Below the pieces are notes generated by a model. The model made no database searches. It saw only the letters and a list, made by a program, of their open reading frames with translations, and had not been told where the DNA came from. Positions 1-64,000 of a DNA stretch of 64,000 bases are shown here, one piece after another; the first letter of the stretch is position 1; every line of letters starts with the position of its first letter. Source of the DNA: Phaeocystidibacter luteus (lineage in GTDB: Bacteria; Bacteroidota; Bacteroidia; Flavobacteriales; Schleiferiaceae); NCBI RefSeq assembly GCF_008933115.1, contig NZ_WBVO01000001.1:186001-250000 (forward strand), in the 5' to 3' direction. The position numbers were made by a program, and so were the translations under genes.

Positions 1-681
1 GAGCTCATTCGCAAAATCAAACAAAAGAAGGAAAAGCAGGATAGGGAGCAGGCACGGCAATACAAACTGGCCGCGGCCATCATTATGACCTTGATTTTTA
101 TCTATCTGGGCATTGTGGAGGCGTATGACGCCTACCGCGACTACAAGATCAATTCGAACCCTGTAGAAACCATTGCCACTATTACCCACCAAGAGCACTA
201 CGAAGTTCATTTTGAATTTTATGTGGGCGAGGAAGTTTTCTACGGTTCCGAAAGGGTAGAGCACGTTCGAAATCACAACCGAAGCGATAACGGAATGCCT
301 GTATTGGATGGCGATAGCTTCATCCTTCGGTACAATGCGGAAGATTGTGACTATCACGAAATCGATTTTTTCCGTCCAAGCGACAGAACCATTGAGCGCT
401 ATCTGGATCAAACTCAGTTGCGACTAATGGTCCTCTTCGACGATAGCTTTGAGGCACTCCCTAGTATTGAAAAGGCGGACAAGTCTAGGTGTGTGGCGCG
501 CCAGATAATGGAAGCCTACGGATTCGATGGTATGGCATCGTTGGCATATTCGAATGAAAGCATCTTGGAGAACAGCATGAACAACTCGATTGAATACGGC
601 GAACTCATACAAGAAGAGCGTTTTTCGAAATGTTTTGAGTATTGCAACGTCAAAATCCCGAAAGCGATAGCTGGCAAATAG
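1..681 (+). CDS. Hypothetical single-pass membrane protein, 5' end cut off
   Basis: The reading frame is open from the first base, so the true start lies before the window; an internal ATG at 85 is not needed. What is visible is a Lys/Glu/Gln-rich charged stretch of about 22 residues, one hydrophobic segment (around AAAIIMTLIFIYLGIVEA), and then a soluble region of about 180 residues rich in acidic and aromatic residues. This suggests a cytoplasmic charged tail, one membrane helix and an extracytoplasmic domain. I do not recognise a family. It ends 49 bases before the hisS ATG, and the hisS promoter starts right after its stop codon. Confidence 0.7.
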   Translation, partial: ELIRKIKQKKEKQDREQARQYKLAAAIIMTLIFIYLGIVEAYDAYRDYKINSNPVETIATITHQEHYEVHFEFYVGEEVFYGSERVEHVRNHNRSDNGMPVLDGDSFILRYNAEDCDYHEIDFFRPSDRTIERYLDQTQLRLMVLFDDSFEALPSIEKADKSRCVARQIMEAYGFDGMASLAYSNESILENSMNNSIEYGELIQEERFSKCFEYCNVKIPKAIAGK

Positions 682-682
682 G

Positions 683-712
683 TTGTATCGGCCACTGAGC
701 GCTTTATATTTG
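683..712 (+). promoter_or_regulatory. hisS promoter, Bacteroidota type (TTG-N19-TAnnTTTG)
   Basis: TTG at 683-685 and TATATTTG at 705-712 are separated by 19 bases, the spacing expected for the Bacteroidota primary sigma factor. The -7 element ends 18 bases before the hisS ATG at 731. The TTG could be mistaken for a start codon because it is in frame with hisS. Confidence 0.75.
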
Positions 713-730
713 CAGAAATTTATTCGAGAA

Positions 731-2098
731 ATGGCCGTAAAACCGAGTATTCCAAAAGGTACAAGAGACTTCAATCCGCAAGAGGTGAACCGTCGACATT
801 ACATCATGTCGGTACTTCGCTCTGCCTTCGAAGGCTATGGTTTTCAGCCTATTGAGACACCTAGCTTTGAGAATATTGAAACCTTAACAGGTAAATATGG
901 TGAAGAGGGAGACCGACTCATCTTCAAGATTTTACGCTCTGGTGACTTCTTGAGTAAAGTTCCTGCCGACGTTCGTTCAAATGACAATCCAAATGCATGG
1001 ACGTCATTTATAGCTGATAAAGCTTTGCGGTACGACCTAACCGTTCCATTTGCCCGCTATGTTGTGCAGCACAGAAACGAGTTAGCTATGCCTTTCAAGC
1101 GTTATCAGATGCAGCCTGTATGGCGTGCAGATCGTCCGCAAAAAGGACGTTTCCGCGAGTTTTGGCAATGTGATGCCGATGTGGTGGGAAGCGATTCGCT
1201 CTGGCAGGAGGTAGAGTTTGTACAACTGTACGACCGTGCATTTGGCAAACTAGGCTTGAAAACGGAAATACATTTGAACAACCGCAAGGTCTTGGCCGGT
1301 ATCGCCGAGGTGATTGGAGCTTCTGAAAAGCTTACGGACTTTACGGTTGCGCTTGACAAGCTCGATAAGATTGGAGCTGATAAAGTAGTAGAAGAAATGG
1401 TAGAGCGCGGTATTCCGTCTGACGGAACTTCGAAGCTCTTGCCATTGCTTTCTATGAGTGGAAACAACGAGGAGGTGATGAACTTCTTGGAAGACTTCTT
1501 GAGTGATTCGGAAGTAGGGAAGAAGGGTCTCGAAGAGCTGGGCTTCGTCCTCAATCAAGTAAATGCACTTTCGCTATCATCCGCGGAACTCGTTGTGAAT
1601 CTTACGCTTGCACGTGGGCTAGACTACTACACGGGCGCTATTTTGGAAGTAAAGGCGAAAGATGTTGAGCTTGGCTCCATCGGTGGCGGTGGCCGCTATG
1701 ACGACCTTACCGGAATCTTCGGAATGCCGGGTCTTTCGGGTATGGGTGTGAGCTTTGGTCTCGATCGAATTTACCTCTGCTTGGAGGAATTGAACTTGTT
1801 CCCAGAAGACACTTCAAAGTCACCTGATGCGCTCTTCTTTAATATGGGTGATGCCGAGATGGCTGTTGCACAGAAGTGGGCTGCAGAACTTCGAAACGCA
1901 GGATTTTCGGTTGAATGCTATCCGGACTCTGCGAAGTTCAAGAAGCAATTTGATTATGCCGAGAAGAAAGGTATTAAGTACACGGTGATTATGGGTGACC
2001 GTGAGATTGCTGATGGTGTAGCGCAGGTGAAGAACATTGAGAGTGGGGAGCAGGAGATGTATACACTCGATCAGTTGATAGCGCTTTTCCGAGAATGA
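731..2098 (+). CDS. hisS: Histidyl-tRNA synthetase
   Basis: Charges tRNA-His with histidine in the cytoplasm. It is a class II synthetase of 455 residues from the chosen ATG. The start is typical of the family (AVKPSIPKGTRDF). Motif 2 is around FREFWQCDADVVG, the histidine-specific element reads LARGLDYYTGAILEV, motif 3 lies around GMGVSFGLDRI, and an anticodon-binding domain forms the C-terminus. The longer in-frame TTG start at 683 was rejected because it is the promoter -33 element and the extra 16 residues fit no family member. The last codons overlap the start of the TonB receptor gene (ATGA at 2095-2098). Confidence 0.97.
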   Translation: MAVKPSIPKGTRDFNPQEVNRRHYIMSVLRSAFEGYGFQPIETPSFENIETLTGKYGEEGDRLIFKILRSGDFLSKVPADVRSNDNPNAWTSFIADKALRYDLTVPFARYVVQHRNELAMPFKRYQMQPVWRADRPQKGRFREFWQCDADVVGSDSLWQEVEFVQLYDRAFGKLGLKTEIHLNNRKVLAGIAEVIGASEKLTDFTVALDKLDKIGADKVVEEMVERGIPSDGTSKLLPLLSMSGNNEEVMNFLEDFLSDSEVGKKGLEELGFVLNQVNALSLSSAELVVNLTLARGLDYYTGAILEVKAKDVELGSIGGGGRYDDLTGIFGMPGLSGMGVSFGLDRIYLCLEELNLFPEDTSKSPDALFFNMGDAEMAVAQKWAAELRNAGFSVECYPDSAKFKKQFDYAEKKGIKYTVIMGDREIADGVAQVKNIESGEQEMYTLDQLIALFRE

Positions 2099-4467
2099 GA
2101 ATTCTATACCTTTTCGCTGCATTCTGTATAGCGGTAACCACTTTTGCTCAGGAAGAGCAGCTCTACAAAGTGGTTATTGTAGATCAGGATGAGGAAGAGG
2201 TGACTAGTGCTTACTTGGAGCTATCTGATGGTAGAAAGGTTGCCTTTCCTCAATACGATGGTAGGTTTGTTTACTCCTTCAAAAGTTCAAATTCATCCGA
2301 GTTCATTAAAGTCGTTCAGACGTCGGGTATAGGAATTCCCGAGGGACCAAAAGTCGATTACTTCACAGTTTATCCAGATTCAATCAACGTACTTGAAGTA
2401 AAGCGGATTTACAGTGTATTGCCGCCCGTTGATGTTGGATCTACCCTCACATCTGGGAACATTAAATTCAGATCAAGCGGAGCGGCCTTAGACGATGATC
2501 ATATTCGTGAAAGAGCAGGAAACTCGCTCTCTGAGGCCATTGATGTTTTGCCTGGAGTACATGCAGTGAACACAGGCGTGGGAATAGCCAAGCCTATGAT
2601 TCGTGGTTTCATTGGCAACAGAGTTCAGGTTGTTGATAATGGCATACGTCAGGAAGGACAGCAATGGGGAATGGATCACGGACTGGAAATCGATCAATTC
2701 AGCGTAGATGAAGTAGAGGTAATCTCTGGTCCAAGTGCTATAGCTGAAGGCCCGGGAATGCTTACGGGAGTTGTGCGAATCAACCCAAAGTGGGAATCTA
2801 TCAAGACCGGCTTTTCTGGAACGATACAAGGTTTAGGGAAAACGAACAACCGGCTCTACGGAGGGTCTGGACTTCTAAACTATCGAAGTACTAATCAGCG
2901 ATTGATAGTTAGTGCTCGGGCTTCGGTTCAAGATTTTGCAGATTATCGCGTGCCGGATGACCAGTTCATTTATAATGGTTTCATTCTCCCTTTGCCAAAT
3001 GGGATTCTGAAGAATACGGCTGGTACAGAACTCAATTTTAAGGCGGATGTCAGATATATGTTCAATTCGGATGAATATCTCACCTATACCTTTTCCGTAT
3101 TTGATCAGGTTGTGGGGCTATTTCCAGGAGCGACGGGCATTCCAAGAGCATTTGATATTGGCGAAATAGGTGATCAAAGGAACGTTGCAACTCCAAATCA
3201 AGAGACTAGGCATTACAAGCATATTTTTGATTATCAGGTAAGTAGAGGGTATTATACGCATACCTTGAACATCGGAATACAAGAAAACATCAGAAGGGAG
3301 AGATCTCAACCTCACGGACATGGTCTAACGTATATCGACAGTTCGAATACACTTGCGTTAGGTCTGAACCTTACATCCATAGAAGCGAAGTATTCAACTG
3401 AATATGCAAAAGATAACTATTCGTTAAGTGGGGGACTGAATTATCAAAACAAGGCCAATCGAATCTCGGGATGGGAGTTTCTTATTCCAGCGTACGATCG
3501 CAATGAGTTTGGTGCGTTCTTCTTGATGAAGTGGCGTACATCTGACTGGAACTATAGTGCCGGAGTACGTTTAGATGGAGCCAATACCAATGTACAAGGT
3601 CATTCACAACCGTACTATGCTGAGCCCGACTCATTGGTGGAAAGGGTGGCACCCTTTACGCTTCTTCAAGTTCGACCTTCTGTGACATTAGGCTTGTCGA
3701 AACAACTTGGTAATCATGGAATTAATGGACATGTTAGCTACTTAAACCGACTTCCAGCGGTGAATGAACTCGCTTCAAATGGCGTCCATCATGGCACCTT
3801 CCGACATGAAGTGGGTAATCCGGACTTGGATCCTGAATCCGGGTATGTAGGTGAGTTGAATGCTTTCTTGAATTTCGAACCACTCTCCATTAAGATGACG
3901 GGTTTCGGAGGATATTACAGCAATTTCATTTACCTCAACCCTTCGGGAAGGTTTAGTCCACTGCCGGATGCAGGTCAATTGTACCAATATGAACAAAGTG
4001 CGATGGTTCAATTTGGCGGTGAAGTTTCGGCTACTTATGACATCTACTTAGGTTCAAAAGCGTGGAATGATTATCTACTACATCTCACATTGATAGGTGA
4101 ATATGTGAGTGCCACAAGCACGGAGACCAACTTGCCGTTGCCGTTCCAACCACCTTTGGGTGTGACATTCATTCCTGAGTTTGAACGTACGGGAGAACGT
4201 AGTTCATGGAGTGTAGGTTCAGAACTTCAGTTCGTTGCGGCCCAGGATAGGGTGGCCAGGAATGAGTTAACCACGCCAGGATACGGCCTCATTCACATTT
4301 ACGCAGGTTACTCAGATGTACTGTCAAATGGCAACGAATGGGGGGTGAGCGTCAGAATCCAAAACCTCACCAACCAATCTTACCTCAGACACCTGTCTCG
4401 ATATCGAATTCTGAACTTGCCTGAACAGGGAATCAACTTCATTCTCCAAGTAAAGTATTCATTTTAA
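2095..4467 (+). CDS. TonB-dependent outer-membrane receptor, probably for zinc (ZnuD-like)
   Basis: A 790-residue outer-membrane receptor that should import a metal or metal complex using TonB energy. It has a signal peptide (ending near TTFAQ), an N-terminal domain of about 110 residues, a plug domain (around residues 130-230, with GVGIAKPMIRGFIGNRVQVV and the motif WGMDHGLEID, similar to WG-DHA in zinc/copper receptors), a beta-barrel with a His-containing loop (SQPHGHGL), and a terminal Phe typical of BAM substrates. The zinc assignment rests mainly on its neighbours, a His-rich lipoprotein and a Zur-like regulator. Its start overlaps the hisS stop and I see no promoter of its own, so it may be co-transcribed with hisS. 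Copper is a possible alternative substrate. Confidence 0.85.
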   Translation: MRILYLFAAFCIAVTTFAQEEQLYKVVIVDQDEEEVTSAYLELSDGRKVAFPQYDGRFVYSFKSSNSSEFIKVVQTSGIGIPEGPKVDYFTVYPDSINVLEVKRIYSVLPPVDVGSTLTSGNIKFRSSGAALDDDHIRERAGNSLSEAIDVLPGVHAVNTGVGIAKPMIRGFIGNRVQVVDNGIRQEGQQWGMDHGLEIDQFSVDEVEVISGPSAIAEGPGMLTGVVRINPKWESIKTGFSGTIQGLGKTNNRLYGGSGLLNYRSTNQRLIVSARASVQDFADYRVPDDQFIYNGFILPLPNGILKNTAGTELNFKADVRYMFNSDEYLTYTFSVFDQVVGLFPGATGIPRAFDIGEIGDQRNVATPNQETRHYKHIFDYQVSRGYYTHTLNIGIQENIRRERSQPHGHGLTYIDSSNTLALGLNLTSIEAKYSTEYAKDNYSLSGGLNYQNKANRISGWEFLIPAYDRNEFGAFFLMKWRTSDWNYSAGVRLDGANTNVQGHSQPYYAEPDSLVERVAPFTLLQVRPSVTLGLSKQLGNHGINGHVSYLNRLPAVNELASNGVHHGTFRHEVGNPDLDPESGYVGELNAFLNFEPLSIKMTGFGGYYSNFIYLNPSGRFSPLPDAGQLYQYEQSAMVQFGGEVSATYDIYLGSKAWNDYLLHLTLIGEYVSATSTETNLPLPFQPPLGVTFIPEFERTGERSSWSVGSELQFVAAQDRVARNELTTPGYGLIHIYAGYSDVLSNGNEWGVSVRIQNLTNQSYLRHLSRYRILNLPEQGINFILQVKYSF

Positions 4468-4484
4468 GGGTGAAAGAACATTTA

Positions 4485-4537
4485 TGCAACATAGTTGCAG
4501 AAATGTTTAGGTATACTATATTTGCAACATAGTTGCG
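4485..4537 (+). promoter_or_regulatory. Double palindromic operator (Zur-like) embedded in a promoter
   Basis: Two identical 13-bp palindromes, GCAACATAGTTGC, lie at 4486-4498 and 4524-4536, with centres 38 bp apart. Between them is a -7 element TATATTTG (4517-4524). The right half of box 1 supplies TTG at 4495-4497, 19 bases upstream, so it is also the -33 element. Box 2 begins at the last base of the -7 element and covers the expected transcription start. A repressor on both boxes would block the promoter completely. The cognate regulator is inferred to be the Fur-family gene two positions downstream. Confidence 0.8.
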
Positions 4538-4561
4538 AAAACAAATTATACCCCATTCCAA

Positions 4562-5347
4562 ATGAGAGTTTTGAAATCAACCCTTCCTATTGCGATTGCT
4601 TCACTCGCTTTTGTAGCGTGTTCAGAAGAGCAAGTTGATACGGAGGCGCCAGAGATGACGCAGGTTCTAATCAATGGATCTGATGACGAAATAACCGTGC
4701 AAGCTGGAACGCAGTTGTCGATTGATGTATCCGCTGTAGATAACGAAAGCGTTTCTCAGGTTAAGATTGATATTCACGAAGTTTTTGATGGACACGAGCA
4801 CGGTAAAGTGCAAGTTGATCCGTGGACCTATGTGAAAATCTTAAACACTTCCGGTGCCACAGTGACCGTTTCAGACAACCCTATGATTCCGACGGAGGTT
4901 GCTTCTGGACCGTACCATGTTGTGCTTAGGGTTCTTGATGATAACGGTAATGAAGGAGAGTTCGAAGAGCGTGAAATCGTAATCGAGAATGGAAGTCAGC
5001 CTATTGTAAACGTGACGTCTCCGGTGGATGAAGACGTTTATCAGTTAGGCCAAACCATTACCCCAATGGGTACCGTTACAGATGTGGAAGGACTCGAAGA
5101 AATCCATTTGATTTTGTTTCAAATCGAGCATGACGAGCACGGACATGATCACGATGATGAACATCTTCATGAAGTAGCGGAAGATGAGATGGAATTTACT
5201 GATGATCCTACTACCTTTGACCTCAGCAATATGAGTGTTACCATTCCAGCAACAGAAGAGGCAGGTCATTACTTGCTCATGATTAAAGCTGTTGACATCG
5301 AAGGCAACCACACTATTGTTGAAGTAGAACTCGACATAGAAGAATAA
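4562..5347 (+). CDS. His-rich lipoprotein, DUF4625-like
   Basis: A 261-residue surface or periplasmic lipoprotein, probably binding zinc for the adjacent receptor. It has a lipobox (LAFVAC, Cys about residue 20), an Ig-like/cadherin-like beta region, and two His-rich stretches: a short one with DGHEHG and a strong one near residues 189-205 alternating His with Asp and Glu (HDEHGHDHDDEH). This layout matches Bacteroidota DUF4625 lipoproteins, whose function is not established as far as I know. It is the first gene after the double operator and sits 3 bases before the Zur-like gene, so the two form an autoregulated operon. Zinc binding is inferred from the His clusters. Confidence 0.8.
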   Translation: MRVLKSTLPIAIASLAFVACSEEQVDTEAPEMTQVLINGSDDEITVQAGTQLSIDVSAVDNESVSQVKIDIHEVFDGHEHGKVQVDPWTYVKILNTSGATVTVSDNPMIPTEVASGPYHVVLRVLDDNGNEGEFEEREIVIENGSQPIVNVTSPVDEDVYQLGQTITPMGTVTDVEGLEEIHLILFQIEHDEHGHDHDDEHLHEVAEDEMEFTDDPTTFDLSNMSVTIPATEEAGHYLLMIKAVDIEGNHTIVEVELDIEE

Positions 5348-5350
5348 TAT

Positions 5351-5761
5351 ATGGCAGACCTAAACCACATCTTGAAGACTCATGGATTGCGCACCACGGC
5401 TATTCGTCGTGAAGTGATGCAGTATTTCCTCAACGAAGGAAAAGCCGTGAGCCATCAAGATGTGGAAGGTGCCATGCCTAAAGCCGATAGAGTTACGCTT
5501 TATCGCACTCTTGCTGCACTAGAAGAAAGTGGAATCATCCATCAAGTGATTGATGACGACACGGTAAAGAAGTACGCGCTTTGCGGAACCGAGTGCAGCG
5601 GTGACCACCATCACGATAATCACGTTCACTTCAAATGTGAACGTTGCAACGACACGGTTTGCCTAGAGGATATAAAAATCCCGCATATCAACCTACCACA
5701 AGGGTATTCAGTTGATAGCGGGAATTTATTGTTGATGGGCACGTGTAAGTCGTGCGCCTAG
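5351..5761 (+). CDS. zur: Fur-family transcriptional repressor, Zur-like
   Basis: A 136-residue metal-sensing repressor. The N-terminal winged helix (roughly 1-75) contains VTLYRTLAALEESGIIHQV, the Fur-family recognition helix region. The C-terminal dimerisation domain has a His cluster (DHHHDNHVHFKCERC) and Cys pairs CERC and CKSC forming a structural zinc site. The gene follows the His-rich lipoprotein in the same operon and downstream of two identical palindromes, so it probably represses its own operon when zinc is sufficient. Zinc rather than iron specificity is inferred from the neighbours. The PerR or Fur alternatives are less likely in this context. Confidence 0.85.
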   Translation: MADLNHILKTHGLRTTAIRREVMQYFLNEGKAVSHQDVEGAMPKADRVTLYRTLAALEESGIIHQVIDDDTVKKYALCGTECSGDHHHDNHVHFKCERCNDTVCLEDIKIPHINLPQGYSVDSGNLLLMGTCKSCA

Positions 5762-5771
5762 CCTGTTTACT

Positions 5772-6509
5772 TTAGAAAGCTACACCGATACCTGCACCTA
5801 CTCGGAAGCCGGTGTAATCCAGGTTTCGGTTATCCGAAGCTTCACGGTTGTCATAGCTCATTTGGTCATATCCAAAGTTCAACTGCACGAATCCCGAAGC
5901 AGTTTCACCTTTCAAGAGTTCTGAACGAATTCTCGCATCTACTATTGACCACTGAACTGCGCGCTCATCTGTACTCGCAGGCGGATTGAATGAACTCTGG
6001 AAATACAGCCCTACAGAGTTGATACCCTGCTTGGCCTCCAAACCGATGTCATAACCGTTCTGCCACACCATCGGTCCGCCGTAGGTAAAGGTCTGAAAGA
6101 CTCCTTCAGAAACTCCGGCGGCATTGATTCCAGCATACACATAGGACACACGAACGAGGTCGAAAAACTTCGCACCCACGCGAAATTGTCGCATGCTCAT
6201 GTCGCCTTCAAAATCACGACCATCAGCTAGCTCTTCTAGTCCAAACATGTTTCGGTACGTACCACCTCCATAAATATCGATGAAGCTCTTATCGCCGCTC
6301 TGGGCGTCTAATACCCGAACATAAAGGTTTCCGTCTAATTCTGGCCAACCGAACTTTGCACGGTGCGTTTCACCGTCGAGGTCAGCCGCAATGTTTCCTG
6401 GAAATGGCATGTATACACCGCCGTAGAGGTCGGCAGATACGCGCCCGTTCTGGGCATAAGTGAATAGGGGAAGGAAGAATGAAAGAAGAGCGATTCTCTT
6501 CAGAAGCAT
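5772..6509 (-). CDS. Predicted outer-membrane beta-barrel protein
   Basis: A 245-residue secreted protein with a clear signal peptide (LLKRIALLSFFLPLFTYAQ). The remainder alternates hydrophobic and polar residues with many Gly and aromatic positions, and ends in a strand closing on GIGVAF, as expected of a small outer-membrane beta-barrel. I chose the ATG at 6509 because the signal peptide begins there; an in-frame ATG at 6578 would add 23 residues that do not fit a signal peptide and would run into the proA terminator hairpin. It converges with the Zur-like gene, leaving 10 bases between stops. No specific function is recognised. Confidence 0.75.
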   Translation of the reverse strand: MLLKRIALLSFFLPLFTYAQNGRVSADLYGGVYMPFPGNIAADLDGETHRAKFGWPELDGNLYVRVLDAQSGDKSFIDIYGGGTYRNMFGLEELADGRDFEGDMSMRQFRVGAKFFDLVRVSYVYAGINAAGVSEGVFQTFTYGGPMVWQNGYDIGLEAKQGINSVGLYFQSSFNPPASTDERAVQWSIVDARIRSELLKGETASGFVQLNFGYDQMSYDNREASDNRNLDYTGFRVGAGIGVAF

Positions 6510-6560
6510 AATAAATGAGTTTTGGTTAATAGTATTGACTTGTAATAATATAGCGATATT

Positions 6561-6599
6561 AAGAGTGGAATCCCGCATACAACGCGGGACTCCGCTCTT
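6561..6599 (-). terminator. Terminator-like hairpin after proA
   Basis: Two 16-base arms (6561-6576 and 6584-6599) pair at 14 of 16 positions around a 7-base loop. It lies 12 bases past the proA stop codon and before the next minus-strand gene. The T-tract after the stem is weak, so termination efficiency is uncertain. Confidence 0.6.
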
Positions 6600-6611
6600 G
6601 GGGAAGAAATA

Positions 6612-7808
6612 TTAGCGCACCTGTCCGTCGCCGTAAACGTAATATTTGTTCGTTACGAGCTGATCGAGGCCCAGTGGACCTCTGTGGTGCAATTTATCTG
6701 TTGAAATAGCGAGCTCGGCACCTACGCCCATCGCTCCACCATCTGTGAAACGCGTAGAAGCGTTTTGGTACACCGCTGCACTGTCAATTTGTTCCATGAA
6801 CTTGGCCGCACGATCATTATTCGAAGTCATAATGGTCGAGCTGTGTCCACCTGAGTATTTGTTAATCGTTTCAATGGCATTCTCCAGTGAGTCCACCGTT
6901 GCAACTACACTCTTCATGGCTAGGAACTCCTCGTACCAGGTGTCTTCATTCTCAACCTTGATTGAGTCAGAATCGAGTTCAGCTACATGTTCATCGGCCA
7001 AAACTTCTACACCTGCCTCGCGAAGTATGGTATTGAGCTCAACAACCTTTTGTTTGTACTCGGGAAGGTTCTCATCAATGAGAATTTTGTCAAGGGCATT
7101 GCATGCCGAAATCTTGTCAGTCTTTGCGTTCAAGATTACTTCGAGGGTTTTATTCCAATCGGCCTCTTTGTCTACATATAGGAAGTTATTTCCTCTACCG
7201 CTCACCAACACTGGGCATTGAGCGTGTTCCTTAACAAATGAGATGAGACGTTCTCCGCCTCTAGGTACGATGAGGTCCAACTGCTCACTAGGATTGCGAA
7301 GGAAGGCCTGGGTTTCCTCTCTCGGGAGTGTCATGAGTCGAATCCAATCGGTTTTCAATCCGTTTTCTTCGAGTGCTTTATGCCACGCTTTTTCCAAAAT
7401 GATATTGGAATTCTTCGCCTCTTTACCACCTTTTAGAAGAATCTTGCTGTTCGCCTTGAAAGCGAGTACGGCAGCTTCAATGGTTACATCCGGACGAGAT
7501 TCATAAATAATGAGAATGGTGCCGAATGGGGCAGTTTTATTTTGGATATGCAGACCATTATCCAGGGTACGATCGGCCAACACCTTTCCTACAGGATCTG
7601 GCATATCGTGCACTTGATTCACGGCGCTAATCATCCCGTCAACCTTAGCATCGTTGACGATTAAGCGATCGTACATAGCTCGATCATTTGGATCAAAAGC
7701 GTCGAGGTCTTTTTTGTTTTCGGCGATGATTTCACCGCGCATTTCGTCGAGTATTCGCGCCATACTCTTCAGCACGGCATTCTTTTTATCAGTACTAATA
7801 AGTTCCAT
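6612..7808 (-). CDS. proA: Gamma-glutamyl phosphate reductase
   Basis: Second step of proline synthesis: reduces glutamyl-5-phosphate to glutamate-5-semialdehyde with NADPH in the cytoplasm. The 398-residue protein shows the aldehyde dehydrogenase-type fold with SRPDVTIEAAVLAFKANS, a VPRGGERLI motif, and the catalytic Cys in KISACNALDK. The ATG at 7808 was chosen because it lies one base after the proB stop; a longer frame starting at 7868 would extend 20 residues back into proB. It forms the proBA pair with the upstream kinase gene. Confidence 0.95.
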   Translation of the reverse strand: MELISTDKKNAVLKSMARILDEMRGEIIAENKKDLDAFDPNDRAMYDRLIVNDAKVDGMISAVNQVHDMPDPVGKVLADRTLDNGLHIQNKTAPFGTILIIYESRPDVTIEAAVLAFKANSKILLKGGKEAKNSNIILEKAWHKALEENGLKTDWIRLMTLPREETQAFLRNPSEQLDLIVPRGGERLISFVKEHAQCPVLVSGRGNNFLYVDKEADWNKTLEVILNAKTDKISACNALDKILIDENLPEYKQKVVELNTILREAGVEVLADEHVAELDSDSIKVENEDTWYEEFLAMKSVVATVDSLENAIETINKYSGGHSSTIMTSNNDRAAKFMEQIDSAAVYQNASTRFTDGGAMGVGAELAISTDKLHHRGPLGLDQLVTNKYYVYGDGQVR

Positions 7809-7809
7809 A

Positions 7810-8601
7810 TTATGCGTTTGCTGGTTCAACTTCATTTCTGAATACTGTGCCGACTTCCTTCCCGTCAATGATGTCGAGAATTACGTTGTCCAACTTACCG
7901 TTGGCGATATACGTTGGAATATTCTTGGCGGCTGTATTCTTGGCGATTTTCACTTTGGACTCCATGCCTCCGCGACCCTGATGTTCGTCTTTCTCAGAAT
8001 CTTGGATATACTTTTCGATATCCTGTTCTGGAGTCACTTCTGGCAGGATTTCAGAATCTTCGTGATCCGGATGCCCGGTGTAGAAACCATCGATATCTGT
8101 TAGAATGATCATCATGTCCGCTCTAGTGAGCTCTGCTACAAGGCTGGCGAGTTCGTCATTATCAGAGAACATCGATTGTGTAACCGAAGTGGCATCATCC
8201 TCATTTGCAATAGGAATAACGCCTTGGCTAATGAGGCCTTCATAGCAATTGATCATATTCTCACGGTGGATTCCTGGATTGAAGTCGCGCTTCGTTGCGA
8301 GAACCTGTGCACAGGTAAGTCCGTAGTCGTGAAACAGTTGATAGTACATTCGCATCATTCTAGGTTGCCCGATAGAGCTAAAAACCTGTCGACGAATGCT
8401 TGGCTCCTCAATGGAGCAATCTCCTAAGATTTCTTTGCCTGCAATGGCAGAGCCACTGGAAATTAGGATAGTGTGAATGTCTCTCTCGTACAGTTCAGCG
8501 ATTTGCTTTACTAGATTATCGAGAATTGGGCGCACGATTCGATCGTCTTTGTTGGTCATTACGTTCGTGCCGACTTTAATAACCACTCTTTTCGTCTCCA
8601 T
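7810..8601 (-). CDS. proB: Glutamate 5-kinase (short form without PUA domain)
   Basis: First step of proline synthesis: phosphorylates glutamate to glutamyl-5-phosphate. The 263 residues cover only the amino-acid kinase domain, with VVIKVGTNVMT at the N-terminus, ILISSGSAIAGKE, and the IILTDIDGFYTGHP segment near residue 170. The C-terminal PUA domain of many bacterial ProB proteins (about 360 residues) is missing, as is common in Bacteroidota. ProB and ProA normally form a complex that channels the unstable intermediate, and the one-base gene spacing fits coupled expression. Confidence 0.95.
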   Translation of the reverse strand: METKRVVIKVGTNVMTNKDDRIVRPILDNLVKQIAELYERDIHTILISSGSAIAGKEILGDCSIEEPSIRRQVFSSIGQPRMMRMYYQLFHDYGLTCAQVLATKRDFNPGIHRENMINCYEGLISQGVIPIANEDDATSVTQSMFSDNDELASLVAELTRADMMIILTDIDGFYTGHPDHEDSEILPEVTPEQDIEKYIQDSEKDEHQGRGGMESKVKIAKNTAAKNIPTYIANGKLDNVILDIIDGKEVGTVFRNEVEPANA

Positions 8602-8624
8602 CTATTTTGGATTACGAAGAAACT

Positions 8625-8655
8625 TCCGACGGTTGTCGGACTGCGATTTTCGCAG
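8625..8655 (-). promoter_or_regulatory. Two tandem perfect hairpins between proC and proB
   Basis: TCCGAC/GTCGGA (8625-8640, loop GGTT) is followed directly by CTGCGA/TCGCAG (8641-8655, loop TTT). Each stem has 6 perfect pairs. They lie 24 bases upstream of the proB start and downstream of proC, so they could end proC transcription or act in a proB leader. No long T-tract follows in either direction. Confidence 0.5.
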
Positions 8656-8690
8656 ATTGTTGGTTTGGTGATATGAAATGTGGGGGAGGA

Positions 8691-9512
8691 TTACTCTGCT
8701 GAAGCGGTAGATTCTTCGCCAATTTCCATGGCGCGCTTGAATGCGGCGAATGCAGCTTCATGAATCAGTTCGTGTACATTGTTATCCGCTAGGCTATCCA
8801 ATGCTGCACGTGTTGTTCCTCCTTTAGACGCTACTCGGTTCATCCAAGTGGCTGGAGAAATGTTATTCTGATTGAAGAGTTCGGTAGCACCTTCAAAAGT
8901 GCTGCTCACAAGTATGCGGGCTGTCTTCTCAGAGAATCCCATATCGCGGGCGGCATCCATCATCGATTCCATGAAATAGAAGATATAAGCTGGACCACTA
9001 CCTGAAATTCCGGTAGATGCATCAATGAAGCGTTCGCTGCTTACATGGATAGCTTTACCCGTTGTTTTCAAGAGATTCTCAATGGTGAGGAGTTCAACTC
9101 GACTCACGCCTTCTGTACCTGTGAAGGAGGTCATTCCTTTTCCTACCTGAGCAGGAAGGTTTGGCATTGCGCGGATAATTTTGTCTACGCCTAGTGTTTC
9201 GCTCATGTAGTCGAGCGTCACGCCTGCCATAATAGACACAAAAATTTGATCAGAATTGATGTGAGGTTTCATTTCCTCGAACAATTCTTCGGTGTGGTAA
9301 GGCTTTACAGCAATAAATACCACATCTGCCTGTGGGAGGCTTGCGTCTAAGCGGTCATGCACATCGTACACGTCCTGCTTTCTAAGTTCTTCGCGGCGGC
9401 CCGGGTCCGCGTCATAAATCATTAAGTTTTTTCTTCCTAGAAGGGGTGAGCCTATCATACCTTCTGCATACGTGGAGCCCATGTTGCCGGCTCCGATAAC
9501 TAGCACTTTCAT
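8691..9512 (-). CDS. proC: Pyrroline-5-carboxylate reductase
   Basis: Last step of proline synthesis: reduces pyrroline-5-carboxylate to proline. The 273-residue protein has an N-terminal Rossmann motif (VLVIGAGNMGSTYAEGM), DVVFIAVKP, the MPNLPAQVGKGMT segment, the family signature around GISGSGPAYIFYFMESM, and the C-terminal dimer segment KGGTTRAALDSL. The length is normal. It lies upstream of proB on the same strand with an 89-base spacer containing two hairpins, so proC-proB-proA may be one unit. Confidence 0.95.
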   Translation of the reverse strand: MKVLVIGAGNMGSTYAEGMIGSPLLGRKNLMIYDADPGRREELRKQDVYDVHDRLDASLPQADVVFIAVKPYHTEELFEEMKPHINSDQIFVSIMAGVTLDYMSETLGVDKIIRAMPNLPAQVGKGMTSFTGTEGVSRVELLTIENLLKTTGKAIHVSSERFIDASTGISGSGPAYIFYFMESMMDAARDMGFSEKTARILVSSTFEGATELFNQNNISPATWMNRVASKGGTTRAALDSLADNNVHELIHEAAFAAFKRAMEIGEESTASAE

Positions 9513-9775
9513 TATGGTTAGTTAAAATTTTTGTGTCAGGTGCTCTGACACTTTCTTCCCAATTGCCTGTCATGGGTGCAAACTCCATGCGACATTTCTA
9601 TACACCTAACGGGAATGTGGTGGAATTGTTTAAAAATATTTAATTGAAAATCAGTGTTTTACGATTAGGTATGGTCGTGTGCTGAATAAATTTTGACAAA
9701 AACTGACAGACTGCCGAATGGTCAGTTGTCCGACACATCGGCGCAAAAATCCGCAGATACGGCAGTAAATTTCAA
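9513..9775. promoter_or_regulatory. proC upstream region with two inverted repeats
   Basis: This 263-bp AT-rich gap contains GTGTCAG/CTGACAC (9533-9551, 5-base loop), 21 bases from the proC ATG, and AACTGAC/GTCAGTT (9701-9707 and 9721-9727). Both arms share the core CTGAC. I found no exact TAnnTTTG element for proC. The repeats could be operators or the end of the upstream ctlX transcript. No open reading frame is convincing here. Confidence 0.4.
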
Positions 9776-10669
9776 CTAGTTAACTACTTCTGCTACCATG
9801 CATCTCACACTTCCTCCGCCTATTCGTTCAATGGTGGGAATTGGAATCGGAAGGAGGGCGCAGTGCTTCCTAAGCGCAAAGATTTGATCGGTGGTCAATG
9901 AGCGTCTTGCCGTTGAGGACATCAACAGGCAATTGTTTCCACTTTCGTTCTTCACCTCGAGCATATTGCCGGCAAAAGACTTCACTTGTTCCCTTGTAAT
10001 CTCGATGGAATCCTTTTTTGTCTTGGTGATATAAGCTTCGAGTGTAAGGCGGTCAGACTTGTCCGAAATCATGTCCGGACACCACACCACAAATCGCTCA
10101 CCAATGCACACGAGGACGTTTGTATGGTAAACGGGAATACCTTCATGATCGATCGCGGTGAATGAAATCAATTTGTAATCGAGTTCATGACAGACCTCTT
10201 CGGCCAGACTCAAGTTGGATCGCGATGATCGAGATAATAAGGCATATCGGTGTACTCTATCGAACACGAGACTTCCTGTACCTTCTAAGAAGACATTGTC
10301 CTGTTCTCTATCGCTGTAATTGATTACTTGGGTGAATTCGAATTCCTCCTTGAGTCGCGATATGATATCTTCTCGGCGTTCGGTTCTTCGGTTCGCGGCC
10401 TCCATGGGGTAGAGGACAATGCGTCCGCTTCGGTGCGTAGAGAACCAGTTGTTTGGAAAAATAGCGTCAGGTTTGATGGGACGCTCGGTATCATTAATAA
10501 CGATATGCGGAATCGCGTGGAGGTTTAAGACGTGAATCATCCGGTTGAATTCATCAACCGCTTTTTCGTGTACATCTTGGTCAGAGGTGCGCTTTTGAAA
10601 CGAGTTACTCTGCGCTGTTTCGGGATTAAATCCGAAGTGTTTGGGTCGAATGAGCAAGAGGGTAGTCAT
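9776..10669 (-). CDS. ctlX: Guanidino-group hydrolase, CtlX-like (amidinotransferase superfamily)
   Basis: A 297-residue pentein-fold enzyme resembling citrulline utilization hydrolase CtlX, related to arginine deiminase and dimethylarginine hydrolase. Visible features are DAIFPNNWFSTH (conserved substrate-loop region), EGTGSLVFDR with the acidic residue, YHTNVLVC with the catalytic His, and the nucleophilic Cys in GGGSVRCMVAE near the C-terminus. It probably hydrolyses a guanidino or ureido group of an arginine-derived compound toward ornithine, which would connect to the neighbouring proline genes through pyrroline-5-carboxylate. The substrate is inferred and could be arginine, citrulline or a methylarginine. 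Confidence 0.8.
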   Translation of the reverse strand: MTTLLLIRPKHFGFNPETAQSNSFQKRTSDQDVHEKAVDEFNRMIHVLNLHAIPHIVINDTERPIKPDAIFPNNWFSTHRSGRIVLYPMEAANRRTERREDIISRLKEEFEFTQVINYSDREQDNVFLEGTGSLVFDRVHRYALLSRSSRSNLSLAEEVCHELDYKLISFTAIDHEGIPVYHTNVLVCIGERFVVWCPDMISDKSDRLTLEAYITKTKKDSIEITREQVKSFAGNMLEVKNESGNNCLLMSSTARRSLTTDQIFALRKHCALLPIPIPTIERIGGGSVRCMVAEVVN

Positions 10670-10741
10670 GGGCTTGTTGATTAGGTAGTCATTAAATTAC
10701 CTCAAACCCAGAATACAATTTGTAGGAAAATTCCACGAAGG

Positions 10742-12076
10742 CTACGAGTTTTGAACACGTGATTGTTCAAGAAGCCTTTGAATTTCAGGTATATAGTCTT
10801 TGTGAGACCACTTCATAAGCGTGGATCTCAAGCATGTCACTATTTCTGAATCTCGTTCCATTTGGTCGTCCACTATATAACGAGCATCCATCTTGTACAA
10901 AGCGAGGTGGAGGTCTAGCTTCGCTGCAGCATCGAAGATCTCTTCGCTCAATTTCGATATTTCTGAAATTGAATTCGCACGCGGTGCATACACAAGGATA
11001 TCTAAATCGGGTTCAAACGGAAGCAGCCAATTTCCGGTCGATTCTAAACCGCTGTGCAAGGCATTGGCCGCATCGATGCACCTTTTAAGTCCATCGGACA
11101 TTTCGCCTCCCACATTCAGCGGAAAGCGTTTCTGAGTGGCCCAAAGCGCAACCGCAGCAGCACCAGGTCTTGAGCATTCCAGTGTAATCTCTCCTAAGTG
11201 CAGCTCTTCCGAGGTGAAGTAGGTATAGGGTGAATCGTGCAAGTAGAACTTCCCGACACTCGGGTCTTTGAACAGTACACAGCCACAGCCGTAAGGTTGT
11301 AGTCCGTGTTTATGTGGATCAATTACAATGCTGTCGGCTTCGGTAATCGCATCAAATGCACTTTGGATGGATGGCTTATCGAACACAACGAGTCTGAAGT
11401 AACCTCCGTAGGCCGCATCTACGTGTACACGAGCACCATATTTCTTCGCCAATCGAATTACCTCGTCTACCGGCTCAACGTGGCCCGTGCCGGTAGTTCC
11501 GGCGGTTACTACCACCGTTCCAATGTTGCCTTCCTTTAGCATGGACTCCAATTCCAGTGTATCCAGAACAGGCTTATCTATTCTATTTGGTATGGAGGCG
11601 TATGGAATTTTCAAGACTGAAGTAATCCGCTCATGTGTGTAGTGCGCAGCTTGTGATGCTACCACTTTCTTATTAGGATGAATAGACCCCGCTACCCACA
11701 AAGCTTCCAAATTTGCCATGGTTCCGCCACCGGCAAGGTGACCTAAATGCTCGTTCCAGCCGAACATTCGGGCAATTTCGGCAACGGCTTCAATCTCCAT
11801 CGAAGAGCTCTCGCGCCCGCCGTCCAGTGCGTGATTGTTTGGATTGATTTGCTGAGCAAAAGCATAAGCCGTTCTTGCAATCACATGAGGTGGCTTAAGC
11901 ATTTGTCCTGCATACAGCGGAGAAGCATAAGGGTAGTTATTCTCCATTTTCTCGGCCATCTGGCTAAGAATGGATATTGACTGAGAATCAATAGCTTCCT
12001 GGCCTTCTAGCACGCCTCCGGGGATTTGATTCGCCCACTTCTCTGAAAGTGATTCTAATACTTCGTGACTCTTCAT
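10742..12076 (-). CDS. PLP-dependent group II decarboxylase
   Basis: A 444-residue pyridoxal-phosphate enzyme of the aromatic-amino-acid/glutamate decarboxylase family, which removes the alpha-carboxyl group from an amino acid. HVDAAYGGYFRL carries the PLP-contacting Asp, and the PLP lysine is in IDPHKHGLQPYGCG. GGTMANLEALW near residue 115 is the usual substrate/cofactor loop, and the C-terminal small domain is complete. The start ATG directly follows the stop of the lipoprotein gene with no gap, so both share one transcript. The substrate cannot be read from sequence; tyrosine, DOPA, glutamate or aspartate are all possible. Confidence 0.85.
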   Translation of the reverse strand: MKSHEVLESLSEKWANQIPGGVLEGQEAIDSQSISILSQMAEKMENNYPYASPLYAGQMLKPPHVIARTAYAFAQQINPNNHALDGGRESSSMEIEAVAEIARMFGWNEHLGHLAGGGTMANLEALWVAGSIHPNKKVVASQAAHYTHERITSVLKIPYASIPNRIDKPVLDTLELESMLKEGNIGTVVVTAGTTGTGHVEPVDEVIRLAKKYGARVHVDAAYGGYFRLVVFDKPSIQSAFDAITEADSIVIDPHKHGLQPYGCGCVLFKDPSVGKFYLHDSPYTYFTSEELHLGEITLECSRPGAAAVALWATQKRFPLNVGGEMSDGLKRCIDAANALHSGLESTGNWLLPFEPDLDILVYAPRANSISEISKLSEEIFDAAAKLDLHLALYKMDARYIVDDQMERDSEIVTCLRSTLMKWSHKDYIPEIQRLLEQSRVQNS

Positions 12077-12607
12077 TTAGAGTCCGAATATCTTGGCGTC
12101 TACAAAGAAAATCGACTCAATATTGATATCAATGTCACTACCCGGAACTTGGTCGGTTACCACTTTCACGCGCAGGTCGTATTCGCTCTTCTTCAGGTAA
12201 GGGGTCAGGTCCGCACCGGTCACATCCAAGGAGAGCTCCGTTAGGCCGGAGTCTGGTATATCCTGTCGTTCAGCCAGTAGCACTTCAGGCTCGTTCTCAG
12301 CTTTAATGAAGATTTCAATGGACTTCAAAAAGTCAAAATCTGCTGAGCCCGGCGCGGTGATAGTAAGATCGCACTCATCTAGGCGAACCTCCTCGATTAG
12401 GTCAGCTCGCGTATTGTTGTTTTCGAAGGTGTTCGACGAATTGGTCTCCACATCAGGCGTGATGATATCAATCGGAAGGTTGATACCCGTTGCCGCTGGA
12501 ATGGTAAACTCGGTATTCGTTTCAATGGTGAATTGCGTCAATTCTCGCGCTTTTTCACAAGCGGTTAAACCAAGAGCGACTAGGAGAATGGGCACTATTC
12601 GTTTCAT
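12077..12607 (-). CDS. Hypothetical lipoprotein
   Basis: A 176-residue protein with a lipoprotein signal (lipobox GLTAC, Cys about residue 17) and a predicted all-beta body rich in Thr, Asp and Glu. It should be anchored to the periplasmic face or the outer membrane. I recognise no family or catalytic motif. Its own promoter element lies 20 bases upstream, inside the end of the cryptochrome gene, and the decarboxylase gene follows without a gap, so the pair is transcribed separately from the photolyase operon or as its tail. Confidence 0.75.
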   Translation of the reverse strand: MKRIVPILLVALGLTACEKARELTQFTIETNTEFTIPAATGINLPIDIITPDVETNSSNTFENNNTRADLIEEVRLDECDLTITAPGSADFDFLKSIEIFIKAENEPEVLLAERQDIPDSGLTELSLDVTGADLTPYLKKSEYDLRVKVVTDQVPGSDIDINIESIFFVDAKIFGL

Positions 12608-12627
12608 GATGTGTGTTGTTCAGGCTT

Positions 12628-12635
12628 CAAATTTA
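12628..12635 (-). promoter_or_regulatory. -7 element for the lipoprotein-decarboxylase pair
   Basis: On the minus strand this reads TAAATTTG, an exact TAnnTTTG, and ends 20 bases before the lipoprotein ATG. No TTG is present at the usual -33 distance, so the call rests on the -7 element and its position. Confidence 0.5.
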
Positions 12636-12659
12636 GCAATATTGTTGTGCGCAGCGATT

Positions 12660-13949
12660 TCAATCCAGCCAAAGACTTCGGTATTCGCCTTGTGCATCAT
12701 ACTTGTCTGCCTGCAATTGTGTGTTGAATACCCTGTCTTTTCTAGGGTCGTTTCCCGTTCCTGAAACGTACGACCAATTGCCCCAATTGGAGGCCACGTC
12801 GTAGTCAATTAACATCTCTTCAAAGTAAGCGGCACCCCATCGCCAATCAATTTTATACTGATGCGTTAAGAAGGAAGCCACGTTTTGTCGACCGCGATTG
12901 CTCATGAAACCTGTGTGTTTCAGCTCCTTCATGTTGGCATTCACGAAATCATCCTCCGTTTCTCCTTCGGTCCACTTGTTAAATAGCTTCTCATCCTGAC
13001 GCCATTTTCTTGGCGTGCCTTTCCAGCCGTTTTCCGCGAACAACTTCTTTCCATGTTTAAGAGCGACAATTTGGAAGTAATCCCGCCACAAGAGCTCAAA
13101 GATTAACCAATAGGTGCTTTGGTTTGATTTATTCTCCGATTCAAATCGCTTCACTTCACTGTATACCCTTCGAGGTGAAAGCGATCCATTTGCTAACCAC
13201 GGACTGAGCTTCGAGCTGTAGTCGGCGCCAATGAGTCCATTGCGTGTTTCCTTGTATTCAAGAAGGGATTTGGTTTCCCAAAAATAGTGTTCAATTCTGC
13301 TTCGGGCGGCAAGCTCGCCCCCATTGAAATCAAGAGCTGCTCTGTCGTCGGTTTCAAAATCATCAAGATCAAGTTCCTCGAAATAATTGAGAGCTTTCGC
13401 TGGAATTTCACCTGTAAAACTGGGTACTACATCTGGTGCATCCACAGGAGGTGTAAACTCGTGATACTTCTCAATCTTCTTTCTGAAAGGCGTGAAGACG
13501 TCCGGAGATTTTTCGATGGAGAAGGGGAGATCTTCCATGTTGATCAGCGTGTGCGTCCAATCCGCATGAATTTGAACATTGGCACTGAGTTCTCGCTCTA
13601 CATCAGCTTCCCTCTCACGTTCTTCATATCCTACGCTTTTCGAATAGCTGAGCGATGTGAAGCTCCAGAGCTCGTGTAGTTCTTTTAGGATTTGGACCGG
13701 ATTGCCTTTGAATACGTACAATTCAGATCCTCGATTTCGCATGCTCTCGCGCAACTCCATTACCGATTGCCACAGGAAAAATGCCCTTCTACTGTGCATC
13801 CTTTGACCTCCGTGAATTCCACGCTCGAAGTTGATTTCATCGAAAATGTATATGCCCACGAGCTCATCAGAAGCCTCAGCAGCTCTATTGAAAACGGCAT
13901 TGTCATCCAATCTCAAATCATTTCTAAACCAGTGTACTGTTCGATTCAT
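12660..13949 (-). CDS. Cryptochrome DASH
   Basis: A 429-residue flavoprotein of the photolyase/cryptochrome superfamily, DASH branch, members of which repair cyclobutane dimers, best in single-stranded DNA. The N-terminal photolyase domain starts VHWFRNDLRLDDN. The C-terminal FAD domain contains LLWRDYFQIVALKHG, TGFMSNRGRQNVASFL, and the signature DYDVASNWGNWSYVSGTGNDP, where the Trp-rich stretch includes electron-transfer residues. The start lies one base after the stop of the preceding photolyase gene, making it the last gene of the light-repair operon. A sensory role cannot be excluded. Confidence 0.9.
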   Translation of the reverse strand: MNRTVHWFRNDLRLDDNAVFNRAAEASDELVGIYIFDEINFERGIHGGQRMHSRRAFFLWQSVMELRESMRNRGSELYVFKGNPVQILKELHELWSFTSLSYSKSVGYEEREREADVERELSANVQIHADWTHTLINMEDLPFSIEKSPDVFTPFRKKIEKYHEFTPPVDAPDVVPSFTGEIPAKALNYFEELDLDDFETDDRAALDFNGGELAARSRIEHYFWETKSLLEYKETRNGLIGADYSSKLSPWLANGSLSPRRVYSEVKRFESENKSNQSTYWLIFELLWRDYFQIVALKHGKKLFAENGWKGTPRKWRQDEKLFNKWTEGETEDDFVNANMKELKHTGFMSNRGRQNVASFLTHQYKIDWRWGAAYFEEMLIDYDVASNWGNWSYVSGTGNDPRKDRVFNTQLQADKYDAQGEYRSLWLD

Positions 13950-13950
13950 G

Positions 13951-15501
13951 TTAGAGCTCTTCGATATTTTCTAGAAGAGAATCTCCCTTCTTTAGTAGTT
14001 CGTCTCTTTTCTCGGGTGACATCTTGTTCCAAGTTCGGTACATCATCCCGATGCGCGGATTGTTGGAGAGTGTGGACTCGTTTCGAGCGTAGAAATGCCA
14101 ATACAAACTGTTAAAAGGACAAGCGTTTTCACCGGTCTTATCCTTCTTGTCGTATACACATTGATCGCAATAATCGCTCATCTTATCGATGTAATTGGCG
14201 CTTGAAACGTAAGGCTTGGTGCCAACTATACCGCCATCGGCAAACTGACTCATACCACGGGTATTGGTAATCTCCACCCACTCAATGGCATCCATGTAAA
14301 TTCCGAGATACCAATCATCAACTTCATCAGGGTGTACCCCAGCTAACAGGGCGAAGTTGCCAGTGACCATCAATCTTTGAATGTGATGCGCGTAGGCGTA
14401 TTCTAAACTTTGCGTGATGGAATGGGAGAGGCATTTCATCTTGGTTTCACCTGTCCAAAACCACGAAGGCAATTTTCTGTCCTGATCTAAGGCATTGAGA
14501 GAAGCGTATTCCGGCATTTCGGCCCAGTAAATGCCACGCATGTATTCTCTCCAACCAAGAATTTGTCTCACAAACCCTTCTACTTGGGAGATGTCAATTA
14601 AGTCGGAATGCTGTTCGAATTGCTCTAGCACTCTATTGACCACTTCTTTGGGAGAAATAAGCTTGACATTCATTGAAAAGCTAAGTCTGCTGTGGTAAAC
14701 GGCCCAACTCTCAGTGGTGAGTGCATCTTGATAATCCCCAAACCATGGGAGTGCATTTTCAACAAAATAATCGAGCAGCTGGAGCGACTGTGTGCGAGAA
14801 ATAGGCCAGTTCAGTTGAGAATCACGAATGCTTCCAATGGTTTTTACATCACTTGCCTCTAATTCTTCGAGGATAGACGCTACGTCGTTTTCGAAGTTTA
14901 ATGGAGCAGGAGGGGTGTGATTCTTTGGTAGAGATTTGCGGTTGCTTTTATCATAATTCCACTTTCCACCTCGTGGCTTACCCGCTTCTAGCAAGATGTC
15001 GTGCTCTTTGCGAAGGTGCCGGTAAAAGTTCTCCATCAAGTAGGTCTTTTTCCCCTTGAAGAAATCCTTCAGGAAAGACCTTTCCGTGTAAAAGTGCTCG
15101 GTAGTCGAACATTCGCAGTCTATTCCAGATGAACTAAGTTCATTACAAAGTTCAGACAATTGCGCGTCCAATCGGAATTCATCGGGCTCTTGATACTTGA
15201 ATGATTTCGCTCCGGATTCATCTACGATTCTCTTGATATTGGCGGAGATGTCACCTTGATTGTTTTTGTCCACAAGTTTCAGATAATGAACGCGATGCCC
15301 TCTAGATTTCAGTGTTTCAGCGAATTCTCGCATGGCCGCGAAGAAGCCACACACTTTTTGAATGTGATGCGTGGTGTAATCGGTTTCTTGTCGAACTTCC
15401 ATAAGCAGGTAAAGCACCTGTTCATCGGATTTGCCAAACCAAGAGTGACGAATGTTGAGTTGATCGCCCAGCAGGAACCGAACTTCTTTGGCTTTTGTCA
15501 C
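13951..15501 (-). CDS. FeS-type bacterial photolyase/cryptochrome (PhrB-like, (6-4) photolyase family)
   Basis: A 516-residue protein of the FeS-BCP group, whose characterised members repair (6-4) photoproducts using FAD and a 4Fe-4S cluster. The N-terminal domain starts RFLLGDQLN, typical of this group. Four Cys are visible: one in MKCLSHS and three in YCDQC followed by ACPF. The last three have spacing C-x2-C-x12-C, identical to PhrB Cys438/441/454. The start is GTG at 15501 and overlaps the stop of the preceding small DUF2256 gene (GTGA), which implies translational coupling. An adjacent ATG alternative is absent. Confidence 0.92.
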
Positions 15502-15665
15502 GCTGACAGAGGTTGTTTGTTCTTAGATCGACGGCATCTTTCGCTACAGTATTTGACTGATTCCCAGTCTCGTTCCCATTTCTTTCTCCAAGTAAAGGGA
15601 CGATTGCATACGGGACAGATTTTCGTTGGCTTGTTCACACTGGTGTAACGCGAATACGCCGCCAT
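15498..15665 (-). CDS. DUF2256 zinc-ribbon-like small protein
   Basis: A 55-residue protein with two Cys pairs: CPVC followed by [14 protein letters not shown], and a second pair in [11 protein letters not shown]. This is the DUF2256 pattern (C-x2-C, basic/aromatic stretch, C-x3-C), likely a small zinc-binding protein. The family has no established function that I know of, but members commonly sit beside cryptochrome/photolyase genes or are fused to DUF3253. Here it lies between two photolyase genes, 28 bases after one, and overlaps the start of the FeS photolyase by GTGA. That supports a role linked to photolyase function or cofactor assembly. It is easily missed because it is under 60 codons. 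Confidence 0.88.
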
Positions 15666-15693
15666 TGTTCAGTTTGCCGACTGTCAGGAAGTC

Positions 15694-17124
15694 TTAGGTA
15701 TGTCGATCGAGTATGTCCTTGCGGTTAGCTCTAACCTTTTCGTCTTTCTTTCGAGCCCATAATCTTTCACGTGCAGCTTTTGAGGCCGATTCAAGATGGA
15801 TAATAGGGTCAGGGTAATCGAAGTCTGGTAAATCAATCTTATCAAACGGAGTCATTTTCCACGGTTCATGGATGAAATGATTTGGTACCTGTGCGAGCTC
15901 TGGGACCCATTTGCGGATGAATTCTCCGTTGGGGTCGTGATCTTGAGATTGCTTTACGGGATTGTAGATCCTTATGGTATGTATTCCCGTTACTGCAGCT
16001 TGCATTTGAAATTGAGCGTAATGAATCCCGGGCTCAAAATCGAGAAACAGTCTTGCCAAATGATGCACTCCATCTCGCCAGTCGTGATTTAAATGATGGG
16101 TGAGAAAAGAAACGAGCATCGATCTCATTCGGAAATTGACGTAACCCGTGGCGTGGAGACAACGCATGCAAGCATCAATTAAGGGATATCCCGTGTTTCC
16201 GGTTTCCCAAGCTTTAAGCAATGTTTCGTTATGATCAAATTTGATGTCGGCATACCCGCGGTTGAGGTGTTCGAATTCCATCCGATCTTCCATTTCGAAT
16301 TTCTGAATGAAATGGCAATGCCATCTGAAGCGCGATTTCACCGCTACAGCGTCTCGCTTACTGTGGTTTAATGAATTTACGGCCTGGTAAGCCTGACGAA
16401 CACTCATGTTCCCAAATGCCAAGTATGGAGATAGCCGTGAACAATGTTTTCGACTTGCACTGGGTTTTGAAATACTTCGGTTGTATCCATTGATACGCTC
16501 ATTGGTGAAGCTCTTCAAGTATTTTTGGGCGTAAGACTCACCTCCGGGTTGAAAACTTAAATCCCTTATTTCATGGGCTTTTTCACGTATGTTCACGTGT
16601 GATTCTAACCCTAATTCAGGTGGTGAGAGAACCCTTTCTCTCAGTTGTTGCAAATTGATTTTGGACTGCTCACTACTCATGAGTCTGTACCATCGTTTTT
16701 GCCATCCTTCTCGGTTCTTTCGAGCGCGCTCTACACCGTTGGAGGGAAACTCTTTCCAGGTAATCGACCTCTTGTTAAACCACGCCTTCATTTCAATATC
16801 ACGCTTGAACGACCAGCGCAATCCCGTTTCCTCGTAACTGAAAACGTGATCAATATTCGCGGCTTCGGCTATAGTTTCGAAGGTGGTCAACGCAGATTGG
16901 TTACTGATAAGAATGGAAGCCTCGCCTGATCTCGATTCAAGATCCATCAAGCTTTGGAGTACAAACCTCAGATGCCGAATATCAAATGTCGGGTGCTGCG
17001 TCCACTCTGGTTCAATGATGTACAGTAGAAGCAGAGGTTTGTCGCTTTGAAGCGCCTCGGCCAAAGGGGCATTGTCCGAAAATCGAAGGTCGCGTTTAAA
17101 CCAGTATATGTTGATAGATTTCAA
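15694..17124 (-). CDS. Deoxyribodipyrimidine photolyase / cryptochrome-like FAD protein
   Basis: A 476-residue photolyase-superfamily protein that should use light and FADH to repair pyrimidine dimers. The N-terminal antenna domain starts [15 protein letters not shown]. The FAD domain includes [30 protein letters not shown], and [30 protein letters not shown], the core of the flavin pocket. The start is TTG at 17124, overlapping the stop of the flavin reductase gene (TTGA); no ATG lies near enough to keep the conserved first strand. It differs from both other photolyases in the operon. The exact subclass (CPD class I-like or cryptochrome) is not decided by eye. Confidence 0.88.
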
Positions 17125-17780
17125 CGGGCTGGAGGGGTAGAATAGAAGGAATCGGCTGATTCAACGGGTTTATCGGGCTTCGCATATGTAAGTCTGGCGA
17201 GCTTCATAGGGGCGTGGTAGGCATCCAATCCACTAACGGTAAGCGTTCCAGCGTCAGCGATAACGGCATAACCATCTTCGGCCATAATCTCCTCCGGAAG
17301 TTCAATGTAAATCACTTCTCCGATGAGCATGAGGGTGCCGTTTTCTTCAATCGGAATTTCTCGGACATATCTCATGCCAAGCTTGACTCTAGATTCCTTC
17401 ACAAACGGGGCATCCACGTCTGCCAGATAGGCTGGAGTCAGGTTGGTCGCCTCAAACTCGCTCTCCTCCTCGGCGTAACTCGCTGAGGTTTGATGTGCTT
17501 CATAGAGAAAGTCCTCGTGAATGTGATTCAGCGTAAATACACCTTGGCTGCGGATATTGTTGAGGGTATCTCGTCTAACCGTTTCAGGCCTGAAGATCAT
17601 CCCATAGAGTGGAGGGTTTGAACCTAGGTGGACTACAGAGCTGAGGATGGACAGATTAGTCACCCCATTCGCACTGCGCGTTCCGCACAACGCAACTGAC
17701 TTAAAGCCGGTTAAGGAATTGATGAGATGGGCTCTGAATCGGCTGTCTAATTCTGCTATATCGGCTTGACGATAATTCAT
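17121..17780 (-). CDS. Flavin reductase-like FMN-binding protein
   Basis: A 219-residue protein of the flavin reductase-like/FMN-binding split-barrel family. The core region (about residues 15-180) has the typical start [23 protein letters not shown] followed by [23 protein letters not shown] and FTLNHI. Such proteins reduce free FMN or FAD with NAD(P)H, or bind FMN. In this operon it could supply reduced flavin to the photolyases, but that is inference. It starts 4 bases after the SDR stop and its last codon overlaps the next photolyase start. Confidence 0.82.
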
Positions 17781-17784
17781 TTGA

Positions 17785-18477
17785 TCAGACTCTGAGTTTA
17801 CTCATTCCACCGTCTACATGTAGAATCTGTCCACTCACCCATGAGCTGTCGTTTTTGAGCAGGTAAAGTGCTGCATTGGCGATGTCATCTGCCGTTCCAA
17901 CTCGTTTCAGTGGATGTCTCTCAGCTCCAGACTCTCTGCGTTTGTCGTTGCTCAGAAGAGAAGAGGCAAGAGGTGTGTCTGATAGGGATGGTGCAACGGC
18001 ATTCACTCGGATTTTTGGGGCAAATTCGGCGGCAAGCGTTCGCGTAAGTCCTTCTACGGCGCCTTTTGACATAGCAACGCTGGCGTGGAACGGCATTCCT
18101 TGTGTTACAGCGACGGTACTGAAGAGCACGACGGATGCATTCTCACCTTTCTTGAGTGCATTCTGTGCGTGTCTGACTGCGCGAACGGCCCCAAGTGCGT
18201 TCACCTCGAAATCGTGTAGGTAATCGTCGTCTTTCAATCCTCTAAAGGGTTTGAGATTGATAGTCCCCGGCGCATAGAGTAGTCCGTTCAACTCTTCAGG
18301 AAGCTCAATCTGGTCTACTTCCGTAACCCCATTAAGCACGTGATGCGTGTGATTATCATGGCTATCGCCTTTCCATTCTTCACGTCCGCATGTGATCACG
18401 TTGTGACCATCGCTTAAGAGATTCTGTGCAACTGTATTGGCAATACCGGAGTTTCCTCCGACAATCAAGTAATTCAT
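17785..18477 (-). CDS. SDR-family protein lacking the catalytic Tyr
   Basis: A 230-residue short-chain dehydrogenase/reductase fold protein and first gene of the light-repair operon. The Rossmann motif is VGGNSGIANTVAQNL (variant of TGxxxGIG) and the C-terminus has PxxRVGTADDIANAALYLL and GQILHVDGG, all typical of SDRs. At the catalytic YxxxK position the sequence reads VAMSK in FHASVAMSKGAVEGL, so the Tyr is replaced by Val while the Lys remains. The protein may bind NAD(P)H without classic SDR chemistry, or act through another residue. Its place before flavin reductase and photolyase genes points to a redox or structural role in photorepair. Confidence 0.82.
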   Translation of the reverse strand: MNYLIVGGNSGIANTVAQNLLSDGHNVITCGREEWKGDSHDNHTHHVLNGVTEVDQIELPEELNGLLYAPGTINLKPFRGLKDDDYLHDFEVNALGAVRAVRHAQNALKKGENASVVLFSTVAVTQGMPFHASVAMSKGAVEGLTRTLAAEFAPKIRVNAVAPSLSDTPLASSLLSNDKRRESGAERHPLKRVGTADDIANAALYLLKNDSSWVSGQILHVDGGMSKLRV

Positions 18478-18528
18478 TTGTTGGGTTTTTGGGAGATAAC
18501 GTGGAAGTGAGGGGGAAGTTCACTGAGG

Positions 18529-18628
18529 TCCGCCTCTGGCGGAAAGGCTCCCTGCGGTCGCAAGTCATCCACCGTTTGGCGGATGAAAGGCCTCCTTCGT
18601 CGGCAAGGCTTCCGTCGATTGACGGAAG
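18529..18628. repeat. Cluster of short hairpins joined by conserved linkers
   Basis: Successive stems are TCCGCC/GGCGGA (18529-18543), TGCG/CGCA in the linker near 18553, TCATCCACC/GGCGGATGA (18565-18586, one mismatch) and CTTCCGTC/GACGGAAG (18609-18628). Linkers such as AAGGCTCCCTGCGGTCGCAAG recur at 23.4 kb. No coding potential is seen. Confidence 0.75.
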
Positions 18629-18640
18629 CAAGCGGGGGTG

Positions 18641-19190
18641 CGCACGGGCTAAAGCCCCGTGCTAGTTGAATACTATCCGAGGCTACTGCGGGGAAGTGTT
18701 CCTTCGAGAAAGTAGCAATCTAAAGGGCACCTGATGTCCAAAAGCCCAGCTCCTCCGCGAACTCTCTCCACCCAGCTTATCTCTAAATTTCTCTGCGAGA
18801 GCCTCCGAGCGCAAACTTTGGTGTCTTAAATGCGCACGGGCTAAAGCCCTGTGCTAGTTGAATCCTATCCGAGGCTACTGCGGGGAAGTGTTCCTTTGAG
18901 AAAGTAGCAATCTAAAGGGCACCTGATGTCTTAAAGCCCACCTCCTCCGCGAACTCTCCTCACCCAGCTCATCTCTGAAATTCTCTGCGAGAGCCTCCGT
19001 TCACAAACTTTGGTGTCTTAAATGCGCACGGGCTAAAGCCCCGTGCTAGTTGAATACTATCCGAGGCTACTGCGGGGAAGTGTTCCATCGAGTAACACGC
19101 AATTTAATGGGCACCTGATATCCTAAAGCCCACCCCCTCCGCGAACTCTCCCCACCCAGCTCATCTCTGAATTTCTCTGCGAGAAACTCT
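18641..19190. repeat. Tandem repeat array, 192-bp period, about 2.9 copies
   Basis: Copies start at 18641, 18833 and 19025, exactly 192 bases apart. The first two match at well over 90% by eye. Each copy opens with a near-palindrome, GCACGGGCTAAAGCCCCGTGC, able to form a hairpin with a TAAA loop, and ends in a C/T-rich part. Copy 3 diverges after about 19175 into a CTCTGTG-rich segment related to the 22.4-kb repeat. The whole 800-bp gap between the SDR and kinase genes is repeat sequence with no believable gene. Confidence 0.85.
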
Positions 19191-19279
19191 GTGCCCTCCG
19201 TGTCTCTGTGTGAGGCCTCCCCACGTTAATGACAAGTTAAAACCCACGAGTCTCCCATTTCCCGCGTATTTTTGAAACC

Positions 19280-20881
19280 ATGACAAGCGGAAACTCACGA
19301 CTTTTAATTTCACTGATTTCGGTTGCCCTATTGGGTTCTATTGCGGTGCAGGTCTACCTCTTTACGAATGCAGTAGAGGTGAGAAAAGCCAGATTTAGAA
19401 GCGATGTGATGGAGGCTATGCGCAACGCAGGTGAGCAAATTGAAGGGGTGGATGCCATGCGTCTGTTAGACGACGAAACGGAGTTTAAGCCTTGGCTGCA
19501 AGAGCAGATCCCAAGTATTTTCGAGATTGATAGCACAGAGCCTCCGGCGCCACCATCACCGCCTATTTCTGCCGTAGCTTCTGACCGTGTGAGCTATGTA
19601 GGAGAGGCGGAACTCGAACGAGAAAGAATTGACAGCACGGGGTTTTATACGTTTAGCTTTCAGGCAGATACTACATATTATGCACCAGGCGGACCGTTCC
19701 GAGTGGAGGTGAGTCAAGAAGGATCAGGACAACGTACACGAGACGGACGAATTCGTCTCTTTCTCGGGCAGATGCAACGGATAGAAGAGAAGGTACTCAC
19801 GATGGATACGGTCCTTCAAACCTTTGTGCGGAGTTCGGTGAGAGATTGGGTTCCAATTGATACGAGGTTTGAGAATGAGGACATCGATTCAATCATTGCC
19901 GCGGAGCTAAAACACAAGGGAGTAGAGATTGATTATCAATACGCCATTAGCGAAGGCGACTTTCTTACCAGTTTGAAGAGCGACGGATTTGATAGCGATT
20001 CCGCCGCATTCAAAGTGCCCATTTTTAGAAATGATTTGTGGGGGTCGCCAAGGTATTTACTCCTTCAAGTTCCCGATACTACAGGGTATATCCTTCAAAG
20101 TCTTTGGATGATGCTACTACTTAGTACCCTATTTACTATTGGTGTTGTAGCTACATTTTGGGCAACCATCAAGCAGATGTTGAAGCAAAAGAAGATCAAT
20201 AGAATCAAGAACGACTTCATCAACAATATGACTCACGAGTTTAAAACGCCGCTGGCTACAATCAATTTGGCCATAGACGCTTTGAACTCTCCGAAAGTGA
20301 AGGATGACAGTGCCAAGCTGAATCATTACGCCAATATTATCCGCAAGGAAAACGCCCGAATGCACAAACAGGTTGAGCAAGTTCTTCGCATGTCGTTGCT
20401 TGACAAAGATGAGATTGAACTCAAACGAGAGAAGGTAGAAGTTAGTGATTGGGTGGACGATGCCTATGCACACATGGCGCTTACAATTGAAGGTCGGGAA
20501 GGAGAGATGAAGATGAATGTTGAGCCGGGTCTCTTTGTAGATGTAGACCGTCATCATATGTCCAATGTGCTAATCAATATTCTCGACAATGCCATCAAGT
20601 ATTCCATGGAGCGGCCAGTAATTTCAATTCAGGCCATAGGCAGAAATGGGCACCTTGAGCTGAGTGTATCGGATCGCGGCATTGGAATGAACAAGGAAGT
20701 GCGAGAGCATATTTTTGATAGATTCTATCGTGCCGAATCGGGGAACGTACACACGGTAAAAGGACACGGCCTAGGCTTGGCTTATGCCAAAGAAATAGTG
20801 AGTAAACACGGTGGTGACATTCGTGTAAAGAGTACTCCGGGGCAGGGAAGTACATTCATTATTACCTTAGCTTTGTCGTAA
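19280..20881 (+). CDS. Sensor histidine kinase (RprX-like)
   Basis: A 533-residue membrane sensor kinase. Transmembrane helix 1 is near residues 7-28 and helix 2 near 275-297, leaving an extracytoplasmic sensor region of about 245 residues with a Pro-rich stretch (PPAPPSPP). The HisKA box is NNMTHEFKTPLATI with phospho-acceptor His319. The ATPase domain has N-box NVLINILDNAIKYS, G1 DRGIGM and G2 GHGLGLAYAKEI. Its likely partner is the OmpR-type regulator at 22654, separated from it by rfbC, rfbD and repeats. rfbC follows after 15 bases, so kinase and sugar genes may be co-transcribed. The signal is unknown. Confidence 0.9.
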   Translation: MTSGNSRLLISLISVALLGSIAVQVYLFTNAVEVRKARFRSDVMEAMRNAGEQIEGVDAMRLLDDETEFKPWLQEQIPSIFEIDSTEPPAPPSPPISAVASDRVSYVGEAELERERIDSTGFYTFSFQADTTYYAPGGPFRVEVSQEGSGQRTRDGRIRLFLGQMQRIEEKVLTMDTVLQTFVRSSVRDWVPIDTRFENEDIDSIIAAELKHKGVEIDYQYAISEGDFLTSLKSDGFDSDSAAFKVPIFRNDLWGSPRYLLLQVPDTTGYILQSLWMMLLLSTLFTIGVVATFWATIKQMLKQKKINRIKNDFINNMTHEFKTPLATINLAIDALNSPKVKDDSAKLNHYANIIRKENARMHKQVEQVLRMSLLDKDEIELKREKVEVSDWVDDAYAHMALTIEGREGEMKMNVEPGLFVDVDRHHMSNVLINILDNAIKYSMERPVISIQAIGRNGHLELSVSDRGIGMNKEVREHIFDRFYRAESGNVHTVKGHGLGLAYAKEIVSKHGGDIRVKSTPGQGSTFIITLALS

Positions 20882-20896
20882 AGAAGCTAGAATTTC

Positions 20897-21451
20897 ATGA
20901 AGGTACTATCCGAGCCGCTTAAGGATTGTTTTTTATTGGAGCCGACTGTATTCGGAGACCACAGAGGGTATTTTTTCGAATCGTTCAACGACGTGTTGTT
21001 TGAACAGCTAACGGGGCAGAATTCTCACTTTGTACAGGACAATCAGAGTAAGTCGAGCAGAGGAGTTCTTCGCGGAATCCACATGCAGAAAGGTGGTGCA
21101 GCACAAGCCAAGTTGGTTCGAGTTGTTGCTGGCGCAGTGTGGGACGTTGCGGTTGATTTAAGACCTTCTTCACCGACCTACAAACAATGGTTTGGTGTTG
21201 AATTAACGGCTGAGAATCACCGAATGCTCTACGTGCCCCGAGGTTTTGGCCATGGCTTTGTTACACTTGAAGACGATACCATTTTCACCTATAAATGTGA
21301 TAATCATTATTCGGTCGCCGATGAAATAGGCTTGATGTATAATGATGCAGCCATTGGCATCCAGTGGCCAATTGAAGGAATGGATATAAAGCTTTCAGAA
21401 AAGGATGGCCGATTGATGTCGATTTCTGAACTCGAACCACATCTAAAATGA
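20897..21451 (+). CDS. rfbC: dTDP-4-dehydrorhamnose 3,5-epimerase
   Basis: A 184-residue cupin-fold epimerase for dTDP-L-rhamnose synthesis, converting dTDP-4-keto-6-deoxyglucose to the L-lyxo form. The sequence shows FGDHRGYFFESFN at the start, the catalytic His region SSRGVLRGIHMQK, AVDLRPSSPTYKQW, and PRGFGHGFVTLEDDTIFTYKC. The length is normal. It overlaps rfbD (ATGA at 21448-21451). The partner genes rfbA and rfbB are not in this window, so they must lie elsewhere or the precursor comes from another locus. Confidence 0.95.
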   Translation: MKVLSEPLKDCFLLEPTVFGDHRGYFFESFNDVLFEQLTGQNSHFVQDNQSKSSRGVLRGIHMQKGGAAQAKLVRVVAGAVWDVAVDLRPSSPTYKQWFGVELTAENHRMLYVPRGFGHGFVTLEDDTIFTYKCDNHYSVADEIGLMYNDAAIGIQWPIEGMDIKLSEKDGRLMSISELEPHLK

Positions 21452-22299
21452 AAGTACTGGTTTCAGGTGGTAAGGGGCAGTTAGCTTCTTGCATTGAAAG
21501 AGAATGGGAGTCAGCCCGCCAAGAAGAACTCATTTTGGCATCGTCATCTGATCTTGATTTTTATGATGTTGACAGCTTATCCGATTATTTATCTTCCAAT
21601 CAAATTACCCACCTCGTGCACACCTCGGCTTACACGGCTGTAGATCTTGCCGAGGATGAGCCTGATTTAGCACGGAAGGTAAATGTGAATCAAACTAGAT
21701 CTGTTGCAGAAGCTTGTGCGAGATCCAGTGTTTTCATGATTCATATCTCCACCGACTTCGTTTATGGAGGTCCAGGTGAAACACCCAGAAAAATCGAAGA
21801 TGCTTCTCCAGAAAGCGTGTATGGTCTAACCAAACTGGATTCGGAAAAGGCTGTTCTTGAGTCGGGCGTTTCGCATTTGATTATTCGAACCAGTTGGTTG
21901 TACAGTTCAATTGGACGAAACTTTTACTTGACCATGAATCGGTTATTGGGGGAGGGTAAGGCATTGAGAGTTGTGAACGATCAGCATGGAACGCCGACTT
22001 CAGCATTCTCGTTGGCACGATTTATCATTGAATTTATTCGATCCAAGGACGGGTTTGGGCTTGGCACTAAGACTACCATGAACTTCTCGAATGAGGGAAG
22101 TACAACTTGGTATGGATTTGCATTGGCCATCCGCGAAATGAACGGCCTGCCTGGCACGGTAGCTCCATGCACGAGTGAGGAATACCCTCAAAAGGCAAAG
22201 CGCCCGACATATTCGGTGATGGATTTGTCGGTGTTGTGCGGAACGGGCTGGGAGAATGTGACGTGGGAAGAGGCGTTACGAGAGGTGGCTGGTAAGTGA
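21448..22299 (+). CDS. rfbD: dTDP-4-dehydrorhamnose reductase
   Basis: A 283-residue extended SDR that makes dTDP-L-rhamnose from the RfbC product with NAD(P)H. Seen are VLVSGGKGQLASCI (Rossmann), HTSAYTAVDLAEDEPDLARKVN, STDFVYGG, the YGLTK catalytic pair, IIRTSWLYSSIGRNF, and VNDQHGTPTS, all family hallmarks. It is translationally coupled to rfbC. Rhamnose is a plausible component of the polysaccharide made by the locus starting at 23.9 kb, but the two rfb genes are separated from it by repeats and the response regulator gene. Confidence 0.95.
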   Translation: MKVLVSGGKGQLASCIEREWESARQEELILASSSDLDFYDVDSLSDYLSSNQITHLVHTSAYTAVDLAEDEPDLARKVNVNQTRSVAEACARSSVFMIHISTDFVYGGPGETPRKIEDASPESVYGLTKLDSEKAVLESGVSHLIIRTSWLYSSIGRNFYLTMNRLLGEGKALRVVNDQHGTPTSAFSLARFIIEFIRSKDGFGLGTKTTMNFSNEGSTTWYGFALAIREMNGLPGTVAPCTSEEYPQKAKRPTYSVMDLSVLCGTGWENVTWEEALREVAGK

Positions 22300-22420
22300 A
22301 GATCTCACACAGAGTTTTTCTTGATTACAAGAATCTTAGGTATGCTAAACCTAAGGAGCAATTGGAATTTGAAGTGACTCCTTCACTAAGACTTAGAGAA
22401 TACCCACAAGTCAACATTAT

Positions 22421-22558
22421 TCTCTGTGTCCTCTGCGCCTCCGTGTGAGGTTCCCATTTAGTATCATCCTTCTCTGCGACCTCTGTTTCTCTGTGAGAGG
22501 TTTCCATTAAGTATCATCCTTCTCTGAGTCCTCTGTTTCTCTGTGTGAGGTCTCCACC
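22421..22558. repeat. Tandem 50-bp repeat, about 2.8 copies, CTCTGTG-rich
   Basis: Units start at 22421, 22471 and 22521, each opening with TCTCTG and containing CCTCTG, CTCTGTGTGAGGT-like and GTATCATCCT segments. It resembles the CTCTGTG-rich tail at 19175-19220. The rest of the 354-bp gap between rfbD and the response regulator gene (22300-22653) shows no gene and no exact -7 element. Confidence 0.7.
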
Positions 22559-22653
22559 ACGAAAAACCTGATAAAAAAGTGTGAAACTCCTTTTAACATT
22601 TTCGCCATTGCCGTATTTGGTCGTAAGTTCGAAAATCTCAAACCTACAGACGT

Positions 22654-23334
22654 ATGAAGCGCATCCTGCTCATCGAAGACGATGAAACTTTTGGTCCAAT
22701 GTTGAAGGACTTCCTAGAGCTAAATGAATATGAAGTTGAGTTGGCCGTGAATGGCGACGATGGCCTGGCGAAGTTTGCCGACGGTAACTGGGACCTGTGC
22801 ATTTTGGACGTTATGATGCCGAAGCGTGACGGCTTTTCTACGGCTAAGGAAATTCGCAAGGCTACGCCAAATCAGCCGCTTATCTTTCTGACAGCCAAGA
22901 GTATGAAGGAGGATATGTTGGAAGGATTCCGGTTGGGTGCAGATGATTATTTGACCAAGCCATTTGATACAGAAGTTCTGCTATATAAGATCAAAGCCGT
23001 GTTGAATCGTCAGCCTGGCAACTCCAAGGCAGAAGGAGACAAGTACTCGATTGGTAAATACACCTTCGATCCGCGCTTGAGAATATTGAGCTTAGGAGAT
23101 GAGGAGCGGAAACTATCCCCGAAAGAGTCTCAGTTATTAGAGCTCTTGGCTCGACATAAAAACGACCTTTTACCAAGGTCGGTAGCATTGGTGAAAATTT
23201 GGAAGGATGAGAACTACTTCACCGGCCGCTCTATGGATGTCTACGTTGCCAAACTCCGCAAGTACTTGTCGGAAGACGGAACGATAGAAATTCAGAATGT
23301 GCATGGAGAGGGGTTTATTTTGGCGATAAGTTGA
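22654..23334 (+). CDS. OmpR-family response regulator (RprY-like)
   Basis: A 226-residue two-component regulator. The receiver domain (1-120) has acidic residues in LIEDDE, phospho-acceptor Asp52 in CILDVMMPKRDG, the switch Thr in IFLTAKS and Lys in DYLTKPFD. The C-terminal winged helix (about 130-226) includes RKLSPKESQLLELLARHKNDLLPRSVAL and GRSMDVYVAKLRKYL. It is probably the partner of the kinase at 19280, being the only response regulator nearby. Repeats lie on both sides. The targets are unknown; the polysaccharide locus downstream is a reasonable candidate but unproven. Confidence 0.92.
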   Translation: MKRILLIEDDETFGPMLKDFLELNEYEVELAVNGDDGLAKFADGNWDLCILDVMMPKRDGFSTAKEIRKATPNQPLIFLTAKSMKEDMLEGFRLGADDYLTKPFDTEVLLYKIKAVLNRQPGNSKAEGDKYSIGKYTFDPRLRILSLGDEERKLSPKESQLLELLARHKNDLLPRSVALVKIWKDENYFTGRSMDVYVAKLRKYLSEDGTIEIQNVHGEGFILAIS

Positions 23335-23345
23335 GTGGAGAAAGC

Positions 23346-23440
23346 TTCAGCCTGTCGGCTGAATCAAGTCATCCGCCGTTTGGCGGTTGAAAGGCCTCCT
23401 TCGTCGGCAAGGCTCCCTGCGGTCGCAAGACATGCGCCAG
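23346..23440. repeat. Second copy of the hairpin cluster
   Basis: Stems TTCAGCC/GGCTGAA (23346-23363) and TCATCCGCC/GGCGGTTGA (23369-23390) are followed by the same linkers seen at 18.5 kb (AAGGCCTCCTTCGTCGGCAA, then GGCTCCCTGCGGTCGCAAG). The first stem differs in sequence from its 18.5-kb counterpart yet still pairs perfectly. Confidence 0.7.
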
Positions 23441-23459
23441 TTAGCGAGTGTAAGCCAAG

Positions 23460-23905
23460 TGGGCATGGGCTGAAGGCCTGGACTAGCTGAATCATATTTA
23501 CGAACGCTCCACATCCAGTTTCTCCCAAGTGCGCACGGGCTAAAGCCCTGTGCTAGTTGAATGATATCCGAGGCTACAGCGAAGAAGTGTTCCTCAAATT
23601 CACTTGGGAGCAAGGGGACAGTTGTTATTCACAGCCAAACTCCTCTGCGAACTCTCTCCATCACGTTAGTTCCTTATTTTCTGTGCCAGAGCTTCTGGGC
23701 ACAAATCCTGGTGTTCTTAGAGCGCACGGGCTAAAGCCCCGCACTAGTAGAATGATATCCGAGGCTACAGCGAAGAAGTGTTCCCCAAATTCACTTGGGA
23801 GCAAGGGGACAGTTGTTATTCACAGCCAAACTCCTCTGCGAACTCTCTCCATCACGCACTGCTCTAATTCTCTGCGAGCGCCCGTCCGCACGACCAGCCT
23901 AAAAG
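23460..23905. repeat. Second array of the 192-bp repeat family (truncated copy plus two units)
   Basis: A degenerate, shortened head lies at 23460-23530. Units start at 23532 and 23723 (period 191), opening with the same CGCACGGGCTAAAGCCC hairpin as the array at 18641. The two units share a long near-identical core (GTTGTTATTCACAGCCAAAC region). The orientation is the same as in the first array. An open frame of 124 codons across it is a repeat artefact. Confidence 0.8.
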
Positions 23906-23943
23906 ATTTCCCCACAATAACACCCCATTAACACTCACCTTCC

Positions 23944-23951
23944 TATATTTG
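23944..23951 (+). promoter_or_regulatory. -7 element before the polysaccharide export operon
   Basis: TATATTTG matches TAnnTTTG exactly and ends 28 bases before the ATG at 23980. No TTG lies at the usual -33 distance, so an activator may be needed or the -33 element is weak. Confidence 0.6.
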
Positions 23952-23979
23952 TGGCTTGTTGAATCTGAAACCTAACCAG

Positions 23980-24813
23980 ATGCCAGAGCTACGTGCATCC
24001 GAGGCGCCGAAAAAATGGGGCTTCTTACGCTTTCTCCCTGCAATCATTTTACTGGGCTTGTTTACAACTTCTTGTATTCCGCAGAAGGACTTGACTTATT
24101 TGCAGGTTCCGGAAGGGCAAGAGGGAGATTCACTGTTCTATGAGATTCAGAGACAGAAGTATTTCATTCAAGAGAATGACATCTTGAATGTTACGGTGCG
24201 GAGCTTTGAAGAGCGTACTGCTAATGCCTTTAATTCATCAAGAGTTTCTAACGTTCAGAATGCGGGTGACGGATATTTCTATTTGACAGGCTATACTGTG
24301 AGCTCGGATGGCGTCATAGACCTTCCCGTTGTGGGGAATGTACTCGTTGAAGGTATGACGGTAGAAGAAGCAAAATTTGCCATTAAGGCCAAGCTTTTGT
24401 TGTACTTCCAAGATGAGGCGATTTCTGTCAATGTGCAGCTCAGCGGAATCCGTTTCAGCGTAATCGGAGAAGTGATTCGTCCTGGTAAGTATACGATCTA
24501 CCAGAATCAGGCAAATATTTTCGAAGCTCTGGCAATTGCCGGTGGTTCAACGATATACGGTAAGAGAAAATCAGTTCAGATTATTCGTCAGTATCCGGAA
24601 GGAGTTCGAGTGTTTGACCTTGACTTGACCGATGTAGAAGTGCTAGAGCACCCTGATTATCTTGTACAACCGAATGACATTATCAACGTCAAACCACTTC
24701 CTCAAAGATCATGGGGTTTTGGAGAAACGGGTATCAGTACGTTCATACAAACGCTATCGATAATCAGCTCTATTCTGCTCATCGCAGTATCTATTAGAAA
24801 CTTAAGTAATTGA
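23980..24813 (+). CDS. wza: Polysaccharide export outer-membrane lipoprotein (Wza/OPX family)
   Basis: A 277-residue lipoprotein forming the outer-membrane export channel for the capsule or exopolysaccharide. It has a lipobox (GLFTTSC, Cys32), the poly-export domain (from about residue 65, with YFIQENDILNVTV and GYTVSSDGVIDLPVVGNV), and an SLBB domain (FSVIGEVIRPGKYTIYQNQANIFEALAIAGG). A hydrophobic C-terminal helix (LSIISSILLIAVSI) ends the protein. The ATG at 23980 was chosen over a TTG at 23956 because the -7 element lies just before it and because it gives a normal signal peptide. The gene pairs with the Wzc-type kinase next to it. Confidence 0.92.
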   Translation: MPELRASEAPKKWGFLRFLPAIILLGLFTTSCIPQKDLTYLQVPEGQEGDSLFYEIQRQKYFIQENDILNVTVRSFEERTANAFNSSRVSNVQNAGDGYFYLTGYTVSSDGVIDLPVVGNVLVEGMTVEEAKFAIKAKLLLYFQDEAISVNVQLSGIRFSVIGEVIRPGKYTIYQNQANIFEALAIAGGSTIYGKRKSVQIIRQYPEGVRVFDLDLTDVEVLEHPDYLVQPNDIINVKPLPQRSWGFGETGISTFIQTLSIISSILLIAVSIRNLSN

Positions 24814-24818
24814 TTGAA

Positions 24819-27308
24819 ATGATTGAGCAATCGAAACAATCACGCTCCGCCTCTGGTAACGCAGACGAGTCATTTGATATCAAGTCAATTATCTTTAAGT
24901 ATCTGAATTACTGGCCGCTATTCATTGTGTCCGCGCTGTTCTGTTTAATGATAGCCTTCACAGTGAATCGATATACTACCAGAATCTTCACAACATCGAC
25001 TACCGTATTGGTTAAAGATGGCGGTGGTGGTGGAAGCACGGGGGTAGAAGGAGTGATGAGCGCCATTGGTTATTACAACCCAAGACTGAAATTTGAGAAT
25101 GAGGTGGTGATCCTCGAGAGCTATGAGCTACTCAAAAGAACGCTCAATACCCTTGATTTCGGTGTTTCTTACAAGTCCAGTGGTCGTTTCGTAAGTGGTG
25201 AGATTTATAGAGATCGACTTTACACGGTAGAGATTGACTCTTCGCACCGTCAAGTTATTAGCTCGGAGTATACCGTTGAAATTCTAAACAAAGGTGGAGA
25301 TATTCGTCTGTCTATTGATATAGCCGATGCTCCTACGTACTACGATTTCTCGGAATACAAAGTGATTAATGGACCGGTAATAGATAGCAAAGAGTACACT
25401 TTCGAAACTAAACTGAATGAATGGATAGAGTGGGAAGGCGGAAGATTTCGTCTTAAGCCTACTTTGCGATTTCTTGACTATGAAGCTTCGGAACCTACTG
25501 TTCAATCTTTCAGATTCCTAGCGTTTGAGAAAGTGCTCCTTGAGTACAAGAACAAGTTGAGAGTTGAGCCAACAGCCATTGATGCAAGTGCCATTGATAT
25601 TCAGCTTGACGGAGCCGAATCCTATAAAAGCGAAGTGCTACTTGAAGCGTTAGTTAGCGAGTACATCAAGATGGGGCTTGAAGAGAAGACCCACCAAGCT
25701 GAAGCAACAATAAACTTTATCTCTGCCCAGCTTGAAAGGGTTGAGGATAGCTTGAGTAGAGTAGAAGGAGAACGCGAAGAGTTCAGATTAAACAAGCGCG
25801 TGGTTGATTTATCCTTGCGCGGACAAGCAGTGGCAGATCGATTGTATGAGCTAGATAAAGAACGCAGCGAACAGCTTGCCCGCCAGCAGTACTACGAGTA
25901 CATTTTAGCTGGAGTTGATTCAAGAAAAGACTTCACAGAAATCGTTGCTCCTAGTACAATGGGGATTGAAGATCCCTTGTTGATTAGCTTGGTAGAGCGA
26001 CTCCAAACACTGTATTCTGAAAGAAATGCTGCACTTCTTGGTGCGACGGAGGCAAACCCGATTGTACGCAGAATTAACGCTCAAATTAATGTAGCTAGAG
26101 AATCATTGCGTGAGAACCTTCTCAACATTATCGAAGGCTCCAAAATGTCAATTCAAGATTTGACTAAGCGCGTTGCAATGATTGATGAAGAGATATCCGA
26201 CCTTCCTTCGTTAGAGCGTGACTATCTTCAAATCGAAAGAAGATATACGGTAAACAATGAGCTCTTCACCTACTTGATGCAGAAGTACGCCGAAGCTGGT
26301 ATTGCCAAGGCATCTGTTCAGCCAGGTCAAAGGGTTATCGACGCGCCGCGTACCTCGAAATCTCCTATTGCGCCAAAGTCGACATTGAACTATGCGATTG
26401 GACTTGTTCTTGGATTGGTCATTCCGATTATCATTATCTATTTGAGAGATCTTTTCCGTACAAAGATTAGCAACGAACACGATTTGGTGACCGCTACATC
26501 GGCAAGTGTCATTGGCCGCTTAGGTTACAACAGCAAGATGAGCAACCTCGTGGTTCTCGAGTCACCTAAATCTGCCATGGCAGAGTCCTATCGCTCACTT
26601 CGAGCGGGTGTGCAGTACGTGAACACAGAAAACAAGAAGCCTTACATCATCCTAGTTACTTCGAGTATTTCTGGTGAAGGAAAAACATTCGTGAGTATTA
26701 ACCTGGCTTCTATTCTTTCCTTGGGTGGCCACAAGACAATTCTAATCGGACTCGATTTAAGAAAGCCGAGAATTTTTAATGACTTTGAATTGAGCAACGA
26801 AGTTGGTTTGTCTAACTTCCTTTCCAGCGATTGTGCTTACGCAGATATTATCCAAAAGACAACACACAGCGAGAATTTGGATATCATCTCGGCCGGACCA
26901 GTTCCACCGAACCCGAGCGAGTTGATTATCTCTCCTAAATTCAATCAGCTGATAGAAGACCTCAAGAAGGATTACGAATATATCGTGTTCGATACTCCAC
27001 CAATCGGAATCGTTGCTGATACTTTCGAAGTGTTCAAACATTCCGATCTCAACTTGTTTGTGGTTCGCCAGAACTATACCGACAAGGGATTAGTGAAGGC
27101 CATGAATGAGGTTATTCACAGCAGAGGGTTGAGCAACATCTACGTTGTCTTCAATGACGTCCAAGTTCGTTCAGGATATGGATATGGCTACGGCTATGGC
27201 TACGGTTACGGCTATGGCTACGGCTATGGCTATGGATACTTCGGTGATGATCCTACTGAGTCTTCTGGTTTGGTTTCCAGACTGTTCAAACGGAACCGAC
27301 GTAAATAG
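24819..27308 (+). CDS. wzc: Wzc-type polysaccharide co-polymerase and tyrosine kinase
   Basis: An 829-residue inner-membrane protein that controls polysaccharide length and export by autophosphorylation. The Wzz-type domain has membrane helix 1 near residues 30-50 and helix 2 near 525-545, with a periplasmic coiled-coil region between. The cytoplasmic BY-kinase domain has Walker A (SISGEGKTF, about 614-622), Walker A' (GLDLRKPR, about 644) and Walker B (YIVFDTPP, about 720). The tail has eleven consecutive Gly-Tyr pairs (27174-27239), a Tyr cluster likely to be the phosphorylation site, then a basic end. The ATG at 24819 was preferred over a TTG at 24810 that overlaps the wza stop. Confidence 0.95.
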   Translation: MIEQSKQSRSASGNADESFDIKSIIFKYLNYWPLFIVSALFCLMIAFTVNRYTTRIFTTSTTVLVKDGGGGGSTGVEGVMSAIGYYNPRLKFENEVVILESYELLKRTLNTLDFGVSYKSSGRFVSGEIYRDRLYTVEIDSSHRQVISSEYTVEILNKGGDIRLSIDIADAPTYYDFSEYKVINGPVIDSKEYTFETKLNEWIEWEGGRFRLKPTLRFLDYEASEPTVQSFRFLAFEKVLLEYKNKLRVEPTAIDASAIDIQLDGAESYKSEVLLEALVSEYIKMGLEEKTHQAEATINFISAQLERVEDSLSRVEGEREEFRLNKRVVDLSLRGQAVADRLYELDKERSEQLARQQYYEYILAGVDSRKDFTEIVAPSTMGIEDPLLISLVERLQTLYSERNAALLGATEANPIVRRINAQINVARESLRENLLNIIEGSKMSIQDLTKRVAMIDEEISDLPSLERDYLQIERRYTVNNELFTYLMQKYAEAGIAKASVQPGQRVIDAPRTSKSPIAPKSTLNYAIGLVLGLVIPIIIIYLRDLFRTKISNEHDLVTATSASVIGRLGYNSKMSNLVVLESPKSAMAESYRSLRAGVQYVNTENKKPYIILVTSSISGEGKTFVSINLASILSLGGHKTILIGLDLRKPRIFNDFELSNEVGLSNFLSSDCAYADIIQKTTHSENLDIISAGPVPPNPSELIISPKFNQLIEDLKKDYEYIVFDTPPIGIVADTFEVFKHSDLNLFVVRQNYTDKGLVKAMNEVIHSRGLSNIYVVFNDVQVRSGYGYGYGYGYGYGYGYGYGYGYFGDDPTESSGLVSRLFKRNRRK
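27174..27239 (+). repeat. Eleven Gly-Tyr codon pairs in the wzc tail
   Basis: A 6-bp coding repeat (GGN TAY) occurs eleven times, with mixed GGA/GGC/GGT and TAT/TAC codons. Such a repeat can lose or gain units by slippage without shifting the frame. Confidence 0.95.
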
Positions 27309-27356
27309 ATTAATACTTTCTTAACTGTAAGTTTAGCATGTTTGAGGATGTTTGAG

Positions 27357-27364
27357 TAATTTTG
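27357..27364 (+). promoter_or_regulatory. -7 element before the winged-helix gene
   Basis: TAATTTTG matches TAnnTTTG and ends 26 bases before the ATG at 27391. No TTG is found at the usual -33 position. It would allow the sugar genes to be expressed separately from wza-wzc. Confidence 0.5.
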
Positions 27365-27390
27365 TTACTTGAATAAGAGTTCAATCTTGC

Positions 27391-27960
27391 ATGCTAGATA
27401 CACTTATCACATCAAAAACGCGCCTCAAGCTCCTGCTTAAGCTATTCCTGAACCCCAGTACCAGTGGGTATTTACAAGGATTGGCTAGCGAGTTCGGTGA
27501 GAGTAGTAATGCCATTCGCGTTGAGCTCAATAGGTTTGAAGATGCTGGCTTATTATCCAGCGAATTTCAAGGCAGAAAGAGATTCTACAAGGCCAATCGA
27601 AATCACTCCATGTTCATCGATATCCAAAATATACTCAAGAAGTATGTTGGGATTGATGCTATCGTCGAGAACATCGTAGCGCGGACAGGCAATCTTCAGG
27701 AAGTGTATATCGAAGGCGATCTTGCTCAGGGCAAGGTTTCGTCCATCATTGACCTAGTTCTCGTTGGTGAGGAACTAGACCGGATATACATCGCCTCTCT
27801 GATTTCTAAAGCGGAGAAAATGCTGAACAAGAGAATCAGATATGTATGTCTGAGCTCTTCTGAAATCTCAGAATACTTTAAATCTCAATCCTCAAATTCT
27901 AAATTGCTGATTTGGAGCGATGAGAATAGAAAAAAACAACGTCAAACTAACCCAGAATAA
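27391..27960 (+). CDS. Winged-helix protein with degenerate nucleotidyltransferase-like domain
   Basis: A 189-residue protein. The N-terminal winged helix (about 1-75, ArsR/MarR-like) has KTRLKLLLKLFLNP, then a recognition-helix region SNAIRVELNRFEDAGLLSSEFQGRKRFYKAN. The C-terminal part resembles the MNT nucleotidyltransferase fold, but the G-S motif reads EGDLAQG and only one Asp remains in SIIDLVLVG, so catalysis is unlikely. Proteins of this layout occur in Bacteroidota capsule loci. It may regulate the locus, with the second domain sensing a nucleotide or partner. Its place between wzc and the sugar genes and its own -7 element fit a regulator. The function is inferred. Confidence 0.75.
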   Translation: MLDTLITSKTRLKLLLKLFLNPSTSGYLQGLASEFGESSNAIRVELNRFEDAGLLSSEFQGRKRFYKANRNHSMFIDIQNILKKYVGIDAIVENIVARTGNLQEVYIEGDLAQGKVSSIIDLVLVGEELDRIYIASLISKAEKMLNKRIRYVCLSSSEISEYFKSQSSNSKLLIWSDENRKKQRQTNPE

Positions 27961-27963
27961 CTA

Positions 27964-28314
27964 ATGAACAAGTCGTCATCTGAAACGAGGCCTTGGGGTA
28001 GCTATTTCATTCTTGAAGAGTCTGAAACTTTCAAGGTGAAAAGGATTGAAGTAAAGCCAGGCGCTCGACTATCGTATCAATATCACTTTAAGAGAGAGGA
28101 GAATTGGACCGTAGTAGGAGGGCAAGCGAAAGTGACGTTGGACGGAACAGTACATACACTGAACGTTGGTGAAAGCATTTTCATTCCAACCGAAGCGAAG
28201 CACCGAATCGCCAATGAAGGTTCTGAACTGTTGGTATTTATTGAAGTTCAGACAGGTAGCTACTTTGGGGAGGACGACATAGTACGAATTGAAGACGATT
28301 TTAATCGCGTTTAA
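27964..28314 (+). CDS. Cupin, mannose-6-phosphate isomerase type II-like
   Basis: A 116-residue single-domain cupin equivalent to the C-terminal isomerase domain of ManC/WbpW. It shows [13 protein letters not shown] at the start, [24 protein letters not shown] with metal-binding His and Glu residues, and [12 protein letters not shown] with the third His. Standalone versions are common in Bacteroidota polysaccharide loci, and could isomerise fructose-6-phosphate to mannose-6-phosphate or another sugar phosphate. No GDP-mannose pyrophosphorylase domain is attached. It is 3 bases downstream of the winged-helix gene. Confidence 0.8.
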
Positions 28315-28325
28315 TAGATTATACG

Positions 28326-29624
28326 ATGGGAAAATCCATTAATGAAACAAGAATCGGAGTTATTGGACTCGGATATGTAGGATTGCCTTTAGCAGTTGAG
28401 TTTGCAAAGAAGTTTCCTACTGTTGGTTTTGATATTAACGAAGCGCGTGTAGCGGAATTAAATACGGGAATTGATTCAACACTAGAAGTTGATTCGGAGA
28501 ACCTCAAGTCTGTACTTGTGGATAGCCTACCTGAAACAGGTAATGGTCTACTCAATTCTAGTAGCCTTGAGGATTTGAAGAGTTGCAACTTCTACATTAT
28601 CACGGTTCCAACTCCTACAGATAAGCACAATAGACCTGTCCTTACACCTTTGATCAAGGCAAGTGAGACCATCGCTAAGGTCATTGACAAAGGAGATGTT
28701 GTCGTTTATGAATCAACCGTTTATCCAGGAGTTACGGAGGACGAGTGTATCCCAATCATTGAGAAGAATACAGGGTTGATCTTCAACCGTGATTTTTATG
28801 CTGGATACTCTCCAGAGCGCATTAATCCGGGTGATAAAGAACACACTGTTACAAAAATTAAGAAGGTTACTTCAGGTTCAACTGAAGAGATGGCCGAGTA
28901 TATCGACAAGGTATATCAAGAGGTTATTGTAGCAGGTACGTTCAAAGCGAGCTCTATTAAAGTGGCTGAAGCCGCTAAGGTTATTGAGAATAGCCAAAGG
29001 GATATCAATATTGCCTTCGTGAACGAGCTCTCGAAAATCTTCAACCTACTTCAGATTGACACACATGAAGTGTTGGAAGCGGCGTCTACAAAATGGAACT
29101 TCCTTCAATTTAAGCCGGGTCTAGTTGGTGGACACTGCATTGGAGTTGACCCATATTATCTCGCTCAGAAAGCGCAAGAAGTAGGTTATCACCCAGAGAT
29201 CATTCTTGCTGGTCGCAGACTGAACGACGGTATGGGGCCTTACGTGGCCACTGAAGCTGTAAAGTGGATGTTGAAGAAGGGACACAAGGTTGCTGGAGCT
29301 AAGGCTCTTATGCTTGGAATTACGTTCAAGGAGAACTGCCCTGATATTCGTAACTCAAGAGCAATCGACGTTTATCATGAGTTGAAGACTTACGATATGG
29401 ATGTTGATGTTTACGATCCATGGGCTGACAACGAGGAAGTTAAGGGAGAATATGGTATTGACTTGATTAATTCAATCGATGCAACGGATTACTCACTTAT
29501 CGTTCTTGCGGTTGCACACAAGGAATTTGGTGAAATCTCACTAGAGAAGCACGTAATAGCTGACGGAGTTATCTACGACGTTAAAGCATTCCTTCCGAAA
29601 AGTTCAGTCACTGCAAGACTCTAA
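28326..29624 (+). CDS. UDP-N-acetylhexosamine 6-dehydrogenase (WbpO/TviB-like)
   Basis: A 432-residue nucleotide-sugar dehydrogenase oxidising C6 of a UDP-HexNAc to the uronic acid in two NAD-dependent steps. It has an N-terminal Rossmann motif ([17 protein letters not shown]), [27 protein letters not shown], and the catalytic Cys in [18 protein letters not shown]. The overall pattern matches the Vi-antigen enzyme TviB and WbpO more than UDP-glucose dehydrogenase. The matching 4-epimerase (WbpP/TviC-like) is at 51655, 22 kb away in the same locus. Together they predict UDP-GalNAcA or UDP-GlcNAcA. Confidence 0.9.
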
Positions 29625-29654
29625 CTGTAGAGCATAAACCAAACAAAGCTATCC

Positions 29655-30854
29655 ATGGAAGAGCATAGAATTCTTTCCATCATCGGACGAGAATCTGAAT
29701 TGTTTCAATCTGATATCGATAACTGCGAAGGCGAATTGTCAAGTCAGGTCGAGCGAAGCTCATTCTTAATTCTCGGTGGTGCTGGGTCTATAGGTCAGGC
29801 CGTGACTAAGGAAATCTTCAAAAGAAATCCTAAAAAGCTCCACGTTGTCGACATCTCCGAGAACAATTTGGTTGAGTTGGTTAGGGACATCCGTAGTTCC
29901 TTCGGCTATATTGATGGTGATTTTCAAACTTTCGCACTCGATATAGGATCTTGGCAGTATGATGCCTTCATTCAGGCAGATGGGAAGTACGATTATGTGC
30001 TAAATCTTTCAGCTCTCAAACATGTGAGAAGTGAGAAGGATCCATATACACTTATGAGAATGATTGAGGTTAATGTCCTCAATACGGTTAAGACAATCAA
30101 ACAAAGTATGGAGTGCGGAGTGAAGAAATACTTCTGCGTTTCTACGGATAAGGCTGCAAACCCAGTGAATATGATGGGTGCGTCTAAGCGCATCATGGAG
30201 CTATTCCTGAACTATTACAGTCAGTTTCTTCCTATTTCTACAGCCCGATTTGCGAACGTTGCCTTCTCAGACGGTTCATTGCTACACGGATTCAATCAAC
30301 GAATCCTGAAGAATCAACCTATTGTAGCACCGAATGATGTCAAGCGATATTTCGTGATTCCAAAGGAAGCAGGTGAACTTTGTATGGTCTCATGCTTACT
30401 TGGAGAAAATCGAGATATTTTCTTCCCACAGCTTTCCGAAGATTTTGGCTTAGTGAGTTTTTCCGAAATCGCTGAACGCTATCTCCACGATCGTAACCTT
30501 GAACCTCAACTATGCTCATCAGAAGATGAAGCGAGAAGCCTCGCGTCAGCTAAAGTGAAGGGTGACAAAGCTTGGCCATGTTTGTTTACCAAGAGCGACA
30601 CTACTGGCGAAAAGCCCTATGAGGAGTTTTATACGGGCGATGAGAAGCTCGATCTGGACACCTTTGTGAACCTTGGTGTCATCAAAAACGAACTAGGATT
30701 TGATAAAGATAAATTGGACCACTTTGAGGCGGTGATTACGGATTTAAGAGCCAAAGGAGAATGGTCTAAAGACGAAATAGTAGCACTCTTTCACGAGATG
30801 ATCCCAGATTTTCAACACGAAGAGAAAGGGAAATATCTTGATCAAAAAATGTAA
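29655..30854 (+). CDS. legB: NDP-GlcNAc 4,6-dehydratase, legionaminic acid pathway (LegB-like)
   Basis: A 399-residue soluble member of the CapD/PglF dehydratase family, making the 4-keto-6-deoxy sugar that starts the legionaminic acid pathway. The Rossmann motif is LILGGAGSIGQAVTKEIF, then VLNLSALKHVRSEKDPY, and VSTDKAANPVNMMGASKRIME. The usual catalytic Tyr of SDRs is Met in this family (MMGASK), which is normal here. It lacks the membrane domain of PglF. It is followed by legC, legH, legI, legG, ptmE and legF in pathway order. With PtmE present the true substrate could be GDP-GlcNAc, as in Campylobacter. Confidence 0.88.
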   Translation: MEEHRILSIIGRESELFQSDIDNCEGELSSQVERSSFLILGGAGSIGQAVTKEIFKRNPKKLHVVDISENNLVELVRDIRSSFGYIDGDFQTFALDIGSWQYDAFIQADGKYDYVLNLSALKHVRSEKDPYTLMRMIEVNVLNTVKTIKQSMECGVKKYFCVSTDKAANPVNMMGASKRIMELFLNYYSQFLPISTARFANVAFSDGSLLHGFNQRILKNQPIVAPNDVKRYFVIPKEAGELCMVSCLLGENRDIFFPQLSEDFGLVSFSEIAERYLHDRNLEPQLCSSEDEARSLASAKVKGDKAWPCLFTKSDTTGEKPYEEFYTGDEKLDLDTFVNLGVIKNELGFDKDKLDHFEAVITDLRAKGEWSKDEIVALFHEMIPDFQHEEKGKYLDQKM

Positions 30855-30874
30855 ATCTATCTCAGGGTTAGGCA

Positions 30875-32035
30875 ATGAGCGATACGGTATACAGCAAGGC
30901 AAAAGAGTTTGTAACAGCGGTGAAGGACCTCATTCCAGCAGAGTCTTTCATTCCGTTGCACCCGCCTGTGTTTAACGGTAAGGAAAAGGAGTACCTGATA
31001 GAAACGGTAGATTCTACTTTCGTTTCTTCCGTTGGCCCATTCGTTGACAAGGTGGAAACGCAGCTCGCAAGCCTAACAGGTTGCAAGAAAGCCGTGGCGG
31101 TCGTTAACGGTACGGCAGCACTTCATACCGCTCTAAAACTTGCTGGTGTAATGAGGGAAACTGAGGTCATCACTCAATCCCTTACGTTTATTGCCACAGC
31201 CAACGCCATTTCATACCTAGGTGCCCTACCTGTTTTCTTGGACGTTGACCTCGATACAATGGGGTTGTCCCCATCTTCTGTACGCGCGTTCTTGGAAGAG
31301 TTCGGAGAGATTCGCGAGGACGGATGTTACAACAAATCAACCGGACGACGGATTTCCGCGTGTGTGCCAATGCACACCTTCGGGTTTATGACTCGTATTG
31401 AGGAATTAATCCGTGTTTGTCGGGAGTACAATATTCCTGTCGTTGAAGATGCGGCCGAAGCTTTGGGAAGCTCTTATCGTGGCAAGCCTGCCGGGAGCTT
31501 TGGTGAAATTAGTGCGTTGAGCTTCAATGGAAACAAAGTTGTAACCGCCGGTGGTGGTGGCGCTATTCTGACCACGAATGACGAATTAGGCTCGAAGGCA
31601 AAGCACATAACAACTACGGCGAAAGTCCCACATCGCTGGGAGTACAGACATGACGAGATAGGTTTTAACTATCGAATGCCGAATGTGAATGCGGCATTGC
31701 TAAGCGCGCAGTTGGAATCGCTTGACGATATATTGAAGCACAAGAAGCAATTGTTTTCCGCATATGTTTCCTCATTTGAGGCGATGGGACTCAAATTGAA
31801 TCAACCACCTGCAGAAAGCGAGTGGAACTATTGGTTAATGAGTGTGGAACTCAACTCATTTGAAGAGAGAAATGCATTCCTCGAGTATACTAACTCCAAT
31901 GGGGTTATGACAAGACCTATTTGGGAGTTGATGCATAGAATGCCAATGTTTGAGCATTGCTATAAAGACGACCAGAAGAATTCAGAGTACTTGGAAGCTC
32001 GAATCGTAAATATCCCTAGCAATGCAAGAGTCTAA
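30875..32035 (+). CDS. legC: LegC-type PLP aminotransferase
   Basis: A 386-residue DegT/DnrJ-type aminotransferase that adds the 4-amino group to the 4-keto-6-deoxy-HexNAc nucleotide. Seen are VNGTAALHTALKLAGV, VEDAAEALGSSYRGKPAGSFG, the PLP Lys in LSFNGNKVVTAGGGG, and the start FIPLHPPVFNGKEKEYL, characteristic of LegC rather than PglE. Its last 14 bases overlap the acetyltransferase gene, implying coupling. A second, PglE-like aminotransferase sits at 50414. Confidence 0.9.
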   Translation: MSDTVYSKAKEFVTAVKDLIPAESFIPLHPPVFNGKEKEYLIETVDSTFVSSVGPFVDKVETQLASLTGCKKAVAVVNGTAALHTALKLAGVMRETEVITQSLTFIATANAISYLGALPVFLDVDLDTMGLSPSSVRAFLEEFGEIREDGCYNKSTGRRISACVPMHTFGFMTRIEELIRVCREYNIPVVEDAAEALGSSYRGKPAGSFGEISALSFNGNKVVTAGGGGAILTTNDELGSKAKHITTTAKVPHRWEYRHDEIGFNYRMPNVNAALLSAQLESLDDILKHKKQLFSAYVSSFEAMGLKLNQPPAESEWNYWLMSVELNSFEERNAFLEYTNSNGVMTRPIWELMHRMPMFEHCYKDDQKNSEYLEARIVNIPSNARV

Positions 32036-32645
32036 GTACATACTTGTAGGCTACTCAGGTCACGCTTATGTAGTGGCAGAAGCTGCTATTGAGATGGGCT
32101 TGAAGCTTTCTGGATATACGGAAAGGCAGGAGTCCACTCATAATCCATTTGATTTGAGTTATTTAGGATTTGAAGGGGCAGAAGACTTTGCCTATAACGG
32201 CAGTGGACATTCATTCATTCTTGGTATAGGAAGTAATTCCATACGCACTAAAATAGCCAAGTTCCTGAGCGATAAGGGAGGTGACTTGAGCACAGTAATT
32301 CACCCCGCAGCTTCTGTTTCAAAAATGTCGACTATCGGTTCGGGTAGTTTTGTCGCTAGAGGCGCATCTATCAACCCACTTGTTGAGGTTGGAAAGAATT
32401 GCATTATAAATACTTCCAGTTCAATCGATCACGAATGTATTATTGGTGACGGGGCGCACATTGCTCCTGGAGCAGTTCTAGCCGGGAATGTAAGCGTTGG
32501 AAAAGAATCTTTTATAGGTGCTAATTCGGTGATAAAAGAAGGTGTTACCATAGGTGATAATGTCATAGTCGGTGCTGGCTGCGTAGTCACCAAGGATTTA
32601 GGAGACAATTCAAAATGGGTGGGTAATCCAGCCAGACCATTATAA
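32022..32645 (+). CDS. legH: LegH/NeuD-type sugar N-acetyltransferase
   Basis: A 207-residue left-handed beta-helix acetyltransferase that should acetylate the 4-amino group made by LegC, giving the diacetylbacillosamine nucleotide. The N-terminal Rossmann-like part has LVGYSGHAYVVAEAAIEMG; hexapeptide repeats run from about residue 90 (IHPAASVSKMSTIGSGSFVARGASINP) to the typical end DNSKWVGNPARPL. The presumed catalytic His is in SIDHECIIGDGAHIAPG. It overlaps legC and is followed by legI after 5 bases. Confidence 0.88.
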   Translation: MQESKYILVGYSGHAYVVAEAAIEMGLKLSGYTERQESTHNPFDLSYLGFEGAEDFAYNGSGHSFILGIGSNSIRTKIAKFLSDKGGDLSTVIHPAASVSKMSTIGSGSFVARGASINPLVEVGKNCIINTSSSIDHECIIGDGAHIAPGAVLAGNVSVGKESFIGANSVIKEGVTIGDNVIVGAGCVVTKDLGDNSKWVGNPARPL

Positions 32646-32650
32646 GCACT

Positions 32651-33688
32651 ATGAAGAAGAACAAACAACATACGCTCATTATTGCTGAAGCTGGGGTGAA
32701 CCATAACGGTGATATGTCTAAGGCACTTCAGCTCATTGATGCTGCGGCTGAAGCTGGAGTGGACATAGTGAAGTTTCAGACTTTCAAAGCCGATACACTT
32801 GTAAGTCCAAAAGCGAAGAAGGCTAACTATCAGCAGGATAGTCTTCCTGATGACGATCAGTCTCAGTACAAGATGCTCAAGAAGCTTGAGTTGTCCGACG
32901 ATGACCACAATGAGCTTATCGAGCATTGTTCGAAGAAAGGGCTTCAGTTTTTTTCTACTGCGTTCGACACCGAAGGATTGAAGTATTTGAATTCCTTGGG
33001 CTTTGAGCAATTCAAAGTGCCAAGCGGTGAAATCACCAATTACCCATATCTGCGAGAGCTTGCTTCTTTTGGTAAGCCAGTTATTATTTCTACAGGAATG
33101 TCGTCAATGGACGATATTGAGGCAGCCCTGAATGTACTTACCCAAGCGGGGATGTCGAAAAGTGATATCACGGTTCTCCACTGCAATACGCAGTATCCGA
33201 CGCCGATGGAGGATGTTAATCTATTGGCAATGAACCATATCAAAGATACCTTTGATGTAAACGTTGGATATTCTGATCACACCATGGGAATTGAAGTTCC
33301 TATTGCGGCCGTAGCTCTCGGTGCGACAGTTATTGAAAAGCATTTTACACTAGATAGAGGTTTACCTGGACCAGATCATAGTGCTTCCTTAGAACCGCAT
33401 GAATTGAAGCAAATGGTACAGGGTATTCGCAATATTGAACTAGCCATTTCTGGAACAGGAAAAAAGGCCGTCTCAAAAAGCGAGTCTCAGAATATAATTC
33501 CTGCTCGTAAGAGTATTCACGTGCGCCGTCAACTTCAGGCTGGCGAAGTTATCAAGGAGGAAGATTTGATTCCACTTCGTCCAGCTGTTGGAATGTCTCC
33601 TATGGAATGGGAAAATGTAGTAGGGAAGAAGGTAGTTGACACAATTGAGGCCTTCGAGCCTTTGCACGAATCAAACCTGGCTGAATGA
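32651..33688 (+). CDS. legI: N,N'-diacetyllegionaminate synthase
   Basis: A 345-residue NeuB-family synthase condensing a 6-deoxy-di-N-acetyl-mannosamine-type sugar with phosphoenolpyruvate. The TIM barrel begins LIIAEAGVNHNGDMSKALQLI and includes VDIVKFQTFKAD, PSGEITNYPYLRELASFGKPVIISTGM, VLHCNTQYPTP, GYSDHTMG and the metal/catalytic region VIEKHFTLDRGLPGPDH. A full C-terminal SAF domain is present (from RKSIHVRRQLQAGE). The SAF domain and neighbours separate it from the second synthase at 40776. It overlaps legG by ATGA. Confidence 0.93.
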   Translation: MKKNKQHTLIIAEAGVNHNGDMSKALQLIDAAAEAGVDIVKFQTFKADTLVSPKAKKANYQQDSLPDDDQSQYKMLKKLELSDDDHNELIEHCSKKGLQFFSTAFDTEGLKYLNSLGFEQFKVPSGEITNYPYLRELASFGKPVIISTGMSSMDDIEAALNVLTQAGMSKSDITVLHCNTQYPTPMEDVNLLAMNHIKDTFDVNVGYSDHTMGIEVPIAAVALGATVIEKHFTLDRGLPGPDHSASLEPHELKQMVQGIRNIELAISGTGKKAVSKSESQNIIPARKSIHVRRQLQAGEVIKEEDLIPLRPAVGMSPMEWENVVGKKVVDTIEAFEPLHESNLAE

Positions 33689-34812
33689 GCTCTGCAGTAA
33701 AAAACATAGCAGTTCTTACCAGCTCAAGGGCGGATTATGGCATCTACAAACCATTATTGGATGTCTTGGCTGCTGACAATGCGTTCAACCTGCAGATGAT
33801 TGTCTTCGGTTCGCATCTTTCGGAGGTGACTGGATATACATTGCAACACATTGAACGTGATGGGTTTACAGTGATTGAGAAAGTAGACTCTATCTTACTA
33901 AACGACGATCCACTTGCTAATTCCACCTCCACAGCGCTTACGGCAATGAAGTTCGCGGATGTATGGGCTCGTTTGTCTGGTTCGGTGGATCTAGTACTGG
34001 CCTTGGGTGACCGCTTCGAGATGTATGCGGCGGTAATGGCCTCGGTGCCATTTGGTATACCTATCGGTCACTTACATGGCGGAGAAACGACCCTCGGAGC
34101 AATTGATAATGTATATCGAGATTGTATAACACTTGCTTCGACAGTACACTTCACATCAACCAAGCCTTACGCTGCGCGTGTTTCGGCACTTGTAGGTTCT
34201 GAAAAGCATATTTATCCAGTTGGCTCTCTCAGTTTAGATGGTCTCTCGGATTTAGAGCTCGACACAGTGGAGGAATTCAAGGCAAAGTGGGGTATAGATC
34301 TAGATCAACCAACGGTTGTAGCAACGTATCATCCTGAGACGGTTAACTTCAACTCTATTGATGAACACGTGGCTGAGTGGATCAAATCCATCAAAGAACT
34401 GCTAAAGAAGTATCAGGTAATCCTTGGTCCTCCGAACCTTGATACTCACGGCTCACGGATTAGAGCCGAGTACAGCACTCAGCTCGCCAATGAACCAAAT
34501 CTTTTCATCATTGAATCATTGGGTAAAAAGAGCTATTTCACAGCATTGAAGCACTGTTCGTTTGTAATTGGAAACAGTTCAAGTGGTATTATTGAAGTGG
34601 CCTCCTTTGGTAAGTATGCCGTGAATGTCGGTAACCGACAAGAAGGAAGAGCATGCGGTGAGAATGTATTACACACACCTTTTGATTCGAATCGTATTCT
34701 GCAAAAAGTAGAGTATATCGAAAGTCAAGGGTACAGCTATAAAGGAGAGAATATCTATGAACGTCGCAATGTAGCGCAGTCTATTCGCGACATTCTCAAA
34801 CGAATCCTATGA
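33685..34812 (+). CDS. legG: Hydrolysing UDP/GDP-diNAcBac 2-epimerase (LegG, NeuC-like)
   Basis: A 375-residue enzyme of the UDP-GlcNAc 2-epimerase family that releases the nucleotide and inverts C2, giving the substrate for LegI. Seen are IAVLTSSRADYGIYKPLL, DLVLALGDRFEMYAA, IPIGHLHGGETTLGAIDNVYRD, VVATYHPETVNF and FVIGNSSSGIIEVASFGKYAVNVGNRQEGR, all NeuC-type signatures. It is coupled to legI and ptmE by 4-base overlaps on both sides. The order in the operon is legI before legG, although the enzymes act in the opposite order. Confidence 0.93.
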   Translation: MSSAVKNIAVLTSSRADYGIYKPLLDVLAADNAFNLQMIVFGSHLSEVTGYTLQHIERDGFTVIEKVDSILLNDDPLANSTSTALTAMKFADVWARLSGSVDLVLALGDRFEMYAAVMASVPFGIPIGHLHGGETTLGAIDNVYRDCITLASTVHFTSTKPYAARVSALVGSEKHIYPVGSLSLDGLSDLELDTVEEFKAKWGIDLDQPTVVATYHPETVNFNSIDEHVAEWIKSIKELLKKYQVILGPPNLDTHGSRIRAEYSTQLANEPNLFIIESLGKKSYFTALKHCSFVIGNSSSGIIEVASFGKYAVNVGNRQEGRACGENVLHTPFDSNRILQKVEYIESQGYSYKGENIYERRNVAQSIRDILKRIL

Positions 34813-35861
34813 GAACTGAATTTCAGCCTCACATCATCAGTAGTTCTAGCACGGCAAGAGATGCTTTGCGTTCACTTAGCACATTGCCAGATGGCGCGGT
34901 ACTGAATCTATTCGTCACAGATGACAACGGTAAGCTCGTAGGAACTATCACTGATGGGGATATCAGACGTGGATTGTTGAACAATCTGGAGATTTCGGAT
35001 TCGGTCGAACAGTACATGAATAAGAACTTCAAGTTCTTTGTTGAAGACAGCAACAATAGCAGTTTACATAAGGAGTATGCGAAGCTTGGGCTTGAATTAA
35101 TTCCCGTGCTTAGCAAATCCGAAGAACTCGTTGACTTCGTAGATTTGACGCGAACGAAGGCTGCGCTTCCTATGGCTGCGCTTTTGATGGCAGGTGGAAA
35201 AGGAGAAAGATTGCGTCCGCTGACGGAGAACATTCCTAAACCCATGTTGCTAGTTGGTGACAAGCCAATCATAGAGCACAACATCGATCGCTTGATCAAG
35301 TATGGTGTCAAGGATATCTATATCAGTGTGAAGTATCTCAAGGAGAAAATCACTGAGTACTTTGGAGATGGGTCATCAAAGGGAATCAGAATCCATTACA
35401 TAGAGGAGGACAAGCCGCTGGGTACTGTTGGTGCACTTTCTTTGATAGAGAACTGTTCCAAGAAGACAATCCTCTTGATGAATTCGGATATTCTCACCGA
35501 TATAGATTTTGAGGATTTTTACAACCATTTCATTGAGAGTAAGGCGAGAATGTCCGTTGCAAGTATTCCTTACAACGTGAATGTTCCATATGCAGTGCTT
35601 CGCACCGACAGTACGCGTGTATCTGGCTTTGAAGAAAAGCCTAGATATACCTATTACTCAAATGGGGGAATCTATTTGCTCGATGCGAAGTTGAAAGATT
35701 TGGTTCCTGTAAACGAGCATTACAACGCCACAGATTTAATGGAATCCATGATTGGTGAGAATGAATTAGTTCATTATCCATTGATTAGTTATTGGTTGGA
35801 CATTGGCAAGCACCAAGACTTCATCAAGGCTCAAGAGGATGTAAAACACCTGTTTTTATGA
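34809..35861 (+). CDS. ptmE: CBS-domain sugar nucleotidyltransferase (PtmE-like)
   Basis: A 350-residue protein with two N-terminal CBS domains (about 1-120, including GTITDGDIRRGLL) and a C-terminal nucleotidyltransferase domain starting ALLMAGGKGERLRPLTENIPKP. In Campylobacter jejuni PtmE makes GDP-GlcN from glucosamine-1-phosphate, the entry point of a GDP-linked legionaminic acid route. CBS domains probably sense adenine nucleotides. It overlaps both legG and legF by 4 bases. The acceptor sugar cannot be verified from sequence; an NDP-mannose role is the alternative. Confidence 0.88.
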   Translation: MRTEFQPHIISSSSTARDALRSLSTLPDGAVLNLFVTDDNGKLVGTITDGDIRRGLLNNLEISDSVEQYMNKNFKFFVEDSNNSSLHKEYAKLGLELIPVLSKSEELVDFVDLTRTKAALPMAALLMAGGKGERLRPLTENIPKPMLLVGDKPIIEHNIDRLIKYGVKDIYISVKYLKEKITEYFGDGSSKGIRIHYIEEDKPLGTVGALSLIENCSKKTILLMNSDILTDIDFEDFYNHFIESKARMSVASIPYNVNVPYAVLRTDSTRVSGFEEKPRYTYYSNGGIYLLDAKLKDLVPVNEHYNATDLMESMIGENELVHYPLISYWLDIGKHQDFIKAQEDVKHLFL

Positions 35862-36568
35862 GCACTCGGAAGTTATTTCTGATACCAGCACGTGCTGGAT
35901 CCAAAGGATTGCCTGGCAAGAACACAAAAGTTCTTGGCACAAAGCCGCTCATTCAATACAGCATTGAATTCGCTCAGACATGTTCGGAGGAGGGCGATGT
36001 GCTCTGTGTATCATCAAACGATGAAGAAGTACTGAAGGTGTGCGAGAACCTAGGCGTTACGCCTCCATTTGTGAGACCTGAAGAACTCGCTACTGATACG
36101 AGCTCTTCGATGGACGTCATTTCACATGCCATCAATTTCTACAAAGAAAGAGATGTTCATTTCAGTGAAATAGTTCTACTTCAACCAACCTCTCCATTCC
36201 GATTGGAGTCGGATTTTAGAACAATGGTTGAGCTTTATAAGAAGAGCAACTGTGACATGGTTGTAAGTGTGAAGGAAGTAAAGGAGAACCCTTATTTCAA
36301 TCTCTTTAAACAGGATTCTGAAGGATACTTGAAGGGATTTGTTGACGCCGAGAATAGGGTAACAAGAAGACAAGATGCTCCATCTGTCTATGCCTATAAC
36401 GGATCTATTTACCTCTTCAATTGCAATGCTTTTGAAGCTTTGAATGGATTGGGATTTGAGAAAATTGTCAAGTATGTCATGCCTGACTCTAGGAGTGTTG
36501 ACATCGACACATTGATAGATTGGAATATCGCTGAGTTTTATCTGAAACAATCGAATGAAAACAATTAG
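35858..36568 (+). CDS. legF: CMP-N,N'-diacetyllegionaminate synthetase
   Basis: A 236-residue CMP-sugar synthetase activating legionaminic acid for transfer. The nucleotide-binding start LFLIPARAGSKGLPGKNTKVLG is followed by VLLQPTSPFRLESDF, the RRQDAP motif, AYNGSIYLF and the end SVDIDTLIDWNIAE. The start is ATG at 35858, overlapping the ptmE stop (ATGA); a longer in-frame start at 35792 would lie inside ptmE and add residues before the conserved first strand. Unlike the second synthetase at 42499 it has no HAD domain. Confidence 0.93.
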   Translation: MSTRKLFLIPARAGSKGLPGKNTKVLGTKPLIQYSIEFAQTCSEEGDVLCVSSNDEEVLKVCENLGVTPPFVRPEELATDTSSSMDVISHAINFYKERDVHFSEIVLLQPTSPFRLESDFRTMVELYKKSNCDMVVSVKEVKENPYFNLFKQDSEGYLKGFVDAENRVTRRQDAPSVYAYNGSIYLFNCNAFEALNGLGFEKIVKYVMPDSRSVDIDTLIDWNIAEFYLKQSNENN

Positions 36569-37400
36569 AGTAATTCCTAGGCTCGATATTAAGGGCCCCA
36601 ACTTGGTTAAGGGTATTCACCTTGAAGGCCTTCGCGTGCTTGGTCGACCATCTGATTTCGCTAAGTATTACTACGAAAACGGAGCGGATGAGTTGATTTT
36701 CATGGACGTGGTTGCTTCCCTTTACGGTAGAAACAGTTTGCACGACATCATTTCAGAAACTGCAAAGAGCATCTTTATCCCAATTACAGTAGGAGGAGGA
36801 CTTCGCTCCATCGAGGATATTAAATCCGTTTTGAGAGCCGGAGCAGATAAAGTTTGCTTGAACACCGCTGCAATTAATAACCCGGGGCTTATCGAAGAAG
36901 CTTCGAAGATATTCGGCTCTTCAACCATTGTGGTTTCCATCGAGGCTATTAAAGAATCAGATGGAAGATACCTAGCATATACGGACAACGGTAGGGAGTA
37001 TACTGGAGTTGATGCAATTGAATGGGCAAAGAAAGTCTGTGAGGCCGGAGCAGGTGAAATTGTAGTGACTTCTGTAGATCGTGAAGGAACGGGCGAAGGC
37101 TTCGACCATGAGCTCATCAAGCGTATTAATGAAGTTGTGACTATTCCGGTTGTTGCACATGGTGGCCCAGCGCATGCAGACCATGTGGTAGAAATGATCG
37201 AAGCAACTAATGCAGATGCGGTGGCGGTGGCGTCAGTGCTACATTACGAAGCCATTCAAAAGATTGATCACAACGTATCATCAAGTGAAGGTAACACCAG
37301 GTTCCTCGAAGAGAAACGTGGCTTTCATAAATTCGTTCCAACAGGTTTGAGCGAGTTGAAGGAGCGCATGAAGGAAAAAAATATACGAGTAAGGATATGA
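36555..37400 (+). CDS. HisF-like ammonia-using subunit for sugar amidination
   Basis: A 281-residue TIM-barrel protein related to imidazole glycerol phosphate synthase subunit HisF but in a polysaccharide setting. It keeps IPRLDIKGPNLVKGIHLEG and GGGLRSIEDIKSVLRAGADKVCLNT. The phosphate-binding loop reads VVAHGGPAHADH instead of the usual SGGxG, and the C-terminus is longer than in histidine-pathway HisF. With the HisH-like and WbpG-like genes that follow it forms the known trio that converts an acetamido group to acetamidino on a sugar, using glutamine-derived ammonia. No other histidine biosynthesis genes are near. It overlaps legF by 14 bases. Confidence 0.85.
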   Translation: MKTIRVIPRLDIKGPNLVKGIHLEGLRVLGRPSDFAKYYYENGADELIFMDVVASLYGRNSLHDIISETAKSIFIPITVGGGLRSIEDIKSVLRAGADKVCLNTAAINNPGLIEEASKIFGSSTIVVSIEAIKESDGRYLAYTDNGREYTGVDAIEWAKKVCEAGAGEIVVTSVDREGTGEGFDHELIKRINEVVTIPVVAHGGPAHADHVVEMIEATNADAVAVASVLHYEAIQKIDHNVSSSEGNTRFLEEKRGFHKFVPTGLSELKERMKEKNIRVRI

Positions 37401-38053
37401 GCGAGAAGAAAGTAGCTATTGTAGATTATCATTTGGGTAATCTCTTCAGCGTAATTCAGTCTTGTGAGAAAGTGGGAATCAACGCAGAGCTTTGCTCAAG
37501 CGGTGAGGATCTTCACAAGTACGATGCTATCATTCTACCAGGAGTAGGTGCTTTTGGGGAAGCCATGCAAAACATGCACGACCTCGGGTTGGTAGAGCCA
37601 CTTCGAAGCTTGGCTGCAGAAGGACGTCCGATTTTTGGCATTTGCCTCGGACTTCAGTTGCTGTTCACAGAGAGCGAAGAATTCGGCACCATGGAAGGTT
37701 TGGGACTTATCCCGGGGACGATCAAAAAGTTCAAAACCGAAGTTGAGGGAGTGAAATACAAAGTTCCTCAAATCTGTTGGAACGAAATTGAAGAAACTGC
37801 TGGACTTAATTGGGCAGATTCTCCGTTGTGCGACTTGGAAAGCAAGCAGTTCATGTACTTCGTACATTCATACTATGCGTCTCCGGAAGACTCAAAGTAT
37901 ACACTTACGGAAACTACTTACGGAGGTATTCGCTATACCTCTGCAGTCTTTTCACAACCCAATGTATTTGCAACGCAATTCCACCCGGAAAAAAGCGGTG
38001 AAGCTGGTTTGAGCATCTACAGAAATTGGGCAATTCAGAACAAACTAATCTAA
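37397..38053 (+). CDS. HisH-like glutamine amidotransferase subunit
   Basis: A 218-residue class I glutaminase that should release ammonia for the HisF-like/WbpG-like partners. The catalytic Cys is in FGICLGLQLLF and the His-Glu pair in ATQFHPEKSGEAG. The oxyanion strand region PGVGAFGEAM is intact, so it should be active. It overlaps the HisF-like gene by ATGA, and the amidotransferase follows after 16 bases. A role in histidine synthesis is unlikely because the rest of that pathway is absent here. Confidence 0.87.
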   Translation: MSEKKVAIVDYHLGNLFSVIQSCEKVGINAELCSSGEDLHKYDAIILPGVGAFGEAMQNMHDLGLVEPLRSLAAEGRPIFGICLGLQLLFTESEEFGTMEGLGLIPGTIKKFKTEVEGVKYKVPQICWNEIEETAGLNWADSPLCDLESKQFMYFVHSYYASPEDSKYTLTETTYGGIRYTSAVFSQPNVFATQFHPEKSGEAGLSIYRNWAIQNKLI

Positions 38054-38069
38054 TATTTACAATTACGCC

Positions 38070-39305
38070 ATGAGCGATTCAAACAAACTCGAAACGTACT
38101 ACGGCCTGCCGTCAGAAGTGAAGTTCTGTAAGCGCTGCGTCATGAGTAATCAACGTCCAACCTCGACCGTAGAGTTCAAGCACACCATCAACAGTGCTAA
38201 GGACACTATGAATTTTGATGAGGAAGGAATTTGCGATGCATGTAGAACTGCAGAGCAAAAGGAAAGCATTAACTGGGAAGAAAGAGAAGCTAAGCTGGTA
38301 GAATTGCTCGATAAACACAGAAGCAAAGACGGCAGCTACGATTGTTTGGTTCCTGGTTCTGGTGGTAAAGACAGTGCCTATCAGGCTCACATTCTCAAGT
38401 ACAAGTACGGAATGAACCCGTTGACTGTAACCTGGCCTCCAATTCTTTATACTGACTATGGGTACAAGAACTGGAAGAATTGGATTGATAGCGGATTCGA
38501 CAATATTTCTTGGAATAGAAACGGTAAGGTGATGAAGCTTCTAACCAAGCTTTCCATCGAGAACCTCTTTCACCCATTCCAAACCTTCATCCTAGGTCAG
38601 AAGAACCTCGCACCGAAAATTGCTGCTAAATATGGTATCAATCTCATTTTCTACGGAGAAAATGAAGCTGAATATGGCAACCCAATTGCGGATAACGAAA
38701 CTTCACTTAGAGATAAGTCGTACTACAGCTATTCTCACCTTGATGAAATCTACCTCGGTGGACTTTCGGTAGGGGAGATTATGCAGGACTATGACGTGAA
38801 GATGTCGGATATCCAGGCCTTTCTTCCAGCCTCTGTTGAGGAACTCGAGAAGTCTAAGGTTGAAGTGCACTACTTGGGATATTACCTCAAGTGGACTCCT
38901 CAAGAAGTGTATTACTACGCGGTAGAAAATACGGGCTTCAAGGCTAGACCATTCCGTACTCAAGGTACGTACAGCAAGTACAATAGTATCGACGATAAGA
39001 TTGATGACTTGCACTACTATACAACGTACATCAAGTTCGGTATTGGTAGAACGACATATGATGCTTCTCAGGAAATCAGAAACCGTCACATTACGAGAGA
39101 AGAGGCGGTAGCCTTGGTGAATCGATTTGACGGTGAGTTCCCAGACAGATATTTCGACGAGATCATGGCGTACTTGGATATCGATCCGGAGTACTTCAAG
39201 ACTGATTTGGCGGACAAATTCCGTTCACCACACCTTTGGAAGAAGGACAACGGAGAGTGGAAGCTTCGTCATAATGTAATGGGCACAGGCACAGACCAAG
39301 AGTGA
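38070..39305 (+). CDS. N-acetyl sugar amidotransferase (WbpG/PseA/PtmG-like)
   Basis: A 411-residue ATP-dependent enzyme that replaces the acetamido oxygen of a sugar with nitrogen to give acetamidino. Two Cys pairs at the N-terminus (FCKRCVMS and GICDACRT) fit a zinc site. The ATP-pyrophosphatase loop is LVPGSGGKDSAYQAHI, and ENEAEYGNP and TYSKYNSIDDKIDDLHYY are family segments. Located after the legionaminic acid genes, it most likely makes an amidino derivative of legionaminic acid, as PtmG does in Campylobacter. An alternative substrate is the bacillosamine-type or uronic sugar also made here. Confidence 0.88.
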   Translation: MSDSNKLETYYGLPSEVKFCKRCVMSNQRPTSTVEFKHTINSAKDTMNFDEEGICDACRTAEQKESINWEEREAKLVELLDKHRSKDGSYDCLVPGSGGKDSAYQAHILKYKYGMNPLTVTWPPILYTDYGYKNWKNWIDSGFDNISWNRNGKVMKLLTKLSIENLFHPFQTFILGQKNLAPKIAAKYGINLIFYGENEAEYGNPIADNETSLRDKSYYSYSHLDEIYLGGLSVGEIMQDYDVKMSDIQAFLPASVEELEKSKVEVHYLGYYLKWTPQEVYYYAVENTGFKARPFRTQGTYSKYNSIDDKIDDLHYYTTYIKFGIGRTTYDASQEIRNRHITREEAVALVNRFDGEFPDRYFDEIMAYLDIDPEYFKTDLADKFRSPHLWKKDNGEWKLRHNVMGTGTDQE

Positions 39306-40774
39306 AATCACTGAAAAGCATATTGCAGAGTAAAGGCTCAGGTGGATTCGCAAAGAGTTCAGCCGTCTACTTCGTGAATGATATTCTACAGAAGGCGACT
39401 GGTTTCATGCTTATCCCACTGTATACCGCATATTTCTTACCTGAGGAGTATGGGTTACTTTCTGTTATGGCCTTTGTTTTAGCACTTCTCGTAATTCTAG
39501 GCGATTTAGGACAAAGTGGGGCACTAGTCCGCTTTCATTTTATAGCTGAGAAATCGGGAGATTTTAAGTCGTACATAGCCTCTGCAGTACTTTTCATACT
39601 CGGTGTAAGCGCATTTCTGGTGATTGCCCTTTTCGGATTAGGGCCGTGGTTGTTCGACGTAGGTTTTAACAACATTAGCTTCTATCCGTACGGTGCAATT
39701 GTTACTGTAACCTTTATATTCTCCATTTGTAATCAGTTGTACTTGAATGTCCTACGGGCAAAAGGGGAGTCTGTACGTTATGGCATTCATTCCTTCTCTT
39801 TCTTTCTGCTGAACATTGGAGGGGCCATTTTGGCAATTGTAGTGTTTGATCTGGGGGTTATCGGAAAGCTGTCCAGTGCCTTGCTCGCAACTGCCGTCTT
39901 TGGCAGTATTGGACTTTTCTTCGTGACCCGCGGTGTAAACCTCTGGAAACAGTTTTCGAGATCCAGATTGAAGGAGCTTGTTAATTATGGACTACCAGCG
40001 GTACCGCATTTACTGGCTGCTATCATACTCAACCTTGCCGACAGGTATGTTATTGAGAGATATCACGATATGACCGAAGTTGGTCTTTACAGCCTTGCGT
40101 ATCAGCTCGGATCAATCATGCTGTTTGTGGCTTTGGCATTTGATAAGGCATGGGGACCGTTTTACTTCTCGAAGGCTGGTACTGAAAAGGGTGAAACACA
40201 GATTAATCAAATCGCCAAGTTGTTCTTGGTGGCGATTATGTTCATTTCATTCTTGATTGTCATCTTCATGGATGAGGTCTTCATGTTCATCGGCTCAGAC
40301 GCCTATCAGGAATCACTTGCCATCATTCCGCTTATTGCAGTGGGTCTCCTGTTCAAGGCCGCGTACTTTGTACCGATTAAGTCAATTCTGTTCAATAACT
40401 CAACCAAGGTAATCCCATTAATTACGGGCATTGCCGCGATTGTGAATCTAGGTCTGAATTTTCTCATGGTACCATCTATGGGAGGGTTCGGAGCAGCCTT
40501 GGCAACCGGTATTTCATACTTACTCATGTTTGTATTGGTTCTCGTCATTTCAAGACGATATACCTCGCTCAACTATCACGCTCCAAAGGTGCTCGGTGCC
40601 TTGGCGCTCATTGTGTTGGGCTATGTGTCAGTATTGTCTATCCAGCAAGCGGGAATCGACAATGCATTTGTGATGTTTCTGATCAAATGCGGGATTGTCG
40701 TGGTGATATTGATGGCATTAATTAAATCAAGAATTGTAACTAAGAACGAACTCATTAACCTTAAAAAAATCTAA
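39302..40774 (+). CDS. Wzx-type polysaccharide flippase 1
   Basis: A 490-residue multi-pass membrane protein of the MATE/PST flippase superfamily with about 14 hydrophobic segments, expected to flip lipid-linked repeat units across the inner membrane. The N-terminus has AVYFVNDILQKATGFMLIPLYTAYFLPEEYG, typical of these proteins. The start is GTG at 39302, overlapping the stop of the amidotransferase gene (GTGA). A second flippase gene lies at 58478, so the locus may export two different units or one may be specialised. Confidence 0.87.
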   Translation: MKSLKSILQSKGSGGFAKSSAVYFVNDILQKATGFMLIPLYTAYFLPEEYGLLSVMAFVLALLVILGDLGQSGALVRFHFIAEKSGDFKSYIASAVLFILGVSAFLVIALFGLGPWLFDVGFNNISFYPYGAIVTVTFIFSICNQLYLNVLRAKGESVRYGIHSFSFFLLNIGGAILAIVVFDLGVIGKLSSALLATAVFGSIGLFFVTRGVNLWKQFSRSRLKELVNYGLPAVPHLLAAIILNLADRYVIERYHDMTEVGLYSLAYQLGSIMLFVALAFDKAWGPFYFSKAGTEKGETQINQIAKLFLVAIMFISFLIVIFMDEVFMFIGSDAYQESLAIIPLIAVGLLFKAAYFVPIKSILFNNSTKVIPLITGIAAIVNLGLNFLMVPSMGGFGAALATGISYLLMFVLVLVISRRYTSLNYHAPKVLGALALIVLGYVSVLSIQQAGIDNAFVMFLIKCGIVVVILMALIKSRIVTKNELINLKKI

Positions 40775-40775
40775 G

Positions 40776-41651
40776 ATGGATTCTAAAAAAGCACCTGTAG
40801 TTATTGCAGAAATTGGATGCAATCACATGGGCTCAATGGAGCTTGCAAAAGAGCTCGTAACTGTAGCGGCTACCTTCTGTAAGGCCGATATCGTGAAGTT
40901 TCAGAAGAGAAATTCTAAGGAGCTTCTCACAGAAGAACAATACAACGCACCACACCCGAACCCGATTAACTCATTCGGTGACACGTACGGTGCACACAGA
41001 GAATTCCTTGAATTCGACAAAGAGCAGCACAGAGAGCTTATGCAATTTTGTGATGATATGAATATCGAATACAGTACTTCTGTATGGGATGTTACTTCAG
41101 CACGTGAAATGATTGAGCTCAACCCAAGAATGCTAAAGGTTCCTTCTGCATGTAACAACAACTTCGAGCTTCTCGGTGTGTTGGCAGACGAGTACGAAGG
41201 GGAAGTTCACCTTTCATTCGGTATGACTACTCACGAAGAAGAACAACAAGTTGTCGATTTCTTCAAGGAGAAGGGTAGAGCGAAGGATTTGGTGATCTAC
41301 AGCTGTACTTCTGGGTACCCAGTGCCATTTGAAGATATCTGTCTTCTCGAAATTTCTCGTTTGAAAGAAGCTTTCGAAAAGGATGTGAAGGCTATTGGTT
41401 TCTCTGGACACCACCTCGGAATCGCTGCTGACATTGCTGCTATCACCTTGGGTGCTGAGTATGTTGAGCGTCACTACACGCTAGACAGAACCTGGAAGGG
41501 AACAGATCACTCTGCTTCACTCGAACCAGATGGCATGAGAAAGCTTACTCGTGACGTGAAGAATGTGTTCAAGGCTCTAACTTACAAGAGCAAGGAAATT
41601 CTTCCTATCGAGCAAGTTCAGAGAGACAAGTTGAAGTGGAGAGAACAATAG
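40776..41651 (+). CDS. Second NeuB-family nonulosonic acid synthase, lacking the SAF domain
   Basis: A 291-residue NeuB-type TIM barrel: VVIAEIGCNHMGSMELAKELV, ADIVKFQKRNSKELL, LKVPSACNNNFELLGVL, LSFGMTTHEE, YSCTSGYPVPFEDICLLEI, and VERHYTLDRTWKGTDHSASLEPD. It ends at KWREQ and so lacks the C-terminal SAF (antifreeze-like) domain that closes the active site in most sialic acid synthases. It differs clearly from LegI in this locus. With the CMP-synthetase/phosphatase fusion at 42499 it suggests a route through a phosphorylated sialic-acid-like intermediate (Neu5Ac-9-P or Kdn-9-P type). The substrate is inferred. Confidence 0.85.
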   Translation: MDSKKAPVVIAEIGCNHMGSMELAKELVTVAATFCKADIVKFQKRNSKELLTEEQYNAPHPNPINSFGDTYGAHREFLEFDKEQHRELMQFCDDMNIEYSTSVWDVTSAREMIELNPRMLKVPSACNNNFELLGVLADEYEGEVHLSFGMTTHEEEQQVVDFFKEKGRAKDLVIYSCTSGYPVPFEDICLLEISRLKEAFEKDVKAIGFSGHHLGIAADIAAITLGAEYVERHYTLDRTWKGTDHSASLEPDGMRKLTRDVKNVFKALTYKSKEILPIEQVQRDKLKWREQ

Positions 41652-41652
41652 G

Positions 41653-42471
41653 ATGATTAAGAAGATTGTCAAAAAAGCAAAGAGTGTCCTCCTGAAGTCT
41701 ACTTCAGAGCAGGTATTCTTTGTTTCCTATCCTAAGACAGGAGGGACTTGGCTTAAGTTCCTCCTGAATAGATTCTTCGTCCTTCATTTCGACCTCGGAG
41801 AGGAGAACTACTCAGTCGATTTAGAGAAGATCCGAATGCTATCATCGCTCGTTCCAGAAGTAGTGTGGACGCATGAGGATGCCTATCTAATCAAGGAATC
41901 AGGAACGGTGAACCCAACCCCTGAGGCTATGCTCAATCGCAAGGCGCCGATTGCTCCCTACGACAAGTGTATCTTCTTGGTTCGAGATCCACGTGATGTT
42001 GTTGTCTCTTATTACCATCAGGTTAATAAGCGATCTAAAACGACATTCTTTTCTGGCTCAATTGATGATTTTGTTCTCGACCCGGTGTACGGAATCGAAC
42101 GCGTTCTCAGCTATTATAAGCTTTACGAACAAACGCATCATCTCTATCCAAATTTCTGTTTGGTGCAGTACGAAGATTTGCTTGTGGAGACTCAAAGAGA
42201 GCTGACTCGCGTGCTTGAGTTTATAGGTATTCGCCACTTCAACGAAGCGCACTTAGAAAGAGTGGTTTCAGAGGGGCAGGCCGATAACATGAGAAAGTTG
42301 GAGAAGTCTAAAGCTGTCAGTGGGATGAATTCATTCGGAAGCGACAGAGATAGCCTTAAAGTGAGAAAGGCAAAGACTGGATCTTTCAAAGAAGAACTTC
42401 TTCCTGAAACAGTTGAAAAAATGAATGAAATCATCGAGAAGTACGGCCATCCATTTGGATATGGTAAGTAA
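41653..42471 (+). CDS. PAPS-dependent sulfotransferase
   Basis: A 272-residue sulfotransferase moving sulfate from PAPS to an acceptor, here probably a sugar of the polysaccharide. The 5'-phosphosulfate loop reads SYPKTGGTWLK (about residues 25-35), the 3'-phosphate site RDPRDVVVSYY (about 111-121), and the C-terminal RKAKTGSFKEE resembles the RKG-DWK motif. It has no signal peptide, so it should act in the cytoplasm. It lies one base after the second synthase gene, between it and the CMP-synthetase fusion, which suggests that a nonulosonic acid or its neighbour sugar is sulfated. It resembles eukaryotic cytosolic sulfotransferases in motif layout. Confidence 0.88.
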   Translation: MIKKIVKKAKSVLLKSTSEQVFFVSYPKTGGTWLKFLLNRFFVLHFDLGEENYSVDLEKIRMLSSLVPEVVWTHEDAYLIKESGTVNPTPEAMLNRKAPIAPYDKCIFLVRDPRDVVVSYYHQVNKRSKTTFFSGSIDDFVLDPVYGIERVLSYYKLYEQTHHLYPNFCLVQYEDLLVETQRELTRVLEFIGIRHFNEAHLERVVSEGQADNMRKLEKSKAVSGMNSFGSDRDSLKVRKAKTGSFKEELLPETVEKMNEIIEKYGHPFGYGK

Positions 42472-42498
42472 ATGATGATTTAGAATTAGAGTATACCG

Positions 42499-43674
42499 AT
42501 GGAAGATTTGGGTAATTGTGTTGCCATTATCCCAGTTCGGGGGGGCAGTAAAGGCATTCCAGGAAAGAACATTAAATTGATGGCTGGAAGGCCACTCATC
42601 TATTATTCGCTACGAGCTGCGCTTGAAACGGATTCCATAGATGTAGTTGCTGTGGCTACAGACAGCGAAGAAATAGCTTCTGTCTGCAAAGCACTCTTTC
42701 CCAATTCTGCAAAGTTGATGATCTATAACAGATCTGAGGAATCCGCTACGGATACCGCAAGTACTGAATCCGTTATGCTCGAGTTTGCCGGAAAATATGA
42801 GTTTAATCAACTCATTCTGATCCAAGCGACTTCTCCTTTGGTTACCAGTAATGATCTTCAGTCGGCATGCACCAAGTTTAATGGTGGAGATTTCGGAGGC
42901 TTGCTATCCGTAGTTGAGCAATCGCGATTTTATTGGACGGAAGATGACAACGGCCATGGCAACCCCGTGAATTACGATCCACAAAACCGTCCGCGAAGAC
43001 AAGATTTCAGGCCGGGTTTCGTCGAGAATGGTAGTTTCTACATCACCACAAAGGAATCGCTGCTTCAGTCAAAGTGTCGAATTTCTCACCCTTACGCGCT
43101 TTATCCAATGAGGGTAGAAACGTATTGGGAAATCGATGATATGGATGATTGGAGAATCATAGAGTCAATTATCCGCAGTGAGAAACTCAATTCTCCAACA
43201 GAGCATCTGAGTAACATCAAGTTGCTCGTAATGGACTTTGACGGAGTTTTTACGGACAACAAGGTGATCGTCTTTCAGGATGGAACGGAAGCTGTTATCT
43301 GCGATAGAGGAGATGGAATGGGGTTAAGTACTGTCAAGAAGCTAGGTCTACCTCTCTTGGTTCTATCCAAGGAACGAAACAATGTGCTCGAGTCCAGATG
43401 CAAAAAGCTTGGGATTGAGTGTGTTTATAAGTTGGACGATAAGCTGACCTTTCTGAAGAATCGCTGCGAAGAGATGTCGATTTCACTCGATGAAGTTGCA
43501 TATGTAGGAAATGATATTAACGATATCCCGTGTCTCGAAGCCGTGGGATTAGGCATTGCGGTGGCGGACAGTCATCCCAAAGCTATTGCAGCGGCAGATC
43601 ACATCACTGAAGCCAATGGCGGCAACGGAGCACTTAGAGAGATATGTGACTTACTTGAACCTCACCTTAAATGA
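42499..43674 (+). CDS. CMP-sialic acid synthetase fused to a KdsC-like HAD phosphatase
   Basis: A 391-residue two-domain protein. Residues 1-225 form a CMP-nonulosonate synthetase (AIIPVRGGSKGIPGKNIKLM, LIQATSPLVTSNDL, RPRRQDFRPGFVENGSFYI). Residues 235-391 form a HAD phosphatase of the KdsC/C1.5 type (LLVMDFDGVFTDN with the nucleophile Asp, LLVLSKERN, DDKLTFL, YVGNDINDIPCLEAVGLGIAVAD). The same arrangement occurs in animal CMAS. It could dephosphorylate a nonulosonate-9-phosphate and then activate the sugar. It supplies the second CMP-sugar pool of the locus, distinct from LegF. It overlaps the next gene by ATGA. Confidence 0.9.
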   Translation: MEDLGNCVAIIPVRGGSKGIPGKNIKLMAGRPLIYYSLRAALETDSIDVVAVATDSEEIASVCKALFPNSAKLMIYNRSEESATDTASTESVMLEFAGKYEFNQLILIQATSPLVTSNDLQSACTKFNGGDFGGLLSVVEQSRFYWTEDDNGHGNPVNYDPQNRPRRQDFRPGFVENGSFYITTKESLLQSKCRISHPYALYPMRVETYWEIDDMDDWRIIESIIRSEKLNSPTEHLSNIKLLVMDFDGVFTDNKVIVFQDGTEAVICDRGDGMGLSTVKKLGLPLLVLSKERNNVLESRCKKLGIECVYKLDDKLTFLKNRCEEMSISLDEVAYVGNDINDIPCLEAVGLGIAVADSHPKAIAAADHITEANGGNGALREICDLLEPHLK

Positions 43675-44798
43675 AGCTCAAGGGAATTAAGCGCTCCAAC
43701 TTAGTGCTCTTTGACCCGTTTAGAAGTGAGGTTCTAAAGGACCTACTTCTTCAAGATGCGGAGTACTTCGAGCTAAACACTCGCTTTTCCGAAAGTGAAT
43801 CAAGTTTATATGTGTCGCCTAAGAGTTGGGTGTCTTTTATATGGACGTTACTCTTTAAGACAAGCTCTGTTCCCGGCTTTTCATTGAAGCACAGGGTACT
43901 CTTAGCGTATTACTCCAGTATTTTGTCGGCTAGTGGTGCGTCACGAGTTGTTTCACTTTACGGGGCCACGAACAGGTTTTTTGCAGCCTTGTCTAAACTC
44001 CATCCGCGGGTGAAGTTTGATGCTTTCGTGACCTATCAACTTCACGATCGCTTCCTAGAAGATATCAAAAGCAGTGAAGCACATTTTTATGTGATGGGGG
44101 AATTCGACAAAAGTCAATTGCTCAAAGTAGGAATCGCTGAGGCCAAGGTAAGTGTCATCGGCTCCATTCACTTCAATGCTTTCACCAGAAGTAGCTATTT
44201 CCAAAAGTCTGCAAAGCAGAAATATGACTTGGTCTTGATAAGTCAGTATCAGCACTTTTGGGAAGAAAACACCTGCACAGATATCCGAAGAGTGGCGGAA
44301 AGAATATTCACCCAGATGGTGGATTACCTCAATACCTATCTATCTTCTCATGAGGGCCTTAAGCTGGCCGTAGCACTTCGTCCACAGCCAACCCCTGAGG
44401 CTACAGAGCTTGAAAAAGAGTATTTCAAAGCTCACTTAAACGGTTCATACTCTATTGAATACGTTTCTAATGTTCCAGGAGAATTCACGTCGTATCAAAC
44501 AATAATGAATTCTACTGCTGTTGTGAGCCATTATTCCACAATTGCTTTCGAAGCGTTGGCCGTACATAAACCAGTAGTATTCTGTCAGTTCTACGATTAT
44601 TCCGCCAAATTCAGAATACCAAGTGATTTACCGTTCGTCATTCGAGAACCAAATTATGCACAATTCGAGTCAGCCATATCTTCGGTATTGTCGCCAAAGA
44701 TGAATGGTGAATTCGACTTTGATGCTCTCTCAAGAAGATACAATTCATTGCCTGGTGATGAAGGAATGGATGAACTAGCCAAAAAACTCTCTAGATAA
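43671..44798 (+). CDS. Putative GT-B-type transferase of surface carbohydrate
   Basis: A 375-residue protein without clear membrane helices. The C-terminal half has STAVVSHYSTIAFEALAVHKPVVFCQFYDYS, resembling the donor-binding part of CDP-glycerol-type and related GT-B transferases that use CMP- or CDP-activated donors. The N-terminal half is not recognised. Its position right after the CMP-synthetase fusion and before another candidate transferase suggests it transfers a CMP-activated nonulosonic acid. The family assignment is tentative; it could also be a glycerophosphotransferase-like enzyme. Confidence 0.55.
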   Translation: MKLKGIKRSNLVLFDPFRSEVLKDLLLQDAEYFELNTRFSESESSLYVSPKSWVSFIWTLLFKTSSVPGFSLKHRVLLAYYSSILSASGASRVVSLYGATNRFFAALSKLHPRVKFDAFVTYQLHDRFLEDIKSSEAHFYVMGEFDKSQLLKVGIAEAKVSVIGSIHFNAFTRSSYFQKSAKQKYDLVLISQYQHFWEENTCTDIRRVAERIFTQMVDYLNTYLSSHEGLKLAVALRPQPTPEATELEKEYFKAHLNGSYSIEYVSNVPGEFTSYQTIMNSTAVVSHYSTIAFEALAVHKPVVFCQFYDYSAKFRIPSDLPFVIREPNYAQFESAISSVLSPKMNGEFDFDALSRRYNSLPGDEGMDELAKKLSR

Positions 44799-45676
44799 TG
44801 TACAGATTAAAGGTTCTCTTGCATCGAGTGCTAGACATCTTTCCAGGACTATATGCACGCGTCCTATACAACGGTAAGAAGAGAACGAATGCGTCTATTC
44901 TCGAGGAGCTAAAGGCATCTCAAATTGCTGAAGATGTACTTTCATTAAAAACTCTTCCAATGAAAGGAGATACTTGCTTCATCTTGGGGTCAGGAGCAAG
45001 TGTGAACGATTTGGACAAGAGTGAATGGGAGATGATTTCCTCTAATTTCTCAATCGGATTCAACTTTTCCTTTCTGATGGAGCACGTGCCAGATTTATAC
45101 TTCATCGAGCTGGCTAAAGACGATAGGGGGTTAGCCTCTAAACTTATAGAACGCAAGGAAACTTATCAAAACGTCCCTGTCGCAATTAAAGGTTTGATAT
45201 CCTCATCTAAACTCGACTGGGCCAAGGATAAAATCAAAACATTGACTCGAGAGGTGGGCGCCAAAGTTATTATGGAATCAGCCCTACCTTCCACCAGCGA
45301 AGCCGCATTGAGAAAGGGGCTTCATCAATTATATAACCGCGGTAAGGTTGAACGTGACATGGATGTGCTCGTTCAAAGCAAGGCATCCATTTCCATGATG
45401 ATTGATATCGCAGCCAGACTAGGGTACAGGAAGGTTGTGTTGTTAGGTATTGACTTGCAAGGACCGTACTTTTACGAAGAAACTAATGAGGATGTAGAAA
45501 CGGGCCAAGAATCCGGTACACTTCTCATTCAAAGGGAATCTGCCTCAGAGATGAGCATTGCCCAAATATTAAAGATTCAATCTGAATTCCTTCAAGAAAA
45601 TAAGGGAGTTACAGTGTATGCTGGGTCTGTGAAATCATTGCTCAGAGAGTTCATGCCTATATTTTCGTTTGAATGA
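44798..45676 (+). CDS. Putative sialyltransferase-like protein (GT42/DUF115-type fold)
   Basis: A 292-residue cytoplasmic protein. The segment CFILGSGASVNDLDKSEW (about residues 60-77) has the layout of the CMP-binding start of Campylobacter Cst sialyltransferases and of DUF115/Maf proteins (GxGxSL-D pattern). Later IAARLGYRKVVLLGIDLQG matches the ALxxGYxxIYLxGIDF element of the same group. It follows the CMP-nonulosonate genes with a one-base overlap, so transfer of a legionaminic or sialic-type acid is the best guess. The catalytic residues cannot be assigned by eye. The family is not certain. Confidence 0.6.
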   Translation: MYRLKVLLHRVLDIFPGLYARVLYNGKKRTNASILEELKASQIAEDVLSLKTLPMKGDTCFILGSGASVNDLDKSEWEMISSNFSIGFNFSFLMEHVPDLYFIELAKDDRGLASKLIERKETYQNVPVAIKGLISSSKLDWAKDKIKTLTREVGAKVIMESALPSTSEAALRKGLHQLYNRGKVERDMDVLVQSKASISMMIDIAARLGYRKVVLLGIDLQGPYFYEETNEDVETGQESGTLLIQRESASEMSIAQILKIQSEFLQENKGVTVYAGSVKSLLREFMPIFSFE

Positions 45677-46794
45677 TAAAGCTGTCAAAAGCTGTTGTAT
45701 GGCTCTATTTTATGTTTGTCGCTCTCGTAGTTGGCAAACAGCTTCCTTTGGGGATAAGTGAGATTGTCTTTAACAGAGGGACGCAGATAATTGGACTCCT
45801 TCTATTCGTAGGATTGATGCGTTACAATAGGCTGCTTGGGTTCTTGTCCAAGCGAGCCGTTCGCAACATCAATCTAGGCGTCTTTTTCGCATTCTTAGGT
45901 TCGCTTCTGGCAGGGGTATTCAAGGGGCAAACGTTGAACTTTCTTGTGATATTCAACGTCTTAGGCTTCATTGGGTTTGGAATCTACACAGCATATTTCT
46001 TTAGGAGGAAAGTATTCTTCAAGCGTCTCTTTTATATCCTATCCTTTTACTTTGTCATTCTCATCGTAAATGGAGTGAGCATCAAGGTTTGGCTGAACGG
46101 TAGTTACAATCACATTTCCGTAGTGACCTTGTTCCTTGTATCGATGTATTATATCGAGAAAGACCGCTCAAAGGATGACAAATCCATTGGATTAGTTCCA
46201 GCTGGGTTGACCGTCGTGTTCTGTCTTGTATCCACAGGACGTTCGGCAATTCTGTCTTCTGGGCTCTTGCTCGCCCTTGCTTATTTGCACGACTACATTT
46301 CTCCAAAACGTGGTGCTCGAGCGGTAGTCATCATTGCCATTGCTCTCTATCTAATCAATGCATACTTGCTTGATGTAATTCTTGATTATTCCGAAAAGTT
46401 CCAGGAGCAAGGCTTCACGGAAGAAGGTCGACTTATTGTCTTTAGCCAGTTTCTTACAGATATTGGAGAATGGCGGTCGTTGTTCTTTGGGGTTAACTAT
46501 AACAGGCTTTATGAAGAACAGAATCTAACCATTCACAACTCCTACTTGTCAATGCATTCGAGATTCGGGATCGTTGCCATCGTGTTTTTCGTGATGACGG
46601 CTAAACTAATTCGACGTTCATATAAGTACTACAAACTTGGATTGGTATTACTGCTTCCCATTTTACTTCGATCCTTCACAGACACCATCTTAATCTCCGA
46701 CGGATTCTTAATGGGGTCACTTTATTTCGCCATCTTCTTTATAACGAATAAGAAGAGAAACGAAGCACAGCAAATAGATTTCGCTCATGCGTAA
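45673..46794 (+). CDS. Wzy-like polysaccharide polymerase
   Basis: A 373-residue inner-membrane protein with about ten hydrophobic segments and one larger loop before the last helices (around residues 240-290, with YSEKFQEQGFTEEGRLIVF and NLTIHNSYLSMHSRFG). The loop's HNSYLSMHSRFG pattern matches the O-antigen polymerase/ligase family, where this motif precedes a transmembrane helix. It should join repeat units on the periplasmic side. It overlaps the upstream gene by ATGA and the downstream glycosyltransferase by 8 bases. It is the only polymerase candidate in the locus. Confidence 0.82.
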   Translation: MIKLSKAVVWLYFMFVALVVGKQLPLGISEIVFNRGTQIIGLLLFVGLMRYNRLLGFLSKRAVRNINLGVFFAFLGSLLAGVFKGQTLNFLVIFNVLGFIGFGIYTAYFFRRKVFFKRLFYILSFYFVILIVNGVSIKVWLNGSYNHISVVTLFLVSMYYIEKDRSKDDKSIGLVPAGLTVVFCLVSTGRSAILSSGLLLALAYLHDYISPKRGARAVVIIAIALYLINAYLLDVILDYSEKFQEQGFTEEGRLIVFSQFLTDIGEWRSLFFGVNYNRLYEEQNLTIHNSYLSMHSRFGIVAIVFFVMTAKLIRRSYKYYKLGLVLLLPILLRSFTDTILISDGFLMGSLYFAIFFITNKKRNEAQQIDFAHA

Positions 46795-47872
46795 ATTCCT
46801 GTTTGTATTGCCATCAGATGATATGGGGGGGGCAGAGGGAGTTCAGCAGTCTCTCGCAAAACACCTCATCAAGGAAGGTCATGATGTGCGTGTTTTAATT
46901 CTTACTCGAGCAAGAACAAATGCTTGGAGTTCTTTCGGAGAGCGAATCTCCTATCTCAATACCGGTAGCGTTTACGTGGGACTGCTACTTCTTCTCACGT
47001 ATCGTTTTGGCGGAACATTCGACCTTGTTTTCTCAAGTCAGGTATATGTGAACGGGGCCCTTGGCTTACTCCGAAAGTTGGGCGTACTCAAAACCAAGTA
47101 CTTAATCCTCAGGGAGTCAACCTCCGTTTTTCTGCGATATCCAAAGGGACTCAAGCGTATGAGTTTTACCACCTTCTACAAGCTAGGGTATAGGAATTCA
47201 GATTTGGTCATTCATCAATCTAAACGGATGCTCACTCAATTGAAGGATTCATTACCAGAGCTGAGCAACCTCAATCATCAGGTTATCCCAAATCCTATTG
47301 ATTTAGTTGAGGTTCGTGAATTGGCAGATCACCCCGCAGACCTTCCTAACTTCCAATTCATACTTGGTGTTGGCCGCCTCATTCACGCTAAAGGGTACGA
47401 TATAGCCATCAAGGCATTTGCAACCTTGACGAAAACGCATCCTGATTTGCATTACGTTATTCTCGGAGACGGCAACTTGAAAGAGGAATTGATGGAATTA
47501 GGAGAATCCTTAGGTATTGCCGAGCGTCTTCACTTTCTAGGTCACGTTGCCAATCCATTCCCTTACATGAAAGCCGCCCGATTGTGTGTCATGTCTTCGC
47601 GAATTGAAGGGTATCCAAACGTTCTTCTTCAAATGTTGGCCTTGAACCCGCATGTGATGTCTACAAACTGTGCAGGTGGCGTTGATGAATTGCCCTTGCA
47701 CGGGGTAGCTCCTACCGATGATGTTGATGGATTGCTAAATCAAATGAATCAGGCCCTCCTCGGTCCACCCCTTAATGCAGAAGAAGTTGAAAGAGAGCTT
47801 CAATCGAGAGGACCTGGCAAGTTCATGGAGCAGATTATGGAGTACTTGACCGTAAGTCCAGAGGGTAAATGA
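46787..47872 (+). CDS. Family 4 glycosyltransferase
   Basis: A 361-residue retaining GT-B glycosyltransferase acting at the cytoplasmic membrane face. The N-terminal acceptor motif is GGAEGVQQSLAKHLIKEGH. In the C-terminal half, FILGVGRLIHAKGYDIAIKAFATL and LHFLGHV lead to SSRIEGYPNVLLQMLALN, where the EGYPNVLLQ segment is the GT4 donor-binding E-x7-E region. The donor and acceptor are unknown. A 139-bp gap follows, the longest in this part of the locus. Confidence 0.88.
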   Translation: MRKFLFVLPSDDMGGAEGVQQSLAKHLIKEGHDVRVLILTRARTNAWSSFGERISYLNTGSVYVGLLLLLTYRFGGTFDLVFSSQVYVNGALGLLRKLGVLKTKYLILRESTSVFLRYPKGLKRMSFTTFYKLGYRNSDLVIHQSKRMLTQLKDSLPELSNLNHQVIPNPIDLVEVRELADHPADLPNFQFILGVGRLIHAKGYDIAIKAFATLTKTHPDLHYVILGDGNLKEELMELGESLGIAERLHFLGHVANPFPYMKAARLCVMSSRIEGYPNVLLQMLALNPHVMSTNCAGGVDELPLHGVAPTDDVDGLLNQMNQALLGPPLNAEEVERELQSRGPGKFMEQIMEYLTVSPEGK

Positions 47873-48011
47873 TTGCGATTTCCGAATTGCCACCCTACAT
47901 CGCTTGTTGATACTTACCAATTGACCTAATATTGTACTGCTGAACGGTGGCTCTCAGAATCCCCAAATGGAGCATCTGGTAATGAGCACTACGAAAGGAA
48001 ATACAATTTTC
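47873..48011. other. Short intergenic gap
   Basis: A 139-bp gap between two glycosyltransferase genes. TAATATTG at 47927-47934 is one base off the TAnnTTTG element and has TTG about 17-20 bases upstream, so a weak internal promoter is possible. Nothing else is recognisable. Confidence 0.35.
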
Positions 48012-49181
48012 ATGGACAAACCTATACTTGTTAGAATTACCACCATTCCAATTTCATTTATAGGATTGTTGCGTGGACAACTCAAGTTCATGGGGGAGTT
48101 CTTTCAGGTGCATGCCGTTTCATCAAAGGATAAAGAGCTTGAACGCGTAGCTAATGAGGAATTGGCGACCGTTCATGGAGTGGATATGAAACGGGAACCG
48201 GCTCCAATAAACGACTTGAAATCTCTTTTCGCGATGAGAGGGGTTCTCAAGAGGATTCAACCGCACATTGTTCATACGCACACGCCAAAAGCCGGACTTA
48301 TCGGTATGGCAGCATCCTATTTTCTTCGCACACCTATTCGACTACACACCGTAGCCGGAATTCCTTGGATGGAGTCTACTGGTGCGAAGAGAAAAGTGTT
48401 GAAGTTCGTTGAAAAATTGACTTACAGCCTCGCAACGCACGTGTATTCTAATTCACACGAAATGCGCGCATTTATCCTCGATAATAAGCTGGCTAAACCA
48501 GAAAAAGTAAGTGTGATTGCCAATGGAAGTAGCAATGGAATTGATGTGAGTCGATTCGATCGACTTCCCGAGGTTATGAAAGCGAGTGCAGAACTGAGCG
48601 AGAAATATAAGCTAGAGGGATACCGTGTCATAGTCTTCGTAGGACGGCTTGTGAAGGACAAAGGAATCGAGGAATTGCTGGAGTCTTACCTCAAGCTTGT
48701 GGAGCATCATAAAATCAAGTTACTATTGGTAGGGTCGTACGAGTTTGATCGTGACCCACTGTCGGATTGGGCCATGGATTTGATTCAGAATGATTCCAAC
48801 ATCCTCACTAGCGGCTTTGTGAATGACGTAAGGCCGTACATGGCTGTCAGCGAGTTCCTCGCATTTCCATCCTATCGCGAAGGCTTTCCGAATGTGCCTA
48901 TGCAGGCAGGGGCGATGGGTTTGCCCTCGATTGTATCTAATATCAATGGATGCAATGAAATTATTGAACATGAAAAGAATGGATTAATCATTCCTGCTAA
49001 AAGTGCGGATGCGCTACATGATTCAATGCAACTTTTATTGCAAAATGATGAGCTATTACGAGACATGGCATCAAATTCAAGACCTATGATTGAGGATAGA
49101 TATGATCAAAAGGTAATTTGGAATGGGCTGCTCGCTGAGTATCGAAAACATCTAAAGAATGCAGGCATACCTACTGTTTAA
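48012..49181 (+). CDS. Family 4 glycosyltransferase (PglA-like position)
   Basis: A 389-residue GT-B enzyme. The start is [23 protein letters not shown], followed by [24 protein letters not shown], a hallmark of transferases adding the second sugar to undecaprenyl-linked HexNAc units. The C-terminal domain has [21 protein letters not shown] and [20 protein letters not shown]. The ATG at 48012 was chosen because the conserved N-terminal strand starts there; an in-frame ATG at 47967 adds 15 unlikely residues. Its 3' end overlaps the pglC-like gene by 23 bases, matching the common GT4-PglC-PglD-PglE order. Confidence 0.88.
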
Positions 49182-49767
49182 GCGGTTCTGTGATTTTGTC
49201 GTAGCTACAATCGTACTGCTACTTGCATCACCTTTTCTGATTTTGATAATCGGAGCCTTGTATGTTTTGAATGACGGGAAGCCGTTTTTCACCCAAAGCA
49301 GGCCGGGCAAGAATGGGGTGGTTTTTAAGTTGATTAAGCTTAAGACAATGCGAGACACGGTAGATGCAAATGGCGATTTATTGCCCGATCATGAGCGGGT
49401 CACCAGATTAGGAAGCATAATTCGCAGTCTATCGCTAGATGAGTTACCGCAGTTGATTAATGTAATCAAGGGCGAGATGAGCCTTGTAGGACCACGCCCC
49501 TTACTTGTACGATACTTAGAATTGTACAGCCCTGAACAGAGTAGAAGACACGAAGTTCGTCCGGGTATCACGGGATGGGCTCAAGTGAATGGCAGAAATG
49601 CCCTTTCTTGGACCAAGAAATTTGAATTGGATGTGTATTATGTGGATAACATCGGGTTTCTACTAGATTTGAAAATTCTGCTACTCACCATTGTGAAGGT
49701 TCTCAACCGAAAGGGTGTTAATAGTGACGCCACAACCACTATGGCTCCATTCACAGGAAAAGAATAA
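49159..49767 (+). CDS. pglC: Undecaprenyl-phosphate sugar-1-phosphate transferase (PglC-like)
   Basis: A 202-residue monotopic phosphoglycosyl transferase that starts lipid-linked repeat units. It has a single N-terminal hydrophobic hairpin ([23 protein letters not shown]), then [21 protein letters not shown], the catalytic Asp-Glu in [26 protein letters not shown], and [18 protein letters not shown]. The length fits the small PglC type rather than the long WbaP type. Next to PglD and PglE it probably transfers diNAc-bacillosamine phosphate. It overlaps the upstream GT gene by 23 bases. Confidence 0.92.
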
Positions 49768-49773
49768 TTGATT

Positions 49774-50427
49774 ATGAAAGACATTGCAATTTTTGGTGCA
49801 GGAGGATTCGGACGAGAGGTTGCTCTATTGATTGATGACATCAACCAAAAGTCTGATACCTTCAATTTCATTGGCTATTTTGATGATGGCGTTGAAAAAG
49901 GCACGCTTGTAAATGGTCATCCTGTATTGGGGGGAATGGCAGAACTCAATTCCCACGAGGGTAATGTCGGACTTGTTCTAGCCATTGGGGACTGCAAGAC
50001 AAAGAAGATAATCCATGAAAAGATTACCAATTCGAACGTATCATACCCAACGCTCATTCATCCGTCCGCCATATTGAGAGGAGAATTCGAAAACAAAATT
50101 GGCGAAGGTTCAATCGTGTGCGCTGGCTGTATAATTACAGTGAATACAGTTATTGGAAACCACGTCATTCTCAATTTGAGCTGCACCGTTGGGCATGATG
50201 CTACAATTGGAGATTATTCATCTTTCATGCCTTCAACAAATATCTCTGGAGAGGTAAATGTAGGCAGTGGCGTATTTGTGGGTACGGGAACCAAAATCAT
50301 TAACCTTGTTGATATAGGCGACAACACCTTAATCGGAGCGGGGTCTGTCGTAACCAAGACTATCCCGAGCAATTGCACGGCTGTAGGCATTCCAGCAAAA
50401 CCAATAAAATTCCATGAGCAAAACTAA
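49774..50427 (+). CDS. pglD: PglD-like sugar N-acetyltransferase
   Basis: A 217-residue NeuD/PglD-family acetyltransferase acetylating the 4-amino group of UDP-4-amino-4,6-dideoxy-GlcNAc. The start IAIFGAGGFGREVALLIDD gives the nucleotide-sugar domain. The left-handed beta-helix follows (IHPSAILRGEFENKIGEGSIVCAGCIITVNTVIGNHVILNL), with the likely catalytic His in CTVGHDATIGDYS, and the end GIPAKPIKFHEQ. The ATG at 49774 was preferred to a TTG at 49768. It overlaps the aminotransferase gene by 14 bases. It is the second such enzyme here, besides LegH. Confidence 0.9.
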   Translation: MKDIAIFGAGGFGREVALLIDDINQKSDTFNFIGYFDDGVEKGTLVNGHPVLGGMAELNSHEGNVGLVLAIGDCKTKKIIHEKITNSNVSYPTLIHPSAILRGEFENKIGEGSIVCAGCIITVNTVIGNHVILNLSCTVGHDATIGDYSSFMPSTNISGEVNVGSGVFVGTGTKIINLVDIGDNTLIGAGSVVTKTIPSNCTAVGIPAKPIKFHEQN

Positions 50428-51568
50428 AATCTGGCTTTCAGCTCCCCACATGGGCGGAGAAGAACAGTCTTTCATAGCTGAGGCGTTTGACACAAATTGG
50501 ATTGCACCCTTGGGTCCCAATGTTACAGGCTTCGAGGAAGATTTACAATCATACAACGGGGTGGGTCATGCTGCAGCATTGTCGTCCGGTACAGCTGCAT
50601 TGCATTTAGGGCTAAAGCTACTTGGTGTTGGAAGAGGTGACCTAGTTTTGGTTCAATCCTTTACTTTCTGCGCTTCCGCGCATCCTGTGATGTATTCTGA
50701 GGCTACGCCCGTATTTATCGACTCTGAACCGGATACATGGAATATGTGTCCAGTTAATCTCAGAAAAGCCATTGAAGCCATTCAGAATAGAGGAGAACTT
50801 CACAAAGTGAAAGCCATCCTACCAGTACACTTATATGGTATGCCGGCTAAGCTAAATGAACTGAAAGCTATCTCTGAAGAATACTCGATTCCAATCCTTG
50901 AAGATGCGGCAGAATCGCTCGGTTCAACGTACAACGGTAAATACACGGGAACGTTCGGAGAGCTTGGAGTTTACTCGTTCAACGGGAACAAGATTATAAC
51001 AACGAGTGGAGGAGGAGCACTCGTTTCGAATAATGAAGCGCATATCGCAAAGGCTCGATATTTGGCCACCCAAGCTAGAGAACCCGCACCACATTATGAA
51101 CATGTTGAGGTAGGATACAACTACAGATTATCCAATATTCTGGCTGGTATCGGGCGAGGGCAAATGAAAGTGCTCAACGAACGAATTAAACAACGTCGCT
51201 CTGTGTTTTCTAAATATGTGACTTACTTTGAGAACCTCACTGATAAAGGCTACTCCATAGAGTTTCAGGTAGAACCAGCAGGGGTGTTTGCCAACCGCTG
51301 GTTGTCTGCAATCCTAATTGACCCTGCTAAAAACAAGGGCATAGATAGGGAGACCCTAAGACTCGCTTTTGAACAAGAGAATATCGAGGCGAGACCCCTG
51401 TGGAAGCCGATGCATTTGCAGCCTGTTTATTCAAATTCTGAGTTTTTTGGCGATCGTGTAGCAGAAGATCTCTTTGCACATGGTTTGTGCTTGCCGTCTT
51501 GTTCGAGCATGACGGATTCTGATTGGGATCGCATCGTTGCTGTCCTAGATCAAGTTTTTGAGGGATAA
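50414..51568 (+). CDS. pglE: PglE-like PLP aminotransferase
   Basis: A 384-residue DegT/DnrJ-family enzyme making UDP-4-amino-4,6-dideoxy-GlcNAc from the 4-keto sugar produced by PglF. The N-terminus IWLSAPHMGGEEQSFIAEAFDTNWIAPLGPNV is diagnostic of PglE. LEDAAESLGSTYNGKYTGTFGELGVYSFNGNKII contains the PLP lysine, followed by TSGGGAL. Its partner dehydratase PglF is 5 kb downstream at 56541, beyond an interruption. It overlaps pglD. Confidence 0.92.
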   Translation: MSKTKIWLSAPHMGGEEQSFIAEAFDTNWIAPLGPNVTGFEEDLQSYNGVGHAAALSSGTAALHLGLKLLGVGRGDLVLVQSFTFCASAHPVMYSEATPVFIDSEPDTWNMCPVNLRKAIEAIQNRGELHKVKAILPVHLYGMPAKLNELKAISEEYSIPILEDAAESLGSTYNGKYTGTFGELGVYSFNGNKIITTSGGGALVSNNEAHIAKARYLATQAREPAPHYEHVEVGYNYRLSNILAGIGRGQMKVLNERIKQRRSVFSKYVTYFENLTDKGYSIEFQVEPAGVFANRWLSAILIDPAKNKGIDRETLRLAFEQENIEARPLWKPMHLQPVYSNSEFFGDRVAEDLFAHGLCLPSCSSMTDSDWDRIVAVLDQVFEG

Positions 51569-51625
51569 GTCAAATTAGAATTCCGAAAATTCCCGAACTC
51601 GTAGGCGGTAGCTCCTCATGGTGTT

Positions 51626-51633
51626 TATCTTTG
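51626..51633 (+). promoter_or_regulatory. -7 element before the epimerase gene
   Basis: TATCTTTG matches TAnnTTTG exactly and ends 21 bases before the ATG at 51655. No TTG lies 19 bases upstream. The 86-base gap after pglE supports a separate promoter. Confidence 0.55.
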
Positions 51634-51654
51634 CGAACCTAACATCAAGAACCT

Positions 51655-52674
51655 ATGTACAACAACCTGCTTTTCAACCATGCTTATCACAACGATTCTG
51701 ATCGTATTGAAGATTTATCCTTCTTAGTTACGGGTGGAGCAGGCTTTGTAGGATCTAATATTGCCGAGTACTTGTTGCGAGCCGGAGCCAAGAAAGTTCG
51801 GGTTCTTGATAACCTATCCAATGGTTATTACTCAAACATCGAGAAGTTCTTGGAACTGCCAAACTTCGAGTTTGTCGAGGGAGATATTAGAGATATCGAA
51901 ACTTGTAAAAAGGCCCTCGAAGGAATTGATTACTTAAGCCATCAAGCTGCACTTGGCTCAGTGCCGAGGTCAGTGTCTGATCCTGCTACTTCCAATGAGG
52001 TGAATATTGGCGGACACTTAAATATGATGATTGCCGCAAAGGAATCATCTACCCTCAAACGAATGGTGTATGCTGCTAGCTCTTCCAGTTTTGGAGATAG
52101 TACCAAACTTCCTAAAGTAGAAGGAGAAGAAGGAAAGCCATTGTCTCCTTATGCCGTTACCAAATGGGTTAACGAACTCTACGCAGATGTATTCAGTAAG
52201 GTTTACGGCTTTCATTGCATCGGTTTGAGATACTTCAATATTTTCGGACCTAAGCAGAATCCACTCAATCCATATGCAGCGGTCATACCATTATTTATGA
52301 AGAGTGCCGTTGCTGGCGAGTCTCCAAGAATCAATGGCGATGGAACGTATTCCCGAGATTTCACGTTTATCGAAAACGCCGTTCAAGCCAATGTAAGGGC
52401 GCTGTTGCATACCCCAGATTTGGCAAATCACGAGGTTTGCAACATTGCGGTTGGAGATAGAACTACCGTTCTTGATTTGTGGACGGCAGTTCGCAATGCC
52501 GCTGAGGTAGATATTGATCCTGATTTTGGACCAGTTCGACCTGGAGATGTGCCACATAGTCTCGCATCTATTGAAAAGGCTCAAAACCTCTTCGGATACG
52601 ATCCAAAGTTTAGGATAGACGAGGGGATAGAAATCACTTTCGAGTGGTTTAAAGAGGCTTATAAGAGTTTCTAA
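51655..52674 (+). CDS. UDP-N-acetylglucosamine 4-epimerase (WbpP/TviC-like)
   Basis: A 339-residue extended SDR interconverting UDP-GlcNAc and UDP-GalNAc, or their uronic acids. It has the N-terminal extension typical of this group, FLVTGGAGFVGSNIAEYLL, VLDNLSNGYYSNIEKF, HQAALGSVPRSVSDPATSNEVN, SSSSFGDSTKLPK, the YAVTK catalytic pair, and RYFNIFGPKQNPLNPYAAVIPLF. This is the WbpP/TviC pattern. Together with the dehydrogenase at 28326 it predicts UDP-GalNAcA. It is the last plus-strand gene before the minus-strand interruption. Confidence 0.92.
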   Translation: MYNNLLFNHAYHNDSDRIEDLSFLVTGGAGFVGSNIAEYLLRAGAKKVRVLDNLSNGYYSNIEKFLELPNFEFVEGDIRDIETCKKALEGIDYLSHQAALGSVPRSVSDPATSNEVNIGGHLNMMIAAKESSTLKRMVYAASSSSFGDSTKLPKVEGEEGKPLSPYAVTKWVNELYADVFSKVYGFHCIGLRYFNIFGPKQNPLNPYAAVIPLFMKSAVAGESPRINGDGTYSRDFTFIENAVQANVRALLHTPDLANHEVCNIAVGDRTTVLDLWTAVRNAAEVDIDPDFGPVRPGDVPHSLASIEKAQNLFGYDPKFRIDEGIEITFEWFKEAYKSF

Positions 52675-52716
52675 GTTGAATCTCAGAGGCTAAAGAACTC
52701 CTATCCAGACGTTTAA

Positions 52717-54168
52717 CTATTCATTTCGGAGCTTCCAGAAGAACATTCTTGACGCTTCATTGTAAGACAACTCTGCATTTTCTCGGTCGGGAGAATATGT
52801 CGTACACGGAAAGTCTCCGTCAAAGCACTGGAAATCATTAGCCGGTTTATGGTATTGAAATGAACCGTCCGCGCTCTCCATTTCTAACGTTTCAATCCTC
52901 CAATTTGAACTAGGAACTAACCAGCGAATATTCTTGTACCCGCTAAAGTCCAGAAAGTGGGATACACGTTCATCATTGATCCAAGTGGGATAGTGGGGTA
53001 AGATGGCAATCATGCCTATAAATAGTGCGAACATTGCATGTTTGTAGCTGTGGATATTTGGTATGCTGTTTCCACTAACTTTAAGTAACGTCAGCAGCAC
53101 TAGAGGCAAAATGAATCTTGCCTGCGGTATGAAAACTAGCGCTACGATACCTGTCAAAAGAAGCGCAATGAAATCATAGCGAGCAAGATTCTTGCGGTTC
53201 ACCAAAACAATCGCAAGGTATCCAGCAATGACAGCGGCATCTAGATACCTCCAACGCATTCCGGAGATGATGTAGCTTCCCCTGTTACCTGATACATCCC
53301 CGCTGGTGGCCTCCGATAGTATTTCAAGGTCCGACATCTGTATATGCCAGGGAACCTCCATGATTCCTAGAAGTGGTAACCATCCGCTTACCCAAAAGAT
53401 CTTCATTGCGCAGAATATGCCGCCCGCTGTGATGATCAAAGCGCATTTGTATTGATTCTTGAGGAGGAAGAGAATTAGCCATAATAACGAGACAGGGACG
53501 AATGCCAGCTTTATTACTGGCAGAACGGCAGCACCTATGGCCAATGTGCTATTCGCGATCCGCTGGTTTCCGTTGGCTGATAGAGCTATGATCAGCGCAA
53601 TCCCCAATAAATCTGGTGAAGATGTCTGTGCGAATTGCACGAGAATGGCATATATGATGAACAAGGCAATCAGGCGAGGAATCTTATGGTCCCAAGAACT
53701 AGCGCTCCTAACAATCAAAAGTGTGGATACTAACGGAACGAGTACATCATAGCCAGTAATGGTGATTGAGGTGAGCATCGCCTCCATACTATGCGCACCA
53801 GAAGCTTGGATAAGATACAGATCGAAATTAGCCAAGCCCAGAGGTATGCCTTCAATAAACCACCTTACTGTCTGGTTGTAGTACCTTCCAGCGTCTAGAA
53901 ACCGTGTGGGCATGGTCGCCACCAAAAGGAACGGAAGGGCCATGAACAACTGAACGATAAATTCTCTCCCTGTCGCCCAAGAGCCTCGAACGATGCGCAC
54001 GATGAAGAATGCTGAGAGCATTACCCCGGAAAGAATCGGACCAACACCAAACCCAAATCCCAAAATCTGACTTGTCACAACGAGCGCAAGCCAGAATAGG
54101 ATCTCATGATTCAAGTCGGAAAACCGACGAATACTCAAAATCGAGAATGCGAAAAGCAATGCTATCAT
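52717..54168 (-). CDS. Multi-pass membrane protein, possible GT-C-like (LIC_10190-like) protein
   Basis: A 483-residue protein with about eleven hydrophobic segments and a final soluble tail of about 70 residues. The segment RFLDAGRYYNQTVRWFIEGIPLGLANFDLYLIQASGAHSM (described by its key residues: Asp-Ala-Gly-x-Tyr-Tyr, then Gly-Leu-Ala-Asn, then His-Ser) resembles the conserved loop of LIC_10190-type membrane proteins and of GT-C glycosyltransferases. It may transfer a sugar from a lipid carrier on the outer side of the membrane. It is on the minus strand, opposite to the locus, directly after lhgO. The function is uncertain. Confidence 0.6.
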   Translation of the reverse strand: MIALLFAFSILSIRRFSDLNHEILFWLALVVTSQILGFGFGVGPILSGVMLSAFFIVRIVRGSWATGREFIVQLFMALPFLLVATMPTRFLDAGRYYNQTVRWFIEGIPLGLANFDLYLIQASGAHSMEAMLTSITITGYDVLVPLVSTLLIVRSASSWDHKIPRLIALFIIYAILVQFAQTSSPDLLGIALIIALSANGNQRIANSTLAIGAAVLPVIKLAFVPVSLLWLILFLLKNQYKCALIITAGGIFCAMKIFWVSGWLPLLGIMEVPWHIQMSDLEILSEATSGDVSGNRGSYIISGMRWRYLDAAVIAGYLAIVLVNRKNLARYDFIALLLTGIVALVFIPQARFILPLVLLTLLKVSGNSIPNIHSYKHAMFALFIGMIAILPHYPTWINDERVSHFLDFSGYKNIRWLVPSSNWRIETLEMESADGSFQYHKPANDFQCFDGDFPCTTYSPDRENAELSYNEASRMFFWKLRNE

Positions 54169-54178
54169 AGAAGCATAA

Positions 54179-55387
54179 TCAGGGTTGTCCTTTTAATCTC
54201 TTCATGATCTCATCCCCAATCGCCAAACTTGCCGTCGCTGCTGGGCTAGGTGCGTTCAAGACGTGTATGGCAGCATTTCCCTTTTCAATTACAAAATCGT
54301 CAACCAGCTTACCATCAGGTGACAACGCCTGGGCGCGGACACCCGCTCGCGCTGGGACGATATCAGAATCTGTCAAGCTCGGTATCAGTTTTTGAAGGGC
54401 TTGTAAAAATTTGGCTTTCGAAAAAGCACGTTCGTACTCTCCCAAACCGTAGCGCCAGTGTGTTTTGAATAGTTTCCACGTACCACCAAAGCTCAAAGCA
54501 GATAACGTGTCCTTTAAATCAAATGAAGTTCTACCATATCCTTCACGCTTAAATGAGAAAACGGCATTAGGCCCGCATTCGACCCCACCCGCTATCATTC
54601 TAGTAAAGTGAACCCCAAGAAATGGAAACTCTGGATTGGGCACAGGATAAATGAGATGCTTCACCTTGTGCTCTCCCGATGGAGTCAAGTCGTAATAGTC
54701 ACCTCTAAATGGAACGATTCGCATGCATGGACTTAGTCCATCCAATTTGGCAAGTCTATCCGCTTCCAATCCTCCACATGCAACTACCTGGTTCGCGGTG
54801 AATGTCTTATCTGTCGTTTTCACCACAGAGATATCCCTAGCGTCCTTTCTGATGCGAATAACCCGCTGATTTTTTAGGACTTCACTGTTGGGGTTCATTT
54901 GCGTGATAAGCTCACCAAGCTTGTTGGTAAAGGCGACGTAATCTATGATTCCCGTCTGCGGAACTCGAATCGCCTTTAGTCCATTTACAAAGGGTTCTAT
55001 CTCTTTGATTTCATCCGGACCAATGACTTTCAATCCACTTAGTCCATTCTCTTTTCCTCTTGCTAATATTCTATCGATCTGTGGGAGTTCCTCTTCACTT
55101 GTGGCCACAATCAACTTACCGCAAAGGTCATGTGGTATGTCGTACTTCTTAGCGAACTCCACGATTTGAGCGTAACCGTCGAAACACGTGCTAGCCTTCA
55201 ATGAACCTGGCTTGTAGTATATCCCACTATGAATCACGCCACTATTTCTACCCGTTTGATGCTGGGCGAGCTTGCGCTCCTTCTCGAGTACAACAACTGT
55301 CTTGTTCGGGTTAGCCATTTGCCACTTATAGGCTGTTGCAAGGCCAACCACCCCACCACCAATCACAATAAGGTCAAAATGCTGCAT
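54179..55387 (-). CDS. lhgO: L-2-hydroxyglutarate oxidase
   Basis: A 402-residue FAD-dependent oxidase of the DAO family that converts L-2-hydroxyglutarate to 2-oxoglutarate and feeds electrons to the respiratory chain. Seen are DLIVIGGGVVGLATAYKW (FAD site), HQTGRNSGVIHSGIYYKPGSLKA (LhgO signature), VPQTGIIDYVAFTNKLGEL, PVPNPEFPFLGVHFTRMI and ARAGVRAQALSPDGKLVDDFVIEKG. The ATG at 55387 was chosen because the FAD-binding strand starts at the next residues; a start at 55426 adds 13 residues. It has no evident link to polysaccharide synthesis, so it looks like a metabolic gene caught in the locus. Confidence 0.92.
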   Translation of the reverse strand: MQHFDLIVIGGGVVGLATAYKWQMANPNKTVVVLEKERKLAQHQTGRNSGVIHSGIYYKPGSLKASTCFDGYAQIVEFAKKYDIPHDLCGKLIVATSEEELPQIDRILARGKENGLSGLKVIGPDEIKEIEPFVNGLKAIRVPQTGIIDYVAFTNKLGELITQMNPNSEVLKNQRVIRIRKDARDISVVKTTDKTFTANQVVACGGLEADRLAKLDGLSPCMRIVPFRGDYYDLTPSGEHKVKHLIYPVPNPEFPFLGVHFTRMIAGGVECGPNAVFSFKREGYGRTSFDLKDTLSALSFGGTWKLFKTHWRYGLGEYERAFSKAKFLQALQKLIPSLTDSDIVPARAGVRAQALSPDGKLVDDFVIEKGNAAIHVLNAPSPAATASLAIGDEIMKRLKGQP

Positions 55388-55465
55388 GCCGATTAATTGA
55401 TTCACTTCCTCAAAAATAGCCTTCATTCACTCTCTGAGAAAGAAACAATGTCCTTTTGAACGAGT

Positions 55466-55473
55466 TAACTTTG
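55466..55473 (+). promoter_or_regulatory. -7 element before the NYN/cold-shock gene
   Basis: TAACTTTG matches TAnnTTTG and ends 28 bases before the ATG at 55502. It lies in the short divergent gap after the lhgO start. No TTG is seen at the usual -33 distance. Confidence 0.5.
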
Positions 55474-55501
55474 TATCATTCCACAAAGAACATAAGTTAC
55501 C

Positions 55502-56437
55502 ATGTCCAAATTAACTCGTATTGGGGTCTTCTACGACGGCAATTACTTTACACACGTAAGCAATTATTACAACTATGTGCACAGCCGGAAGAGCAGACTC
55601 AGCATAGGCGGACTTCACGAGTTTTTCAAAGGACGTATAGCCCTGTCCGAATCGTCGGAATTCGAGTTGTGCAAGATTGTAGACGCTCATTTCTTTAAAG
55701 GCCGACTCACAGCTGGTGAGGCCAATGAGAAGGGCAATCAGCTTTATTTCGACCGGGTGTTTGAAGATGTGTTGGCTTACGAAGGGGTAACCTCACACTA
55801 CTCTCCGATTCGAGGGAATGTTAATACCAGGACGGCCGACAAAGGGTTAAACCTCATGCTTGCGCTGGAAGCATACGAGATAGCACTTCAAAAAAAGTTG
55901 GATGTCCTAGTTCTCGTGGGCGCCGATGGTGATTACGTTCCTCTCGTAAAGAAGTTACATACGCTGGGGACGAGAGTAGTGCTAGTCAGCTGGGATTTCG
56001 AGTTCACGAATGACGAAGGTAAAACACTCACCACTCGCACAGCTCAGGACCTTATAAAGGAGTCGGCATATCCGTTGGCAATGCACGACTTAGTGGAGGA
56101 GGGGATAGAAGATAATGACTCTATGGTTCAAGGTATCTTCGTTTTGCCACCCGTTGAAGAGCGAGAAACTCCGAAGAAAAGTGAAGCACGTACGTATGAA
56201 TCAACCTCCGTGGAGAATTCGGATGCACTACCTGGTGAATCACATGAAGGAAACATCCTCAGTTTGAAGACTGGCTATGGTTTCATAGAGTTTGAGCCCA
56301 ATAACTTGTTCTTCCATCACAGTAACTTGAACAATGTCGATTTCAACGATTTGTTTGAGGGTGATAGAGTAAGCTTTACAGTAGAAGAAAATGAAAAAGG
56401 TGAGCTCGTTGCAAAAGGAGTTGAACTGATGGAATAG
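55502..56437 (+). CDS. NYN-domain ribonuclease-like protein with C-terminal cold-shock domain
   Basis: A 311-residue fusion. Residues 5-195 form an NYN (PIN-like, LabA/DUF88) domain with acidic residues in GVFYDGNYFTH, the NTRTADKGLNLMLALEAYE segment and VLVGADGDYVPLVKKLHTLG, expected to bind metal and cleave or bind RNA. A linker of about 50 residues follows. Residues 245-311 form a cold-shock/OB domain with RNP1 TGYGFIEF and RNP2 LFFHHS, for single-stranded nucleic acid binding. The pairing suggests an RNA-targeting nuclease with its own RNA-binding domain. It sits between lhgO and pglF with its own promoter. The target is unknown. Confidence 0.87.
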   Translation: MSKLTRIGVFYDGNYFTHVSNYYNYVHSRKSRLSIGGLHEFFKGRIALSESSEFELCKIVDAHFFKGRLTAGEANEKGNQLYFDRVFEDVLAYEGVTSHYSPIRGNVNTRTADKGLNLMLALEAYEIALQKKLDVLVLVGADGDYVPLVKKLHTLGTRVVLVSWDFEFTNDEGKTLTTRTAQDLIKESAYPLAMHDLVEEGIEDNDSMVQGIFVLPPVEERETPKKSEARTYESTSVENSDALPGESHEGNILSLKTGYGFIEFEPNNLFFHHSNLNNVDFNDLFEGDRVSFTVEENEKGELVAKGVELME

Positions 56438-56479
56438 GTCGTTCTCCCATCTGAAGAAATCCGGTTAGTGGGTTGATTC

Positions 56480-56521
56480 GTACATAATTCCAAAGGCACT
56501 AGAAGAAATTATGTACATTTG
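56480..56521 (+). promoter_or_regulatory. Inverted repeat overlapping the pglF -7 element
   Basis: A perfect 10-bp inverted repeat, GTACATAATT (56480-56489) and AATTATGTAC (56507-56516), is separated by 17 bases. Its right arm runs into TACATTTG (56514-56521), an exact TAnnTTTG that ends 19 bases before the ATG at 56541. The arrangement fits an operator that controls this promoter. Confidence 0.6.
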
Positions 56522-56540
56522 GAACGACCAAATAACCGAC

Positions 56541-58472
56541 ATGCTAAGGAAACTCCTCAGTAATTACAGCGACCGGTTCCTCTCGCGATGGGTCGTACTC
56601 GCTTTCGATATTTTCATGGTGGCCGTGGCTTTCGTAGTAGCTACTATGTTGCGCCACAATTTCGATTTTACAGCAATGGGTGAGCAGGATATCCCTGCCC
56701 AAACCATCATTGCGGCGATGGCTTATTTCATCGGTTTCCTTCTCACACAGAGTTATTCAGGTATCATCCGACACACAGGTGTGAACGATGCTGTGCGCTT
56801 AGTTGAAGGCGCCATGATTGCCAGTGGTGGTATTCTTTTTATCACCGCATACTTCTCTTACTTTCACTCTGACTATTCCGGTGTATTTAACTTCTCACGA
56901 AGTGTAATCATCATTCAATTCCTTCTCGTACTATTCTTCCTGATCGGAAGCCGATTCTTTATCAAAGGTATCTACCTTACCGCCATTAAGCGCGCCCGTA
57001 TGACCAATAGAAATATTGTCATTTTCGGAGCCGGTGCTTCAGGTATGATTACGCGTAACGCACTATTATCTGACCCTATCAGCAATGTGAATGTGGTTGC
57101 CTTCATGGATGAGAACCCAAGCAAGGTGAAGAAGTCGCTTGAAGGAATTCCTGTACTACACCCCGATAAGGTGCTGAAAGTGAAGTTTATCGAGCAACGC
57201 GACATCAGCGAAATCGTTATCTCGATTCAAGGTCTATCTAAAGTTAAGCTACGTGAAATTTCGGATAGAGCGGTAAAGCTTGGACTTCAAGTAAAAATTG
57301 TTCCACCTGCTGAAAAGTGGATCAACGGAGAGCTTTCTGCACGCCAGCTTCGTCAGGTTCGTATTGAAGACCTGCTCGAACGAGAGCCTATTCAACTGGA
57401 CAACACGAATATCGAACGTGAAATTCGCAATAGAGTAGTTCTCGTAACAGGAGCCGCTGGGTCCATCGGTGCTGAAATCGCACGTCAGATTTTGTACTAT
57501 GGTCCGAAGCAAGTCATTTATCTTGATCAGGCTGAATCTGCGTTGTATGAACTCGAGTTCGATATCAAGACCAATTACTCAGAATCATTCGCGAAATGTG
57601 AGTTCATTGTTGGGAATGTGAAGGATTTCATGAGAATGGAAGCCCTCTTTAAGAAGTACACCCCAGAAGTTGTATTCCACGCCGCAGCCTATAAACACGT
57701 ACCTCTCATGGAGGATAACCCATACGAGGCGTTAATGGTTAACGTGTTTGGTACTAAGATTATGGCTGACCTCTCATGCGAGTTTGGAGTAAACAAGTTC
57801 GTGATGGTCAGTACCGATAAGGCCGTGAACCCAACGAACGTAATGGGTTCTAGCAAGCGTATCGCCGAAATTTATACCCAAGCGCTCGCCAATAGCGGAA
57901 ACTGTAAAACACAGTTTGTAACAACTCGCTTTGGAAACGTACTAGGTTCGAACGGATCGGTTATTCCAATCTTTAGAAAGCAGATTGAGCACGGTGGCCC
58001 AATTACAGTAACCCACAAGGATATCACACGCTATTTCATGACGATACCCGAGGCTTGTAATCTCGTTCTCGAGGCAGGCGCAATGGGTGAAGGGGGAGAG
58101 ATCTTCGTCTTCGATATGGGTGAAAGTGTGAAGATTTACGACCTCGCTAAGAAGATGGTGGCCCTATCCGGACTCCGCCTTGGTAGAGATATTGAAATCG
58201 TTGAAACTGGGCTTCGTCCAGGCGAGAAGCTCTACGAGGAACTTCTTGCTACAAACGAGAATACACTTGGCACGCACCACGCAAAGATCTTGAAAGCCCG
58301 CGTTAGAAAGCACGATTACAACAACGTGGTTGCCCAACTCGATTCACTTTCAGAAGCCTTGGTTGATGCCAATCCAATGGAACTCGTTAGCATCATGAAA
58401 TCTATGGTACCCGAGTTCAAATCAAACAATTCGGTTTACGAAAGTTTGGATGCTAATCTTGGCGATAAGTAG
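56541..58472 (+). CDS. pglF: Membrane UDP-GlcNAc 4,6-dehydratase (PglF/CapD-like)
   Basis: A 643-residue inner-membrane enzyme making UDP-4-keto-6-deoxy-GlcNAc, the first step to diNAc-bacillosamine. Four membrane helices occupy about residues 20-150. A first Rossmann domain (IVIFGAGASGMITRNALL) precedes the catalytic SDR domain (VLVTGAAGSIGAEIARQIL, VFHAAAYKHVPLMEDNPYEA, VSTDKAVNPTNVMGSSKRIAE, TRFGNVLGSNGSVIPIF). The Met in place of the SDR Tyr is normal for this family. The ATG at 56541 was chosen because the earlier in-frame ATG at 56511 lies inside the promoter and inverted repeat. It supplies PglE and PglD encoded 5 kb upstream. Confidence 0.93.
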   Translation: MLRKLLSNYSDRFLSRWVVLAFDIFMVAVAFVVATMLRHNFDFTAMGEQDIPAQTIIAAMAYFIGFLLTQSYSGIIRHTGVNDAVRLVEGAMIASGGILFITAYFSYFHSDYSGVFNFSRSVIIIQFLLVLFFLIGSRFFIKGIYLTAIKRARMTNRNIVIFGAGASGMITRNALLSDPISNVNVVAFMDENPSKVKKSLEGIPVLHPDKVLKVKFIEQRDISEIVISIQGLSKVKLREISDRAVKLGLQVKIVPPAEKWINGELSARQLRQVRIEDLLEREPIQLDNTNIEREIRNRVVLVTGAAGSIGAEIARQILYYGPKQVIYLDQAESALYELEFDIKTNYSESFAKCEFIVGNVKDFMRMEALFKKYTPEVVFHAAAYKHVPLMEDNPYEALMVNVFGTKIMADLSCEFGVNKFVMVSTDKAVNPTNVMGSSKRIAEIYTQALANSGNCKTQFVTTRFGNVLGSNGSVIPIFRKQIEHGGPITVTHKDITRYFMTIPEACNLVLEAGAMGEGGEIFVFDMGESVKIYDLAKKMVALSGLRLGRDIEIVETGLRPGEKLYEELLATNENTLGTHHAKILKARVRKHDYNNVVAQLDSLSEALVDANPMELVSIMKSMVPEFKSNNSVYESLDANLGDK

Positions 58473-58477
58473 TCAAA

Positions 58478-59707
58478 ATGTCTGATACCTCCTCACCGAA
58501 GTCAGGCCTACGTTCCAATTTCTTTTTTGCCCTACTAGGAAATACGGGATATGTCGTTTTCCAGTACCTCACCTTGGCAGTATTTGTCAAATTCTATTCA
58601 GATGCCGAGGTAGGGATATACCACTATTCAAATGCATTCGTCATTCCGCTAACCCTAGCATTCGACCTTCAGTTGAGGAGTTTGTTTGTAACAGGTTCAG
58701 AAACAGGTAATTTTGAATCATATTGGAGTTATCGAAGGTACTTGAACGCGATATCCATTGCCGTTGTGGCCATAGCCGCCTATCTCGTGAAATCGGAGTT
58801 GTTTTGGTTCATTATGGCTCTTGGATTTCTCAAGGTAATTGAGAACCAAACGAATCTGGTTTATGGACTGTATCACAGGACAGAAGGCTTGAAGAAAGTG
58901 GCTATCTCACGGTGGTTAAGATCTGGATTGAGCTTTGCAGCGGTCATAGTCACTGTTCTCCTTTTCGAGCCTGAGTTCTTCCATCTGATAATCGTTTATG
59001 TAACTACAGGCGTCCTTGTCTTTTTGTTGTTTGATTACAGATGGTCGCTTCCCTTGCGTAAAAAGCTTGAACGCGTCCCCCTGAGCTACAAAGAACTGAT
59101 TGTACTGACCATTCCGATGTTCTTCATCGCCATTCTAGAGAAGTACTACATCAACTACCCCCGACTCATGGTGGAGGAGTACTTTGGATTGGAAGTGATT
59201 GGAGTAGTGGGTACACTTTTCTATTTGAGAATGATGGGAAGCCAAGTCATTGTTGCACTCTCAACCTCTTTTCAGGGCAGGTATGGCGAACTATTGAAAC
59301 AGAATCGCAGGTCAGATGTAGTTGTGCTGGTATTTAAAGGAGTTGTAGGGGGGCTTGGTATTGGCCTAGTCTTGATGGGCTTTTTCGCGCTCACCGGTCG
59401 TTGGGTTTTGCCAATTCTATTCAGCGATCAATATTCCGAGTATGTTGACCTACTTCTCTGGATACTTGCGGGAAGTACACTTTCTTTCGGGTATACTTTC
59501 TTTGGTGGCGGAATGAACGCACTCAGGAATCATCGATTTAAGATCCCATCTCAAGCTTTGGCTTTCGCGGTGTTGTTTCTCACGATTTACTTCCGACATG
59601 AAAGCGTGGTGGAAGTGCTTCAAGCGGTAGTGCTTTCTGAAGCTGTCCTGTTCGTAGGCTATCTCTTTTCCTTTCTAAAAGGAGCGAAAAGAGATGCTGC
59701 GGTTTAA
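58478..59707 (+). CDS. Wzx-type flippase 2
   Basis: A 409-residue membrane protein with about 12 hydrophobic segments, in the same superfamily as the flippase at 39302 but shorter and not closely similar. The N-terminus (NFFFALLGNTGYVVFQYLTLAVFVKFYSDAEVGIYHYSNAF) is typical of polysaccharide flippases. It starts 5 bases after pglF. Having two flippases in the locus suggests two export routes, for instance one for a bacillosamine-started oligosaccharide. Its stop overlaps the stop region of the convergent epimerase gene by 4 bases. Confidence 0.83.
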   Translation: MSDTSSPKSGLRSNFFFALLGNTGYVVFQYLTLAVFVKFYSDAEVGIYHYSNAFVIPLTLAFDLQLRSLFVTGSETGNFESYWSYRRYLNAISIAVVAIAAYLVKSELFWFIMALGFLKVIENQTNLVYGLYHRTEGLKKVAISRWLRSGLSFAAVIVTVLLFEPEFFHLIIVYVTTGVLVFLLFDYRWSLPLRKKLERVPLSYKELIVLTIPMFFIAILEKYYINYPRLMVEEYFGLEVIGVVGTLFYLRMMGSQVIVALSTSFQGRYGELLKQNRRSDVVVLVFKGVVGGLGIGLVLMGFFALTGRWVLPILFSDQYSEYVDLLLWILAGSTLSFGYTFFGGGMNALRNHRFKIPSQALAFAVLFLTIYFRHESVVEVLQAVVLSEAVLFVGYLFSFLKGAKRDAAV

Positions 59708-60675
59708 CCTCCGTAATACGACTTGTGCCATTCAACAAAACGGGCAATTCCAGTCTCTAATGAAGTGCTTGGCTTGAATTCAGTATAGCTCTCCAACTTC
59801 GTTGTATCGGCATAAGTTACCTTCACATCTCCCTGTTGCGCAGGTAGGTACTCCTTGTTTAACTCGATGTCGTAGCTTTTCTCAATCAGACCAATAAAGT
59901 CCATGAGATTTACTGGAGAACCGTTGCCAATGTTCATTATCTGATGTCCGCCCTCCGCAATTCTCTTCTCATTGTCCATTATGCGGACGACATTCTCTAC
60001 GATATCATCGATGTACGTGAAATCCCTTTTTTGATCCCCATTGTTAAAGACCTTGATTCCCTCGCCCTTCATGGCCGCATTCGCGAAAAGGATAGGAGCC
60101 ATGTCAGGACGCCCCCATGGTCCATACACCGTGAAAAACCTAAGGGCTGTAGTCACCATCCCATAAAGATTGGAGTAGGCTGCTGCCATCAATTCGTTAC
60201 TGCGTTTGGTGGCGGCGTAAAAGCTCACTGGGTTGTCACAAGCTTCATCTTCATTAAACGGTTGCTTAGAATCCATACCGTACACGGATGAACTACTTGC
60301 GTAAATGAAGTGCTTCGGCTTATGCTCTTTGGCCAAATCAAGAATGGAGAAGAAGCCATCCATGTTAGAGTGCATATAGGCTTGTGGATTCTCTATGCTA
60401 TAGCGCACGCCTGCTTGGGCAGCAAGGTGGATGACAAAATCAAATCGATGCTTCTCGAAAATCTTTCGAAGCGTAATCCGATCGGCTAAATCGACTTGCA
60501 AAAATTCGTATTGCCCCTGAGAAGTATCAAGAGCCTTGTTTCTATCGAACTTCAACTGTGGGTCGTAGTAAGAATTCAAGCTGTCAATCGCCACCACATG
60601 GTGACCTTGGTTGAGGAGCTTTTGTGTTACATGATGACCGATAAATCCGGCTGAACCGGTTACAAGAATTGACAT
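59704..60675 (-). CDS. UDP-glucuronate 4-epimerase-like NAD-dependent epimerase
   Basis: A 323-residue extended SDR converting UDP-GlcA to UDP-GalA or a related nucleotide sugar. Seen are ILVTGSAGFIGHHVTQKLLNQGHHVVAIDSLNSYYDPQLKFDR (the YYDxxLK segment is typical of this group), HLAAQAGVRYSIENPQAYMHSN, SSSSVYG, the YAATK pair and RFFTVYGPWGRPDMAPILF. It is on the minus strand inside a plus-strand region and has its own -7 element. No UDP-glucose 6-dehydrogenase gene is in the window, so its substrate must be made elsewhere or by the dehydrogenase at 28326. Confidence 0.9.
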   Translation of the reverse strand: MSILVTGSAGFIGHHVTQKLLNQGHHVVAIDSLNSYYDPQLKFDRNKALDTSQGQYEFLQVDLADRITLRKIFEKHRFDFVIHLAAQAGVRYSIENPQAYMHSNMDGFFSILDLAKEHKPKHFIYASSSSVYGMDSKQPFNEDEACDNPVSFYAATKRSNELMAAAYSNLYGMVTTALRFFTVYGPWGRPDMAPILFANAAMKGEGIKVFNNGDQKRDFTYIDDIVENVVRIMDNEKRIAEGGHQIMNIGNGSPVNLMDFIGLIEKSYDIELNKEYLPAQQGDVKVTYADTTKLESYTEFKPSTSLETGIARFVEWHKSYYGG

Positions 60676-60694
60676 TCGATGGAATATTTGAAAA

Positions 60695-60702
60695 CAAATG
60701 TA
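60695..60702 (-). promoter_or_regulatory. -7 element for the UDP-glucuronate epimerase gene
   Basis: The minus strand reads TACATTTG, an exact TAnnTTTG, ending 19 bases before the ATG at 60675. A TTG occurs 16 bases upstream on the minus strand (60719-60721), a shorter spacing than the usual 19. Confidence 0.5.
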
Positions 60703-60749
60703 TCGAATAGCTAGAATTCAACTTTAACCGAATCCGCTATCTTCGCGGA

Positions 60750-61934
60750 ATGCCAGATAAAAAGCTTCTTCTCGTCACCGATCACGTATACTTCGAATAC
60801 AAAGGAGAGTACTTCGATAACTTTGGTTTCACGTACGATTTCTTCACGTCCTACTTGCAGGTGTTTGACCACGTCGACGTGCTCTGCCGCATGGTAAGTG
60901 TAGAATCGGCTAAAGGTTTGGTCAAGTCTTCGGGCGAAGGAGTGAGTTTTCACGGCACACCAGACATTCATGGAATGAGGTGGTTCCTCGATTCAAAGAA
61001 GTATTTCAAGAAGCACATCGAGCTGATTAAATCCACCGATGCGATTTGTTACCGTATTCCCGCAACAGCCGCATGGAATGTTCACGTGTTGAATCAAGGT
61101 CTGGAAGCGCCGAAACCGCATATGTTCGAATTTATAGGAGATCCGATGGATGCGCTGTTTTCGGTGACGGATAGCGCAGCAAAACGATTCACAATGACAC
61201 AAGTGGGCAAGGTTCACATGCGTCGTATGAAGGCCATCAGCGATTCAGCCGTTTCAGGAAGTTATGTGAGTCAATACCACTTACAAAAGAAGTTTCCTCC
61301 ACCTGCGGGGGTTGAAACAGAGGCGATATCCTCTATTAGATTGAATGAAGAATACCTGAGATCGGAACCCAAGCCACATCGCGTAGGGTCGAAGCTCAAG
61401 ATTATCCAGGTGGCCAGCTTTGTTCGCCAAAAGAACCAAACCTATTTGATTGATATTCTTCGAGAGCTCGGAAATAGAGGAATAGAGGCCGAAGTTCACT
61501 TTGTCGGCACGGGACCTCTGCAAGCGGATGCCAAGGCTCATGCTCGGGAAAAAGGCGTTTTTGACGACATCATTTTCCACAATCAAATAACGGGCTTTGA
61601 CAATGTGGTGAAGCTCCTTGATGGCTGTGATATCTTTTGCTTGCCGTCTTATTCAGAAGGCGTCCCGCGCTCGATGATTGAAGCCATGGCTCGCGGCCTA
61701 GTATGCGTTGGGACTGATATTGGGGGCATCGATGAACTGATTGAAGACGAGTTCAGATTCCCCATTGGCAAGCCAAAAGCTGCTGCGGATGTCATAGCTC
61801 GACTCATTCCCATGAAAGAGGATTGGCCAACTATTGGTGAGAGAAACACCAAAAAGGCTGCAGAATTTGGTCAATCGATTCTTGTGCCCCGGAGAAAGAA
61901 AGTGTACCAACAATTGCGAAAGCATACAGAATGA
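60750..61934 (+). CDS. Family 4 glycosyltransferase
   Basis: A 394-residue GT-B enzyme. The N-terminus LLLVTDHVYFEYKGEYFDNFGFTYDFFTSYLQVFDHVDVL is an acceptor domain with unusual aromatic content, found in some capsule glycosyltransferases. The C-terminal domain has LKIIQVASFVRQKNQTYLIDILRELG, VHFVGTGPLQAD, and FCLPSYSEGVPRSMIEAMARGLVCVGTDIGGIDELI, the GT4 donor-binding region. It overlaps the next glycosyltransferase gene by ATGA. The donor is unknown. Confidence 0.88.
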   Translation: MPDKKLLLVTDHVYFEYKGEYFDNFGFTYDFFTSYLQVFDHVDVLCRMVSVESAKGLVKSSGEGVSFHGTPDIHGMRWFLDSKKYFKKHIELIKSTDAICYRIPATAAWNVHVLNQGLEAPKPHMFEFIGDPMDALFSVTDSAAKRFTMTQVGKVHMRRMKAISDSAVSGSYVSQYHLQKKFPPPAGVETEAISSIRLNEEYLRSEPKPHRVGSKLKIIQVASFVRQKNQTYLIDILRELGNRGIEAEVHFVGTGPLQADAKAHAREKGVFDDIIFHNQITGFDNVVKLLDGCDIFCLPSYSEGVPRSMIEAMARGLVCVGTDIGGIDELIEDEFRFPIGKPKAAADVIARLIPMKEDWPTIGERNTKKAAEFGQSILVPRRKKVYQQLRKHTE

Positions 61935-63028
61935 GCGAGAAACCGAACATCGTTCACATCATAAGTCGCCTCAATACAGGAGGAATTGAGCGTGTGGCTA
62001 TGTTGTCCATGCAACGTAACAAAAACCGTTTTGGGCAAATGTATTTTTGGCTTGTTGGGGACACCATTGGGGAAGTATCCATGGTACAACAAGCGAAATC
62101 CGTCGGAATAGTTGTTCATCATCACCCTAAGTCTATCAATGGGTTTAAGGCATTTCGAGTATTCTTACGTCGTGAAAATATTGATATAGTACACTCACAT
62201 ATTGGATACCCATCGGGTGTATATTTAAGAATTGCTCAAAAGGTAGGTGTCAAATGTCGCCTCGCCAGTTGGCACAATATGCAGCACCTGCCGTCCAATC
62301 CCTTAAAGAAGAGGATGGTCCTTCATCTCCAAAAGATGATTGCTAAATATGGTACTCCAGGTTTTGCTGTATCTGATGGAGTGCGTAAGTCGTTGTCTAA
62401 CACGGCACTCCGCGAGAAAACGAGTGTGGTTTACAACGGCTACAATCTTTTACCTGAAGAAAGGGTGAATATAGAAGGTCCTCTTCAACTCCTACATGTG
62501 GGCAGGTTTCATCCTCAAAAGAATCATGCATTCTTATGGGAAATTGCAAGAAGCCTAAATGTACCTTTTCATTTGCTGGCTTGTGGACGACACGATTATG
62601 TAGAATGCCTTCCAGAGGCTCAGACCTTAGAAGAGATACGCGTAAAATGGAGTGCGAATGAAGTTTCTGAAATTCTATCGCTTCCTGGTAACTGTGAGGA
62701 TGTACGTTCGAGGATGTTAAACTCTGACATCCTCCTATTTCCGAGTCTGTACGAAGGTTTAGGTGGGGTGATCATTGAGGCCGCTTCACTCGGATGCATT
62801 TGTTTCGTAAGCGATATCGCGCCTCATCGTGAAATTGCACCCTACTTTGATAATGTGCATTTGTTGCCAATAAATGAGGGTGTCAAAGTGTGGACGGAAG
62901 CCATCGAATCCTTTGATCGCAAACCAATATCAATGGATCAAATTCGCAATCAACTGGCCAGGTCACCATTTACTGTCGACTACATGGACAAACGATTATT
63001 CGAGCTTTATGGAATGACCGTGCAGTAG
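61931..63028 (+). CDS. Family 4 glycosyltransferase
   Basis: A 365-residue GT-B enzyme with the acceptor motif HIISRLNTGGIERVAMLSM, then DIVHSHIGYPSGVYLRIAQKVGVKCRLASWHNM, and the C-terminal domain LLHVGRFHPQKNHAFLWEIARSL and LFPSLYEGLGGVIIEAASLGCICFVSDI. The motif layout matches transferases of the capsule EpsF type. It is translationally coupled to the upstream GT gene. The specificity is unknown. Confidence 0.88.
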   Translation: MSEKPNIVHIISRLNTGGIERVAMLSMQRNKNRFGQMYFWLVGDTIGEVSMVQQAKSVGIVVHHHPKSINGFKAFRVFLRRENIDIVHSHIGYPSGVYLRIAQKVGVKCRLASWHNMQHLPSNPLKKRMVLHLQKMIAKYGTPGFAVSDGVRKSLSNTALREKTSVVYNGYNLLPEERVNIEGPLQLLHVGRFHPQKNHAFLWEIARSLNVPFHLLACGRHDYVECLPEAQTLEEIRVKWSANEVSEILSLPGNCEDVRSRMLNSDILLFPSLYEGLGGVIIEAASLGCICFVSDIAPHREIAPYFDNVHLLPINEGVKVWTEAIESFDRKPISMDQIRNQLARSPFTVDYMDKRLFELYGMTVQ

Positions 63029-63124
63029 TCTTATCTTTACCTCATATTCTAGCGAACAACCTCAATTCAAGTAGCCATCCGAACGCTTTTCATTCAAATA
63101 CGTTACGTTCTGCCGCTGTGGTTT

Positions 63125-63655
63125 ATGCAACTTATCACCGCATGGTTGCCTGATAATAAATTCACTATTCGTGTAAGAGGTCTGCTTGTTTCGCCATTCA
63201 TCAAGAAAGCCGGCAAAAATTTCACGCTCGCAGGTGGAGTGACGATTAACGGACCACAAGGTCTGGAACTTGGTGACAACGTGTACTTTGCACGCGGTAC
63301 TTGGCTCAATGCCAAGGCGGGAATACAAATAGGCGATAATGTATTGTTCGGGCCGAATGTCGTGATTAGCACGGCGCAGCACGTTTACAAAGACGGTGCT
63401 TTCAATACGGGACACAACATCTTTGCCCCAGTGTCTATAGGATCTGGATCTTGGCTCGCAGCCAATGTTACTGTTAAATGCGGAGTTAGAATTGGCGAAG
63501 GTTGCCTTGTGGCCAGTAACTCTAGCGTGGTAAAAGATACTCCAAAGGGGATGATAATGGCCGGTGTTCCTGCCAAACCGATTAAAGAGAATGTCGATGG
63601 CGAAGGTGACACCTACGTAGGCGTCCTTTCTCACAATTCAGATAATAACGGGTAG
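63125..63655 (+). CDS. Left-handed beta-helix O-acyltransferase (start uncertain)
   Basis: A protein of at least 176 residues of the WbbJ/maltose-acetyltransferase type that probably O-acetylates a sugar of the polysaccharide. Hexapeptide repeats run from GGVTINGPQGLELGDNVYFARGTW through IGDNVLFGPNVVISTAQH to CGVRIGEGCLVASNSSVVKDTPKGMIMAGVPAKPI, with the catalytic His in TAQHVY. Upstream of the ATG at 63125 the frame stays open to a stop at about 63049 and encodes a plausible continuation (RTLFIQIRYVLPLWF), yet has no ATG, GTG or TTG. The real start may therefore be a rare ATT or ATC codon. Confidence 0.8.
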   Translation: MQLITAWLPDNKFTIRVRGLLVSPFIKKAGKNFTLAGGVTINGPQGLELGDNVYFARGTWLNAKAGIQIGDNVLFGPNVVISTAQHVYKDGAFNTGHNIFAPVSIGSGSWLAANVTVKCGVRIGEGCLVASNSSVVKDTPKGMIMAGVPAKPIKENVDGEGDTYVGVLSHNSDNNG

Positions 63656-63656
63656 A

Positions 63657-64000
63657 ATGAAGCTGATGCTCGTCATCAATAACGAGTTCTCCGCCTTTCA
63701 TTTACGCGGTGCGGTTCGCCATTTTTCCGAGAAAGGATGGGATGTCCTCATTTTGTCCACCCCTGGACCCTTGGTGGACAAACTAGCTGAAGAGGAGGGA
63801 GGACGCGTTGTTCCCATACAACTCGCACGCGAAATAAATCCTTTTGCCGACCTACAGTCCCTATTTCAGCTTCTACGAATTCTGAAACGGGAAAAACCTG
63901 ACGTGATTAATGTCGGATCGCCCAAGACAGGTTTTCTTTTCGCCTTGGCGAAGATTCTACGTCCAAAGTTGCCCGTAATTTTTACGCTCAGAGGCATTCG
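63657..64000 (+). CDS. Glycosyltransferase, N-terminal part, cut by window end
   Basis: The first 114 codons of a GT-B glycosyltransferase. The start is LMLVINNEFSAFHLRGAVRHFSEKGWDVLILSTPG, followed by DVINVGSPKTGFLFALAKILRPKLPVIFTLRGI, which corresponds to the acceptor domain and the xxHxxxPKxGxLG-type region seen in sugar transferases acting early in repeat-unit assembly. It starts one base after the acyltransferase stop and runs off the end of the window, so the locus continues. Confidence 0.8.
   Translation, partial: MKLMLVINNEFSAFHLRGAVRHFSEKGWDVLILSTPGPLVDKLAEEEGGRVVPIQLAREINPFADLQSLFQLLRILKREKPDVINVGSPKTGFLFALAKILRPKLPVIFTLRGI

Follow-up and report, generated by a model that had tools for sequence, protein, structure and literature searches.

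A surface-sugar locus of Phaeocystidibacter luteus with two separate sialic-acid-like pathways, for legionaminic acid and probably for Kdn from mannose-6-phosphate

Our analysis suggests that a surface-sugar locus of Phaeocystidibacter luteus encodes two separate sialic-acid-like pathways, one for legionaminic acid and one, probably, for Kdn derived from mannose-6-phosphate (Man-6-P). The locus lies in a 64,000-nucleotide stretch of DNA, here called the window. Its gene content, catalytic and signature residues, phylogeny and genomic linkage were observed directly, and from them we infer the substrates, the products, their use by downstream glycosyltransferases and a possible sulfation. In our judgement it is likely that two activated nonulosonic acids, CMP-legionaminic acid and, via Man-6-P, CMP-Kdn, are supplied to one surface polysaccharide.

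The chemistry is already known, and the cassette formed by the second synthase (NeuB2) and a CMP-synthetase/phosphatase fusion is a distinct, widespread variant. No polysaccharide with both legionaminic acid and Kdn was announced in the titles and abstract openings searched, in which subscription journals are poorly covered. An initial annotation of this DNA had described a full legionaminic acid gene set followed by a synthase without a SAF domain at 40776 and a CMP-synthetase/HAD fusion at 42499. Profile searches recovered every gene that it named, each in its place on the + strand.

Legionaminic acid genes and their neighbours

The first route is encoded by one gene run (29655-36568, +), in which LegC, LegH, LegG and the synthase score above curated cut-offs, the models for LegH, LegG and LegI covering Neu5Ac counterparts as well and PtmE being assigned by domain architecture alone. 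It consists of the nucleotide-sugar 4,6-dehydratase LegB (29655-30854; PF02719), 66-70% identical to its counterparts in the legionaminic acid sets of three relatives, the aminotransferase LegC (30875-32035; TIGR04181, 510.5 bits, cut-off 420), the N-acetyltransferase LegH (32022-32645; TIGR03570, 204.1 bits, cut-off 160.8), the SAF-bearing legionaminic acid synthase LegI (32651-33688; PF03102 and PF08666; TIGR03569, 476 bits, cut-off 400), the hydrolysing 2-epimerase LegG (33685-34812; TIGR03568, 358.7 bits, cut-off 235.9), the CBS and nucleotidyltransferase protein PtmE (34809-35861; PF00571 and PF00483, NTP_transferase) and the CMP-legionaminic acid synthetase LegF (35858-36568; PF02348). 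LegF reached no curated equivalog model in the profile search; its start, chosen by inspection, is likely the ATG at 35858 and not the upstream TTG at 35792. LegI belongs to a clade whose 26 rows are SAF-bearing synthases; a NeuC/LegG-like gene adjoins 22 of these, LegI included. Acting in the order LegB, C, H, G, I and F together with PtmE, these enzymes would produce CMP-legionaminic acid.

Curated profiles identify a HisF/WbuZ-like, HisH and WbuX-type amidotransferase trio at 36555-39305 (+): WbuX matches TIGR03573 with 366.7 bits (cut-off 203.2), HisH matches TIGR01855 with 193.7 bits, and WbuZ scores 276 bits against TIGR03572, slightly below the cut-off of 299.7. The trio probably carries out an acetamidino modification of legionaminic acid and would thus give its acetamidino form. 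Also on the + strand are a Wzx-type flippase (39302-40774; PF01943), a sulfotransferase between NeuB2 and the fusion (41653-42471; PF00685, 93.6 bits) and two proteins (43671-45676) that are, by their position, candidate glycosyltransferases. The latter two gave no above-cut-off Pfam match and no PDB match up to E 1, and the first of them weakly resembles TIGR04441 (27 bits, cut-off 150). The trio, the sulfotransferase and a phosphomannose isomerase had been overlooked in the initial annotation.

The second synthase and its fused partner

NeuB2 (40776-41651, +; PF03102, 230.9 bits) is a NeuB-family synthase in which the domain search found no SAF match, and we propose it as a Kdn-9-phosphate synthase. 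Its predicted model (pLDDT 93.5) has the fold of the PEP-condensing synthases of the NeuB family, with 6ncs (Z 34.9) and NmNeuB (Z 34.0) as nearest structures. By sequence, the best PDB match is the same 290-aa Leptospira chain 6ncs, and none of the eight PDB matches is an entry named NANS; NeuB2 may share a motif with human NANS. In a tree of 109 of the 171 aligned rows, including 29 of the 80 genome-contig loci and 9 of the 20 short-frame loci, NeuB2 sits in its own 43-row clade (support 100/100) inside a larger group of phosphatase-linked synthases. Several PDB rows are on long branches, treekit flagged the long-branch joins, and SAF status is an alignment-based classification of the rows other than those from the PDB; the Leptospira chain 6ncs lies on a long branch outside the phosphatase-linked group, a point against the proposed Kdn role. 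The tree places NeuB2 outside the LegI and PseI branches, in keeping with the two distinct pathways originally proposed, and together with the missing SAF domain this leads us to reject a second LegI or PseI copy.

The fusion (42499-43674, +) joins a CMP-synthetase (residues ~5-228; CTP_transf_3) to a KdsC-type HAD domain (~238-391; TIGR01670), and is proposed to be a CMP-Kdn synthetase/Kdn-9-phosphate phosphatase. As had been noted from the start, the two synthases and the two CMP-synthetases differ clearly: NeuB2 is 31% identical to LegI over 276 aa and the CMP-synthetase domain is 29% identical to LegF. Among PDB structures, the closest solved relative of this domain is a CMP-Kdn synthetase (9t4z, 'PpNeuA CMP-Kdn synthetase'; Z 29.8, 42% identity over 219 residues), with 36% identity to mouse CMAS and 27% to the meningococcal enzyme. 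The suggested likeness to animal CMAS stands for domain order and fold, a CMP-synthetase followed by a KdsC-type HAD (1qwj, 36%; 3ewi, 33%, Z 25.1), but higher scores go to the CMP-Kdn synthetase and to bacterial phosphatases. The HAD domain of animal CMAS has been described as structural, whereas that of the window retains its catalytic residues.

The HAD half scores 116.6 bits against TIGR01670 (cut-off 106.95), a model broader than Kdo, as the HAD of one fetched locus (L184) that exceeds the NF058599 cut-off passes it as well. It is 33% identical to BT1713 (PDB 3e81) and retains all of the latter's D-D, E56, R64 and K67. The positions equivalent to E56, R64 and K67 read R-R-A/T/S/E in four solved proteins of the KdsC type and G-R-G in the KdsC-like protein of this genome, a contrast that is drawn against KdsC-type enzymes and may not separate Kdn-9-phosphate from Neu5Ac-9-phosphate phosphatases. 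E-R-K is kept in all 85 HADs (84 distinct) that phmmer, with the window's HAD as query, located no more than 3 kb from NeuB2-type synthases. A Kdo-type phosphatase (KdsC) is rejected, as the HAD half has E and K at KdsC's R and A/T/S/E positions and a separate KdsC-like gene exists on contig 6 (TIGR01670, 127.4 bits, below the KdsC equivalog cut-off).

Against the Kdn-9-phosphatase model NF058599 the HAD half reaches 94.5 bits, below the cut-off of 180 and no better than the KdsC-like protein (99.1 bits), so the residue set alone separates the two. We therefore describe the HAD half as working like a Kdn-9-phosphate phosphatase and do not file it under that equivalog. The phosphorylated intermediate at which the initial annotation had hinted is thus supported at the sequence level, by catalytic residues and by residues of the Kdn-9-phosphate-phosphatase type. 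The L184 HAD, which passes NF058599 (264.6 bits), adjoins a SAF-bearing synthase, and the other nearest relatives of BT1713 in the fetched loci (60-70%) also lie beside SAF-bearing synthases, so that a direct relationship between BT1714 (AAO76821) and NeuB2 is improbable.

Substrate supply and alternative routes

The substrate of the second route, unassigned before, is now narrowed to Man-6-P, partly through the overlooked isomerase. This is a stand-alone type II phosphomannose isomerase (PMI) of the cupin type (27964-28314, +; 116 aa; PF01050, 129.4 bits, cut-off 23.6), with cupin motifs kept in the alignment, and we propose it as the Man-6-P supplier. It is the sole above-cut-off PF01050 match in the genome, which has no match for a type I PMI. 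In the proposed route, the PMI would convert fructose-6-phosphate to Man-6-P, NeuB2 would condense Man-6-P with PEP to Kdn-9-phosphate, the HAD half would remove the phosphate to release Kdn, and the CMP-synthetase half would activate Kdn to CMP-Kdn.

The isomerase could instead feed GDP-mannose synthesis, with NeuB2 drawing Man-6-P from general metabolism, a reading that is compatible with Kdn as the product and that we regard as rather unlikely. A GMP-like gene (C22) is present in the genome, whose only clear PMI is this isomerase, and the isomerase gene lies 12.5 kb upstream of NeuB2 and adjoins a UDP-sugar dehydrogenase, not NeuB2. Against this, all 10 genomes searched for a GMP-like gene have a match that lacks a fused PMI domain (in one of them split into two pieces with stops), while PF01050 reaches at least 78 bits in only 3 of 59 relatives, and neither of two same-genus genomes has such a match; since relatives, those of the same genus included, retain the GMP-like gene while lacking a strong PF01050 match, the PMI probably arrived together with the locus. 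In addition, of 80 loci in relatives, 12 have CBS + PMI genes no more than 10 kb from NeuB2 and 10 have them within 2 kb, counts that are not a fair enrichment statistic because they have no matched control. The 12 loci come from Campylobacterota (8, with L074 and L076 representing one MAG), Clostridia (3) and Gracilibacteria (1), and CBS + PF01050 is Pfam-confirmed in 3 and assigned by similarity in the other 9. A linked isomerase is not required, since PF01050 is absent from the 10 kb around NeuB2 in all of the 13 NeuB2 loci from the window's phylum, and neither G046 nor G019, two genomes with NeuB2, matches PF01050.

Alternatives to Kdn itself appear less probable still. An animal-like route, in which NeuB2 would use ManNAc-6-phosphate to give Neu5Ac-9-phosphate and then CMP-Neu5Ac, would fit the CMAS domain order of the fusion, the phosphorylated Neu5Ac pathway proposed for Leptospira (PMC3438082) and some promiscuity in sialic acid synthases (PMC6200933). 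This substrate is weakened by a genome without any NanE or ROK match. The initial annotation had seen neither a ManNAc kinase nor a second NeuC-type epimerase; the latter remark holds for the locus, the genome's two Epimerase_2 genes being LegG and one on another contig. With a CMP domain nearest to a CMP-Kdn synthetase and no NeuC/LegG-like neighbour within 2 kb of any of 119 distinct SAF-less synthases, we consider the Neu5Ac route improbable. We give as little credence to another phosphorylated aldose leading to an undescribed 3-deoxy-ulosonic acid. For it speak the lack of a tested substrate in the literature found for any member of the NeuB2 clade, the Gfo/Idh and SDR genes that some relatives have close to the cassette (clusters 24 and 19; 8 and 10 of 80 loci) and the fact that the best-scoring Kdn-9-phosphate phosphatases accompany a different synthase clade; the CMP-Kdn-like activation domain, the link to Sinorhizobium fredii, and the PMI in the window's locus and in the 12 relatives' loci speak against it. 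A role of the second synthase and CMP-synthetase as redundant duplicates for making legionaminic or pseudaminic acid is highly implausible: the superfamilies are identical, but the tree position, the low identities within both pairs and an attached phosphatase with its catalytic residues kept all contradict it. Kdn from Man-6-P thus remains our preferred reading.

Spread of the cassette and comparison with known systems

NeuB2 and the fusion form a widely shared two-gene cassette that database labels present only as generic sialic acid genes. A HAD gene lies within 2 kb of 102 of the 119 distinct SAF-less synthases and of 5 of 45 SAF-bearing ones, a NeuC/LegG-like gene within the same distance of 0 of 119 and 24 of 45, respectively. 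These are raw counts over 164 synthase genes, with Fisher p-values set aside as they ignore relatedness, and distinct proteins are used where relevant, one locus having been sampled twice (L136, from G277, and L024, Flavobacterium sp. SH_e). The sample includes 20 short-frame loci selected for shortness and 39 control loci, mostly NeuB-family matches with frames of at least ~330 aa from the window's phylum, two of which (L160 and L169) proved SAF-less and were counted as such. The scan for relatives relied on exact peptide patterns, with 80 of 87 retained, so the spread is a lower bound.

It is tempting to generalize, if only tentatively, that a SAF-less synthase with an E-R-K phosphatase marks a common bacterial Kdn route across about eight phyla, masked by 'N-acetylneuraminate synthase' labels and found here beside acetamidino-legionaminic acid in one polysaccharide with possibly sulfated Kdn, SAF loss following a switch to sugar phosphates in place of free N-acetylated sugars. 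The absence of SAF and of a NeuC neighbour, combined with an E-R-K phosphatase, would be a cheap predictor with which public genomes could be screened. Should it prove right, Kdn would be more frequent on bacterial surfaces than has been reported, and the organism studied here would offer a defined example of a single polysaccharide locus with two different nonulosonic acids.

The proposed route shares its three-step logic (Kdn-9-phosphate synthase, the phosphatase BT1713, CMP-Kdn synthetase) and the phosphatase residues D-D/E56/R64/K67 with the Kdn pathway of Bacteroides thetaiotaomicron. However, only in the window is the phosphatase, 33% identical and below the NF058599 cut-off, fused to the CMP-synthetase, and NeuB2 lacks the SAF domain present in the synthases beside BT1713's nearest relatives in the fetched loci. 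The 42% identity to PpNeuA, in which we read 'Pp' as Prymnesium parvum, links the CMP-synthetase domain to the CMP-Kdn pathway of that eukaryote, whose synthase is specific for Man-6-P and in which no clear phosphatase homolog was found (PMC6200933).

Leptospira interrogans likewise combines, in one cluster, a complete legionaminic acid pathway with a second synthase proposed to follow a phosphorylated route, but that synthase has a C-terminal endonuclease-like domain and its proposed product is Neu5Ac (PMC3438082). Serratia marcescens KL1/KL2 have a Kdn-containing capsule and a neuA/neuB pair, and neuB loss in a KL1 strain abolished sialic acid and capsule; its NeuB differs in carrying a COG1082 domain (2241-bp ORF), and the part of the report consulted mentions no fused HAD (PMC9000132). 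In the S. fredii/S. meliloti pSymB-type cassette the same synthase family (62%) and the same fusion stand side by side, although no LegG, PtmE or LegB relative occurs in the 18.9 kb examined of each. On S. fredii plasmid pSfreNXT3c the fusion is 36% identical and keeps E-R-K, and a 5-O-methyl-Kdn polysaccharide has been reported from S. fredii (Gil-Serrano 1998, as cited in PMC9000132).

Gene organization of the locus

The window contains a long polysaccharide gene run on the + strand. A full legionaminic acid set (29655-36568, + strand) encodes LegB, LegC, LegH, the SAF-bearing synthase LegI, the hydrolysing 2-epimerase LegG, PtmE and the CMP-legionaminic acid synthetase LegF. It is directly followed by HisF-like, HisH and WbuX-type genes, a trio that converts acetamido to acetamidino groups. 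Downstream of a flippase gene lies NeuB2 (40776-41651), a second NeuB-family synthase that lacks the SAF domain, and then a CMP-synthetase fused to a KdsC-type HAD phosphatase (42499-43674), which together form the proposed Kdn route. Both gene sets claimed in the initial annotation, the legionaminic set and the second synthase with the CMP-synthetase/HAD fusion, are thus present as stated. Two genes that went unnamed there are nevertheless relevant: a sulfotransferase gene (41653-42471) between NeuB2 and the fusion, and a type II phosphomannose isomerase (PMI) gene (27964-28314; 116 residues) located two genes before LegB.

The sulfotransferase lies inside the NeuB2 cassette; a sulfated Kdn is possible. 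A sulfotransferase was also found within 3 kb of the NeuB2-type gene in 2 of 93 other cases (92 distinct), at 7567-8340 of locus L143 and 12000-12758 of locus L079. Between Wzc and the isomerase, a 189-aa protein (27391-27960) gave only a weak PaaX-like match; its relatives (54-56%) adjoin a UDP-sugar dehydrogenase in two other genomes, and it is possibly a regulator. For the two adjoining proteins encoded at 43671-45676, Pfam gave nothing over cut-off and the PDB nothing up to E 1; they are candidates for the glycosyltransferases that transfer legionaminic acid or Kdn.

Phylogeny and genomic linkage of NeuB2

A genome-contig scan turned up 87 relatives, of which 80 were kept as NeuB2 loci (59-72% identity). 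Judged by record title, they span about eight phyla, with members in Bacteroidota, Clostridia, Olsenella, Planctomycetota, Campylobacterota, Mycoplasmatota, Gracilibacteria and one gammaproteobacterium. Within the phylum of the window, NeuB2 was found at 62-69% identity in 11 of 391 other genomes, and the next matches were at or below 40%. In a 109-row tree, whose root was not inferred, the 43 NeuB2-type rows make up one side of a 100/100 branch; NeuB2 forms a separate family. The clade that holds the LegI of the window (26 rows, 100/96) consists of SAF-bearing synthases, and 22 of these adjoin a NeuC/LegG-like gene. A 99/90 branch sets apart a 65-row side that takes in every row with a HAD gene within 2 kb, whether NeuB2-type or not and irrespective of SAF, and the rows classed as SAF-less share the 59-row side of a 97/84 branch. 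On a long branch outside the phosphatase-linked group sits 6ncs, a 290-aa Leptospira chain not classed for SAF.

For SAF classing, 165 NeuB-family proteins (164 distinct) of the fetched loci were aligned to LegI; the L136 stretch is identical to L024 from Flavobacterium sp. SH_e. Its source, G277, shares its order with the window's genome, which most likely belongs to the Bacteroidota. The number of residues behind the barrel is bimodal, either 13-27 or 64-90. Among the 119 distinct SAF-less proteins, a HAD gene lies within 2 kb in 102 and a NeuC/LegG-like epimerase gene in none; for the 45 SAF-bearing ones, the counts are 5 and 24, respectively. Of the 80 loci, 61 encode a single protein of more than 330 aa that combines CMP-synthetase and HAD. 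The fused gene mostly adjoins the synthase, on either side, and the two functions are encoded by separate genes in other loci. Within 6 kb, every further gene cluster is limited to 25 loci or fewer out of the 80, and this small shared core around NeuB2 suggests that its substrate is drawn from core metabolism.

Gfo/Idh-type oxidoreductase and/or SDR genes (clusters 24 and 19) recur near NeuB2 in L005, L012, L042, L054, L056 and L057, and also in L058, L063, L064, L065, L073 and L077; they may serve Kdn modification or a different precursor. L146 (9347-11140) and L147 (7869-9614) encode CMP-synthetase, NeuB and SAF in one protein with a separate phosphatase nearby that carries the Glu-Arg-Lys set described below, which is a further way of packing the same pathway. 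The phylum of the window also has a second clade of SAF-less synthases (L148-L152, L160, L169 and L193-L212), whose identity to NeuB2 is roughly 33-40%. A HAD gene lies within 2 kb of 24 of its 27 genes, all 23 HADs checked have the Glu-Arg-Lys set, and no window-like CMP-synthetase was present within 10 kb in the five loci checked. One of these HADs, from L151, reached 161 bits against the cut-off of 180 set for the Kdn-9-phosphatase model.

The two halves of the fusion

Across 43 aligned fusions, five residues never vary: Asp246 (the proposed first nucleophile), Lys315, Gly337, Asp339 and Asn341. Asp248 is conserved in at least 90% of them. The PDB holds the Kdn-9-phosphate phosphatase BT1713 of Bacteroides thetaiotaomicron (3e81) along with its E56A and E56A/K67A mutants, whose sequences locate both residues. 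We take substrate choice to be set by E56 and K67. E292, R300 and K303 of the window protein correspond to E56, R64 and K67 of 3e81, a set referred to as E-R-K. All 85 HADs (84 distinct) located at most 3 kb from a NeuB2-type synthase carry E-R-K, as do 29/29 HADs near other synthases (28 stand-alone, one fused) and 3mmz from Streptomyces avermitilis. Among the fused HADs, the second Asp is unreadable in one, and Gly replaces the first Asp in one. Four solved KdsC-type proteins have R-R-A (3n07), R-R-T (7t35), R-R-S (3mn1) and R-R-E (2p9j), and the KdsC-like protein of the window genome itself has G-R-G.

On NF058599, the curated Kdn-9-phosphatase model (cut-off 180), the fusion HAD scored 94.5 bits and the KdsC-like protein of the genome 99.1, so the fusion HAD is overall no closer to BT1713 than the latter. 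The case for a putative Kdn-type phosphatase rests on the residues and the genomic context. The L184 HAD, which adjoins a SAF-bearing synthase, scored 264.6. HADs of L158, L179 and L184, 60-70% identical to BT1713, all lie next to SAF-bearing synthases, and the one scored, L184, exceeds the cut-off; a SAF domain is thus compatible with a phosphorylated route.

The predicted structure of the fusion (mean pLDDT 92.4) was compared with solved structures. The top match was 9t4z, 'PpNeuA CMP-Kdn synthetase' (Z 29.8, 42% identity over 219 residues), which outranks the CMP-Neu5Ac synthetases of the meningococcus (27%), Vibrio (30%) and mouse (36%). phmmer concurs, with 158 bits for PpNeuA versus 116 for the mouse enzyme. 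According to PMC6200933, the CMP-Kdn synthetase of P. parvum does not accept Neu5Ac, and the Kdn-9-P synthetase of this species acts specifically on Man-6-P.

Substrate supply and comparison with known systems

The PMI domain PF01050 has one over-cut-off match in the whole genome, inside the locus, and a second on contig 2 under the cut-off. The whole genome gave no match to PF01238 (type I PMI), PF04131 (NanE) or PF00480 (ROK, the family of NanK-type kinases). Among 59 relatives, PF01050 reached at least 78 bits in 3 and was found at any strength in 9, neither same-genus genome being among them. A GMP-like gene that lacks a fused PMI domain matched in all 10 genomes tested; in G046 this gene is in two pieces with stops. 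The same-genus genome G001 carries its Leg set in an equivalent neighbourhood (RmlC, RmlD and response-regulator genes are shared), and the 20 kb read there hold no relative of PMI, NeuB2 (LegI aside), the fusion (LegF aside) or the WbuX trio; the sole match to NeuB2 in the whole G001 genome is its LegI. PMI and NeuB2 thus look like additions to the locus of this genome.

In 12 of the 80 relatives, NeuB2 has a CBS + PMI gene at a distance of at most 10 kb, and in 10 of those 12 of at most 2 kb. None was found within 10 kb in the 13 NeuB2 loci of the window's phylum or in 39 control loci, and the NeuB2-bearing genomes G046 and G019 have no PF01050 match. A linked isomerase is thus supportive but no requirement.

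Of the 80 relatives, only L042, a Planctomycetota MAG, has a LegG-like gene no more than 10 kb from NeuB2; the 13 loci of the window's phylum have none. L042 (2-12042) has much of its order in common with the window: LegI (cut by the locus end), LegG, PtmE, LegF-like, HisH, HisF, two WbuX-like genes, NeuB2 and the fusion, with some other genes interspersed. This likeness from LegI to the fusion suggests transfer of the double module.

In an incomplete literature search, we found no description of the SAF-less clade as a Kdn-type synthase, no use of the E-R-K rule as a genome marker, and no Leg + Kdn locus equipped with a phosphomannose isomerase. PMC10483923 states that Neu5Ac and Kdn synthases are inseparable by annotation, and a 2026 review mentions the CMAS C domain in some bacterial types (PMC13214540).

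NeuB2-type genes are also present on rhizobial megaplasmids. On pSymB of S. meliloti, the synthase and the 389-aa fusion are grouped with genes for a putative glycosyltransferase and an annotated alpha-2,3-sialyltransferase; a capsular polysaccharide gene and one for an ABC transporter permease lie next to this group. The pair of the window recurs on S. fredii pSfreNXT3c (synthase 62%, fusion 36%), with E-R-K kept. A 5-O-methyl-Kdn polysaccharide has been described in S. fredii (Gil-Serrano 1998, as cited in PMC9000132); the polysaccharide strain and the plasmid strain differ, so the link is at species level. Kdn formation via a synthase, a phosphatase and a CMP-synthetase is known in B. thetaiotaomicron and P. 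parvum, as outlined in PMC6200933, and a Leptospira cluster is described in PMC3438082 as combining Leg with a second, phosphate-type synthase.
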